A stretch of DNA of 64,000 nucleotides, taken from NCBI GenBank assembly GCA_026874595.1, contig CM049322.1, positions 53,347,386 to 53,411,385 of the forward strand, in the 5' to 3' direction. The notes below the pieces were generated by a model. The model was not told the origin of the DNA. It saw only the letters and a list, made by a program, of their open reading frames with translations, and did no database searches. Positions 1 through 64,000 of this stretch are shown here, piece by piece. The first letter of the stretch is position 1. Each line of letters begins with the position of its first letter. Position numbers and translations under genes: made by a program. Source of the DNA: Sipunculus nudus. Lineage: Eukaryota; Annelida; Sipuncula; Golfingiida; Sipunculidae.

Positions 1-431
1 GCCTATTGTTGAGGCAAGCATGGGCCAGCTGCCACATTGCTGGTGACCACTGGTGCTAATTACATAAGAGGACTGGACAGAGCAGGTCACAGCAAAATAA
101 GTTACCTGGCAAAATCTGACCTTTGATCAGTAAACCATGGATAAACAGAGGCATGTTTGATGTTAAATAGTGTAGGCTATTATTATTGTGACATGTACAT
201 CTTGTCTCACATCCGTCAATCCATATGCTCTGTATTCAAAATAATTTAAAAAAATACATGTACTTGACTATTACTTGAAATGTACTTGATTTTTCAAGTA
301 CATTTTAAGCAAGTACAACTACTGTACAAGTACTGTACTTGGTAAAAAGTATCAAGTACAAGTACAGGTCAAGTACTGAAAATTTTGTACTTGAGTACCA
401 AGTACAAGTACATGCACTTGACCCAAGCCTG
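1..431. mobile_element. Right end of a hAT-like element with CAAGTAC subterminal repeats (copy 1)
   Basis: Bases 1-431 match the right part of the element at 12,640-14,629. They end with the inverted terminal motif CTTGACCCAAGCCTG after a dense set of short repeats of the type AAGTAC/GTACTT (about 260-430). The left end lies outside the window. No transposase frame is visible, so this is probably a non-autonomous or decayed copy. Confidence 0.55.
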
Positions 432-2988
432 ATATACGGGGATACAATATCAGGTGCACAATATAGTCTGAGACACTGCTGGTTATGTATTACATCTATG
501 CATCGTGGGATATATGCTAATAAGGAGTATATGCTAATTGAGACAATCGAACAGAGTCAGCATTTTGCAATGCTTGTTAGTTAGTATTACTTGCCATAAA
601 CAGGGTATTTTTGTATAAAAACGATATTTTGTACATGATTAATTGCTTCAGGTAGCAGTACATATAATGTACAGCAATAAACTTGTACAATCTGTGGATT
701 TCTTTTCATGTTGAGTGGGTTATATGTCTGTCAGTGACATTGCTACGAGCTGATATTCCTTCAGTGAGGTTCTGATCATACGCCCTTTAACATTGTTTAA
801 AGTCATGAAATTTTAAATTTTGAGATGAAATCATTTGAAAAATAACTTTTGTCATGAATCATTTGAAAAGCATTCATGACAGTTTGAGAATTTACTTATC
901 TGTATTTTGTGTATATTGCTAAATGGTGTAACAGCTCATCGCACGTGTCATGTATAATACATTATACATTTATCTGAAACCGGGAACATAAAAGAAATCG
1001 GCCTTGATAGCAAAATATTAAGCTGAATCCCACAACATTTGATATGTGACAGATTATTGCATAAAATCTGGGGATGATAGCTCCTGAGAAATTATGGGTT
1101 AATGTACAGATGACCAATTACCCCCGTACCAAAAAGTCAACGCAGGTGGCGCCCCGATTTTCATACATGATTCATGAAACCAACACTGGCATAAAATTCA
1201 GGGGCGTATCCAGGATTTAAGAAAAGGAGGGGTCCAACCCAGGAGGACTATTGACAAAGCCTAAAAAAAGTCCTCAAGTCCAGAAAAGGGGGGTTCCAGG
1301 CCGAAAAATTGGTCTGAAACACTTTAAACAAGGCCTACAGGCCTAATGCGAACCTGTGCATTGGGAAATACATCAGGTTTAATGCTTCAATGCTGGACCA
1401 TTACTTCTCATATATATGAACAATGCAAGTACTAAACATTCTGAATAAGAAACAATTACACAAACATCACTGCTGAAATTCTGGCATGGGTGCACACAAC
1501 ACAAAAATGATTGTAGCTGGCACCACCAGTCTTGTATACAACAAAGCTATCAGAGATATATACATATGCCCAATTTCAGACTGATATGTCAAACCCCTCC
1601 TGAGAAATAAGCAGGGACACACACTGTGCAAAAATTATTGTAGGTGGCACCACCTGTCTTGTATGTGACAAAGCTATTTGATATGTATTAATATGTCCAA
1701 TTTCAGGCTGATATTTCAAATTCCTCTGTAGAAATAAGCAGGCATATACAATGTGCAAAATTAATTGTAGGTGGCGACACCTGTCTTCTGAACGAGAAAG
1801 CCATCAAAGTCACATAGACAGGTCAAAATATGAGGCCAATACATCAAACTTACCTTGAGTCTGATGCATGGGGCTGACGAGGCTTGGGTGAGAAAGGCAG
1901 TTGTCCCGAGTGAACTGTGACAAATTTGCTGGCTCAGGCTACTGCACTGAGTGAACTTTTGACCTGTACCTGGCTGCACTGAGTGAACTTTTGACCTGTT
2001 GCATAATCTGACACAGTTGGCAGTCTGCCAAAGCTATAAATAGATCCAGGCTGAACTTTGGTGCCAAATCTGATGCACTGGGCAGTCTGCCAACGCTAAA
2101 AATAGAATTCAGCTACTGCACTGAGTGAACTCCTGACATATATCTGGCTGCACTGAGTGAACTCTTGGCCTGTTGCCTAATCTGAAACAGTTGGCAGTCT
2201 GCCAAAGCTATAAATAGATCCAGACTGACCTTTGGCCTGTTGCTAAATCTGAAATAGTAGCCACACCATTGCATAATCTCGCAGATTGGCTCCACGTGCA
2301 GCCCTGAGCGGCATGACACCCATGAGATGATCACATGGGCATGGTGCCCATCAGTTGTACACATGTCACCCATGAGGTGATCACATGCCTTGTGCTTGGC
2401 TGCACTGACTGAAATCTTGACCTATATCTGGCTTCACTGAATAAACTCTTGATCTGTTGCCAAATCTGAAACAGTTGTCAGTTTCTCAACCTTTTTAAAG
2501 ATACAGACACAATCTTGGCCTGTTGGTAAATCTGTTTTAACATACTGAGAGACTTTGGCTAAAATGTATTTTTTTTCAAGCTGCTATCTGAATTTACTTA
2601 GATTTTACAGGGGAAAAGCTGAAACCCTTCCAAAGTCTTCTCGTAAACGGTCCAGCCAAATTGTTCAATATTTTACAGAAATTATCCCAGAGGCGAACCC
2701 TCTCAAGTTTGTTCAAATGGTTTGCGTTTAATAAATTTTGGCGGAGTTACGCGAAACTTAGTCATTTGGCAAAGTAAGCATACTGACATAGCAATCTCAG
2801 AAATGAATGGAGCTAGCATTACCAAGTTTTGTGAAAATGTTGGTCACATGACTCATATTTGAAATTGCTGATTTCGTGTCATGTGCAGGGGCGTAGCCAA
2901 GGGGGGGCCGCAGGGGGCCACTCCCCCCCCCCCCCCCCCCGAGTTGCAACCAGTACTCGCCGTTCTTTCAGAATTTCACTGAATCCTC

Positions 2989-2991
<3 letters not shown>

Positions 2992-3069
<78 letters not shown>
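2992..3069. repeat. (TA)n microsatellite
   Basis: An uninterrupted TA tract of about 78 nt. The homologous tract in copy 2 (17,130-17,166) is about half as long, so it has changed length since the segmental duplication. Confidence 0.95.
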
Positions 3070-3072
<3 letters not shown>

Positions 3073-3294
3073 TTAAATTGAATTGGCTATCAGTTACGGA
3101 TCCAGAGCGGGCTCCTTCGACGCGCGGCCCCCCGTTGAACTGCAGTGTATCTCATTCATTTAATTTTTCAATTTTCGTGATTAATTTTTGTTTTTAATAT
3201 TCCTTTTTCTTAATTAGCAATTAGATTTTATTAAAGTTATCTGCAGTTTATTACTATCAAATTTATTAGTTGAGTATAAGGTTATTTATGAACA

Positions 3295-3440
3295 GTGGCA
3301 GAACAACTGCAGAAAACTAGGCCTTGGTTGGGTCGACCGTGAACAAACTCACGGCTCCTCTGGTGATACCGGTACTCGAACTCGCGATCTGTGATCTAAG
3401 GAGTCCTGTGTGCTGTCGAAACCACGGAACCCGGTACAAT
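3295..3440 (-). repeat. Possible tRNA-derived SINE relic
   Basis: Read on the minus strand, the block contains GCGAGTTCGAGTACCGG. This resembles a pol III B-box region (GGTTCGAATCC type), preceded at tRNA-like spacing by a segment ending in CTCCTTAGATCACAGATC, like an anticodon arm. No clean cloverleaf can be drawn by eye, so it is not called as a tRNA gene. The same block occurs in copy 2 near 17,390-17,530. Confidence 0.35.
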
Positions 3441-5220
3441 GCAAAGTTTAACATAGGACTTCAGCATATCAGTTATTACACTCCGAGCATTACATTTAAA
3501 AGATAATATTTTGCAAGTTACGAACGTAAATGCGCCTTTGCGCCATTGACTTTTTTTTTAAACGATAGAAATTTTATATCCTAATTTTGAAATAATATAA
3601 CTTTTAAATATTGAACCTCTCTACAATTTTACTACATAGCACAAAGACATAAGGGAACAATATTTCAGGAACAGGAAGTCCTCATTTTTGGTGAAAATTG
3701 CCTCAAAATGTCCTTTTTACATTGCATATTAAAAAAAAGCCTCAATATCAGAGGGGGATACCTCCTCCCATATCCTCCCCATGTACCTGTAACTAACTTT
3801 AATGGAACCATAGTTCATATTTGAAAATAAAGAAAAATTATATTTTCATACACTAAAATATATAAAGTAAAGTAGTAGTAATAATAATAATAATAATAAT
3901 AATATATACGTACATATACACATATATAACAGTTTTCATAGTACCAATACGTGCATAATAGCACCCCCCCCCCCCCCGTTTTCAAATTTCTTGATCCGCC
4001 ACTGATCATGGCCCCCTCCCCTGCCTCAATCCTGGCTACGCCCCTTATGTGAACACCTCATGAGCAACATGTCATCACTTTATGGGTGTCATGCCCCGAG
4101 GACTGCATGTGGAGCCAACCTGTGAGCTTATGCAATGGTGTGGCGTCGTCCGTCTTCTGCATGCTAACCAATACTATTTCGAAAATGGCAGGAGCTAGCA
4201 TCACTAAATTTTCTGCTAAAGATTAGTCGTCTGAAAAACTTTATCGGATTTTGCTTATTTTATGGCTAATTGCATTTTTAGCGAACCTGTGAGCTTATGC
4301 AATGGTGTGGTGTTGTCCGTCGGCCGTCGTCTGTACATTAGCCTATACTATCTCTTAGGAGTCGGTCAAGGTATTGGTTTGTAATTTTGCATGTTCATCC
4401 ATACTGGAAAGTTTCCTCGTAAACCAGACAGGTGGCACCACTTACCTTACCGTTTCGTAGAATAGATTAATACACTTTTTCAGGAGTGATTCTCAATATT
4501 AGCCTGAAATTGTACATATCCATTGATTTTGCACTCCTCCTTCTTGTACTCAAGACTGGTGGCGCCATCTGCAATCGTTTTCCCATGGCTTCCATCCGTA
4601 CATGTGCTTTTGGTGAAAACTGCTTATATCCCAGGGGTGTGTCAAGGTATTGGACTGATATTTGGCATGTTCATCCATCTTGGAAAGTTGTTTCGTAAAC
4701 CAGACAGGTGGCGTCACTTGCCTTTCCGTATTTGTATAATAAATTAATGCCCATTTCTCAGGAGGGATTAGAAGTATTGGCCTGAAAATGTGCATATTCA
4801 TTGATCCCAAGATCGGTGGTACCGTCTGCAATCGTTTTCCCGTGGCGTCCATCCGTACATGTGCTTTGGGTGAAAATTGCTCATATCTCAGGAGTGGGTT
4901 CAGGTATTGGTCTGAAATTTGGCATGTTCATCCATATTGGAAAGTTGTCATGTACACCAGACAGGTGGCACCACCAGTCTTCCGGTTTTTGTAGAATAAT
5001 TGAATGCCCTTTTCTCAGGAGTGATTTGCATTATTTGTGTCCTGAAACCCGGTGTGTTCATTGATTATGATTGGTTTCTGCAGTTCTTGGAGACTTGTGG
5101 CGTAACCTTTATTTTTTTTTATATTTTTATGCTTTTTCCCTTTACCGAGACCGCTCAATTATATTGATACTATCAGATTCGCAACTTTAGTTTCCTCTGA
5201 GTCCTTACACCTCAGTTGGT

Positions 5221-6060
5221 TGTTTATTAGGGCCCAACCTGAATATTTATCACCCTCTCCATCCGTCTGTTCGCTAACTCTTTCTGTCTGTCCGTCAGAT
5301 TTGTTTCCTTATGATAACTCCAGTTTCGGGTCATGAGGTGAAAGAAAATGGTCACACAGGACCCACTTTATTAATAATTTAAAAGATTGTTGATGCACTT
5401 TAAGCCAAACTGTTCATCCCAAACCTTCCATCTTGCAAATATAGCTGACACTAATAATGTAACAAACCTTTCGATTTTTTTGGTCAAAAGTCAAGGTCAC
5501 AGGGCCCACTTATCTGAAAAGGTTGTGGATGCACTTTCCATCCGAAACCTTCCATCTTGCACATTTAGCTGACCTGTAAATAGTTGAAACTTTTTGATTT
5601 TTGGGGTCACAAGGTCAAAGGTCACAGGGGGCCATCTGTCCACATATTTGTTTCCGTATGATAACTCCAGTTTGGATTGTTATATTGGTTTCAGACCTGG
5701 CTTTTAAATGGCCCACATTAAAGTCAGAACTCTATTAATTTTTGGGTCATGAAAACAATGGTAAAGGCCACAGGACCCTCTTCTTAAAAGACATTGTGAA
5801 TGCATTTTAAGCCAAACTTTTCCATCCCAAACTTTTCGTCATCCACGTGGTGCACCTTATAATAGGAGAAGGTTCCTTTTGATTTTGGGGTCACTAGGTC
5901 AAAGGTCAAGGTCACAGGGCCCATCCAATTTCAATTTAGTTTATGGATGATAACTTCAGTTTGGGTAGACAGGTGGGCTTCAGTCATGTCACTGGACCCA
6001 GATTTTAATAAAGCTCATAAACATATCATTATAGACAAAATAATCTGAGCGTCGAGATCC
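5221..6060. repeat. AGGTCA-rich tandem interspersed repeat (copy 1)
   Basis: Degenerate tandem units contain GGATGATAACTCCAG-type motifs, then a gap, then AGGTCAAAGGTCAAGGTCAC, then GCCAAAC..TTCATCCCAAAC. The block begins with a TTAGGGCCCAACCTGAATAT motif and ends with GAGCGTCGAGACCCATG-like sequence; that ending recurs at 10,540 and 20,310. No reading frame is conserved. This is a high-copy repeat of a type I associate with molluscs. The hexamers form DR1 arrangements like nuclear-receptor sites; whether they are bound is unknown. Confidence 0.7.
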
Positions 6061-6330
6061 ATGGGTACCTAATTTTTATCCGGCATGTTAGCGGAGATTT
6101 AGTGAAATACGAAACACTGGCCTGGCCCTTTTTATAGTTTTAAATACATTTATACCGGGGGTTTCTTGTTCAGAACAATTTGTTTCTACATAAATCCTAT
6201 AGTGTTCGTCTGATTTTGTTTTAAATGAACCAGTATTCGGCAAATTTTAGGTGAAGTTAGGTATTATCCAGAAGAATTTCGCCATTTAACATAGGGTCAG
6301 TTTTGTACTTTAAAAAGTGGAACTACAATT

Positions 6331-6413
6331 ATGGAAGTTCCAGTCCTTGCTGACAGGTGTCGCTTGTGTGCCGAGCAAGGTCCACTGGATTCTGCTTGGG
6401 TGGAGGCTTCAAG
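6331..6413 (+). CDS. Candidate first coding exon with a CRLC motif (copy 1)
   Basis: An ATG opens 27 codons beginning MEVPVLADRCRLCAEQG and ends two bases into a codon at a consensus-like donor (AG|GTGAAG). The CRLCA start resembles the first cysteine pair of ZAD-type zinc-binding domains, but the second pair is not seen, so the assignment is weak. Spliced in phase 2 to 6,626-6,677 it gives a protein of only 44 residues. The exon is conserved in copy 2 (22,849-22,931) with start, frame and donor intact. Visible coding differences change residues (Ser to Thr, and Arg to Gly at the junction), which suggests weak constraint. It could instead be a 5' fragment of a longer gene or a relic. Confidence 0.35.
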
Positions 6414-6625
6414 GTGAAGCGTTCATAGTTCTCGTGCCCCACTATCGATTCAATATCAGGAATGTATAACGGAATGAGCAAGGACTCCCGGAAAACACTC
6501 GATTTTACTTATTTTATAGTGTGTAACCTGATTATTGTGTTCATCCCCGTTATTATGTGTGTGTGTGTGTGTGTGTGTGTGTTAAATGAATTTCATGAAA
6601 TCTTTAAGGTTTTTTTTTTTCCCAG

Positions 6626-6677
6626 GGATGTGAAGAATCTATTAGATTTTGGTGTGGATCTGGAAAATGATGAGTAA
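6626..6677 (+). CDS. Candidate second and last exon of the CRLC mini-gene (copy 1)
   Basis: A pyrimidine-rich tract and CCCAG acceptor at 6,625 are followed by one base completing the split codon, then DVKNLLDFGVDLENDE and TAA. The acceptor phase matches the donor at 6,413. The intron of about 212 bp holds a (TG)n run. The stop might be bypassed by a weak donor (GA|GTAACC) inside the last codons. In copy 2 (23,142-23,193) Leu is changed to Pro in the acidic tail. No family was recognised. Confidence 0.3.
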
Positions 6678-8339
6678 CCAGTAATGTCATGAAGGAATAT
6701 TCAAAAATGTAGAGTCACGCATGCATGAATATAAATGGGAATATGGACCGAATAAGTGATTGCGAACTCGAGGTTGGTAAGCATGCCACAATAGGGACTG
6801 GAGGGTGGCATTAATTATAAGGCAAATTTCTCGTTTTAGTTTGTATTGTATATTTCAGTCAACAGAAAATCAACAGAGCCATAACGATTTTTGTTGTTGT
6901 TTTTTTTTTTACTGTAATCCGTCCGGCAAATTTTTCCCACAGGCTGTTCACAGTGGACGTCACTGAACGAGAATAGCATTAATTTGGCGAATGTCTTTGA
7001 TGCTACAGAAATAATTCAAATAATGTGACGTAACAGGGTTGAAAAATTTCGACGAGCCAACAAACGGATAAACATATGAGAATTCAATAAAAAGGTCAAG
7101 GTCACCCATACAAGTACAGCTTTGCTTAACCAAAACGTAATATTTACATGTACATTGAATTTAGACCTATAAGATATCATTCTTGTAGAAAAAATCACTT
7201 TATTTATAATCAGTCCAAAAGTTTCTTTAAATTAATATTAGATTCCCTATAGTAAACATTCTTTTAAAAATCTGGTACAGTAACATTTCTGATGGTATAC
7301 ATACTTTTGAAATATTCATTCATTTTCATATGATTTTGTATTTTTTAAGTTCCATGTAACCGTCAACCAAGTTTCAATGGACTAATATTAAAACTCAAAA
7401 CAATATTTAAAAATCTTTCCTTTTGTTTTCTCTACGAAGTGTCTTTACATTGTTGTCTTTCTAGTTACCCTAAAACTGAAATTTTAATCCTTAATACCTT
7501 ATCAGGGATTAGATGGATTTTCACGAACCTCTCCAACACTTTTTTACCAATAGATTATCTTGTCAACGCACATTTGTGGAGGTCAGAGGTCATTAGGCTG
7601 CTTTATGGTCTCGCAATTATTTTCCAGGAATATGATGAATTTTGAAGAAATAAAGGAGAAATGTTTACCAATACAGTATATCGCCCAAGTTAGATTCCCG
7701 GCAAAATGCATATATATATATTTAATAAGGTCACAACGCCTTTGATGGATTTTGATGAAACTCATAAATATAAATCAACAATATTTTACCAATTTATTAA
7801 ATTCTCAGCATAATTCATGCATTTTTATTTAGGCCAGATGCACTATTATCTCAGGAAATTAGAAATAATACATCGTGGATTTACTTAACATTTTAACTGC
7901 TCAGGATTAAACACCGGAGAACTGAAACTTATTCAATCACGAATAAATGGATAAGAAATTAATAAATTTAGACATGCTATTTTCTAAAATTGGAGGGGTG
8001 GTTGTCCATCAAATTCTGTTCCGTGGATGTTCATCCGACTAATCAACACGGTAGCCCTGCATATTCGCTCCCAAAATATATCAGTCATTCAATCATATCA
8101 GTTAAAAAAAGGACTGGATATTTCACCATGGAGATCGTCACAGCTGACTTTGTTATAGGACGATTCTGCCGAAGGAAAGCACGAGCAGATGTCCGTCTTA
8201 AATCTTAAAACCATGCATGGTGATATTAGATTTAGAGAGCAGATTGGTCTGGATCCTTGTGTACTAAATCGTTGATGTACTCCATTAATCAATCACACCA
8301 GATAATAGTATCGGCAAAACATAAAACAGGCATCCGAAA
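6678..8339. other. Non-coding stretch of copy 1
   Basis: No supported gene. The sequence is A+T-rich with small homopolymer runs. A 26-codon open frame starts in a good Kozak context (CACCATGGAG) near 8,127 and ends before 8,210. It stays open in copy 2 with two residue changes (Arg to Met, Ala to Val). That is too short to call without other evidence. Confidence 0.5.
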
Positions 8340-8453
8340 ATGATTCTGTCCGAAACAGACGTGGAGCCTGGCTACCAACCCCCTCTGATTACTCACAGAA
8401 GATTGGTTCCGGACTTCCTGAGTCCCACGGTCGAGCGTTACCTGTTTACACAA
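8340..8453 (+). CDS. Candidate 38-codon exon, degraded in copy 2
   Basis: The ATG at 8,340 opens exactly 38 codons (start MILSETDVEPGYQPPL, end TVERYLFTQ) up to a phase-0 donor CAA|GTAAAT at 8,454. The composition is protein-like, not that of translated A+T-rich filler. In copy 2 (start 24,864) one extra A shifts the frame after GYQ and the donor is changed to CTAAAT, so the same exon cannot be used there. No family was recognised and no partner exon was found. It may be chance. Confidence 0.25.
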
Positions 8454-8860
8454 GTAAATCACATATTTACGTTATGTAAATTTAATTCATGTAAAATAAA
8501 CTGTTCTGAGTTCTGAGTTCCTCTTCTTAATATTTGTTTTCCACATGGTCCGCCGTATTCACATATACAATTACTTATAGGGCACGTGCAGCTGTGACCA
8601 GGTGACCAGCTGTGACCGGGTGGGGGGGGGGGGGGGCGCCCCCTAAAATTCTGCTAACACTTATACCAGTCAACTACTGGCAAGTGTTATGTTTGTAAAC
8701 TCAAATTTATTTTATTTTATTTTAATTGAGTATGCACAGACACAAAATATGGCGTTTTAAGTAAAAAAAATATTTTCATGTTTCTCTATGCGTGGTTATG
8801 GTAATGTTATTCCCATATGGAAAAGAAAGAAGAAAATCAAGAAAGATCTTGTCTGTAATG

Positions 8861-8925
<65 letters not shown>
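8861..8925. repeat. (TA)n microsatellite
   Basis: A pure TA tract of about 64 nt. The copy 2 tract (25,387-25,440) is shorter and interrupted. Confidence 0.95.
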
Positions 8926-8931
<6 letters not shown>

Positions 8932-9184
8932 AATGTATATTTATTATCAGTTCTAAAGGTTCCTATGGACCTACAGAGAAACAAGTTTTGTTGTATTTGT
9001 TGAAATTTTGAGAAGAAAAAACAAAAGCTTAGCAAGATATTGTTCGTAATGTAAATGTAAAGAGTGTCAGACTTTGAAAATTTCTAAAATAAATCTAATC
9101 AGTAGAGGGATTATATACTAACACATTTCTCTCATTTTTTTTTTTTTTTTACAACTCTCTCTTTTCTATTTTGTTTGTGTGCAG

Positions 9185-9219
9185 AAGTGAAGTCTCCAAA
9201 CCCTGTGATTATTCTGTAA
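9185..9219 (+). CDS. Possible short terminal exon (copy 1)
   Basis: A long pyrimidine tract and GTGTGCAG acceptor precede a phase-1 frame reading VKSPNPVIIL and a stop. The acceptor phase is the same as that of the exon at 10,679, so they could be alternative last exons, but no upstream donor was identified. It is conserved in copy 2 at 25,699-25,733. It is very short, so confidence is low. Confidence 0.18.
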
Positions 9220-9338
9220 CATGATGGTGGATGGCCAAAAAACTGTTAAACCATCCATGCAAGCTATTTGTACTTTCACTAGACGCTTGCTATGCCTCAT
9301 TTTTAAAATTTACCCTGGAATACACCAAGAAACTATAT

Positions 9339-10560
9339 CAGTCCCATTAAAAAAACAAGACTCCAATTGATTTTGGGGTCATGAGGTCAAAGGTCAAGGT
9401 CACAGGACATATCTTTAAAAAGATTGTGGATGCATTTTCAGCCAAACATTTCATCTCAGATCGTTCATCTTGCACATATAGTTCATCTGCCAATAGAGGA
9501 AGACCCCTATTAATTTTGAGTTCACAAGGTCAGAGGAGCCATCCATCCAAAAATTAGTTTCTGGATGATAATTCCTGCTTTTATCGATGTATGGATTTCA
9601 AACTTGACTTGTATATCATGTCAGTGTCTCAGCTGTGATCCAACTTGTCCCAAAATCTGGTGTGTATTGATCACAAACGGATGCCCTACAGTAATCACCC
9701 TGTCTGTCTGTCCATCTGTCCGTCCACACAAATTTGTTTCCGGATGATAACTCCAGGTAGGATTGACATATGGATTTCAAACCAGACTTCAATTGGTCCA
9801 CCACTGGAGAAAGTGCCTGAATGATTTTTTAGTCATGAGGTCAAAGGTCATGGTCACAAGACTCGCTTATTTAAAAAGATTATGACTGCATTTTTAGCCA
9901 AGCTTTTCACCCCAAACTTTCCATCTTGCACATTTAGCTGACTTGCCAGTATGGGGAGAGCAAAAATGTATTTTGGGTTACAAGGTCAAAGGTGAAGGTC
10001 ACAGGGGCCATCTGTATACAAATTAGTTTCCAGATGATAACTCCAGTTTAGTTTGACCTATTGGTTTCAAATTTAATTCATATATAGCTCACCTCTAAAG
10101 TAAGAAACCTGTCGATTATGGGGTCCAAAGGTCAACGTCACAGGACCCATTTCTTTAAAAGGAATGTGTATTCATTTCAAGCCGAACTTTTCATCACAAA
10201 CCTATCTTCAAGATATTGCTCACCTACCAATAGGGGAAGGCTCTTCGATTTTGGGGTCATTGTATCAAAGGTCAAGGTCACAGGGCATATCCATTCACAA
10301 ATTAGTTTATGGATGATAATTCTATTTTGGATAGACAGATTGGCTTCAAACTTAATTTATTAATGACCCACCACTTAAGTAAGAAATATTTTAATTTTCA
10401 GGGTCCAGAGGTCAGAGGTGAAGGTCACAGGAAGCACATATTTAAAATGATTGTGGATGGAGTGTTAATTCCAAGGACTGTTAAGTCCAAGGTCATTGGT
10501 TAAGGTCACAAAAATATCCTTACAATCAAATTCAACTGAGCGTCGAGACCCATGAGTCCC
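9339..10560. repeat. AGGTCA-rich tandem repeat at the duplication junction
   Basis: Four to five degenerate units, most spaced about 280 bp apart. The GGATGATAA motifs near 9,565, 9,743, 10,033 and 10,310 mark the register. Each unit carries AGGTCAAAGGTCA-type direct repeats (for example near 9,390, 9,838, 9,983 and 10,267). The block ends with the same GAGCGTCGAGACCCATG motif as the array at 5,221-6,060, and its 5' side is cut at the duplication breakpoint. Confidence 0.65.
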
Positions 10561-10678
10561 TAGTTTATTTATAATGGCAGATGATGTTAATATATTCCTG
10601 GGCAATGGCTGATTATAATCATGATTTGTTCATTATAATTATGACAAATATGAACTATTTTTAAAATTGCTTGTTTCA

Positions 10679-10912
10679 GTAATAACAGCAGATGGACAAA
10701 TTTTAACGACGGCTGCTCCCAATGGTGGGGGCGCCACCGTAGCATTCACAACATCAACGTCACTCGCCCCAAGTGTTCAAGTCACATCGATAGCTGCCCC
10801 AACCACACAATTCATCTCGGTGTCAGCAGATGGCAGCAGCAGTCTCATCAAAGCGGAGCCGTCACCGCAGTTAAACCTGGACGATAGCAGTGACGATTCC
10901 TTAGGGGAATAA
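10679..10912 (+). CDS. C-terminal exon of an unrecognised, probably nuclear protein
   Basis: A TTGTTTCAG acceptor at 10,678 opens a phase-1 frame of 77 codons, rich in Ala, Ser, Thr, Val and Gly, starting ITADGQILTTAAPNGGG. It ends SSSLIKAEPSPQLNLDDSS, then a short acidic tail and TAA. The low-complexity S/T/A-rich stretch, the sumoylation-type site IKAE followed by Ser-Pro, and the acidic serine tail (likely casein kinase 2 sites) are typical of transcription-factor C-termini. The G+C content is well above that of the surroundings, which supports a real exon. The stop TAA overlaps an AATAAA hexamer. Upstream exons are not identified. If the duplication is tandem, a second copy should lie upstream of the window. 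I do not recognise the gene. Confidence 0.6.
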   Translation, partial: VITADGQILTTAAPNGGGATVAFTTSTSLAPSVQVTSIAAPTTQFISVSADGSSSLIKAEPSPQLNLDDSSDDSLGE

Positions 10913-12422
10913 AGCTAGAAGTCCAGGTGCACATATATTTCTGAATGCACATATGGGTGAAATTGACAAATACCATTTTTAGGAGGTAAAAACTCTTGTG
11001 TCAAATCAGATTTGAAGTTTGTATGAGTGTATGCTTGAAAATCCACATAAAGTGATTTTCAGGGATACAGGATGAGTGAAACAAGGAAAACTGTTTGTTA
11101 TATGGAATAATGAAAATCAACTTAGTGCCTTCCTTCGGAAGACCGTAGGACTGGAAAAAGTGCTGTAGCTCCCAAGAGGGTGGATACACTTTTGTATATG
11201 TATACCTGCACAACAATTTTGCTTTGTTCATTGCTGAATCTTGTTTTGACCATAGGTTCACAAGGTGTCAAGCGTGATCCAAGTCATGTGCATTTTCAAA
11301 CAGTTTAAAAAATGCCTTATCACTCAGATAGTGACCTCATAGATAAGACTGTATATTATCACAGATAAGGATAAGAAAAAGAGTTAGTAAACACGTGTTC
11401 ATTGCACCAGGCCTCTGGAAGTATCATATCCTAGTCTGTGGCTCATAGGGAGAATGCACATATTTTACTTCAGGGCTTTGATTGGCACATTTAAAGTAAG
11501 AGAACCAGGCTCTTAGAGCTCTGAGACCAGCTATTATAGGGGTTATGGCTGAGACCCTGATTGAATCATCACAGTGTGGCCATTACTGGAGATGGGCCTA
11601 CATGTCATATTTAAACATACTCAGAAAACCCATCCAGATCTTTGCCTGGTTCTGGTGGTATCCTTGTAAAAGGAGTATACAGAGGGCTTGACATTGATGT
11701 ACACCTGGTCACCCGAGGTTAATAACATGATCACAAGTTCTGTATTAGCATGAATAGTATATATCATGATCAACCATTAACATTATAACAATGTCATTTT
11801 AACTCATTTGCATCAGGTCTGTGATTAAAAACCACTTCTATGGGTCTTCCATTATTTATATCATATTATTCATAAAATAATGAATTTCATATGTTTAATT
11901 TCTGCATTTTGTTGATGAGTAGCAGAATTTTCAATTGATGAGTAGCACTAATTTTGAATTTGACTTTGAGAAGTCTAAATCTCCACACGCATTAACACAT
12001 ACTGTCATCTATTTCAAAATGATTAAACACAGCTGATTGGTTAATGATTTTGGCTGTGTCTCAAGAGAATTAGAAAATAAATTTTAAGGAGTGAAGTTTT
12101 CCAGAGATGACCAGGGGTTCATTGTTGTTTCAGTCTGCCTGAGTTCTGCTTTCCTTGCAATGTCGAGCCCTAGAACCGTAACGGAAGCTGAGGATGTGAA
12201 CTGTTATGTTTAATCATTTTTATCTTTCACAGATATTGTACAAGATATTGTAACCAAAGTTTTGTAATGATAATAGAAAAAAATGCCTTGAATATAGGTC
12301 AAATGATTTGGAGAGAGAGAGAGAGAGAGAGAGAAATACAATTGTCAAATGTGAGGTCAAGGCTCTTACTTCTCAAAATATTCACACCTCTTAGTTACAC
12401 ATTGACAATTTCAGGCCCCCCT

Positions 12423-12484
<62 letters not shown>

Positions 12485-12639
12485 TCCTAAAGATAGACTA
12501 ATGTGAAACAAAGATACATATTGAATAAAATGTGTGTTTAAACCGTTATGGCAAACTCCAAATAGTAAGCTATGATCAACTATTTCAAAATTTATGAAAT
12601 AATCAGGATATGTTATCACTGAACTTAAAATATACTCAG
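10913..12639. other. Downstream flank without a recognised gene
   Basis: No supported coding exon. It probably includes the 3' untranslated region of the 10,679 exon. A (GA)n run lies near 12,310-12,333 and a pure (CT)n run of about 52 nt at 12,428-12,479; the frames there are repeat artefacts. Confidence 0.6.
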
Positions 12640-14629
12640 CAGGCTTGGGTCAAGTACAAGGGGTCAGTACTTGAGTACAAGTACAAGTACTTCAGAATTT
12701 GTCAAGTACAAGTACAAGTACACAATTTTTCAATGTACTTGAGTACAAGTACAAGTACAGGGGTCTGTACTTGAGTACAAGTACAAGTACTTTCAACTAA
12801 AAAAGCAATTTTTCTGAATATTTATTGATAAAACAATTACCTATATTATACACACTGTTACACAGTCAGATATCAGTACTGGTACACAAAAAAGTGGGTT
12901 GATGCTCCAATTGCTGAAAGTTTTTTTTTTGTTATTATAGGTAATCCAGGGTGACAGTCTTTATGGCCTTTCAGTATTTATATACACGATTACACAGTCG
13001 TATATCAGTACACAAGAAATGGTGCTTTGATGCCTATTCTGAATGACTATTCTGAATCTGCCAATTCTGTCACTTATTATATAGTGGCTTTAGAGTCTCT
13101 GTACTAGTCTGTCAGGTGTGTAAAACTCACAGCTGATCAGCAGGTCCACCTGAGGGTTGTGTATAGTTCAGCTGTGACAACTCAATTCCAGATTTACTCA
13201 TTACCAACTAGTGGTGGGCCGATCGAGTTTTATCGAAAGTCAGTCAGTTTCCTGCCACTTTCAAGCGCTCGATTAACAAAGGCAACTATCGATTACATCA
13301 TAATCATGACTATTTTTCCCAGAATGCCTATTATCTTAGAGGCTAAAATTTTTCTTCCATTTTTTTACAACATTCCGCGCTTCAAATAATTAGTCTTTGT
13401 TCCCATATTAACTTCTGTATGTAACTGAGTATAACATGGTAGATGCGAGAACAGAGGACTTAATAAACCTCTGTGAACTGGCAGGGAGCTGCAGAATTAG
13501 CGTGGAGTTTTGTAACAGATGAACATTGCACAGTATGGGCGGTATGGCGTTTAAATGCTCCATAAATTCTCTAGGTCTATGCAGCAAGTAGATGGCCTGG
13601 ATAGTGGTTTACTTCTTGTTTATTATAAATAATTAAAATGAAACTTTGAAAAGCATATCTTACTGATAATAGGAAAATATAAAAAAAGCAAAACTTCTTT
13701 TCTTTAGGTTGAATTACTAAGACATGCGGGCTGGGTTAAGAAAGTACAATTTCACAGATAATTGCATATTTCTTTATATTTGCCTGAACCGATTACTAAT
13801 CGATCATCGATCGGTTTGCTTAAACCGATGATGGATTATGAAAAAGGACCCGAATCCCACCACTAATACCAACCTGACCTTCTCAGTTACCACGGCTAAT
13901 TAGCCTGGTGCATGAGCAGATGTAACCTGGGACAAACTTACTCAGCAGAACTATTAAGTGGGTAGTGTTTCCACAAGCTGTTCATATAATCAGGTCTGAG
14001 GATAGACTATTACAGCTTTTTCCATGTAATAGTAATAGTCTAAAAAATTTGAGCTGTAATAGTAATAGTAATAGAAACAGAAGGCAAAGTAATAGAGTAA
14101 TACATATTACTTTCTATTACTTCCTGTGAGTCCCTTGATCATGAAGCATATCAGCAAATAATGCTGAACAGACTCAGTTCTTGTCCAGTAATTGTCCAGG
14201 ATGTGCCTATTGTTGAGGCAAGCATGAGCCAGCTGCCACATTGCTGCTGACCACTGGTGCTAATTACATAAGAGGACTGGACAGAGCAGGTCACAGCAAA
14301 ATAAGTTACCTGGCACAATCTGACCTTTGATTAGTGAACCATGGATAAACAGAGACATGTTTGATGTTAAATAGGGTAGACTATTATTATTGTGACATGT
14401 ACATCTTGTCTCACATCCATCAATCCATATGCTCTGTATTCAAAATAATTTTAAAAAATACATGTACTTGACTAGTACTTGAAATGTACTAGATTTTTCA
14501 AGTACATTTTAAACAAGTACATTACTAGTACTGTACTTGGTAAAAACTACCAAGTACAAGTACAGGCCAAGTACTGAAAATTTTGTACTTGAGTACCAAG
14601 TACAAGTACATGTACTTGACCCAAGCCTG
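12640..14629. mobile_element. hAT-like TIR element with CAAGTAC subterminal repeats
   Basis: The left end reads CAGGCTTGGGTCAAGTACA and the right end is its exact inverse complement, a 19-bp perfect TIR. Both ends are followed inward by clusters of ACTTGAGTACAAGTAC repeats (12,660-12,800 and about 14,460-14,615), typical of the subterminal binding arrays of hAT transposons. Flanking 8-mers match at 5 of 8 positions, so a target duplication is unproven. The interior has no transposase frame but contains a second element at 13,209-13,865. The right end is duplicated at 1-431. Confidence 0.65.
13209..13865. mobile_element. hAT-type MITE nested in the larger element
   Basis: A 657-bp element bounded by perfect 10-bp TIRs, TAGTGGTGGG and CCCACCACTA. 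The flanking 8-mers TTACCAAC and ATACCAAC match at 7 of 8 positions, the target-site duplication length expected for hAT. Near the right end are short self-complementary motifs (CGATCATCGATCG). There is no transposase, so it would have depended on a partner element. Confidence 0.75.
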
Positions 14630-15239
14630 ATATACGGGGATACAATATCAGGTGCACAATATAGTCTGAGACACTGCTGGTTATGTATTACATCTATGCA
14701 TCGTGGGATATATGCTAATAAGGAGTATATGCTAATTGAGACAATCGAAAAGAGTCAGCATTTTGCAATGCTTGTTAGTTAGTATTACTTGCCATAAACA
14801 GGGTATTTTTGTATAAAAAGGATATTTTGTACATGATTAATTGCTTCAGGTAGCAGTACATATAATGTACAGCAATAAACTTGTACAATCTGTGGATTTC
14901 TTTTCATGTTGAGTGGGTTATATGTCTGTCAGTGACATTGCTACGAGCTGATATTCCTTCAGTGATTTTCCGATCATACGCCCTTTAACATTGTTTAAAG
15001 TCATGAAATTTTAAATTTTGCCATGAAATCATTTGAAAAATAACTTTTGTCATGAATCATTTTAAAAACGTCCTTGACAGTTTGAGAATTTACATATCTG
15101 TATTTTGTGTATATTGCTAAATGGTGTAACAGCTCATCGCACGTGTCATGTATAATACATTATACATTTATCTGAAACCGGGAACGTAAAAGAAATCCGC
15201 CTTGATAGCAAAATATTAAGCTGAATCCCACAACATTTG

Positions 15240-17127
15240 ATATGTGACAGATTATTGCATAAAATCTGGGGATGATAGCTCCTGAGAAATTATGGGTTAA
15301 TGTACAGATGACCAATGACCCCCGTACCAAAAAGTCAAGGCAGGTGGCGCCCTGATTTTCATACATGATTCATGTGACCAACACTGGCATAAAATTCAGG
15401 GGCGTATCCAGGATTTAAGAAAAGGAGGGGTCCAACCCAGGAGGACTATTGACAAAGCCTAAAAAAAGTCCCCAGGTCCAGAAAAGGGGGGTTCCAGGCC
15501 GAAAAATTGGTCTGAAACACTTTAAACAAGGCCTACAGGCCTAATGTGAACATGTGCATTGGGAAATACATCAGTTTTAATGCTTCAATGCTAGACCATT
15601 ACTTCTCATATATATGAACAATGCAAGTACTAAACATTCTGAATAAGAAACAATTACACAAACATCACTGCTGAAATTTTGGCCTGGGTGCACACAACAC
15701 AAAAATGATTGTAGCTGGCACCACCAGTCTTGTATACAACAAAGCTATCAGAGATATATACATATGCCCAATTTCAGACTGATATATCAAACCCCTCCTG
15801 AGAAATAAGCAGGGACACACACTGTGCAAAAATTATTGTAGGTGGCACCACCAGTCTTGTATACGACAAAGCTATTTGATATGTATAAATATGCCCAATT
15901 TCAGGCTGATATTTCAAATTCCTCTGTAGAAATAAGCAGGCATATACAATGTGCAAAATTAATTGTAGGTGGCCACACCTGTCTTCTGAACGAGAAACCC
16001 ATCAAAGTCACATAGACAGGTCAAAATATGAGGCCAATACATCAAACTTACCTTGAGTCTGATGCATGGGGCTGACGAGGCTTGGGTGAGAAAGGCAGTT
16101 GTCCCGAGTGAACTGTGACAAATTTGCTGGCTCAGGCTACTGCACTGAGTGAACTTTTGACCTGTACCTGGCTGCACTGAGTGAACTCTTGACCTGTTGC
16201 ATAATCTGACACAGTTGGCAGTCTGCCAAAGCTATAAATAGATCCAGGCTGAACTTTGGTGCCAAATCTGATGCACTGGGCAGTCTGCCAACGCTAAAAA
16301 TAGAATTCAGCTACTGCACTGAGTGAACTCCTGACCTATATCTGGCTGCACTGAGTGAACTCTTGGCCTGTTGCCTAATCTGAAACAGTTGGCAGTCTGC
16401 CAAAGCTATAAATAGACCCAGACTGACCTTTGGCCTGTTGCTAAATCTGAAATAGTAGCCACACCATTGCATAAGCTCGCAGATTGGCTCCACGTGCAGC
16501 CCTGAGCGGCATGACACCCATGAGATGATCATATGCCTTGTGCTTGGCTGCACTGACTGAAATCTTGACCTATATCTGGCTTCAATGAATGAACTCTTGA
16601 TCTGTTGCCAAATCTGAAACAGTTGGCAGTTTCTCAACCTTTTTAAAGATACAGACACAATCTTGGCCTGTTCGTAAATCTGTTTTAACATACTGAGAGA
16701 CTTTGACTAAAATGTATTTTTTTCAAGCTGCTATCTGAATTTACTTAGATTTTACAGGGGAAAAGCTGAAACCCTTCCAAAGTATTCTCGTAAACGGTCC
16801 AGCCAAATTGTTCAATATTTTACAGAAATTATCCCAGAGGCGAACCCTCTCAAGTTTGTTCAAATGGTTTGCGTTTAAGAAATTTTGGCGGAGTTACGCG
16901 AAACTAAGTAATTTGGCAAAATAAGCATACTGACATAGCAATCTCAGAAATGAATGGAGCTAGCATCACCAAGTTTTGTGAAAATGTTGGTCACATGACT
17001 CATATTTGAAATTGCTGATTTCTTGTCATGTGCAGGGGCGTAGCCAAGGGGGGGCCGCAGGGGGCCATTCCCCCCCCCCGGGTCGCAACCCGTACTCGCC
17101 GTTCTTTCGGAATTTCACTGAATCTTA

Positions 17128-17169
<42 letters not shown>

Positions 17170-19310
17170 TTAAATTGAATTGGCTATCAGTTACGGATCC
17201 AGAGCGGGCTCCTTCGACGCGCGGACCCCGTTGAACTGCAGTGTATATCATTCATTTAACTTTTCAATTTTCGTGATTAATTTTTGTTTTTCATATTCCT
17301 TTTTCTTAATTAGCAATTAGATTTTATTAAAGTTATCTGCAGTTTATTACTATCAAATTTATTAGTTGAGTATAAGGATATTTATGAACAGTGGCAGAAC
17401 AACTGCAGAAAACTAGGCCTTGGTTGGGTCGACCGTGAACAAACTCAGGCTCCTCTGGTGATACCGGTACTCGAACTCGCGATCTGTGATCTAAGGAGTC
17501 CTGTGTGCTGTCGAAACCACGGAATCCGGTAAAATGCAAAGTTTAACATAGGACTTCAGCATATCAGTTATTACACTCCGAGCATTACATTTAAAAGATA
17601 ATATTTTGCAAGTTACGAACGTAAATGCGCCTTTGCGCCATTGACTTTTTTTAACGATAGAAATTTTATATCCTAATTTTGAAATAATATAACTTTTAAA
17701 TATTGAACCTCTCTACAATTTCACTATATAGCACAAAGACATAAGGGAACAATATTTCAGGAACAGGAAGTCCTCATTTTTGGTGAAAATTGCCTCAAAA
17801 TGTCCTTTTTACATTGATTATTAAAATAAGCCCCAATATCAGAGGGGGATACCTCCTCCCATACCCTCCCCATGTACCTGTAACTAACTTTAATGAACAA
17901 TAGTTCATATTTGAAAATAAAGAAAAATTATATTTTCATACACTAAAATATATAAAGTAAAGTAGTAGTAATAATAATAATAATAATAATATATACGTAC
18001 ATATACACATATATAACAGTTTTCATAGTACCAATACTTGCATAATAGCACCCCCCCCCCCCCCCCCCCGTTTTCAAATTTCTTGATCCGCCACTGATCA
18101 CGGCCCGCTCCCCTGCCTCAATCCTGGCTACGCCCCTTATGTGAACACCTGATGAGCAACATGTGATCACCTCATGGGTGTCATGCCCCTAGGGCTGCAT
18201 GTGGAGCCAACCTGTGAGCTTATGCAATGGTGTGGCGCCGTCCGTCCTCTGCATGCTAACCAATACTATTTCGAAAATGGCTGGAGCTAGCATCACTAAA
18301 TTTTCTGCTAAAGATTAGTCGTCTGAAAAACTTTATCGGATTTTGCTTATTTTATGGCTAATTGCATTTTTAGCGAACCTGTGAGCTTATGCAATGGTGT
18401 GGTGTTGTCCGTCGGCCGTCGTCTGTACATTAGCCTATATTATCTCTTAGGAGTCGGTCAAGGTATTGGTTTGTAATTTTGCATGTTCATCCATACTGAA
18501 AGTTTTCTCGTAAACCAGACAGGTGGCACCACTTACCTTTCCGTTTCGTAGAATAGATTAATACACTTTTTTTCAGGAGTGATTCTCAATATTAGCCTGA
18601 AATTGTACATATCTATAGATTTTGCACTCCTCCTTCTTGTACTCAAGACTGGTGGCGCCATCTGCAATCGTTTTCCCATTGCTTCCATCCGTACATGTGC
18701 TTTTGGTGAAAACTGCTTATATCTCAGGGGTGTGTCAAGGTATTGGACTGATATTTGGCATGTTCATCCATCTTGGAAAGTTGTTTCTTAAACCAGACAG
18801 GTGGCGCCACTTGCCTTTCCGTATTCTTATAATAAATTAATGCCCATTTCTCAGGAGGGATTAGAAGTATTGATCTGAAATTGTGCGTAAACCAGACAGG
18901 TGGCGCCACTTGCCTTTCCGTATTTGTATAATAAATTAATGCCCATTTCTCAGGAGGGATTAGAAGTATTGGCCTGAAATTGTGCATATTCATTGATCCC
19001 AATATCGGTCGTACCGTCTGCAATCGTTTTCCCGTGGCGTCCATCCGTACATGTGCTTTGGGTGAAAATTGCTCATATCTCAGGAGTGGGTCCAGGTATT
19101 GGTCTGAAATTTGGCATGTTCATCCATATTGGAAAGTTGTCATGTACACCAGACAGATGGCACCACCAATCTTCCGGTTTTTGTAGAATAATTGAATGCC
19201 CTTTACTTAGGAGTGATTTGCATTATTTGTGTCCTGAATCCCGGTGTGTTCATTGATTATGATTGGTTTCTGCAGTTATTTGAGACTGGTGGCGTAACCT
19301 TTATTTTTTT
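15240..19310. mobile_element. Foldback-like element (copy 2)
   Basis: Duplicate of 1,040-5,100 with the same inverted arms and nested TIR element. A right-arm sub-repeat has been duplicated locally: a block of about 100 bp containing CAGGTGGCGCCACTTGCC appears twice near 18,795 and 18,895. This shows the sub-repeats still expand and contract. Confidence 0.5.
17034..18137. mobile_element. TIR element AGGGGCGTAGCC (copy 2)
   Basis: Counterpart of 2,887-4,045 with the same ends. It is about 55 bp shorter, largely because of the shorter (TA)n run (17,130-17,166), and the poly-C tract near 18,050 is longer. No transposase. Confidence 0.6.
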
Positions 19311-19410
19311 TTATATTTGATGCTTTTACCCTTTACCGAGACCGCCCAATTATATTGATACTATCAGATTCGCAACTTTAGTTTCCTCTGAGTCCTTACA
19401 CCTCAGTTGG

Positions 19411-20330
19411 TTGTTTATTAGGGCCCAACCTGAATATTTATCACCCTGTCCATCCGTCTGTTCGCTTACTCTTTCTGTTTGTCCGTCAGATTTGTTTCCT
19501 TATGATAACTCCAGTTTCGATTGACATATAAATTTCAAACTTGATTTATATATGGCCCATGTCTAAGGCAAAAACTCTTTTGATTTTCGGGTCATGAGGT
19601 GAAAGAAAATGGTCACAGGACCCACTTTATTAATAATTTAAAAGATTGTTGATGCACTTTAAGCCAAACTGTTCATCCCAAACCTTCCATCTTGCAAATA
19701 TAGCAATGTAACAATGTAACAAAACTTTCGATTTTTTTGGTCAAAAGTCAAGGTCACAGGGCCCACTTATCTAAAAAGGTTGTGGATGCACTTTCCATCC
19801 GAAACCTTCCATCTTGCACATTTAGCTGACCTGTAAATAGTTGAAACTTTTTGATTTTTGGGGTCACAACGTCAAAGGTCACAGGGGGCCATCTGTCCAC
19901 ATATTTGTTTCCGTATGATAACTCCAGTTTGGATTGTTATATTGGTTTTAGACCTGGCTTTTAAATGGCCCACATTAAAGTCAGAACTCTATTAATTTGT
20001 GGGTCATGAAAACAAAAGGTAAAGGCCACAGGACCCTCTTCTTAAAAGACATTGTGAATGCATTTTAAGCCAAACTTTTTCATCCCAAACGTTTCGTCAT
20101 CCACGTGGTGCACCTTATAATAGGAGAAGGTTCTTTTGATTTTGGGGTCACTAGGTCAAAGGTCAAGGTCACAGGGCCCATCCAATTTCAATTTAGTTTA
20201 TGGATGATAACTTCAGTTTGGGTAGACAGGTGGGCTTCAGTCATGTCACTGGACTCAGATTTTAATAAAGCTCATAAACATATCCTTATAGACAAAATAA
20301 TCTGAGCGTCGAGACCCATGGGTCCCTAAT
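19411..20330. repeat. AGGTCA-rich tandem repeat (copy 2)
   Basis: Counterpart of 5,221-6,060, with the same start motif and the same GAGCGTCGAGACCCATG end. It is about 80 bp longer near 19,520-19,600, where it keeps a piece (GATTGACATATAAATTTC) that copy 1 lacks. Confidence 0.7.
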
Positions 20331-20453
20331 TTTTATCCGGCATGTTAGCGGAGATTTAGTGAAATACGAAACACTGGCCTGGCCCTTTTTTATAGTTTTA
20401 AATACATTTATACCGGGGGTTTCTTGTTCAGAACAATTTGTTTCTACATAAAA

Positions 20454-20478
20454 CCTCGAAAAATGTGTACATGGAAAA

Positions 20479-20576
<98 letters not shown>

Positions 20577-22719
20577 AGCTCTAAGGATAAATACTGTATG
20601 GTAACTGTGCAGACTTAAGTTCTGTCGATATATGATTGAAGCTTCATTCGTTTAAGTGCACGGGAGTAAATACTCTGTCAGTGTAGAATATTCCATACAC
20701 TCTAAATAGAGAACCCCTATATAAGTTCACTCATCCAGTCACCGCCAGTGGGTTATATGATCAGTAGCGGGCCTAGAGCAGACCTCTGTTGCCCGTAGGT
20801 AAGTCGCATAGGGAGTAGCTAATGTGATAGAAGATGGAGATGGTTAAATATCCGTGAAGTTGAGTATTCCAGGGGCTGATACAGCTGCGTGCGCCCCCGT
20901 CGAGCTGTTTCATCTCTCATTATATCCATTTCTTTTCACAATTATTCGAGATTAATTTTCTTTTTTTTATATATATATATATTACAGGGCGACAACTTCC
21001 TATTTTTTCCCTATTTTTTTCTTATTTCGGGAAAAATCCTATTTTTTACATGATGTTGCTCCTGAAAAGAAGGCAAACAAGTCTTAAACATGTAACAATG
21101 TACTATTTGTTGCAGTCTTCGTAAAATATTTTAAATGAATAAGAGCTATAATATTGTTTGATACAGTAATATCATTAATAAACGAAACCATTCTTCATTG
21201 CAATATCTTCTAAATAACAATCATGATCATACAATTAACATATTGCAATTAAATTGCACATACCATGCTACATCATATAAAAAAATGTTTTCTGTGTTTT
21301 AATCAGTTTCATTTCAGAATTAGTGGGGTTATTATATTTATTACAGCCTTAGATCAAATTTTATTCAATTTCATCAATTAAAAAAAATGTTATTCTGTTG
21401 TTGTTAACATTTCATGCATGATTTGACAAGTTGGACAGTTGTCTGTCGGTTGTTGATCTGCGGAGGGATTGAAAAAAATGACAATACAAGGAAATAGGTT
21501 TTAAATCAAAGGCTTGTATACATACACAATTATCAGATGATATTTCTTCCTCAGACAGAAATAGCTCTGGTAATTGTAACTAATGAATGTGTGCCATAGG
21601 GAATGGCAAGGTGAGCGGGTTATACACTCCTTAATCTTTCCTTTCTTTTAACAAAAACTATTTTAGTTATTGCTAACATTAAAATAAGTCCAGTGAAAGA
21701 TAGGAATCATTTGACTTTACACAAATAAGGTTCTTTTTACAATGAATTCTATGACGAATGGTGAATCAACATAATAGGAATTAAACCGGCTACTCAGAAG
21801 TTCAGGAAAGTGAACATTTTGAAATGCCATTGTAAGAATACAGGTACTCTTGTTGGAGTCAGTTAAGATTCTTTCAGTTCTTTTAAGGATCATGAATGTA
21901 GTGATTTATGCACTGAATATTGTGTTTACATTCCAAGGAATGTTTCCTAAAAATGCTCAATTTTAATGCATATTTTAAATAACAATAACAATGATATATT
22001 TTCCGATTTGTCAGACTCACAGTAACCCCCCCCCCCCCCCCTACGGTATGGGTAACTGCCCCATATAAAAAACACCATACTGTTATACACCTGGAAGCAA
22101 AAGAAAATCCTACAGCATAATAATGGATTTTACTCTGTATGCTCACCATTGGTGCATCAGACATGAATATGAAGACTTTCTGTTGTACATATATAATGAC
22201 CAAAGTTTATGAACCTATTCAATAGGGAGGAAAAAAGAGCTTATTTTGTTCCACAAAGAGAAAAAAAAATAAAATCTTTGTTCAGAAGAAACAAACAACA
22301 GCAACCATACCCGGGGGGCCCCTAGGCATAAAAAGGATATTTTGGTGGATAAGAGTGGCTGTGGGATGTGTGCTTAGGCCATCTTGTATACCGAAATATT
22401 TTAAGTGTTTTCATATAAAAGCAATTAATCAAATTATTTCCTTACAATTACATTACTATTTTATCCAGTTTATTACATTATAATTCAAACGTTTAGGATA
22501 TTAATGAACAGCTAGGTGATCAAGATAGCATTCAAATGTTTCGACACTGCGGTATAGGGAGTCCATCCGTTAATTTACTCTGCTGGGCCGAACTAAAGTC
22601 GAAACTCAGCCTTTGTCGAGAAAAACTGTTAAAGTTTACCTAATTTTAGTAAATTTAAAACTATATTTATTAAACTTAAAGCAACAGATCTGTTCCACGA
22701 GCATGTCCAATGTGCGAAT
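20454..22719. other. 2.27 kb present only in copy 2
   Basis: Homology with copy 1 stops after TTTCTACATAAA (20,452; copy 1 about 6,194) and resumes at TGTTCGTCTGATTTTG (22,721; copy 1 about 6,203). Copy 1 has about 7 unrelated bases there, as at a deletion scar. The block holds a (TA)n/(GA)n tract at 20,482-20,572 and a poly-C run near 22,027. No gene or transposon end was recognised. It may be a deletion in copy 1 or an insertion in copy 2. It lies immediately upstream of the CRLC exon and could include its original promoter. Confidence 0.7.
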
Positions 22720-22848
22720 GTGTTCGTCTGATTTTGTTTCAAATGAACTAGTATTCGGCAAATTTCAGGTGAAGTTAGGTATTATCAAGAAGAATTTCGC
22801 CATTTAACATAGGGTCAGTTTTGTACTTTAAAAAGTGGAACTACCAAT

Positions 22849-22931
22849 ATGGAAGTTCCAGTCCTTGCTGACAGGTGTCGCTTGTGTGCCGAGCAAGGTC
22901 CACTGGATACTGCTTGGGTGGAGGCTTCAGG
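22849..22931 (+). CDS. Candidate CRLC first exon (copy 2)
   Basis: Counterpart of 6,331-6,413 with ATG, 27-codon frame and phase-2 donor (GG|GTGAAG) intact. It has Thr for Ser within GPLDSAW, and Gly for Arg in the split codon. Here it follows the 2.27 kb block missing from copy 1. As in copy 1, the function is unknown. Confidence 0.35.
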
Positions 22932-23141
22932 GTGAAGCGTTCATAGTTATCGTGCCCCACTATCGATTCAATACCAGGAATGTATAACGGAATGAGCAAG
23001 GACTACCGGGAAACACTCGATTTTACTGATTTAAAATTATTTTATAGTGTGTAACCTGATTATTGTGTTCATCCCCGTTATTATGTGTGTGTGTGTGTGT
23101 GTTAAATGAATTTCATGAAATCTTTGAGGTTTTTTTCCCAG

Positions 23142-23193
23142 GGATGTGAAGAATCTATTAGATTTTGGTGTGGATCCGGAAAATGATGAGTAA
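23142..23193 (+). CDS. Candidate CRLC mini-gene last exon (copy 2)
   Basis: Counterpart of 6,626-6,677. The acceptor TTTTTTCCCAG is conserved and the frame DVKNLLDFGVDPENDE ends at TAA. The phase matches the upstream donor at 22,931. The conserved splice signals support a real exon; the Leu to Pro change suggests weak constraint. Confidence 0.3.
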
Positions 23194-24863
23194 CCAGGAA
23201 TGTCATGAAGGAATATTCAAAAATGTAGAGTCACGCATGCATGAATATAAATGGGAATATGGACCGAATAAGTGATTGCGAACTCGAGGTTGGTAAGCAT
23301 GCCACAATAGGGACTGGAGGGTGGCATTAATTATAAGGCAAATTTCTCGTTTTAGTTTGTATTGTATATTTCAGTCAACAGAATATCAACAGAGCTATAA
23401 CGATTTTTGTTGTTGTTTTTTTTTTTACTGTAATCCGTCCGGCAAATTTTCCCACAGGCTGTTCACATGCAGTGGACGTCACTGAACGAGAACAGCATTA
23501 ATTTGGCGAATGTCTTTTGATGCTAATAATGATGAAATAATTCAAATAATGTGACGTAACAGGGTTGAAAAATTTCGACGAGCCAACAAACGGATAAACA
23601 TATGAGAATTCAATAAAAAGGTCAAGGTCACCCATACAAGTACAGCTTTGCTTAACCAAAACGTAATATTTACATGTACATTGAATTTAGACCTATAAGA
23701 TATCATTCTTGTAAAAAAAATCCCTATATTTATAATCAGTCCAAAAGTTTCTTTAAATTAATATTAGATTCCCTATAGTAAACATTCTATTAAAAATCTG
23801 GTACAGTAACATTTCTGATGGTATACATACTTTTGAAATATTCATTCATTTTCATATGATTTTGTATTTTTTAAGTACCATGTAACCGTCAACCAAGTTT
23901 CAATGGACTAATATTAAAACTCAAAACAATATTTAAAAATCTTTCCTTTTGTTTTCTCTACGAAGTGTCTTTACATTGTTGTCTTTCTAGTTACCCTAAA
24001 AATAAAATTTTAATCCTTAATACCTTATCAGGGATTAGATGGATTTTCACGAACCTCTCCATCACTTTTTTACCAATAGATTATCTTGTCAACGCACATT
24101 TGTGGAGGTCAGAGGTCATTAGGCTACTTTATGGTCTCGCAATTATTTTCCAGGAATATGATGAATTTTGAAGAAATTAAGGAGAAATGTTTACCAATAC
24201 AGTATATCACCCAAGTTAGATTCCCGGCAAAATCCATATATTTATTTAATAAGGTCACAACGCCTTTGATGGATTTTGATAAAACTCATAAATAAAAAAC
24301 CAACAAGACTTTACCAATTTATTAAATTCTCAGCATAATTCATGCATTTTTATTTAGGCCAGATGCACTATTAACTCATGAATTAGAAATTATACACCGT
24401 GGATTTACTTAACATCTTAACTGCTCAGGATTAAACACCGGAGAACTGAAACTTATTCAATCACGAATAAATGGATAAGAAATTAATAAATTGAGACATG
24501 CTATTATCTAAAATTGGAGGGGTGGTTGTCCATCAAATTCTGTACCGTGGATGTTCATCCGACTAATCAACTCGGTAGCCCTGCATATTCGCTCCCAAAA
24601 TATTTCAGTCATTCAATCATATCAGTTATATAAAAGACTGGATATTTCACCATGGAGATCGTCACAGCTGACTTTGTTATAGGACGATTCTGCCGAATGA
24701 AAGCACGAGTAGATGTCCGTCTTAAATCTTAAAACCATGCATGGTGATATTAGATTTAGAGAGCAGATTGGTCTTGATCCTTGTGTACTAAATCGTTGAT
24801 GTACTCCATTAATCAATCACACCAGATAATAGTATCGGCAAAACATAAAACAGGCATCCGAAA

Positions 24864-24977
24864 ATGATTCTGTCCGAAACAGACGTGGAGCCTGGCTACC
24901 AAACCCCCTCTGATTACCCACAGAAGATTGGTTCCGGACTTCCTGAGTCCCACGGTCGAGCGTTACCTGTTCACACA
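24864..24977 (+). pseudogene. Degraded counterpart of the 8,340 exon
   Basis: The ATG and first 13 codons match copy 1, then one extra A shifts the frame. The phase-0 donor used in copy 1 (CAAGTAAAT) reads CAACTAAAT here. If 8,340-8,453 is a real exon, this copy is non-functional. Confidence 0.25.
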
Positions 24978-25392
24978 ACTAAATCACATATTTACGTTAT
25001 GTAAATTTAATTCATGTAAAATAAACTGTTCTGAGTTCTGAGTTCCTCTTCTTAATATTTGTTTTCAACATGGTCCGCCGTATTCACATATACAATTCTT
25101 TATAGGACCAGGGGCGTATCCATAGGGGGGGGGGGGGGGGCAAAGGGGCGCGCGCCCCCTAAAATTCTGCTAACACTTGTACCAGTCAACTACTGGCAAG
25201 TGTTATGTTTGTAAACTCAAATTTATTTTATGTTATTTTAATTGAGTATGCACACACATAGAAATAAAATATGGCGTTTTAAGTAAAAAAAATATTTTCG
25301 TGTTTCTCTATGCGTGGTTATGGTAATGTTATTCCCATATGGAAAAGAAAGAAGAAAATCAAGAAAGATCTTGTCTGTAATGTAAATATAGA

Positions 25393-25438
<46 letters not shown>

Positions 25439-25698
25439 ATAATGTATATTTATTATCAGTTCTAAAGGTTCCTATGGACCTACAGAGAAACAAGTTTTGT
25501 TGTATTTGTTGAAATTTTGAGAAGAAAAAACAAAAGCTTAGCAAGATATTGTTCGTAATGTAAATGTAAAGAGTGTCAGACTTTGAAAATTTCTAAAATA
25601 AATCTAAACAGTAGAGGGATTATATACTTACACATTTCTCTCATGTTTTTTTTTTTTTTTTTTTTACTATCTCTCTTTCCTATTTTGTTTGTGTGCAG

Positions 25699-25733
25699 AA
25701 GTGAAGTCTCCAAACCCTGTGATTATTCTGTAA
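25699..25733 (+). CDS. Possible short terminal exon (copy 2)
   Basis: Identical in frame and stop to 9,185-9,219, again after a pyrimidine tract and GTGTGCAG. It lies 119 bp before the end of the duplicated segment. Very short; low confidence. Confidence 0.18.
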
Positions 25734-25852
25734 CATGATGGTGGGTGACCAAAAAACTGTTAGACAATCCATGCAAGCTATTTGTACTTTCACTAGACGC
25801 TTGCTATGCCTCATTTTTAAAATTTACCCTGGAATACACCAAGAGACTATAT

Positions 25853-26369
25853 GAAAGCTTCCGGTTTCTTGATTCTGGGGTAATTAAAATCACCTCTAAA
25901 TACCCAGCTACTGTCACTGGAGCTAGATGGCCAGGCTCTATGTCAGGAAGCTGCATGTACAATAATAATATAAACCTGAAATTTATATGCAAATAACAAT
26001 CAATGAGTATTTTTCACTTCTAATATTTCTTGTGTTTATGTACCTTAATTAACTCAGGTCAGACTATCTTTATTTCTTTTTAACTCCAACTGGCTATAGT
26101 TCGAACTTAATTTCTGCAAAAATAATTTATCTACGAAAACCTACATTATGGAATTCATTATCTGAAGTTCTACATGAAAAATAGATGAAGTATCCTTTGA
26201 CAAAATTACATATAATAATCATAATAAATATGCACAAACTAACAATATTTGATGTGTTTAGTAGGAGACAATTTAACAGCCACGCAGTGTGTTCAAACAA
26301 GTTTTAATATGCTGGCTTCCTAATAATAGGGCTATGTGGAATATCAATATAATTTAAAAAAAAGATTTA

Positions 26370-26404
<35 letters not shown>

Positions 26405-28267
26405 CGCAAAACAGCCCCCTTTCCAGACTTTAGGGCTGCGCCCCCTCTATTTTCAAATCCTGGATACGCCACTGGTGATAATGGCACCAGATGAGATATT
26501 TCGGAAAATTGGGGGCTCGGAAAAAAGTCAAAACGCACTTTATCATTTAGTCCGTCCGCTCTAGATTATTATTATTTTTATTTGGTTTTAGTTTTAAAAT
26601 CATGAAACTATCTGCTTTTTCCAGAAAAGGCCTCAGATCTGCCATTATGTCCGTTTTGGAAGGAATGGACACCAAGCAATTATTCAAAGGAGGTTATTTA
26701 AACTTCTTTAAATCTACCACAATCACGTCTGGCCTAACGCAGTGGTTTTCATCGTCTTGGCACTAGGGACTGGTGCTGTATCATCTGCGAAGACCTCTGT
26801 ATGAGAGGCATAAAATGTTTCTCTCCTCCAACGGACTCGCAAGATGGCCTACCTGAGAGGGACACACGCGTGAACGAAACTATCTGCATCTTCCAGAAAA
26901 AGGCCACAGAGCTGCCATTATATCCGTTGTGAAAGGAATAGACACCAAGCAATGCTTCAGAGGAGGTTTTTCAAACTTCGTTAAGTCTACCACAATCAAA
27001 TATGGCATAACTCAGTCCTTTTCATCCTCTTGCCACTTACGACTGGTTTTGTATCATCTGCGAAGACCTTAATATTTCTCTCCTCCAGTGAGCTCGCAAG
27101 ATGGCCTTTCTGGGGGAGACACAAGCGTGAACCCCTCCCCTTCTGCTGACGGACGCTGCTAACACCTTCATTGCACCGGATGGTTCGCCTCCTTTCTGAC
27201 ACCTGACACTGAACACCAGAGAGTATCGGAGTTATCTCGGCCCCTGTTACTTTCTGTTTTGCCTAAAAGTCCATGGACCCAGAGCTTTTTTTCCCCACAT
27301 ATTGGTATCACCCAAGGTGGCAAAACTTAAGTATTTTTTTTACGCCTAGGTCTATAGATGATATTTTAGTGTGATCACTGATTCAGAGTGGTAGCTTAGT
27401 CATAGTTATCCGCTGTTGAATGTAGTGACCCTGCATGAAAATTTAAATTTTAGGCTGCATCGACTATTCCATAGATTTAAGTTAATAACTTCATGCATAC
27501 GAAAGATATAACAAATTTGGTCTCAATAGAAACAAAGAACCATGGCTTTCTGCCGGTGTGTTAAATGTGGCAGTGTTATGCATTTATCCTCAGATGAAAA
27601 TACTAATATTTACCCCTACCCCTTAAACTGTCGAACATTTGGTATTTTTATTCATTTAACTTAAGATTGCAGGAACTTATGAGGGTGTCGCCATTGCCTT
27701 TAATCTTTGATTGAAACTTAGTTACCAGCTTGATTTTTCCTTGTCTCATTTCAATTTTTTGGGACATTCAGGCTAACATTTTAGGTCATCCTGAAATAAG
27801 GACGCATGGGACACTGAAGTTTAAATCTAAAAAAGTATGAAACTGAGATAAAGTTTGAAAGAAAGAGGTAATATAGGCCGTGGTTGGTTGACAGGATTTG
27901 TTTAAGGAATTTTTGCAAATAATATTTGGAATCCGTCCATGTATATCCTAATGTTGAAACTGAAGCATGTGAGTAAGTTGTGAACATGAGATCTATATAA
28001 GTACCATGATCATTGGTTTGCTTTTTGATAAATTGTTGACAGTTCAGCAGTTTACACCTTTGTTCAATTAGATCAATAATTTAAAATATATAAATATTTT
28101 TTTTTATTTTATTAAATGTATACAGTTGCAATATAACTGATGAATCGGAAGTTATCAGCCTTCATATTTGGATAATAAAGACGTTAAACATGTAATACTT
28201 AATTTTGCTTGTGAATATAACTAATCAAGCAACAGCTTTCCGTACGTCTACACACGTTAAAATATTT
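25853..28267. other. Single-copy DNA between duplication and palindrome
   Basis: No gene was recognised. It holds a (TA)n run near 26,376-26,401 and, just after it, a CCTGGATACGCCACTGG motif like the ends of the AGGGGCGTA-type elements. A tandem pair of 272-bp units lies at 26,604-27,142. I see nothing else notable in 27,250-28,267. Confidence 0.5.
26604..27142. repeat. Two tandem 272-bp units
   Basis: Both units (26,604-26,875 and 26,876-27,142) begin GAAACTATCTGC and share CCAGAAAA, GAATGGACACCAAGCAA-like, GTATCATCTGCGAAGACC, CTCGCAAGATGGCCT and an end near GCGTGAAC. They are diverged by many substitutions and small deletions. Frames do not stay open across both units. Origin unknown. Confidence 0.75.
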
Positions 28268-29211
28268 ACTCTTGCCAGAAAGAAAAGACATAAAATCCCC
28301 CACCTTATGATTTTGCATGTTCCCTTTGTTAAGCTCTGCTATAGTTACAAGTCCTTGAATTAACTGTCAAGCACTCGAGCCCAACATTTGCTTTGTGTCT
28401 GAGCTTTGGTGTTCACACTCGAACCAGAGGATGCCATACATAAAACACAAGGATTGTTTATATAATACAACATTTAATCAGTAACTCCTTTTGGTACAAT
28501 ACAAAACAATGCAAGCGGCTGTTAGTTTACAAACATCAAATTCATATGTTTTCAAGCAGTGATGTTACAGAATAAAATAGGGGCGAGGGCTAACGTTAGA
28601 GGGGAGCTCTAAGAGAAGGATGTAGGGGTTTCCCTTTACAACTGAGAAGAAACGGGACAGGGCTTTCAATTTTCATTTTCGGATCATATAGACCTAATAT
28701 CAATTAATATTGTGCCATTATATAATAATTTGAACAATTGGAATCTTGAGTGTTTGTCAGTATAGAGTTTGTACAGTTGACTGGTCCTTTAAATATGGTC
28801 ATTGAAGCTACAAGAGCAACTCGGTCAAAACAACGACAAATTTTACGCGTCCCATCGGACGCTTTGATCTAAGGAAGATTTCTATTCTCATAGGCGTTTT
28901 CCATCATGTTTGTAAAAGCCTGGATTAATGTTCAAACTTGTAACATTTCATTTACATAAATAAATGAATGATCGTTATAAGTAAATAATACATTTCCATG
29001 ACAACTACAAACAATGTATCAGTCTGGAAATATATAAAGGGGGGGGGGGGGGGGTGATCGTGTTTCAAGTTGGTTCGGCTACTGCTAAGCGGAGTTCTAA
29101 CCACTATATCAGTTTAAAAACGCTATGAACTCTGCTTACTTAATGTGATCTTAAATATATATGAGCCTGCAATGAATAATTGGTATGATGCAAGGAAGAT
29201 TCAAAGAAACT

Positions 29212-29620
29212 CACAGATCTAGAACATGGCGGTTATCCTTATATGAAAGGCCATGTGTATAGTATTATGGGTAAACTTTGCCCTGAATTTTAAGTCATGT
29301 CTAAATTTTTCATGTTCGTGCAACAATGTTAATTCAAACTCAACAACAGTTAAGACTAGACCATATAAGATTTCAGGATAATTTTATTGAAAAGCGTTAT
29401 GTTCAGTGCACATGCTGCTATATTGAATGAATGTACTGGACATGCCATCCACCAGGGGCACTTGTTGATTTGTTTCATTTCAACAGGCAGGCATATTCTA
29501 CCTCCACATAGGAGAGTATCTGCATCAGCAATATCCCGTATAAACGATAAAAGAAATTGAAACTTAACTCCAAGATATTGCAAGTAATAGTAAATCAGTC
29601 GAGTTAAAGATAACACTTAT
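29212..29620. repeat. Repeat unit shared with 32,128-32,520
   Basis: A direct paralogue of 32,128-32,520, and present inverted in the right arm near 62,165-62,545. It contains CAGATCTAGAACATG, CATGTGTATAGTATTA and CAACAGGCAGGCATATTCTA. On the minus strand an 86-residue frame (29,356-29,616) is followed by AATAAA, but that frame is broken in the 32 kb paralogue, so I treat it as non-coding. Confidence 0.7.
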
Positions 29621-29669
29621 TAACAGACATTTGACTAAAGTAATCTATGTATTTTAGTCAGATATAAGG

Positions 29670-29775
29670 TGGAGGGACACGGCCTTCCCATTGAGCCTGT
29701 AGAGCGCTCACTCAACCATGAAAAAAAAACAGTCCTCTGAGTCCTGTGCTCAACCCCTAGATCACAGGACATTCG
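29670..29775. repeat. Possible tRNA-like SINE fragment
   Basis: GCCTGTAGAGCGCTCACTC resembles a pol III A-box region, and CTCAACCCCTAGATCACAGG follows. The right-arm counterpart (about 61,995-62,095) lacks about 16 bp of the A-box-like part. There is no convincing B box, so this is only a suggestion. Confidence 0.25.
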
Positions 29776-30677
29776 GTTATTATCACAATGGTGTACGCCA
29801 AATCAGAAAGAGTATAATGTTAATATTAATTAATGATCAGTATCTAAGCTTCTACTAATTGATTGTGATTGCTTTGTTTTCTGTTGTTCAATACAGAAAT
29901 ATACTGTTAATATAACTTATCAGTATCTAAGAGTTTGCTAATTAATTTTTATAGTCTTATGAATAAAAAATACATCTATATGCAGTATTTCATGGATGAT
30001 TATGTCCTTATGGGACATCTTCCCTCTGTCCCCTCTGGGGAAAATCCCGCTTAACGGACACATCTTCTGTTCCCCTGGCTGTCTACTATAAATGATATTC
30101 ACTGTATCATATAACATTGAACGCCAAGTGCCAGATCAAACTGTTTGAGTGCAGTATTTTCAATAATATAATGCAACACTGAACGTAGGATGGTAAAGAC
30201 AAATATCTGAGTGCAATATTAACAAAAATATCGTATAACACTTAAGTTCTTATGTTCAACAATACATTTTACGTGTTTTTAAATATTTCTTTTTCAATTT
30301 CAATAACACATCTTTCATCATTATCTATCCAACCTGAATCACTACATCATTTAAAGCATTTTATAAATGTGTAAGTGCAACACTGACAGTAGTACAATGA
30401 TACACGGAACATTTAGTGCTGGATCAGGATATTTGAGTGCAGGATGATCAGCATCATCAAATAGCATTATCTGATTTTATTTTATTTGCTTAGTTCATTA
30501 ACAGAGGTTTTTTTTTAAATAAATATTTACCTTCAGGCACATCATGTCTGCCATATGACTATATATAACCTTTTTCTTTTTTTAAAAGTCTGTGCTTATA
30601 TAAATGTGTGTGTATATGTATTCTTCTTATGCGGTGTTATGCAAAGTGTTGGGAATTCCTTTCGTTTTTCTTTGATT

Positions 30678-31009
30678 TTATTGTGCATGTATGCGTTTTT
30701 CTGGTGAAAAAAGAACAGCATAAGATGGTAATGTGCTTTTAAGGCATTTGATTAATTCTAAGATCGAAGTGTCAGCACTTGCTTTAATGGTCATGTCCTT
30801 GAATCCACGTCGTGCCTTGAACAGTTGACAAAGCCTCTCTCCCGGGTGCTCGATGACGTTGATGGTCATACAGGCTGGAGTCTGAAGACAATAAATAACG
30901 CAGTCGGTCTTGGTCTTGTCTGACAGAATTATGGCAGGCTCCGCTCCAACGAACACACTTTCAGGAATTAGGTTGAAATGTCCTCTTCTTGCCATTTTAC
31001 AGGTGTTTT
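30678..31009 (-). CDS. Terminal PAN/apple-like exon of the left-arm ILEI-PAN gene
   Basis: An acceptor (TTCACCACAG) at 31,010-31,011 opens a phase-1 exon coding 109 residues. They begin NTCKMARRGHFNLIPES and continue with a cysteine pattern (NTC, TDC, IYC, PAC, RLC, IKC): six cysteines spaced like a PAN/apple domain, a fold used in secreted or surface proteins for protein or glycan binding. The acceptor phase fits both the ILEI exon (40,237-40,749) and the signal-peptide exons. Compared with the right-arm copy it has three extra residues (HPGE where the other has Q). It also lacks the TAA after IKCL (AAA instead), so the frame runs 20 residues further, to a stop lying inside the AATAAA signal at 30,677-30,682. 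The extension is therefore probably a stop-loss. Domain assignment is from the cysteine pattern only. Confidence 0.65.
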
Positions 31010-32126
31010 CTGTGGTGAATAATTCAAATTGAGATATAGCTAATTATCACACTCATTATCTGTATCATGACTTTTCACTGGGGTACATATAACATACACG
31101 GGGACTACAGTGTTAACATATTTATGACTTCTATTAATTGGCATTATTATAAATCTTACAGTTGATTTGACTAGTGATTATTTAAACAGACTGACAGATG
31201 GTTTTGATATGTCGCAGCGTAACTGAGAGATCATGGGTCACAGTGACCTACATTTTGGCGTTTATAAAGAACACATCATGACCTGTCAGCATGTGAACGT
31301 ACAAGGATTTACCAGCCTCAAGTTCAAGATAAATCTATATATGATCAATGAACGTACACGGTCTCAAGACCCTAGAATAAACCTCTACCTTTAAACTGTT
31401 ATGAATGCTGTAATTTGAAGGTCTCAGATATATTGGAAAAACCGTGTGACCGTATAAAAACATAAGGGTGGAATCACCAGGCTTCCTACACCAGTGAAAT
31501 GATTTATACTCAGTAAACACACCAGATTTCAAGGCAATAGATGAAACCCAATCTGAGAGACTTACATCATTGTTGTAATTGAATAGTCTAAAAAATGAGA
31601 AAATTAAAAAAAAATACATGTTATTGAGATACTCGAGCTTTTGTATCATTAAAAGACAATATTCTTGGGTACGCAAACAGCTCTACAAAAGTCGGAGAAT
31701 ATACGTCCCAGTGACCTAATTTCAAGTGTCCTACATCAAAAGGCGGATAAATAGATGTGCGGACACAGAGTGGTCGCTACAGCTGAGGTGACATTCAGTC
31801 AGCAAGACTTAAAACTTAGACAAAAGTGTTACAGTCTCTGCAATTCAATCTGTATGGTATTTATAATTTATAGACTAACGGTCATCAGTTGCCTCAAATA
31901 TCATACTAATGAAGCACCTTTGTTGACACTATGATGGAGGGATTACGACTAACCACAATATGCAATTAAAATAATACTCAAATAATTTAAGCAGAAAACT
32001 TTATATCAAGCCATTTCTGATTTATCAGACATTTTTATTTCAACTCTACATATTCTTGTTTTGCAATTAAATACAGGATATCACCAATACAGTTTCTCGT
32101 TTAAAAGGAAGATTAAAAAAAAAAAA
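31010..32126. other. Start of the intron between ILEI and PAN exons
   Basis: Non-coding in the model. A 113-residue minus-strand open frame (31,335-31,676) follows a TTTTTTAG acceptor-like site, but that site is phase 2 and does not fit the gene, and I recognise no domain. The missing-block breakpoint shared with the right arm falls inside this frame at about 31,395. Confidence 0.4.
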
Positions 32127-32127
32127 C

Positions 32128-32520
32128 TTGCAGATCTAGAACATGACGTTTATCCGTATATGAAAGACCATGTGTATAGTATTAATGGTAAGCTTTGTCC
32201 TGAATTATTATGCGAGTCTATTGATACAAGATAAAGTTATAATGCAATGCGTCATGTCTTATCTTTTTCATGTTCATGCAACAATGTAAATACAAACTCA
32301 ACAACAGTAAAGACTAGATCATATTAGATATCAGGATAATTTTAATGAAAAGCGTTATGCTTAGTGCACATGCTGCTATATTGAATGAATGTACTGGACA
32401 TTCCGTCCACCAGGGGGCGCCAGTTATTTTGTTTCATTTCAACAGGCAGGCATATTCTACATCCTCATAGTAGAGTATCTGCATCAGCAATATCCCGTAT
32501 AAACAGATAAAAGATACATT
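32128..32520. repeat. Second copy of the 29,212 unit, next to the minisatellite
   Basis: Direct paralogue of 29,212-29,620, diverged, ending about 20 bp before the minisatellite. It carries a CTCF-like motif that is degenerate in the 29 kb copy and in the right-arm copy. Confidence 0.7.
32407..32422 (+). promoter_or_regulatory. CTCF-like motif
   Basis: CCACCAGGGGGCGCCA matches the core of the bilaterian CTCF consensus (CCASYAGRKGGCRS) at every position. It lies about 120 bp from the edge of the 7 kb minisatellite, inside the intron of the ILEI-PAN gene. The paralogous site near 29,452 reads CCACCAGGGGCACTT and has lost the core. Binding is inferred only. Confidence 0.4.
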
Positions 32521-32538
32521 AAGAATATAGTCTTGACC

Positions 32539-35500
32539 AATGGACTTCTGTACCTCTTGGCAAGGATTATTAAGCCGTTAAACTATATTACACTAAACGA
32601 CGCAGATGTCATAAGGCCCAGTATTCTCGCACTCCTAGGAGCTACCCATTCTGATTGACAACCATTATTAAGCCGTAATTTTAATTACACTAAAGGACAT
32701 AGGTGTCATAAGGCCAAGTATTCTTGCACTCTTTGGAGCTACTCATTCTGATTGGCAACCATTATTAAGCCGTTAACTTTATTACACTAAACGACGCAGG
32801 TGTCATAAGGCCCTGTATTCCCGCACTCCTTGGAGCTACCCATTCTGACTGGCAACCATTATTAAGCTGTTAACTTAATTACACTAAACGACGCAGGTGT
32901 CAGAAGACCCAGTATTCTTGCACTCCTTGGAGCTACCCATTCTGATTGGCAACCATTATTAAGCTGTTAACTTATTTACACTAAACGACGCAGGTGTCAT
33001 AAGGCCCAGCATTCTCGCACTCCTTGGAGCTACCCATTCTGATTGGCAACCATTATTAAGCTGTTAACTTTATTACACTAAACGACGCAGGTGTCAGAAG
33101 ACCCAGTATTCTTGCACTCCTTGGAGCTACCCATTCTGATTGACAACCATTATTAGGCTGTTAACTTTATTACACTAAACGACGCAGGTGTCATAAGGCC
33201 CAGTATTCTTGCACTCCTTGGAGCTACCCATTCTGACTGGCAACCATTATTAAGCTGTTAACTTTATTACACTAAACGACTCAGGTGTCATAAGGCCCGG
33301 TATTTTTGCACTCCTTGGAGTTACCCATTCTGATTGACAACCATTATTAAGCTGTTAACTTTATTACACTAAACGACGCAGGTGTCATAAGGCCCAGTAT
33401 TCTCGCACTCCTTGGAGCGACCCATTCTGATTGACAACCATTATTAAGCTGTTAAATTTATTACACTAAACGACGCAGGTGTCATAAGGCCCAGTATTCT
33501 TGCACTCCTTGGAGCTACCCATTCTGATTGACAACCATTATTAAGCTGTTAACTTTATTACACTAAACGACGCAGGTGTCATAAGGCCCAGTATTCTTGC
33601 ACTCCTTGGAGCTACCCATTCTGATTGACAACCATTATTAGGCTGTTAACTTTATTACACTAAACGAAGTAGGCTTCAGAAGACCCAGTATACTTGCACT
33701 CCTTGGAGCTACCCATTCTGATTGGCAAGCATTATTAAGCCATTAACTTTATTACACTAAACGACGCAAATGTCATAAGGCCCAGTATTCTCGCACTCCT
33801 TGGAGCTACCCATTCTGATTGACAACCACTATTAAGCTGTTAACTTTATTACACTAAACGACGCAGATGTCATAAGGCCCAGTATTCTCGCACTCCTTGG
33901 AGCTACCCATTCTGATTGACAACTATTATTAAGCTGTTAACTTTATTACACTAAACGACGCAGGTGTCATAAGGCCCAGTATTCCCGCACTCCTTGGAGC
34001 TACCCATTCTGACTGGCAACCATTATTAAGCTGTTAACTTTATTACACTAAACGACGCAGGTGTCATAAGGCCCAGTATTCTTGCACTCCGTGGAGCTAC
34101 CCATTCTGATTGACAACCATTATTAAGCTGTTAACTTTATTACACTAAACGACGTAGGCTTCAGAAGACCCAGTATTCTTGCACACCTTGGAGCTACCCA
34201 TTCTGATTGGCAAGCATTATTAAGCCATTAACTTTATTACACTAAACGACGCAGATGTCATAAGGCCCAGTATTCTTGCACTCCGTGGAGCTACCCATTC
34301 TGATTGACAACCATTATTAAGCTGTTAACTTTATTACACTAAACGACGTAGGCTTCAGAAGAACCAGTATTCTCGCACTCCTTGGAGCTACCCATTCTGA
34401 TTGACAACCATTATTAAGCCGTAATTTTTATTACACTAAACGACGCAGGTGTAAGAAGGCCCAGTATTCTGGCACTCCGTAGTGCTACCCATTCTGACTG
34501 GCAACCATTATTAAGCTGTTAACTTAATTACACTAATCGATGCAGGTGTCATAAGGCCCAGTATTCTCGCACTCCGTGGAGCTACCCATTCTGATTGACA
34601 ACCATTATTAAGCTGTTAACTTTATGACACTAAACGACGCAGGTGTCATAAGGCCCAGTATTCTTGCACTCCTTGGAGCTACCCATTCTGATTGACAACC
34701 ATTATTAAGCTGTTAACTTTATTACACTAAACGACGTAGGCTTCAGAAGACCCAGTATTCTTGCACTCCTTGCAGCTACCCATTCTGATTGGCAAGCATT
34801 ATTAAGCCATTAACTTTATTACACTAAACGACGCAAATGTCATAAGGCCCAGTATTCTCGCACTCCTTGGAGCTACCCATTCTGATTGACAACCATTATT
34901 AAGCTGTTAACTTTATTACACTAAACGACGCAGATGTCATAAGGCCCAGTATTCTCGCACTCCGTGGAGCTACCCATTCTGACTGGCAACCATTATTAAG
35001 CTGTTAATTTTATTACACTAAACGACGCAGGTGTCATAAGGCCCAGTATTCTTGCACTCCGTGGAGCTACCCATTCTGATTGACAACCATTATTAAGCTG
35101 TTAACTTTATTACACTAAACGACGCAGATGTCATAAGGCCCAGTATTCTTGCACTCCGTGGAGCTACCCATTCTGATTGACAACCATTATTAAGCTGTTA
35201 ACTTTATTACACTAAACGACGTAGGCTTCAGAAGACCCAGTATTCTCGCACTCCTTGGAGCTACCCATTCTGATTGACAACCATTATTAAGCCGTAATTT
35301 TTATTACACTAAACGACGCAGGTGTAAGAAGGCCCAGTATTCTTGCACTCCTTGGAGCTTCCCATTCTGACTGGCAACCATTATTAAGCTGTTAACTTTA
35401 TTACACTAAACGACTCAGGTGTCATAAGGCCCGGTATTTTTGCACTCCTTGGAGTTACCCATTCTGATTGACAACCATTATTAAGCTGTTAACTTTATTA

Positions 35501-38500
35501 CACTAAACGACGCAGGTGTCATAAGGCCCAGTATTCTCGCACTCCTTGGAGCGACCCATTCTGATTGACAACCATTATTAAGCTGTTAAATTTATTACAC
35601 TAAACGACGCAGGTGTCATAAGGCCCAGTATTCTTGCACTCCTTGGAGCTACCCATTCTGATTGACAACCATTATTAAGCTGTTAACTTTATTACACTAA
35701 ACGACGCAGGTGTCATAAGGCCCAGTATTCTTGCACTCCTTGGAGCTACCCATTCTGATTGACAACCATTATTAGGCTGCTAACTTTATTACACTAAACG
35801 AAGTAGGCTTCAGAAGACCCAGTATTCTTGCACTCCTTGGAGCTACCCATTCTGATTGGCAAGCATTATTAAGCCATTAACTTTATTACACTAAACGACG
35901 CAAATGTCATAAGGCCCAGTATTCTCGCACTCCTTGGAGCTACCCATTCTGATTGACAACCACTATTAAGCTGTTAACTTTATTACACTAAACGACGCAG
36001 ATGTCATAAGGCCCAGTATTCTCGCACTCCTTGGAGCTACCCATTCTGATTGACAACTATTATTAAGCTGTTAACTTTATTACACTAAACGACGCAGGTG
36101 TCATAAGGCCCAGTATTCCCGCACTCCTTGGAGCTACCCATTCTGACTGGCAACCATTATTAAGCTGTTAACTTTATTACACTAAACGACGCAGGTGTCA
36201 TAAGGCCCAGTATTCTTGCACTCCGTGGAGCTACCCATTCTGATTGACAACCATTATTAAGCTGTTAACTTTATTACACTAAACGACGTAGGCTTCAGAA
36301 GACCCAGTATTCTTGCACACCTTGGAGCTACCCATTCTGATTGGCAAGCATTATTAAGCCATTAACTTTATTACACTAAACGACGCAGATGTCATAAGGC
36401 CCAGTATTCTTGCACTCCGTGGAGCTACCCATTCTGATTGACAACCATTATTAAGCTGTTAACTTTATTACACTAAACGACGTAGGCTTCAGAAGAACCA
36501 GTATTCTCGCACTCCTTGGAGCTACCCATTCTGATTGACAACCATTATTAAGCCGTAATTTTTATTACACTAAACGACGCAGGTGTAAGAAGGCCCAGTA
36601 TTCTGGCACTCCGTAGTGCTACCCATTCTGACTGGCAACCATTATTAAGCTGTTAACTTAATTACACTAATCGATGCAGGTGTCATAAGGCCCAGTATTC
36701 TCGCACTCCGTGGAGCTACCCATTCTGATTGACAACCATTATTAAGCTGTTAACTTTATGACACTAAACGACGCAGGTGTCATAAGGCCCAGTATTCTTG
36801 CACTCCTTGGAGCTACCCATTCTGATTGACAACCATTATTAAGCTGTTAACTTTATTACACTAAACGACGTAGGCTTCAGAAGACCCAGTATTCTTGCAC
36901 TCCTTGCAGCTACCCATTCTGATTGGCAAGCATTATTAAGCCATTAACTTTATTACACTAAACGACGCAAATGTCATAAGGCCCAGTATTCTCGCACTCC
37001 TTGGAGCTACCCATTCTGATTGACAACCATTATTAAGCTGTTAACTTTATTACACTAAACGACGCAGATGTCATAAGGCCCAGTATTCCCGCACTCCGTG
37101 GAGCTACCCATTCTGACTGGCAACCATTATTAAGCTGTTAATTTTATTACACTAAACGACGCAGGTGTCATAAGGCCCAGTATTCTTGCACTCCGTGGAG
37201 CTACCCATTCTGATTGACAACCATTATTAAGCTGTTAACTTTATTACACTAAACGACGCAGATGTCATAAGGCCCACTATTCTTGCACTCCGTGGAGCTA
37301 CCCATTCTGATTGACAACCATTATTAAGCTGTTAACTTTATTACACTAAACGACGTAGGCTTCAGAAGACCCAGTATTCTCGCACTCCTTGGAGCTACCC
37401 ATTCTGATTGACAACCATTATTAAGCCGTAATTTTTATTACACTAAACGACGCAGGTGTAAGAAGGCCCAGTATTCTGGCACTCCGTAGTGCTACCCATT
37501 CTGACTGGCAACCATTATTAAGCTGTTAACTTAATTACACTAATCGATGCAGGTGTCATAAGGCCCAGTATTCTCGCACTCCGTGGAGCTACCCATTCTG
37601 ATTGGCAACCATCATTAAGCCATTAACTTTATTACACTAAACGACGCAGGCTTCAGAAGACTCAGTATTCTCGCACATCTTGGAGCTACCCATTCTGATT
37701 GGCAACCATCATTAAGCCATTAACTTTATTACACTAAACGACGCAGGTGCTAAAAGGCCCGGTATTCTCGCACTCCGTTGAGCTACTCATTCTGATTGGC
37801 AACCATTATTAAAGCGTAATTTTGTTATTACACTAAACGACATAGGTGTCATCAGGCCAAGTATTCTTGCACTCCTTGGAGCTACCCATTCTGATTGGCA
37901 ACCATCATTAAGCCATTAACTTTATTACACTAAACGACGCAGATGTCATAAGGCCCGGTATTCTCGCACTCCTTGGAGCTACTCATTCTGATTGGCAACC
38001 ATCATTAAGCCATTAACTTTATTACACTAAACGACGCAGGTGTCATAAGGCCCAATATTCTTGCACTCCTTGGAGCTACCCATTCTGATTGGCAACCATC
38101 ATTAAGCCATTAACTTTATTACACTAAACGACGCAGGTGCTAAAAGGCCCGGTATTCTAGCACTCAGTTGAGCTACTCATTCTGATTGGCAACCATTATT
38201 AAAGCGTAATTTTTTATTACACTAAACGACATAGGTGTCATAAGGCCCGGTATTCTCGCACTCCTTGGAGCTACCCATTCTGATTGGCAACCATCATTAA
38301 GCCATTAACTTTATTACACTAAACGACGCAGATGTCATAAGGCCCATTATTCTTGCACTCCTTGGAGCTACCCATTCTGATTGGCAACCATCATTAAGCC
38401 ATTAACTTTATTACACTAAACGACGCAGGTGTTAAAAGGCCCGGTATTCTCGCACTCCGTTGAGCTACTCATTCTGATTGGCAACCATTATTAAAGCGTA

Positions 38501-39550
38501 ATTTTTTATTACACTAAACGACATAGGTGTCATAAGGCCAAGTATTCTTGCACTCCTTGGAGCTACCCATTCTGATTGGCAACCATCATTAAGCCATTAA
38601 CTTTATTACACTAAACGACGCAGATGTCATAAGGCCCGGTATTCTCGCACTCCTTGGCGCTACCCATTCTGATTGGCAACCATCATTAAGCCATTAACTT
38701 TATTACACTAAACCACGCAGATGTCATAAGGCCCAGTATTCTTGCACTCCTTGGAGCTACCCATTCTGATTGGCAACCATCATTAAGCCATTAACTTTAT
38801 TACACTAAACGACGCAGATGTCATAAGGCCGGTATTCTCGCACTCCTTGGAGCTACCCATTCTGATTGACAACCATTATTAAAGCGTAATTTTTTATTAC
38901 ACTCAACGACATAGGTGTCATAAAGCCAAGTATTCTTGCACTCCTTGGAGATACTCATTCTGATTGGCAACCATTATTAAGCTTTTAACTTTATTACACT
39001 AAACGACGCAGGTGCTAAAAGGCCCGGTATTCTCGCACTCCGTTGAGCTACCCATTCTGATTGACAACTATTATTAAGCTGTTAACTTTATTACACTTAA
39101 CGACGCAGGCTTCAGAAGACTCAGTATTCTTGCACTCCTTGGAGCTACCCATTCTGATTGGCAACCATCATTAAGCTATTAACTTTATTACACTAAACGA
39201 CGCAGATGTCATAAGGCCCAGTATTCTTGCACTCCTTGGAGCTACCCATTCTGATTGGCAACCATCATTAAGCCATTAACTTTATTACACTAAACGACGC
39301 AGATGTCATAAGGCCCGGTATTCTCGCACTCCTTGGAGATACTCATTCTGATTGGCAACCATTATTAAGCCGTTTACTTAATTACACTAAACGACGCAGG
39401 TGTCATAAGGCCAAGTATTCTTGCACTCCTTGGAGCTACCCATTTTGGTTGACAACCATTATTAAGCCGTAATTTTTATTACACTAAACGACGCAGGTGT
39501 CATAAGGCCCAATATCCTCACACTCTGTGGAGCTACACATTCTGATTAAC
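32539..39550. repeat. 97-bp minisatellite array, about 72 monomers
   Basis: Monomers of 97 bp run throughout; the GGAGCTACCCATTCTG motif recurs at 32,641, 32,738, 32,835, 32,932 and 33,029. Each monomer contains GATTG(G/A)CAACCATTATTAAG, TTATTACACTAAACGACG and ATAAGGCCCAGTATTC. Variant monomers define a higher-order repeat of 2,134 bp (22 monomers): marker variants at 33,281 and 34,451 recur at 35,415 and 36,585. From about 37,590 a second family (CCATCATTAAGCCATTAAC) dominates, interspersed every 3-4 monomers with an ATTATTAAAGCG variant (37,806, 38,189, 38,487, 38,876). No long frame is conserved. The array lies in the intron between the ILEI and PAN exons and is absent from the right arm. 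Confidence 0.97.
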
Positions 39551-40236
39551 AGTTTTTTTTTAAATAGGACAGGCTGATTATGATGGCATTGCATGCATGA
39601 GGAGATATGGTTGTATGGGGCTATTTATTGGAGACCTTCGACAATAACAGACCCCATTATCATGGAGTTAATGAGATCACAGCCGTAAGCTTTTATTCGT
39701 TAAGGTTTGTGGAAGCTGTCATGTGAGTTGTTGATTATATAAAGACTTAGAGGTTAAGTAATTCTATATAAAGTTGTATAACAGAGATGTCAAATTTGGC
39801 AGTTCGTAGGATTGTCCTTTTTCAGGGAAGTAAACTCTGTGATTTCTTAGGATTACAGTGGATTAAGTGTCAAACCTTTCTGTACCCATTAAAGGTGTCT
39901 TCAGAATGAAGAAAACGTATATAATTACCCTAATTTGGAACAAAATAAAGTTTCCATCCTATGATATTCAAAGCAGTTGTGGTATACTTTTGTGATCCGG
40001 TTAAAGCACTGTCTTCAAATTATAAACAAAGCACTGGTTCTTAAAATGCCTGTGCTTTACAAATGTTCAGTGTAAAACAAACAAATTACTGGCATTCCCG
40101 AGTATGCCTCGTATTCCCGATTAAATTTAAACATTTAATGTCTATAGAGACATATTGGGAGAACAGGTGCAGCTACAAGCTGCAATGTGAAAAGAAATAT
40201 GGACCATACACAGCTAAAAACTTGCATTGTACTCAC
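39551..40236. other. Intron sequence between minisatellite and ILEI exon
   Basis: Non-coding in the model, with no recognised repeat. The plus-strand frame at 40,063-40,371 is a shadow of the ILEI exon. Confidence 0.5.
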
Positions 40237-40749
40237 CAAAAAGATCAAAGGTTAAGACGGCAGGTCCCCGTCTTCTTGGGCGTTGAACCATTAGAGTACC
40301 GGCTGGCTCGCCAACAACTGCTACCCAAGCTGCCGACGAACGCCACCACTTCCCTCCACGTGAGATCATGATACCGAGTTTTCTTAGGGTGTCCATTGCA
40401 TTCATTAGGCCAGATGTAAATTCATCCTCTGTGATACCAACAACCATGGTCCCGTTAGAGAGACTGAGCAACCGATTACTCAGAGCTGATGATGCAGCAG
40501 ATGAAGCATATGTATCGTACGCTGCCGTGAAGGTCACGTGACAAGTGGTATCTGACATACTGAGTATCGCTATTTTCACCCCACGGGTATCTGGCCCCCG
40601 AGTGACCTCATGGGCGAACTGCTTAGTATTCATTTTATATCCGTTAATGAACATGGATGGCTTCCCTCGCTCGTAGCCTGGGTCGTCACCACCAAAACTC
40701 TCTAATTGTATCAAGCAATACCTCTCTGATAAAGGCGATCCCTCTGAAG
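40237..40749 (-). CDS. ILEI/FAM3-type domain exon of a secreted ILEI-PAN protein
   Basis: An acceptor (CGATGTTTAG) opens and a consensus donor (TTTG|GTGAGT) closes a 513-bp exon that is phase 1 at both ends. It codes 170 residues plus two split codons. After a linker of about 50 residues (FINGYKMNTKQF near its end) comes TRGVKIAILSMSD. Then come AAYDTYASS, LLSLSNGTMVVGITEDEF, LMNAMDTLRKLG and GGKWWRSSAAWVAVVG. This is the order of elements in the ILEI/PANDER domain: a GxxIxVL strand, FDTY, a DGTIV-like strand, a helix ending LxxLG, and an aromatic W..W strand. In animals the domain occurs in FAM3 cytokine-like proteins, CEMIP and POMGNT1, with ligand or glycan-binding roles. The exon is symmetric, so it can be skipped or lost without a frameshift. 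It has no counterpart in the right palindrome arm. Confidence 0.75.
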
Positions 40750-41031
40750 CTAAACATCGAAAGAAAATATAGCTCAACAATAAGTTAAATCAATTTAGAT
40801 TAAAAATAGCAAAAAAAAGTGTGAGCTTTGAAGCAAACCAAGGTATGAAAGTTGGAAACATTAGTTGTTTATACTATAACAATACCCCATAATAGAATAA
40901 TGAATGATGACTCTTATAGTATGTTTAAATTTTATGTTTACTAGTGATGTGTATATTTTTTGCAAGAACCGAGTATTTTACACTTTTTTATATTGTAAAT
41001 CTGTCAATAAAGTGATATCTCCAATAGGAAC

Positions 41032-41239
41032 TGTTACGTGGTTCGGGCGGAACATCCAGAAAAAGGCGCACACACAAGTAGAATAAACACAAATGAAGTT
41101 CATCTACTTTAATATGGCAGTCTACAGGAAGTCAGGTCTATAACACTGCGCATGCGCTGGGTGTAAAGTGAAATAATATCCCGTGTGACGATTATAAGGT
41201 AAAACAGTTTCTCATGTGACAATTACCATTTACGTAACA
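41032..41239 (-). mobile_element. 3' LTR of a Ty3/Gypsy retrotransposon
   Basis: A 208-bp block bounded by TGTTACG and CGTAACA, the TG...CA inverted ends of an LTR. On its 5' side (41,240-41,252) is a polypurine tract, AAAGAGGGAAGA on the minus strand, as expected just before a 3' LTR. With the pol remnants upstream this fixes the orientation. The matching 5' LTR is missing, so a target duplication cannot be tested. Confidence 0.75.
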
Positions 41240-42545
41240 TCTTCCCTCTTTAAAAGAATCGAAATTGTGTGTCATATGATATTGCAATAAAGATGATTAT
41301 ATTAAATAAATAAAATTACATAAACCAATCCTCGTTGTTTACTCACAGGTCTTATAAGAAGAAACACAATTAAAAGAGTCTTTGCTAAAATCACTGGTAG
41401 TTGATATGAGTGTTCACAAGTTTAAACGACCAACAGAATTTACCACTCTACCATAGCGTGAATGACAAACATTCGCTTGGGTCTGTGGCTTGAAAGTTGT
41501 ATCCGGTTTTGGTGTTTCAGCCTGTGTAGCCTCACTTACATTAGCGTCTGGCTGGTTTGGTTGTGTTACATCGGTCGGTGTAGTCTCATCAGTTTGGACT
41601 GGTGGTGTCACTATGGTTGGTGGTTTAAGACGAAGAAAACTGTCTGTTTCTGCAAAATACAGTACCGCAAGTACTTTGGACTTCATATGTCCTTGGTTTG
41701 TTCTTTCTAATCACGGTTGCCTTGCGCCATTCCCTCTGTCCCCTCTTAGTTGGCTGCTTACGCACGGTGTCTCCAGGGTGAAGAGGTTTTAAATCTTTCC
41801 TGGAGCTGTTTGGGAGATTTTCCATATTGGCACGTTTGTCTTGCTTGACCTTTTGCACATTGTCTGCAGTCGCTGGTTTAAGATAGTTAAATGTCGTAGG
41901 TATGAGTGGCCTTGTACGCTTCCCGAACAGTCCCTGGACTGGGCTGTTACCAAGTCCCTCCGTTGGTGTATTTCTATAAATTAATAGTCCCAAAAAGAGG
42001 TCCTCCTTTTCAGCCCTGCACTTTCTCATGATTCGTTTTGCTGGTTTTACTGCGGCCTCAGCTGCGCCGTTTGCTTTGTTGTTCCCAGGGCTCGATATCT
42101 CAAGGCTAAATGCCCACTTTTTGCTGAATGATTTGAAACTGCTCGATGTGTACTGTGTACCACAATCGCTGACAACAGTGTCTTGGATTCCATGTCGCGC
42201 AAAGTGGTGTTTAAGCTTGGATATAACGGTGTCAGAAGACCTATCTTATAGATAGTCCAGCTCAAAGAATTCGCTGTAGAAGTCTACAGTAACTAAATAT
42301 CAGCGTTCCTTGAATGTAAACAGACCTGTTGCAACTTTTTCCAAGGGGCGGTCTGGGACGTCATGTAGGTTTAAACGTTTCCGGGGGTTGCAAATCCGCA
42401 AACGTAGCACAGTTGTCACAAGATTCCACTGACATTCTTGGCCAATATACAAGTTCACTTGCTCGGCGAAGGCAGGTGTTTATCCCGAGGTGCCTTGCGA
42501 GTTGTATATCTTTCATCTCTTTACGCTGATGAAACGAATCGAACT
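41240..42545 (-). pseudogene. Truncated, frameshifted Gypsy pol (integrase) remnant
   Basis: Minus-strand remnants of the integrase part of a Ty3/Gypsy pol: an HDVPDRP linker and VTVDFYSEFFEL (first catalytic Asp region, about 42,240-42,400), then KANGAAEAAVK (about 42,040) where the usual SPGYPQSNG motif lies, then LLIYRNTPTEG, a C-terminal LHPGDTVR segment, and a terminal RYGRVV motif near 41,440. These pieces lie in different frames with internal stops. Protease, reverse transcriptase, RNase H and the 5' LTR are absent; truncation is at about 42,545. The fragment sits in the intron after the signal-peptide exon, in the gene's own orientation. It is dead as an element. Confidence 0.8.
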
Positions 42546-44540
42546 GAGCGATAATAAGGAAGAGTGTACTTTAGTTCGAGAGCTCTGCAGCTTTGATATT
42601 AGGTCGTAGTCTAAAATAAATTTTATATCAAATCTCGTGTTTACTCGCGACAAATATTACTTGTGAAGAAAAAATAAAGAAAAAAAAAGAAACATACGTG
42701 TGAAAACATCTTTTAGTTTGGGAAACATTTTCAAGCAAAAGGTTGTATACGCCTGACAACAAAGATCAGCTTTTCCATAGACCCGGCGCAAACAGGGAAA
42801 GAAGAAATAGGAAAAATGTGGCCATCGATGATTCCACGCTCGGAGGGACCTAAGAGAGTCCATATATAGAAAATAATTTTGACTGAAATATCGATGTTGA
42901 AAAAAATAACTGGCTGGTGGGTTCTGAAGAGACATGCATCCTTTAGAACACCTTCAGAAAGGGCCATATCTGGGGAGATAGTCGCACCAAATTTTCCAAA
43001 AAATTAAGGGATAAGCCATCCTAACCTTACCTTTCTCCCTAGCCAATATAACGTGGCGAAATGTAATGCTTTCGTTTCTCCCCGTCAAGCTTGAAAGATA
43101 CCGCCAGTTTTTATTCTATCTCCGTCTAGCTTTATCATCTAATATAATAATAATACTAGTTGTACACAACAGTGTCAGTTGTCAAGTGTGCCATAGGTAA
43201 CATATATTTACTTGGTCTTTATTATTTCTCATAACTAATATGTTCATTCTTAAATAATAGTAATAAAACATTGAAGACATCTTTCAAACTCTATGCCACG
43301 TTTGTCAATGTACGTGCGTAAAACTAATCACAGCTGGAATAATGCCCCAAATGACCATTTGCAAATCATCAGTACTCAACAGGTTGCACGGTAAGATGAA
43401 CTTTATCATGGAGGTTTAATGTGACAGTTGTTTAATACACTGGTATATATGAATGCAATTCATCCCGCCTGCATAGACTAATTTCGCTGCAAGAACTGTT
43501 AACCGGGAATTCTGATACCGGGATTAAATCCTTTCACTACAGGACACTCATTAGGGCACATACCATGGTCAAAGCAAAATAGCCCGACTGGTTCAAAAAA
43601 TTCATTTCACCGTGTCTCCCATTTATTGTTTTTGATAAAATATATCTCCAAGCTCCACAGAGGAGCATAAAAGGTGTTCAGTCAGGGCATTTTTGCATAA
43701 TCATGAAAAAAAAGTGATTAAGGACCAGAGTTCCTGCCCAAAACGGTACGTGCTTTCGCTGATATAACACACAGACTTATTGATTGTTTAATAATTTATG
43801 TTTAGCTACATTTGACTTCGAACCAAGAAGCGAATAACATTACACCAGAAATGTGGTATAATTTCATCGGGAATCCCACTAATACTTAATGTTATTTGTG
43901 CTTAAATATGTCCCAAAGCTCCACGTAGTAGCACAGAAAGCTGGTCAGTCATGGAATATTTGCATAATCCTGGAAAACAGTGATTAAGGACCAGAGTTCC
44001 TGCCCAAAACGGTACGCGCTTTCGCTGATATAACACATAGACCTATTGATTGCTTGACGGGCAAATAGCTGGCTTGGATTGGGTTATAAATAGCACTTCA
44101 TCCAAACCTTGAAATATCAATGCAATCGAACCATGCCTTTAGGAATATCCTTGCCTCATTCAAACGTAAAAAGATTCCACTTAATGTTCTGTATTTATAC
44201 GAGGTGATTTTGTTTTGAAAGAATGCAAAATTGTTTCACATAGAATTAAAACTAATAATGTGTGACATCACATATAAGATACATGTAGGATATTCCTCTA
44301 AGACCCAATATGTACATTTACGATAGGAATGAGAATGCGATGGGTGAATGAAGTAAATGATTTAATATATAAAATTTGATTTAAAAAAAATAAAAAGATA
44401 TACGAAAGGTTTATAATTAAATAATGAAATGCTTAATAGCTTTAAAAGCTTGAATAATGAAAAATCAAAATACTTTTGCAAAATTTAGGAATATTTTTAC
44501 TAACGTTCAAGTGAGTTTGTGACAAATAATGATGGTGATA
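42546..44540. other. Intron sequence with a diverged direct repeat
   Basis: No gene was recognised. Two direct copies of about 147 bp lie at 43,648-43,795 and 43,912-44,060. They share AAGCTCCAC, GTGATTAAGGACCAGAG, TTCCTGCCCAAAACGGTAC and TTTCGCTGATATAACACA, and are well conserved in their second halves. Confidence 0.55.
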
Positions 44541-44544
44541 ATAT

Positions 44545-45610
44545 TTTAATTTTGGCTAGTTAATATCATGGTATTTAATATATTAGAATTATATGAAGAA
44601 ATAACCTGAGGAGGAAGAGCAGGTACGTTTTGTCCTAAAGGTAGAATCGACAGCAAGGAACTGTCCTTGCCTGAAGCAGCGACCAAGATAGACACTGCAA
44701 ACAGGAACATTTCAAGGTTATTTGACGATACAGACAGCTCAGAAAAAAAACTCTTTATCAGTTATTTGTAGGTAACTCAGCAAGCAATGGCCAGCCGGAT
44801 AGGACTGTGTATTATTCCTTGCAGTCATAACTTCCATAAATCATGAGACAGGAGACAAAGTAATTTATAATTTGATAACAACGTGACCTGAATAATGGGC
44901 ACTTCCATGAATTACAATTACCGCTCAAAAGTCTGCACCAGTAGAAAAATATAATGTTAATAAGAATAATGTTATATGGTTGATTATTTGGATGAGGCAA
45001 ACATTTTATTCCAACACCAAACCTCAGTTGACCATGAGTTGGACCACTTTGAAGTGTAAGACGAAGAAACATGCATTTCACCTTAATGCACTGTTTCTTA
45101 CTCGATTGGTTACTTAATGGATGACCACTTTTCTATATTGATTGTCTATGCACATGGTAACTTATCATTTGCATAAGATAAACATTCAGGTACATTGTTT
45201 GAAAACTACCATTATTTACTTAGTATAATCGACCAACACCTCTTTTATTAAAGGGAAGAAAGCACAAGCAAACCCCAAAAGACGGGGTATTATTTATTAT
45301 TGCATGGCATTATTTGCTGCCATCAATAACAGGTGACCATAGTGTGCATGATGAATGAGTAATTATAATTTTAAAATAATTTAAAAAAAGAAATGGCCAA
45401 ATGAATATATATGGTTGTAAATCCTGTGCTTGGTATTTCTCCAATGAAACGCGGAGACAATAGAACATTTGTAACAGGAATACACCTTCTCTTACCATAA
45501 AGGAAATGCATGTAATGTGTAGTGTTTGCCGGACGAGCCTAAAGGATTTCAACAGCTGGATGCTGATTCAACAGCGACTCTTGTGAAACATGTTGTTCAC
45601 ATAAAAAGAA
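44545..45610. repeat. Paralogous promoter/first-exon segment 1
   Basis: First of three direct paralogous segments (the others are 48,010-49,740 and 50,440-51,760). Shared landmarks include GAAATAACCTGA, a signal-peptide exon (segments 1 and 2 only), AGCAAGCAA, AAAGACGGGGTATTA or similar, TGTGTCTGATATTTTTCC-like sequence and AGGATTTCAACAGCTGGATG. The segments mark repeated duplication of the 5' end of the minus-strand secreted-protein gene. Confidence 0.6.
44671..44710 (-). CDS. Signal-peptide first exon A of the ILEI-PAN gene
   Basis: ATG followed by a short hydrophobic leader, MFLFAVSILVAAS, plus one base, giving a phase-1 donor in the form G|GCAAGG: a GC-AG type donor rather than GT. It is the nearest first exon to the ILEI exon (4 kb). 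Its phase fits both the ILEI and PAN acceptors, giving a protein of about 294 residues: signal 1-13, linker, ILEI domain about 64-182, PAN-like region about 186-294. The second first exon at 48,155-48,194 has a standard GT donor, so this one may be weak or an alternative promoter. Confidence 0.55.
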
Positions 45611-48009
45611 TATATATATATATATAATTCAGATATTTATGTATGCAACCTATTATGATTATCATTATAATATGTTTCAGCAATGCAATGCGAGTGTCAA
45701 CTTTTACTTTGAGTTTTATTATGATGTTTTTGTAATTTGGAGCGGTTCTTTTTCTGTTATGATGCAGAAAAGACCGCCTTTGGGTTTCCTGCTTTGTCCT
45801 AGTTAGCTTTTTCCTTTATTAATATATAACCAGAAGCCCGAAGGCCGTTAATGCCAAAAGTTAATGCCAATTATTGTTTTCTTTCAAAGAGGTAACTCTT
45901 ATCATATATTTATTTTGAAATTAAAGAAAAATACTTTGCCAGTAGTAAAATAGAGTATATTATCATGTGGCCAAGAGCACGTATAAAGGACAATATTTGT
46001 TCAATTTAAAGGAATATCTGTCCATAGATAAGTCATAAATTATATATCATACAGTAATTAACCATTTGAAAACAACTCAACAAATTATTTTTTTCTTTTA
46101 AAAACTATACTTATATACATGTATGTGTATTTACATAATTACATCTATTTATTAACTTTAAAATAAGGAACATTGCATCAGAAAGACACTTAATTTTACA
46201 CGTTAGAATATTTGAGTATCATTTTCTTTCTGTAACATTAATGGATTCTATATATTTTTCTCTCTTATGCACACTTCTTCCTCAGAACCAGCTGGAAAAA
46301 TGACTTCGTTTCAAGAATACGAGGGTTTTCAAACGGCTTAACACTGTTACATCGGGGAATGGTGTTAATACCACATATCATGCAGTCCGTTGGGTCATTT
46401 ATTTTGACTGTCACTTTGGCATGGAACTGTAAAAATATATGACTATGTGAGATGATTTTGGATATCCTTGATCGCCGTATCATGTTAATAATATATCTTC
46501 TTGTTGTTGCTGTTATTATCATTATTATCGTTTGCAGTTATAAAAGTGGTAAAGTAGAAGTAACGGTGTTTGTACTTTTGGCAGTGACAGTAAAAGCTCA
46601 ACAATGATAATAAGTTAATAATATATAGAAGTGAAAGCAGGATAATAATTATGAAAAATATAAAGATTTAGTAATATCATAATTTCCATGTTTAGCCTAC
46701 GTCAATACGCTGGTTATCGAGAGCGATCAGAGAGAGGGAGAGAGAGAGAGAGAAGGAGAGAGAGAGAGAGAGAGAGTATTACTATAAGTGTGGACAGACA
46801 GTAAAAAGAAACGAAAACGGTTTGGTAAGTCCCAAACCTGACCTCTGAAGGTTTAAAGTTTTAGTAATGCCTTTTAAGAAACAATCGAGGTGAAATTTCA
46901 TGCTGTATGGAAGTTTATTCCATGCTCTCAAAGCCTGCATAAGTCACCGTCAGTTTATTTTCATAGTTATTTTCGCTCGTACGATATGACAAAAAGCGGG
47001 CTCGACAATACTCCATCCGGGTTCCTATACGCACACTAAAGGAGAAGCTACAAAAAGGTTGGAAAGAGTGTACTTTGCAGAATGTATGCATTTTTTATCC
47101 TGAAGCACGAAGCACACATTTATATCAGGGAACATTTTACTTATGCACCTTTGTTTGACATACTGCATCTTTTAATCAGGTCTGTAAATATCCTGAAATA
47201 CACCCATTACCATTCCATGTTTCAAAATATGAAAAAAAAAATATATAAATAAGATAAAATCCGAACAAAATGACTTAAGGTTCGTTTTTAGATGTTTGAT
47301 GCTGCCATTGGCATATCGACTATAGTTTAGCATTAACATAGTTTTCTAACATCGGATTTCCAAGAAGTTTGCTTCTTAAACATAAGCAACTCCATGGTTA
47401 CAATCCTGTAGGTATCTCTCGGATGAAAGAGAAATCAACCTCAGGTACATGATATTGGACAGTATGAGCATGACCGACAAAAAAAACTCATCCTTGTAAT
47501 TAAAAAATCGGGACACACGCTACGTCAAAATATTCTTGGACTCCAAGATGGCATGGGGATTACACGGAGAAGTTAGTTCTATATTTGCAAACCGTCCCTT
47601 TAGTAGACATAACACGCACTTGGTTGTCAGATATATATCCGCTGCATAAAACGAAAAATCTCGAATCATTACCTTCACAAATTCACATTGTAAATCTTAC
47701 CCATTTCACATACAGATCCTGTATGTATATAAATAATTAATAATCAGACATAGGATTTTATATGCACATTGTTTATGATATTTTTGTATAACAGTTGATT
47801 GCAATATTAAGAACTAATATGTTATATCAATATATGATATATATATATAGATATATAGATGATATATTTTTTTAAATCCATATTCTAAGACTGATAATAC
47901 AATAAAAAGATTGAGTCTGATAAAATGAACAATCGAAATATTGCCGCTTTATGGTAGGAGACATTTATACTGAAGATCCTTATAGCTTGCGACCAATACT
48001 AGTGGAGAT
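45611..48009. other. Region between the two first-exon segments
   Basis: Apart from the possible exon at 46,265-46,426, nothing coding is supported. It contains an interrupted (GA)n tract at 46,725-46,785 and short (TA)n runs. The right-arm homology begins at about 47,755. Confidence 0.5.
46265..46426 (-). CDS. Possible terminal exon, unrecognised
   Basis: An acceptor (ATATTTTTACAG) precedes 53 in-frame codons and a stop, beginning FHAKVTVKINDPTDCMICG and ending FFQLVLRKKCA. The acceptor is phase 0 in this frame, which does not match the phase-1 signal-peptide exons; read in phase 1 it stops after ten codons. It lies between the two first exons and has no right-arm counterpart. It could be an exon of another gene or chance. 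Confidence 0.25.
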   Translation of the reverse strand, partial: FHAKVTVKINDPTDCMICGINTIPRCNSVKPFENPRILETKSFFQLVLRKKCA

Positions 48010-49740
48010 ACTAATGGAGTTGGTTCGTCAATAAAATGGAAATATGATATATTGAAATTACATGTAGAAATAACCTAGACTGGCAAACTGGGCGACGTTA
48101 CTTAGCTTCTTTCCCCACAGAAGTTCGAGATGGACAGCAAGCAAATTTCCTTACCTGAACAAGCGATCAAGATAGACACTGCAAACAGGAACATTTCTAG
48201 GTACCTTGACGGCACAGGCAGCCCGCAAAAAAAAAAACTGTATTAGTTATTCTTTTCCTCAGCAAGCAAAGAACCGCCGGAGCAGCAATATCTGCCACAA
48301 AACATAGTCATATTTGCAGGCTGCCAGGAGACAAAATAAGTTATTATTAAATATCATATATAGTTCAGCGTGATGGAATTATGTGCACACCTGTGAATTC
48401 TAAATTCAGAATGAGGCCGCTTAAATGGTAAGCTACAGTAAAAATATAAATTCTCTTATATTTTTATCTATTTAGAAGAGACGAGCATTTTCATTCTAAC
48501 AGACATCCTCATTTGGCCATGTTTTGGGCCTCTTTGATGTGCATTTTCAATTATTGCGCTGTATCTATATTGATTAGTTAAACGAAAACACTGCAACCAC
48601 GTCTCTATGATCAGCAGTGCAAATGACAATCTCACGTCACTATCAGATAAGCATTTATGTACTTTTTTACATTATTACATAATAACTTATTAAGTTTAAT
48701 AGACTGGTAACCCCTTTCATAGAGTTTAAAAAGCCCCAGCAAAACATAAAAGGCAGAGCATTTTATATTTCTGCATGGAATATTTCGCTGTCATCCATAA
48801 CTGGTAACAAAGGTGGGGATGTTGAATATGTAATGGGAATCAATATTTTCCACCCTTTATCAAACTTAGATAAATGGCAAATTGTGGTCGTTAACTCTGT
48901 GTCTGACATTTCTCCGATAGTACATGGAACAAAAACATTTATTACATTTTATATATCTTCCTTTTTACAAAAAGGTACAGTGAAGGTGTTGTGTTTGGAG
49001 GCAGAGTTGATTGGATTTCAACAGCTGTTCAACGGCAGCTATTAAACTGAGCTGTCTCATTACCATCACCCTGGCGACATCTGTCGTTCGCCACTGACAC
49101 TTAGTACTCTGATCCGTAATGTCGACAATTAGGAATATATTTTATTTCTGCTGATTTAATGTAATAAACCCTTCATAACGTTTACGGTTAAGTAAGTTAA
49201 CGTAAGTTCATGCCGCATATTCTGGTATGTAATTTTGTTCCAATAGGCAAAAAAATACATTGCTGGTTGGCTGGAGTGAGCACAGCAGGTGATCATTGCA
49301 GTGCGCATGCTTATAAAAAAGGCCTATTATGGATACATAATGCATAAACGATTCAGCTTTCCATTGACTACCCTTTGCTTTGAAGTACTTATATTTTAGA
49401 TTACCAGAAGACTTTTAAATATGACACTGAAAATGTTTTCACTCATAGGTCTTTCAAATCACTCTGTAGCTACGAGAGTCCTGTGTTATTTATTTAATAA
49501 AGACGATGCAAGTTGTTTTGGTCTCGAGTTTCAGTGCATGCTCGAGGTTTACGCAGCAAAGTATTTCAAATTTTGAAGCAGAATCGATTACCAAGCTCTC
49601 ATTGGCTGAATATGTCAGTTCTGTGTTAGCCGTCTGATGGGCAAACCCGGAAAATGTTGCTATAGCGGGCAGTGGTTGAGAGAAATAGGCTATGACATTG
49701 TTATAATATAACCACTGCATAAGGAGCACACGAGAAAAGA
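48010..49740. repeat. Paralogous promoter/first-exon segment 2
   Basis: Second of the three related segments, and the one copied, inverted, into the right arm. It contains first exon B. Further upstream in the gene's sense is a conserved CCAAT box: CTCTCATTGGCTGAATATG near 49,598, with the equivalent CTGTCATTGGCCTGCATAT in segment 3 near 51,620. Confidence 0.6.
48155..48194 (-). CDS. Signal-peptide first exon B (left arm)
   Basis: ATG and MFLFAVSILIACS, then a phase-1 donor G|GTAAGG. It is a paralogue of 44,671-44,710 and the exact counterpart of the right-arm exon 59,945-59,984. To reach the ILEI exon it must splice over 7 kb, past exon A. It may be an alternative first exon of the same gene, or the start of a neighbouring gene whose other exons are lost. 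Confidence 0.5.
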
Positions 49741-49902
49741 TGGAATGTGTACAAAGTCTAGCATTCCGTTGCACTTGTTTCCATGTTTGGTAACGTAAAG
49801 CTTGGAATAAGTTAAAACTATATAAAATGACTTTCTTGAAGGAGATATTATTTTGCTACGTTAGCTATGAAGAGAATTACCTGTCTTTTTTTCCCGATGG
49901 GG

Positions 49903-49926
49903 AGCCCCCCCCCCCCCCCCCCCCCC
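49903..49926. repeat. Poly-C run of about 24 nt
   Basis: A homopolymer C tract inside a stretch (about 49,790-49,945) that is not matched in the right arm. Its complement is a G run with quadruplex potential. Comparable runs lie at 22,027-22,040, 25,128-25,140, 29,039-29,054 and 62,705-62,716. Confidence 0.8.
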
Positions 49927-50231
49927 ATGAATCTAGAAGCCCTCTGTTTACGTTGCACTAACGCATGGCTACCAAATATATCTTTTTCTTCATATGCATT
50001 GATGTGCACCCAATCTGGCATATAGATAATTTTATTAATCGAATACATTTTAAAGGTTTATATCTATTATCTCATGCTTACCCACGATATTGTTCTATTA
50101 TCCTTTTGAGACTTAGATTGTTTAAAAATATTCGTGAGCTTTATATGGTCTTCAACGAATTTTGATGTTTCATTTAATTTGAGAGTGAGGGTAAGATTAA
50201 TATATTCAGCTCATTAGGGTGCATTTTGAGC

Positions 50232-50236
<5 letters not shown>

Positions 50237-50284
<48 letters not shown>
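50237..50284. repeat. (TA)n microsatellite (left arm)
   Basis: A pure TA tract of about 48 nt. The homologous right-arm tract is at 55,750-55,796. Confidence 0.95.
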
Positions 50285-50289
<5 letters not shown>

Positions 50290-50439
50290 TCAAATACACA
50301 AATGTAATTTACCAATGAAAGGGTTACAAAAAATGAATAAAATCAGCTTCAAATTGCCAATTTTGGTTCTTCCTGTTAAGAAAATGCCTGTTAGTTTCAG
50401 CTTTGCATTAGCTGGTTTCTGTGATACTCCATCCTAAGG

Positions 50440-51760
50440 AACAATTTCCATGCATGAATAACCTGAACTGGGCTAAGGGAAAAGATATTTTCCCTAATGA
50501 AGGTAGAAGCAATGAAACGTGCACTTCCTTGGATTCAAAAAATTAATATGAGGCTTTTAAAATCGTGACTTCTATTAGAATAAAAAAATTTCTCATTGGT
50601 TATCTATTTAGAATAGTCAAACATTTTCGTTCCAACGCATAACATTGTAATTATATCGATCGGTTGTAAGAAACAGCAATTTGTTGACTAGTTCTGGTAA
50701 CTTCACGTTCTCAACAAGCAAGCAGTTAGATATGTTGTTTCAATAACATCATGATTTACTTAGTATAACAGGCTGGCACCCCATTTATTGCAGGGTCGAA
50801 CTCACAAGCAAAACACAAAAGACGGTTTATTTTATAAACTCCAGCATAGAATGTTTTGCTATCATCAATCACTAGTGACAATAGTGGGCATGATGAATAT
50901 GTGATGAAAATTGAAACCGTCAATTCTTAATAACACTAGATACAAAGATTAGTGGCAAATGATAATATATATGGTCATAAATCCTGTGTCTGATATTTTT
51001 CCAATGGAACCTGGCAACAATAGAACATTTTCACCTAAAATTTACCTCTTCTGCCATAATGGTAACAAATGTCAGGAGCCGTGTTTGCCGAGACGAGCTT
51101 AAAGGATTTCAAAAGCTGGATGCTGTTTTATCAGCGACTATTAAATTGAAGTTTCTCGTTACACAAGCTAGACATGTTGCTAAAAACAAAAAAAAGAGAA
51201 TACCTTTTATTATATTTCAGACGTTTGAATGAATGAAACCTAGCATAAATATTACAGCGAGGTTCTTGAAATATTGTCTGGCAAGACTTTCATTAAGCTA
51301 GAAAATATGTACAACACTGTTTCGTTGGACTTGAACACAGGAGGCGACCGTTACTCGCCGTGCGCATGCCCGTGGAAAAGGTCTATTAAGGGGACTATTT
51401 TAAACCCAGTCCATATAAGGGAATCAGCTTACCCTTGTATTACTGAATCTGAGATGAAAAAGAATTGTAAACAATTTCCGTAAAATTGTTCACTCAATGG
51501 TCCTTCAAATCACTCTTATTTATTTTGTTGTACAAGTTGTAATTGTGTTGAGCTGCGCTCCTTGTCCACTGTTTACACAGTGCTGTATTTAGACCTTTAG
51601 TGTTCAATCCGATACCTAACTGTCATTGGCCTGCATATTACTGCCCTGTGTAAAACGCAAACCAAGTGATGGACAAACTCTGCTGAAACATGCAGTCGAT
51701 AAGCAAAATTATAGTAAGAATGCAACATAACCACTGCATAAGCGCAGTACAGGAGCTGTT
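50440..51760. repeat. Paralogous segment 3, without a signal-peptide exon
   Basis: Third related segment. It shares the flanking landmarks with segments 1 and 2 but has no ATG-leader exon at the expected place (about 50,480-50,540). It contains GCGCATGCCCGTGG followed by AAAGGTCTATTAAGG. It is copied, inverted, in the right arm (about 54,300-55,600). Confidence 0.55.
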
Positions 51761-52306
51761 TTTTTATGAAAAGGGTTTTACATCTAGCTCTCTGAATGAG
51801 TGCACAGCTTTCTGTTGTATTTTTAGAATGTGATATAAAACCTGGTAATGTACAGGTACATGTTTTTTAAATAAAGTAACTGTATTAAATGAAGTGCTAT
51901 TTTGCCTTTTCAGACTGGAAATGAATACCCATTACATGTCTCTCTTTCGCGGAGGTATCAACAGCCTAAGTTACCCAACGCATCTGTTACCATTTTCTAT
52001 AAAAAAAAATTGCTTTAAGTAAGGACTTGTGGCATGGCCGTTACTATATGTAAGGATTGTTACCCTGAAGAACCAAACTTTTACCGAGTAAGAAAACAAT
52101 GAGCACACGACATGGGCTTGACAAAATAGTATAGAGATTCAGATGTAAACCGTATAATTCACGACGTATAAACTAGACTCTGATTGGTCGCTTCGTATCA
52201 GCAGTCAGTTGTTTCTGGGTGTGAAGAAGTCGAGCCATGTTTGACATTCAACGTGCAATCTGATGTACTTGGGTCGTCGTTGAAAATGTTCTAGTTACTT
52301 GTGCTC

Positions 52307-52592
52307 ATGGACTGTGACAAAAAGATTGATTTACTTGATTACTGGATTTACAATCATATATAATGTATGCAAGATACAGTCAAGAAAAGAGGTCAAACTG
52401 ACAAGAAACAACCTAACGAAAGGAGAGATTCTTAAGATAATCATGTCACCTATTAATGAAGACCCATTTTGGTTTATGTATTGTCTGGGACGCTTGCGTA
52501 AATATGAGCTTAATATTTTAAAGTCCATGGAAGCAATCCTGACAATAGTACATAGAAATGCTCTGAGGACATTCATAATTGAGTTCCAGTAA
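52307..52592 (+). pseudogene. Frameshifted small gene remnant, possibly CARD-like (left arm)
   Basis: An ATG opens MDCDKKIDLLDYWIYNHI and stops. A second frame of the same strand then continues with NNLTKGEILKIIMSP, NEDPFWFMYCLGRLRKYE and LNILKSMEAI. Put side by side the two parts resemble a death-fold CARD pattern (LLDYL, LTxxEIxKI, L..L..RK, A...AL), with about 20 extra residues at the break. Both arms carry the same break, so it predates the inverted duplication. A CCAAT box (CTGATTGGTCG, about 52,180) lies upstream. The CARD idea is speculative; what is clear is a broken frame conserved in both arms. Confidence 0.25.
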
Positions 52593-52650
52593 TGAGAAAA
52601 ATGCCCATGCATGTTAACATGACATTACTTTGTTTTCTATCACCCTAGGA

Positions 52651-53383
52651 CCTTGTTGATGCCTGTCACTTGTCTAGTGTAGAGGCTTGAATATTCAGAG
52701 CAGTGTAAAAGAGTATGTGATCACGAAAATAGCAGAGAGCCAATCTAGATGTATATATAATGGAATATAGTATTTTGTTACATTGGAGAATACTTGAACT
52801 GTCCATTTAACTGGATTTCTTGAGGTATTTAAATTTAATTCTTCTTGTCCTTTTCAAACACATAGTAAAGGCTAATCATTAGCTTTCGGCGTTGTACTCC
52901 TTTAATATAATTGCGCTTTCAGCATCCTGTTTCCTCATTTCTACTCTTCTTCTCGATGTGGTCTTAACCTTTTCTTTTCCCCCTGTTGTCAAGATAAAAA
53001 CAATTCTGGTATTATGCCATGTCCTCTTCTATGTACTTATCTAAGCCACTTCAAGAGTTTAGCAAAGTATCCAGATATTATCCTCAGGTTTTTATATAAT
53101 CATTACATTCAGTACATGTCACACGCAAACGATTTTTAGCTCAGCTGACTGAAAGTCATCTGAGCTTTAGCGATCACTTTTTGTCCGTCGTCCGTCTGTC
53201 TTTCTTGCGTCTGTCCGTCTGTTTGTCTGTCCGTCCGTTAACAGGGCACAAATCGTAACCACTAGACCTATAATCATCTAACCTGACATCAAAGGAAACC
53301 CATGGATAATCTCGTCGGAAACCAGAAATTAGGTTTCTGTTACCCATATCTTACGAGAAATGGGACTCTACCCCCTCAAAAGC
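52651..53383. other. Palindrome spacer with an AGCTCAGCTGACT hairpin repeat
   Basis: About 733 bp of single-copy sequence between the arms. At 53,138-53,166 AGCTCAGCTGACT and AGTCATCTGAGCT form a hairpin (12 of 13 pairs, loop GAA). It is followed by TTTAGCGATC, GTCCGTC-type repeats and ATGGGACTCTACCCCC-like sequence. I associate this arrangement with a very common interspersed repeat in bivalves. No gene. Confidence 0.7.
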
Positions 53384-53441
53384 TCCTAGGGTGATAGAAA
53401 ACAAAATAATGTCATTTTAACATGCATGGGCATTTTTCTCA

Positions 53442-53727
53442 TTACTGGAACTCAATTATGAATGTCCTCAGAGCATTTCTATGTACTCTTGTCAGGATTG
53501 CTTCCATGGACTTTAAAATATTAAGCTCATATTTACGCAAGCGTCCCAGACAATACATAAACCAAAATGGGTCTTCATTAATAGGTGACATGATTTTCTT
53601 AAGAATCTCTCCTTTCGTTAGGTTGTTTCTTGTCAGTTTGACCTCTTTTCTTGACTGTATCTTACATACATTATATATGATTGTAAATCCAGTAATCAAG
53701 TAAATCAATCTTTTTGTCACAGTCCAT
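53442..53727 (-). pseudogene. Frameshifted small gene remnant, possibly CARD-like (right arm)
   Basis: Mirror copy of 52,307-52,592 with the same early stop and the same second frame. It differs by two residues (Lys for Ile near GEILK, Arg for Ile near LTRVH). The similar wording of the break in both arms argues against a sequencing error. Confidence 0.25.
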
Positions 53728-55747
53728 GAGCACAAGTAACTAGAACATTTTCAACGACGACCCAAGTACATCAGATTGCACGTTGAATGTCAAACACGGC
53801 TCGACTTCTTCACACCCAGCGACAACTGACTGCTGATACGAAGCGACCAATCAGAGTCTAGTTTATACGTCGTGAATTATACAGTTTACATCTGAATCTC
53901 TATCCTATTTTGCCAAGCCCTTGTCGTGTGCTCATTGTTTTCTTACTCGGTAAAAGTTTGGTTCTTCAGGGTAACAATTCTTACATATAGTAACGGCCAT
54001 GCCACAAGTCCTTACTTAAAGCATTTTTTTTTATAGAAAATGGTAACAGATGCGTTGGGTAACTTAGGCTGTTGATACCTCCGCGAAAGAGAGACATGTA
54101 ATGGGTATTCATTTCCAGTCTGAAAAGGCAAAATAGCACTTCATTTAATACAGTTACTTTATTTAAAAAACATGTACCTGTACATTACCAGGTTTTATAT
54201 CACATTCTAAAAATACAACAGAAAGCTGTGCACTCATTCAGAGAGCTAGATGTAAAACCCTTTTCATCAAATAGCAGCTCCTGTACTGCGCTTATGCAGT
54301 GGTTATGTTGCATTCTTACCATAAGTTCGCTTATCGACTGCATGTTTTAGCAGAGTTTGTCCATCACTTGGTTTGCGTTTTACACAGGGCAGTTATATGC
54401 AGGCCAATGACAGTTAGGTATCGGATTGAACACTAAAGGTCTAAATACAGCACTGTGTAAACAGTGGACAAGGAGCGCAGCTCAAAACAATTACAACTTG
54501 TACAACAAATAAATAAGAGTGATTTGAAGGACCATTGAGTGAACAATTTTACGGAAATTGTTTACAATTCTTTTTCATCTCAGATTCAGTAATACAAGGG
54601 TAAGCTGATTCCCATATATGGACTGGGTTTAAAATAGTCTCCTTAATAGACCTTTTCCACGGGCATGCGCACTGCGAGTAACGGTCGCCCCCTGTGTTCG
54701 AGTCCAACGAAACAGTGTTGTACATATTTTCTGGCTTAATGAAAGTCTTGCCAGACAATATTTCAAGAACCTCGCTGTAATATTTATGCTAGGTTTCATT
54801 CATTCAAACGTCTGAAATATAATAAAATGTATTCTCTTTTTTTGTTTTTAGCAACATATCTAGCTCGTGTAACGAGAAACTTCAATTTAATAGTCGCTGA
54901 TAAAACAGCATCCAGCTTTTGAAATCCTTTAAGCTCGTCTCGGTAAACACGTCTCACATTACATTTGTTACCATTATGGCAGAAGAGGTAAATTTTAGGT
55001 GAAAATGTTCTATATTTGCCAGGTTCCATTTGAAAAATATCAGACACAGGATTTATGACCATATATATTATCATTTGCCACTAATCTTTGTATCTAGTGT
55101 TATTAAGAATTGACGATTTCAATTTTCATCACATATTCATCATGCCCACTATTGTCACTAGTGATTGATGATAGCAAAACATTCTACGCTGGAGTATATA
55201 AATAAATCGTCTTTTGTGTTTTGCTGGTGAGTTCGACCCTGCAATAAAAGGGGTGCCAGTCTGTTATACTAAGTAAATCATGATGTTATTGAAACTACAT
55301 ATCTAACTGCTTGCTTGTTGCGAACGTGAAGTTACCATAACTAGTCAACAAATTGCTGTTTCTTACAACCAATCGATATAATTACAATGTTATGATTTGG
55401 AAGGAAAATGTTTGACTATTCTAAATAGATAACCAACGAGAATTTTTTTTATTCTAATAGAAGTCTCCATTTTAAAAGCCTCATATTAATTTTTTTGAAT
55501 CCATGGAAGTGCACGTTTCATTGCTTCTACCTTCATTAGGGAAAGTATCTTTTTCCCTTAGCCCATTTCAGGTTATTCATGCATGGAAATTGTTCCTTAG
55601 GATAGAGTATCACAGAAACCAGCTAATGCAAAGCTGAAACTAACAGGCATTTCCTTAACAGGAAGAACGGAAATTGGCAATTTGAAGCTGATTTTATTCA
55701 TTTTTTTGTAACCCTTTCATTCCTAAATTTAATTTGTGTATTTGAAG

Positions 55748-55749
<2 letters not shown>

Positions 55750-55796
<47 letters not shown>
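55750..55796. repeat. (TA)n microsatellite (right arm)
   Basis: Counterpart of 50,237-50,284, of nearly equal length. Confidence 0.95.
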
Positions 55797-55799
<3 letters not shown>

Positions 55800-56850
55800 G
55801 CTCACGATGCACCCTAATGAGCTGAATATATTAATCTTACCCTCACTCTCAAATTAAATGAAACATCAAAATTCGTAGAAGACCATATAAAGCTCACGAA
55901 TATCTTTAAACAATCTAAGTCTCAAAAGGATAATAGAACAATATCGTGGGTAAGCATGAGATAATAGATATAAACCTTTATAATGTATTCGATTAATAAA
56001 ATTATCTATATGCCAGATTGGGTGCACATCAATGCATATGAAGAAAAAGATATATTTGGTAACCATGCGTTAGTGCAACGTAAACAGAGGGCTTTTCTTT
56101 AAATTGTAGAACATTTTTATCATGAACTTTACCATATCAAGACAAATAGTGCAAAACATCTTACAATTAAAACAGATATAATATGATTTGTTTTTCAACG
56201 TCACCAAACATGGAAACAACTGCAACGGAATGCTTGACTTTTTACACATTCCATCTTTTCTTGTGTGCTCCTTATGCAGTGGTTATATAATAACAATGTC
56301 ATAGCCTATTTCTCTCAACCACTGCCAGCTATAGCAACATTTTCCGGGTTTGCCCATCAGACGGTTAACACAGAACTGACATATTCAGCCAATGAGAGCA
56401 TGGTAATCGATTCTGCTTCAAAATTTGAAATACTTTGCTGCGTAAACCTCGAGCATGCACTGAAACTCGACACCAATACAACTTGCATCGTCTTCATTAA
56501 ATAAATAACACAGGACTCTCGTAGCTACAGAGTGATTTGAAAGACCTAGGAGTGAAAACATTTTCAGTGTCATATTTAAAAGTCTTCTGGTAATCTAAAA
56601 TATAAGTACTTCAAAGCAAAGGGTAGTCAATGGAAAGCTGAATCGTTTATACATTATGTATACATAATAGGCCTTTTTTTATAAGCATGCGCACTGCGGT
56701 GATCACCTGCTGTGTTCACTCCAGCCAACCAGCAATGTATGTTTTGTCTATTGGAACAAAATTACATACCGGAATATGCGGCATGAACTTACGTTAACTT
56801 ACTTAACCGTAAACTTTATGAAGGGTTTATTACATTAAATCATCTGATAT

Positions 56851-59008
56851 AAAATCTATATATTAATAGCGTAAGGCGATTTTTGTGATTTTCCGTATCG
56901 CCTCTGATACCTCCGTACGGATTGCCGTGATTTTCGACATACATATGCTCTGGGTTTGTCCGAAGAGATTCCGCCCCCTTTTATTTGCAATATTTGCGTA
57001 TTACCTGCATAATTAATAATTTTAATATTTGCTCCCACGCGGGCGCCTCTTTTCTTTGTGTCTTCAGGCCTGGTAACACAATGGCCACAGAGTGTTTGAT
57101 GGCGGGACAGAGTTTTTCTCCGGGGGCCTTATCTGGGCTTTTCTTAAATTTGCGGTGACCGGCCCGAAATAATCCCCATTGTAGATCCCTTCTCAAAAGG
57201 CAACCTCCGCGCAGCGAAAAGGTCTATTGTGCACAAGGAGATCTCGCGTGAGGAAAATGCTTAAAAGGGGGATCTGTCAAAGAATGAACATTTTCCGAGC
57301 GGTAGTGAATGCAGGGTAGTGTGTAAAACCTGAACCCCACGGTCCCCGGACCCCATAAACCTATTTCCTCATTTTCCATTATTTATACCGATTAAAAACA
57401 CCACTATTGTTGATGTAAGGACAGAGCAAAGTCCCTAAATGTTGCACATTTGTAAATGACCGATTCACTGAAAGATTTATAATTACAAAAATATTTCGAT
57501 GAAGACGGACATCATTTACTTGAATTGCCGACTGTTCAATTTTGACGGACCCCAGTAACCACCGCTCATATTTTTATTTATGACTATAAGAGGACAAAAA
57601 TAGCACTCATGTCACACACTAAATATAATATTTGTTATTTTAAATGAAAATATAATAGTGCGGACACAGTGGGGGGAGATTTAATACGTAGTGCATTAAC
57701 AGTTGAGCGGACCTGAGACTGATATATCAGAGCACTTCCACATAACAACAGGTTTCGTGTTCCGTTCATAACCATACAATTTTAAAGTTGGCAATAACAT
57801 GAATGCCGAAAGGAACTGTTGATTACTTGCATTTCAAGCAACTACAGGTTCCAAAATAATGATTTTGTAAATATTTTAAATTATAATACTTTTTAAGACG
57901 CTACACAAATGAAATAAATACCAAATATAAAATTATGAATAAAAACTGAGACAGAAATGTAAAAATACAGAAACAAACACAATAATAAATCACAAATGTG
58001 TCATGGCTAAACGTGATGTCAAATACATGTATGTACTAAAGAAATGGTAAAATAACGAGAAAACGGGGTCCATGTAATCCGTGAGGTCCGTGCCCCAGGG
58101 TCCGTAAGTGTTTTTTTATCAAATTTTGTTGCAAAACAGACTATTTTTTATGTTTTAACCAAACATAATATAAAATATGTCTTTAGATACGATTATGCTA
58201 AAATATCTGGACAAATTACCATGAGGGTTTAAGAATTACAATTTTTTCTTGGGTTCCGGGATCCGGAGTGGGATCCGGGTTTAACACACTGGCTGAACGC
58301 AGTGACTGTCTCTTGGCTCAGCTTTCAAACAGAAAGGAGTGTGTGATATTTAAAATTATATACAGCCATTAAATGTACCACATAATATAATGCTACAACG
58401 AACTTTTGCGCAGCGGGATTGCCCGACCATGTGAGTGCTCAGTTTTTGTGCGTTATAACCGGAATGCAATTATCGAGATCACGTCTCAGCGCTGTACTGT
58501 ACTACCATGCAAGATAACAGGTCCCTGTACTGGCGGATTCACGGGCGTGGAGGGCAACTGTAAATGGCGATGTTCAGCATAATATATATTTTCATATAAA
58601 AATGATTTTATTTAACATATCAAATTCTTCGAAAATTCTCCGGCCAACCTCTCGGCTTCAATTAGAGTTTTATGCATAACACCATGCATATAATGGATCT
58701 ATATATTAATAGCGTAACGCGATTTGTGTGAATTTCATTTCTCCTCTGACACTACGGTTTGCCGTGATTTTTGACATACATATGCTCCGGGTTTGTCCGA
58801 AGACATTCCACCATTCGGATAAGAAGGTATTCGTCCAGGTCATTCAGACTCCGACACAAGGTAAACTCAGAGACGGAACACTTATACCAAATGTCGGATT
58901 CAAAGAGACAGTAACATTGTACACCCAAGACATGAAACTATGACAGACTTTTTGACATCAGAACTAAATGCTCGCCCAAAACCGTGCATGGCACGGGTAA
59001 TTGCTAGT
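56851..59008. other. 2.16 kb insertion found only in the right arm
   Basis: The left arm is continuous at about 49,142-49,160, where this arm has 2.16 kb extra. A direct repeat of about 110-120 bp flanks most of it: 56,853-56,970 and 58,699-58,812 share CTATATATTAATAGCGTAA, TTGCCGTGATTTT and GGGTTTGTCCGAAGA. Between them lies a TIR element (57,318-58,290). Small open frames at 56,981-57,196 (minus) and 58,728-58,943 (plus) match nothing I recognise. The directly repeated ends suggest a composite mobile unit or captured DNA. Confidence 0.6.
57318..58290. mobile_element. TIR element inside the right-arm insertion
   Basis: The left end AGTGTGTAAAACCTGAACCC and the inverted right end AGTGTGTTAAACCCGGATCC match over roughly 35 bp with mismatches, and both are followed by C-rich repeats (GGTCCCCGG, GGATCCCGG). 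GAATGCAG and GAACGCAG lie a few bases outside the two ends and might be a target duplication. No transposase, so non-autonomous. Confidence 0.45.
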
Positions 59009-59944
59009 ATATTCTTAATTGTCGACATTACGGATCAGAGTACTAAGTGTCAGTGGCGAACGACAGATGTCGCCAGGGTGATGGAAATGAGAAAGCTCAG
59101 TTTTATAGCTGCCGTTGAACAGCTGTTGAAATCCAGTCGACTCTGCCTGCAAACACGACACGTTCACTGTACCTTTACAAAAAGGGAGATAATTAAAATG
59201 TAATAAATGCTTGTGTTCCATGTACTATCGGAGAAATGTCAGACACAGGGTTAACGACCACAATTTGCCATTTATCTAAGTTTGATAAAGGGTGGAAAAT
59301 ATTGATTCCCATTACATATTCAACATCCCCACCTTTGTTACCAGTTATGGATGACAGCGCAATATTCCATGCAGAAATATAAAATGCTCTGCCTTTTATG
59401 TTTTGCTGGGGCTTTTTAAACTCCATGAAAGGAACCAGTCTATTAAACTTAATAAGTTATAATGTAATAATGTAAAAAAAGTACATAATTGCTTATCTGA
59501 TAGTGACGTGAGATGGTCATTTGCACTGCTGATCATAGAGACGTGGTTGCAGTGTTTTCGTTTAACTAATCAATATAGATACAGCGCAATACTTGAAAAT
59601 GCACATCAAAGAGGCCCAAAACATGACCAAATGAGAATGTCTGTTAGAATGAAAAATGCTCGTCTCTTCTAAATAGATAAGAATATAAGAGAATTTATAT
59701 TTTTACTGTAGCTTACCATTTAAGCGGCCTCATTCTGAATTTAGAATTCACGGGTGTGCACATAATTCCATCACGCTGAATTATATATGATATTTAATAA
59801 TAACTTACTTTGTCTTTGGCAGCCTGCAAATATGACTATGTTTTGTGGCAGATATTGCTGCTCCGGCGGTTCTTTGCTTGCTGAGGAAAAGAATAACTAA
59901 TACAGTTTTTTTGCGGGCTGCCTGTGCCGTGAAGGTACCTAGAA

Positions 59945-59984
59945 ATGTTCCTGTTTGCAGTGTCTATCTTGATCGCTTGTTCAG
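59945..59984 (+). CDS. Signal-peptide exon of the right-arm secreted PAN protein
   Basis: ATG, leader MFLFAVSILIACS and a phase-1 donor (CAG|GTAAGG). It is identical in coding sequence to left-arm exon B. The next exon is only 0.8 kb away (60,780), because the 16.3 kb block present in the left arm is missing here. The leader is short but hydrophobic, with a small residue at its end, as expected for a signal peptide. Confidence 0.65.
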
Positions 59985-60779
59985 GTAAGGAAATTTGCTT
60001 GCTGTCCATCTCGAACTTCTGTGGGGAAAGAAGCTAAGTTACGTCGCCCAGTTTGCCAGTCTAGGTTATTTCTACATGTAATTTCAATATATCATATTTC
60101 CATTTTATTGATGAACCAACTCCATAAGTATCTCCACTAGTATTGGTCGCAAGCTATAAGGATCTTCAGTATAAATGTCTCCTACCATAAAGCGGCAATA
60201 TTTCGATTGTTCATTTTATCAGACTCAATCTTTTTATTTTATTATCAGTCTTAGAATATGGATTAAAAAAATATATCATCTATATATCTATATATATATA
60301 TATATCATATATTGATATAACATATTAGTTCTTAATATTGCAATCAACTGTTATACAAAAATATCATAAACAATGTGCATATAAAATCCTATGTTTAAAG
60401 GTAGAGGTTTAATCTAGGGTCTTGAGGCCGTGTACGTTCATTGATCATATATAGATTTATCTTGAACTTGAGGCTGGTAAATCCTTGTACGTTCACATGC
60501 GGACAGGTCATGATGTGTTCTTTATAAACGCCAAAATGTAGGTCACTGTGACCCATGATCTCTCAGTAACGCTGCGACATATCAAAACCATCTGTCAGTC
60601 TGTTTAAATAATCACTAGTCAAATCAACTGTAAGATTTATAATAAGGCCAATTAATAGAAGTCATAGATGTGTTAACACTGTAGTCCCCGTGTATGGTAT
60701 ATGTACCCCAGTAAAAAGTCAGGATACAGATAATGAGTCTGATAATTAGCTATATCTCAATTTGAATTATTCACCACAG
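59985..60779 (+). other. Short intron carrying the deletion joint
   Basis: Contains (TA)n near 60,280-60,306 and the joint at about 60,393, where the complement of 47,755 meets the complement of 31,395 with a 2-bp overlap (GT). Confidence 0.6.
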
Positions 60780-61042
60780 AAAACACCTGTAAAAAGACAA
60801 AAGGAGGACATTTCAACCTAATTCCTGAAAGTGTGTTCGTTGGAGCGGAGCCTGCCATAATTCTGTCAGACAAGACCAAGACCGACTGCGTTATTTATTG
60901 TCTTCAGACTCCAGCCTGCATGACCATCAACGTCATCGAGCAGAGGCTTTGTCAACTGTTCAAGGCACGACGTGGATTCAAGGACACGACCATTAAAGCA
61001 AGTGCTGACACTTCGATCTTAGAATTAATCAAATGCCTTTAA
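60780..61042 (+). CDS. PAN/apple-like terminal exon of the right-arm secreted protein
   Basis: The acceptor TTCACCACAG is followed by a phase-1 exon of 263 bp. Joined to 59,945-59,984 it gives a 100-residue protein: a 13-residue leader, Glu at the junction, then NTCKKTKGGHFNLIPES and a domain with six cysteines (NTC, TDC, IYC, PAC, RLC, IKC). The pattern suggests three disulfides in a PAN/apple fold and an extracellular binding role; the ligand is unknown. It ends IKCL-TAA, and AATAAA lies 56 nt downstream (61,098-61,103). Differences from the left-arm exon are a 9-nt in-frame deletion (HPGE to Q), KTKG for MARR, and the stop codon. The intact frame, splice sites and poly-A signal suggest it can be expressed. 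Confidence 0.7.
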
Positions 61043-61097
61043 AGCACATTACCTTCTTATGCTGTTCTTTTTTCACCAGAAAAACGCATACATGCAC

Positions 61098-61103
61098 AAT
61101 AAA
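61098..61103 (+). terminator. Poly-A signal AATAAA of the right-arm gene
   Basis: Canonical AATAAA, 56 nt after the stop of the PAN exon. The homologous hexamer in the left arm (30,677-30,682, minus strand) is overlapped by the extended frame of that copy. Confidence 0.55.
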
Positions 61104-63497
61104 ATCAAAGAAAAACGAAAGGAATTCCCAACACTTTGCATAACACCGCATAAGAAGAATACATATACACACACATTTATATAAGCACAGACTTTGAAAA
61201 AAAGGAAAAAGGTTATATATAGTCATATGGCAGACATGATGTGCCTGGAGTTAAATATTTATTTAAAAAAAAACCCTCTGTTAATGAACTAAGCAAATAA
61301 AATAAAATCAGGTACTGCTATTTGATGATGCTGATAATCCTGCACTCAAATATCCTGATCCAGCACTAAATGTTCCGTGTATAATTGTACTACTGTCAGT
61401 GTTGCACTTACACATTTATAAAATGCTTTAAATGATGTAGTGATTCAGGTTGGATAGATAATGATGAAAGATGTGTTATTGAAATTGAAAAAGAAATATT
61501 TAAAAACTTGTAAAATGTATTGTTGAACACAAATACTTAAGTGTTATACGATATTTTTGTTAATATTGCACTCAGATATTTGTCTCTAGCATCCTACGTT
61601 CAGTGTTGCATTATATTATTGATAATACTGCACTCAAACAGTTTGATCTGGCACTTGGCGTTCCATGTTATATGATACAGTGAATATCATTTATAGTAGA
61701 CAGCCAGGGGAACAGAAGATGTGTCCGTTAAGCGGGATTTTCCCCAGAGGGAACAGAGGGAAGATGTCCCATAAGGACATAATCATCCATGAAATACTAC
61801 ATATAGATGTATTTTTTATTCATAAGACTATAAAAATAAATTAGTAAACTCTTAGATACTGATAAGTATATTTCTGCATTGAACAACAGAAAACAAAGCA
61901 ATCACAATCAATTAGTAGAAGCTTAGATAATGATAATTAATTAATATTAACATTATACTCTTTATGATTTGGCGTACACCATTGTGATAATAACCGAATG
62001 TCCTGTGATCTAGGGTTGAGCACAGGACTCAGAGGTCTGGTTTTTTTTCATGGTCGAGTGAGCGCTCTGGAAGGCCATGTCCCTCCACCTTATATCTGAC
62101 TAAAATACATAGATTACTTTAGTCAAATGTCTGTTAATAAGTGTTATCTTTTACTCGACTGATTTACTATTACTTGCAATATCTTGGAGTTAAGTTTAAA
62201 TTTCTTTTATCGTTTATACGGGATATTGCTGATGCAGATACTCTCTTATGTGGAGGTAGAATATGCCTGCCTGTTGAAATGAAACAAATCAACAAGTGCC
62301 CCTGGTAGATGGCATGTCCAGTACATTCATTCAATATAGCAGCATGAGCACTGAACATAACACTTTTCAATAAAATTATCCTGAAATCTTATATGGTCTA
62401 GTCTTAACTGTTGTTGAGTTTGAATTAACATTGTTGCATGAACATGAAAAATGTAGACATGACTTAAAATTCACCGCAAAGTTTACCAATAATACTATAC
62501 ACATGGTCTTTCATATAAGGATAACCGCCATGTTCTAGATCTGCGAGTTTCTTTGAATCTTCCTTGCATCATACCAATAATTCATTGCAGGCTCATATAT
62601 ATTTAAGATCACATTACGTAAGCAGAGTTCATAGCGTTTATAAGCTGATATAGTGGTTAGAACTCCGCTTAGCAGTAGCCGAACCAACTTGAACACGATC
62701 ACCTCCCCCCCCCCCCCTTATATATTTCCAGACTGATACATTGTTTGTAGTTGTCATGGAAATGTATTATTTACTTATAACGATCATTCATTTATTTATG
62801 TAAATGAAATGTTACAAGTTTGAACATTAATCCAAGCTTTTACAAACATAATGGAAAACGCCTATGAGAATAGAAATCTTCCTTAGATCAAAGCGTCTGA
62901 TGGGACGCGTAAAATTTGTCGTTGTTTTGACCGAGTTGCTCTTGTAGCTTTAATGACCATATTTAAAGGACCAGTCAACTGTACAAACTCTATACTGACA
63001 AACACTCAAGATTCCAATTTTTCAAATTATTATATAATGGCACAATATTAATTGATATTAGGTCTATATGATCCGAAAATGAAAATTGAAAGCCCTGTCC
63101 CGTTTCTTCTAGGTTGTAAAGGGAAACCCCTACATCCTTCTCTTAGAGCTCCCCTCTAACGTTAGCCCTCGCCCCTATTTTATTCTGTAACATCACTGCT
63201 TGAAAACATATGAACTTGATGTTTTCAAACTAACTAGCCGCTTGCATTGTTTTGTATTGTATTGTACCAAAAGGAGTTACTGATTAAATGTTGTATTATA
63301 TAAACAATCCTTGTTTTTTTTTGTATGTCATCCTCTGGTTCGAGTGTGAACACCAAAGCTCAGACAAAAAGCAAATGTTGGGCTCGAGTGCTTGACAGTT
63401 AATACAAGGACTTGTAACTATAGCAGAGCTTAACAAAGGGAACATGCAAAATCATAAGGTGGGGGATTTTATGTCTTTTCTTTCTGGCAAGGGTAAA

Positions 63498-64000
63498 ATG
63501 AACCCCGAAGAATAATTAAAAATTTGTAACAAAAGCTCCAGTATCTGAATAAACAGTGCATTGATCACCATGATACTTTGCATTCTTTGCATTCATGTGG
63601 TGCGACCGAGGTGTGACGGATTGCACCTCAGGCGTGAGCTCGAGATGGTGAGATGTAAGATCGTTCAGGCCTATGGCCCCGCAAGGACAGCCTTTTGCGC
63701 AACAAAGGGGGCGTGGCCACACGCTTGAAACACAGATCGACAGAGTTATCAGAACGTGGCTGCAAATGATTCGTTTGGCTTATTTGAAGTTATTTCACAT
63801 TTCTTAAATATATATATATATATATATGAAAATTACCTGTTATATGTGTAATACAAAATAATATCACCATTATATAACCATACTGTTTGATAAAATCGGT
63901 TGGCGCACTAAATGTGCGGTTGGTAACAAAAGTAAAAAGTAGAACCTAGATTAAAACTCATGCGGCTATATATATATATATAAATTCACAACAGTCTGTT
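63498..64000. other. Right flank of the palindrome
   Basis: Single-copy in this window. No gene was recognised; the 68-residue frame at 63,516-63,722 has no recognisable motif. Short (TA)n runs lie near 63,810 and 63,970. Confidence 0.5.

Follow-up and report, generated by a model that had tools for sequence, protein, structure and literature searches.

In exon shuffling, removal of a symmetric 1-1 exon leaves the reading frame unchanged. Loss of domains by this and similar routes is an ordinary and well-known process, and short forms of the snake venom metalloproteinases, for example, are expressed. The excerpts of a published account that we drew on describe the loss of exon-coded domains in this duplicated, secreted multigene family, which, like the genes presented here, carries a phase-1 intron after the signal-peptide exon (PMC4963849). 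There, however, the terminal domain is swapped for a non-homologous region with a stop codon, whereas here an internal exon appears to have been deleted whole (PMC4963849, same excerpts). FAM3/ILEI cytokine-like proteins (PF15711) form the second point of comparison: the left copy of our locus and both paralogous ILEI exons submitted to Pfam score above the ILEI cut-off, but ILEI is coupled to a PAN domain here, and it is missing from the right copy altogether. A search of one literature library found no paper joining "ILEI" with "PAN domain", and the excerpt of a mussel gene list contains one "Interleukin-like EMT inducer" and no PAN (PMC11817969).

The closest relatives of the locus are found in its own genome, in a family of ILEI-PAN genes with which the right copy shares the leader and PAN exons and from which it differs by having no ILEI exon. 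The window, i.e., the whole stretch analyzed, comprises 64,000 nucleotides of Sipunculus nudus (C17:53347386-53411385), and the rest of the 1.43 Gb assembly (153 contigs) served as the outgroup.

Architecture of the Palindrome

Self-comparison of the window revealed a spaced palindrome of four inverted blocks, with the left arm at 28265–52659 (minus strand), the right arm at 53376–63497 (plus strand), and a spacer of 716 bp (52660–53375) in between. Substitutions between the arms range from 2.6 to 3.9% per block, with 2.62% in block 1 (28265–31396 / 63497–60393), 2.61% in block 2 (47748–49139 / 60394–59008), 3.9% in block 3 (49135–49796 / 56859–56198), and 2.8% in block 4 (49937–52659 / 56094–53376). 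A stretch of 16,351 bp in the left arm (31397–47747) has no counterpart on the right and contains an ILEI exon, an inner leader exon, and a satellite array. The equivalents of left positions 31396 and 47748 abut in the right arm at 60393–60394, with 2 bp of microhomology (AC) at this joint.

Conversely, a segment of about 2.15 kb upstream of the right leader exon (56860–59008) is confined to the right arm and represents either an insertion or a deletion in the left arm; direct repeats of 40 and 60 bp occur within it at a distance of about 1.84 kb, there is a 5-bp overlap at its ends, and it is mobile-element-like in appearance. Further duplications lie next to the palindrome. Window positions 1–25852, together with L011, form a direct tandem duplication with a period of about 14.2 kb, which begins left of the window, at −4589, and extends to 25852, and whose aligned pieces are 94 to 97% identical. 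On the other side, 13 kb to the right of the palindrome, a unit of about 4.96 kb occurs three times in tandem, with 99.3 to 99.6% identity between the copies (L010/L021, window coordinates 76525–91396).

The Left-Arm Gene

The signal, ILEI, and PAN exons that the initial annotation had read on the minus strand of the left arm could all be located, with borders read as phase 1, and Pfam supports both domains. The outer leader exon (48155–48194, minus strand) has a GT donor and is the counterpart of the right-arm leader exon. An inner leader exon with a GC donor (44671–44710, minus strand) equals the outer one in 37 of 40 bases, as against 214 of 329 aligned bases in the flanks of the two copies (p = 2e-4). 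This better conservation of the exon, together with the recurrence of the exons in paralogues in the same order, speaks against a chance origin of the gene structure.

The ILEI exon (40237–40743, minus strand; 507 nt) is 1-1 symmetric and reaches 38.9 bits for PF15711 (cut-off 27). Its start had been placed at 40749, an AG six bases earlier, which would give an exon of 513 nt. Both AG acceptors are in phase 1 and the earlier one is also possible, but the exon starting at 40743 is favored by L032 and L033, in both of which this exon likewise begins with E-G-S; that of L034 (where the L004 gene starts) opens with E and then differs. Searches of the PDB for ILEI, by sequence and by profile, returned unrelated names only (E-values of 0.75 and 0.94 to 1).

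The PAN exon (30678–31009, minus strand) passes the PAN_1 cut-off of 21.4 narrowly, with 21.7 bits. It does not end just after the last cysteine as is usual in the family: AAA stands in place of the family's stop codon, and the frame continues for 20 more amino acids to a TAA inside an AATAAA. At the C-terminus, the ILEI-bearing left copy thus reads as the odd member of the family, and the picture of a right copy that faces its parent across the palindrome is too simple.

Two repeats lie in the introns of this gene. A 97-bp satellite with 72 copies (32566–39551), missing from the right arm, occupies the intron between the ILEI and PAN exons, and a fragment of a retroelement integrase (rve; 26.1 bits, short of the cut-off of 32.6) lies between the inner leader and the ILEI exon (41625–42245). 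Rfam yielded no match at the gathering score.

The Right-Arm Gene and the Deletion Joint

In the right arm, only the signal and PAN exons are present, in agreement with the initial annotation, and the ILEI exon falls within the absent 16,351 bp. The leader exon (59945–59984, plus strand) starts with an ATG at 59945, encodes MFLFAVSILIACS plus 1 nt, and ends in phase 1 at a GT donor (GTAAGG); 61 of 61 bp in and around it are the same as in the left outer copy. By eye, its 13 residues are hydrophobic and constitute a putative signal peptide. The intron (59985–60779, plus strand; 795 bp) holds the deletion joint, and the PAN exon (60780–61042, plus strand) follows a CACAG acceptor, contains six cysteines, and ends with TAA. 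A 9-bp in-frame deletion in this exon is absent from the left arm and from all six aligned paralogues. Joined together, the exons give an open frame of 100 amino acids (leader, Glu, NTCKKT...), which confirms the in-frame join proposed before. PAN_1 (PF00024) is detected with 22.8 bits, again narrowly above 21.4; PDB searches for PAN returned two unrelated names by sequence (E-values of 0.22 and 0.6) and none by profile.

The right copy thus has a leader exon with a phase-1 donor and a terminal PAN exon that stops after the last cysteine, as is found in the family, and no ILEI exon between them. Its stop codon is the one used in the family: TAA or TGA occurs at this position, just after the last cysteine, in all six aligned PAN exons. 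The downstream AATAAA, also cited in the initial annotation, is a different matter, as the motif at 61098 is absent from the aligned place in each of the six other paralogues.

From this comparison, we consider it likely that the right arm has lost one symmetric exon, the one encoding ILEI. The leader exon could then splice straight to the PAN exon and give rise to a predicted secreted one-PAN protein of 100 amino acids, with the frame kept because the ILEI exon is in phase 1 at both borders and its length is divisible by three. Splicing, secretion, and any function of the right copy are inferred.

Gene Family and Ancestral State

Searching the genome with protein queries gave at least 40 ILEI matches and at least 26 PAN matches. 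Fragments are included in these numbers, and two of the 26 PAN matches stem from a single frame-shifted exon at C17:52684k. Pairing was restricted to the same strand and to 10 kb upstream, a limit chosen by us. Within it, 23 of the 26 PAN matches were preceded by ILEI, using 21 distinct ILEI matches; two PAN matches on C6 share one of these. The remaining three PAN matches are the right-arm copy (nearest ILEI at 341,747 bp), C17:52992086 (43,795 bp), and C14:63449744 (96,579 bp). Conversely, 19 of the 40 ILEI matches were unpaired with any PAN match; either ILEI genes without a PAN recognizable by our query exist, or the search missed PAN exons, and the coupling is seen for only part of the ILEI genes.

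With the leader exon as a DNA query, we obtained at least 11 matches, ten in the C17 cluster and one on C8, ten of which span the full exon length. This number is a lower bound, and the leader copy of L033, found separately, is not among the matches. Family members are located in the C17 cluster and on C149, C8, and C4, with distant ones on C6 and C14. The same exon order recurs in paralogues; in L033, for instance, the leader exon is followed by ILEI and then by PAN within 6.2 kb, although the PAN frame is broken there. Both of the paralogous ILEI exons searched against Pfam score above the cut-off, as do two of four PAN exons (L004 and L008), with L007 below it and L006, whose PAN exon has lost a cysteine, unmatched. 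Judged from these sequences, members of the close family are built as signal–ILEI–PAN, and the absence of ILEI from the right arm reads as derived, because 23 of 26 PAN matches have ILEI upstream, whereas the nearest one to the right-arm copy is 341,747 bp away. The interpretation in the initial annotation is supported as regards a duplicated signal–ILEI–PAN gene that lost ILEI from one arm and kept its frame, with ILEI before PAN as the ancestral state. Its term "domain-shuffled" is better replaced by domain loss; compared with exon shuffling of 1-1 modules, the right arm shows the removal of a module, not its movement.

The two other PAN matches without a near ILEI differ from each other. 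For C14:63449744, which lies in L036 (C14:63445500-63450100) and is a distant PAN exon, no ILEI exon was found in the 4.2 kb upstream and none was matched for 96 kb; two neighbors in the same array have ILEI 1.4 kb upstream. This is a possible second ILEI-less case. C17:52992086 was considered as another one, with neither an ILEI nor a leader exon found in the 5.5 kb upstream, and was rejected: a same-strand ILEI match (52947788) and a leader match (52934135) lie upstream with no listed PAN in between, and the sequence is probably that of a long-intron gene.

Regarding the leader exons, more than one match upstream of a single ILEI exon is seen in the left arm (44671–44710 and 48155–48194) and apparently in two more members (C17:53023561 with L033:1311, and C17:53041199 with 53055614). 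It is possible from their arrangement that such copies serve as alternative first exons.

Divergence, Constraint, and Possible Use of the Short Copy

Between the arms, the PAN exons differ by five amino-acid changes, one silent change, and one stop change. When the changes are polarized by what most paralogues share, the right lineage has accumulated three amino-acid changes, no silent change, and the 9-bp deletion since the split, and the left lineage two amino-acid changes, one silent change, and the loss of the stop codon, plus two more bases at right-gapped sites that are possibly older. Four of the seven differences are crowded into the 9 bp that directly follow the exon border, a stretch in which paralogues vary as well; the simulated probability of this clustering is 0.002, for a test picked post hoc.

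Pairwise dN/dS values for PAN are 0.39–0.52 among four paralogues and 0.38–0.61 for each arm against those four, with the frame-shifted L005 and L033 excluded from these sets, and values for ILEI are 0.25–0.49 (left copy and three paralogues), which shows the paralogues to be under constraint. Between the arms, dN/dS of PAN is 1.70 on very few differences, and one of the six non-silent differences hinges on the codon alignment beside the 9-bp gap. The inter-arm ratio of silent to non-silent changes (1:5) is not significantly different from that of the single pair L004–L006 (14:22; p = 0.40, with only seven changes). We looked for a sign of constraint on the right PAN exon since the split in the inter-arm comparison and saw none.

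We give about even chances to the reading that the right copy is a gene remnant that is not usefully expressed, its open frame merely left by recent common descent. Divergence in its PAN exon matches that of the remaining block (7/263 differences between the arms compared to 74/2833; p = 0.84), and the changes assigned to the right lineage, three replacements, none silent, and a 9-bp gap, fit as well. Decay also occurs elsewhere in the family: the PAN exons of L005 and L033 have a one-base frame change upstream of the family stop codon, and a likely dead member is represented by ILEI fragments at C17:52675156-52675622, which contain stops and have no listed PAN match in their vicinity. On the other hand, the right copy has acquired neither a stop nor a frame change, and its six PAN cysteines, leader, donor, and acceptor are intact. 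An open frame is weak evidence of use, however, because so few changes have occurred since the split, and a young gene fragment on its way to decay would fit the sequence equally well.

That the short protein is really used is therefore a tentative proposition at best and may well be doubted. The more specific reading, an active PAN-only gene whose secreted single-PAN product would compete with the full-length proteins for partners, we regard as unlikely. The sequence upstream of the right copy is nearly the same as that of its ILEI-PAN twin, and the role as a competitor for a leader plus six-cysteine PAN module is a guess from general knowledge of PAN domains.

Origin of the Right-Arm Copy

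The course of events that we favor starts with a signal–ILEI–PAN gene of a local multigene family, which would have been copied into an inverted duplication. The right arm would have lost the 16.35-kb stretch with the ILEI exon, either during this duplication or later, with simple end joining as the most likely mechanism. Duplication and loss as a single event, in which template switching made the inverted copy and skipped the 16.35 kb, strikes us as a minority possibility. The two blocks that flank the joint are equally diverged (2.62 and 2.61%), and nothing places the loss after the duplication; nothing specific speaks against a single event either, but a later simple deletion needs fewer assumptions. 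The intron halves beside the joint differ between the arms at 4/405 and 11/386 sites, respectively (p = 0.07), an inequality predicted by neither account.

Both accounts presuppose a palindrome that exists in the genome. If instead the arms were the two haplotypes of a single locus, fused head to head during assembly, their divergence of about 2.6% would be near the heterozygosity of bivalves (1.73% in a mussel, according to the excerpts of PMC7653742 that we consulted). Such a joining error is rather improbable here, as the window contains no N and a 716-bp spacer is present, and as the homology ends at 28265 and 63497. Comparison of the left flank (158 kb, i.e., 130 kb beyond the window plus window positions 1–28264) with about 100 kb on the right gave 21 inverted matches, none of which has ≥93% identity over 300 bp or lies within 20 kb of both outer ends, and high identity is thus not resumed in the 130 kb to the left or the 100 kb to the right of the window. 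Since folded haplotypes should keep matching and the flank homology ends, we take the palindrome to be very probably real and not a fold-back. Still, other individuals may lack the right-arm joint if this genome, whose repeat types are tentatively reminiscent of bivalves, resembles bivalve genomes, which can be rich in presence–absence variation and heterozygosity (PMC7653742, same excerpts).

A gain of the 16.35 kb with the ILEI exon by the left arm, with the right arm as the older state, would leave the same joint, and a 2-bp target duplication could mimic the microhomology, but this is highly improbable given ILEI upstream of PAN on C17, C4, C6, C8, C14, and C149, leader exons on C17 and C8, and no terminal repeats visible by eye in about 60 bp at each end of the segment.

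Implications for the ILEI-PAN Family

Under the favored account, the locus represents a clean case: of two similar inverted copies, one has been shortened by a single deletion that takes out exactly one in-frame domain, and the ancestral state can be read from paralogues in the same genome. If the possible recurrence at C14:63449744 holds true, the loss of ILEI would be a repeated route in the family. If the right copy is used, its leader and six-cysteine PAN exon would form a small secreted module for binding that lacks ILEI, and an active PAN-only gene would amount to a natural one-exon-deletion experiment. If it is expressed, comparing full-length with ILEI-less proteins could teach us the role of the ILEI domain in such secreted proteins.
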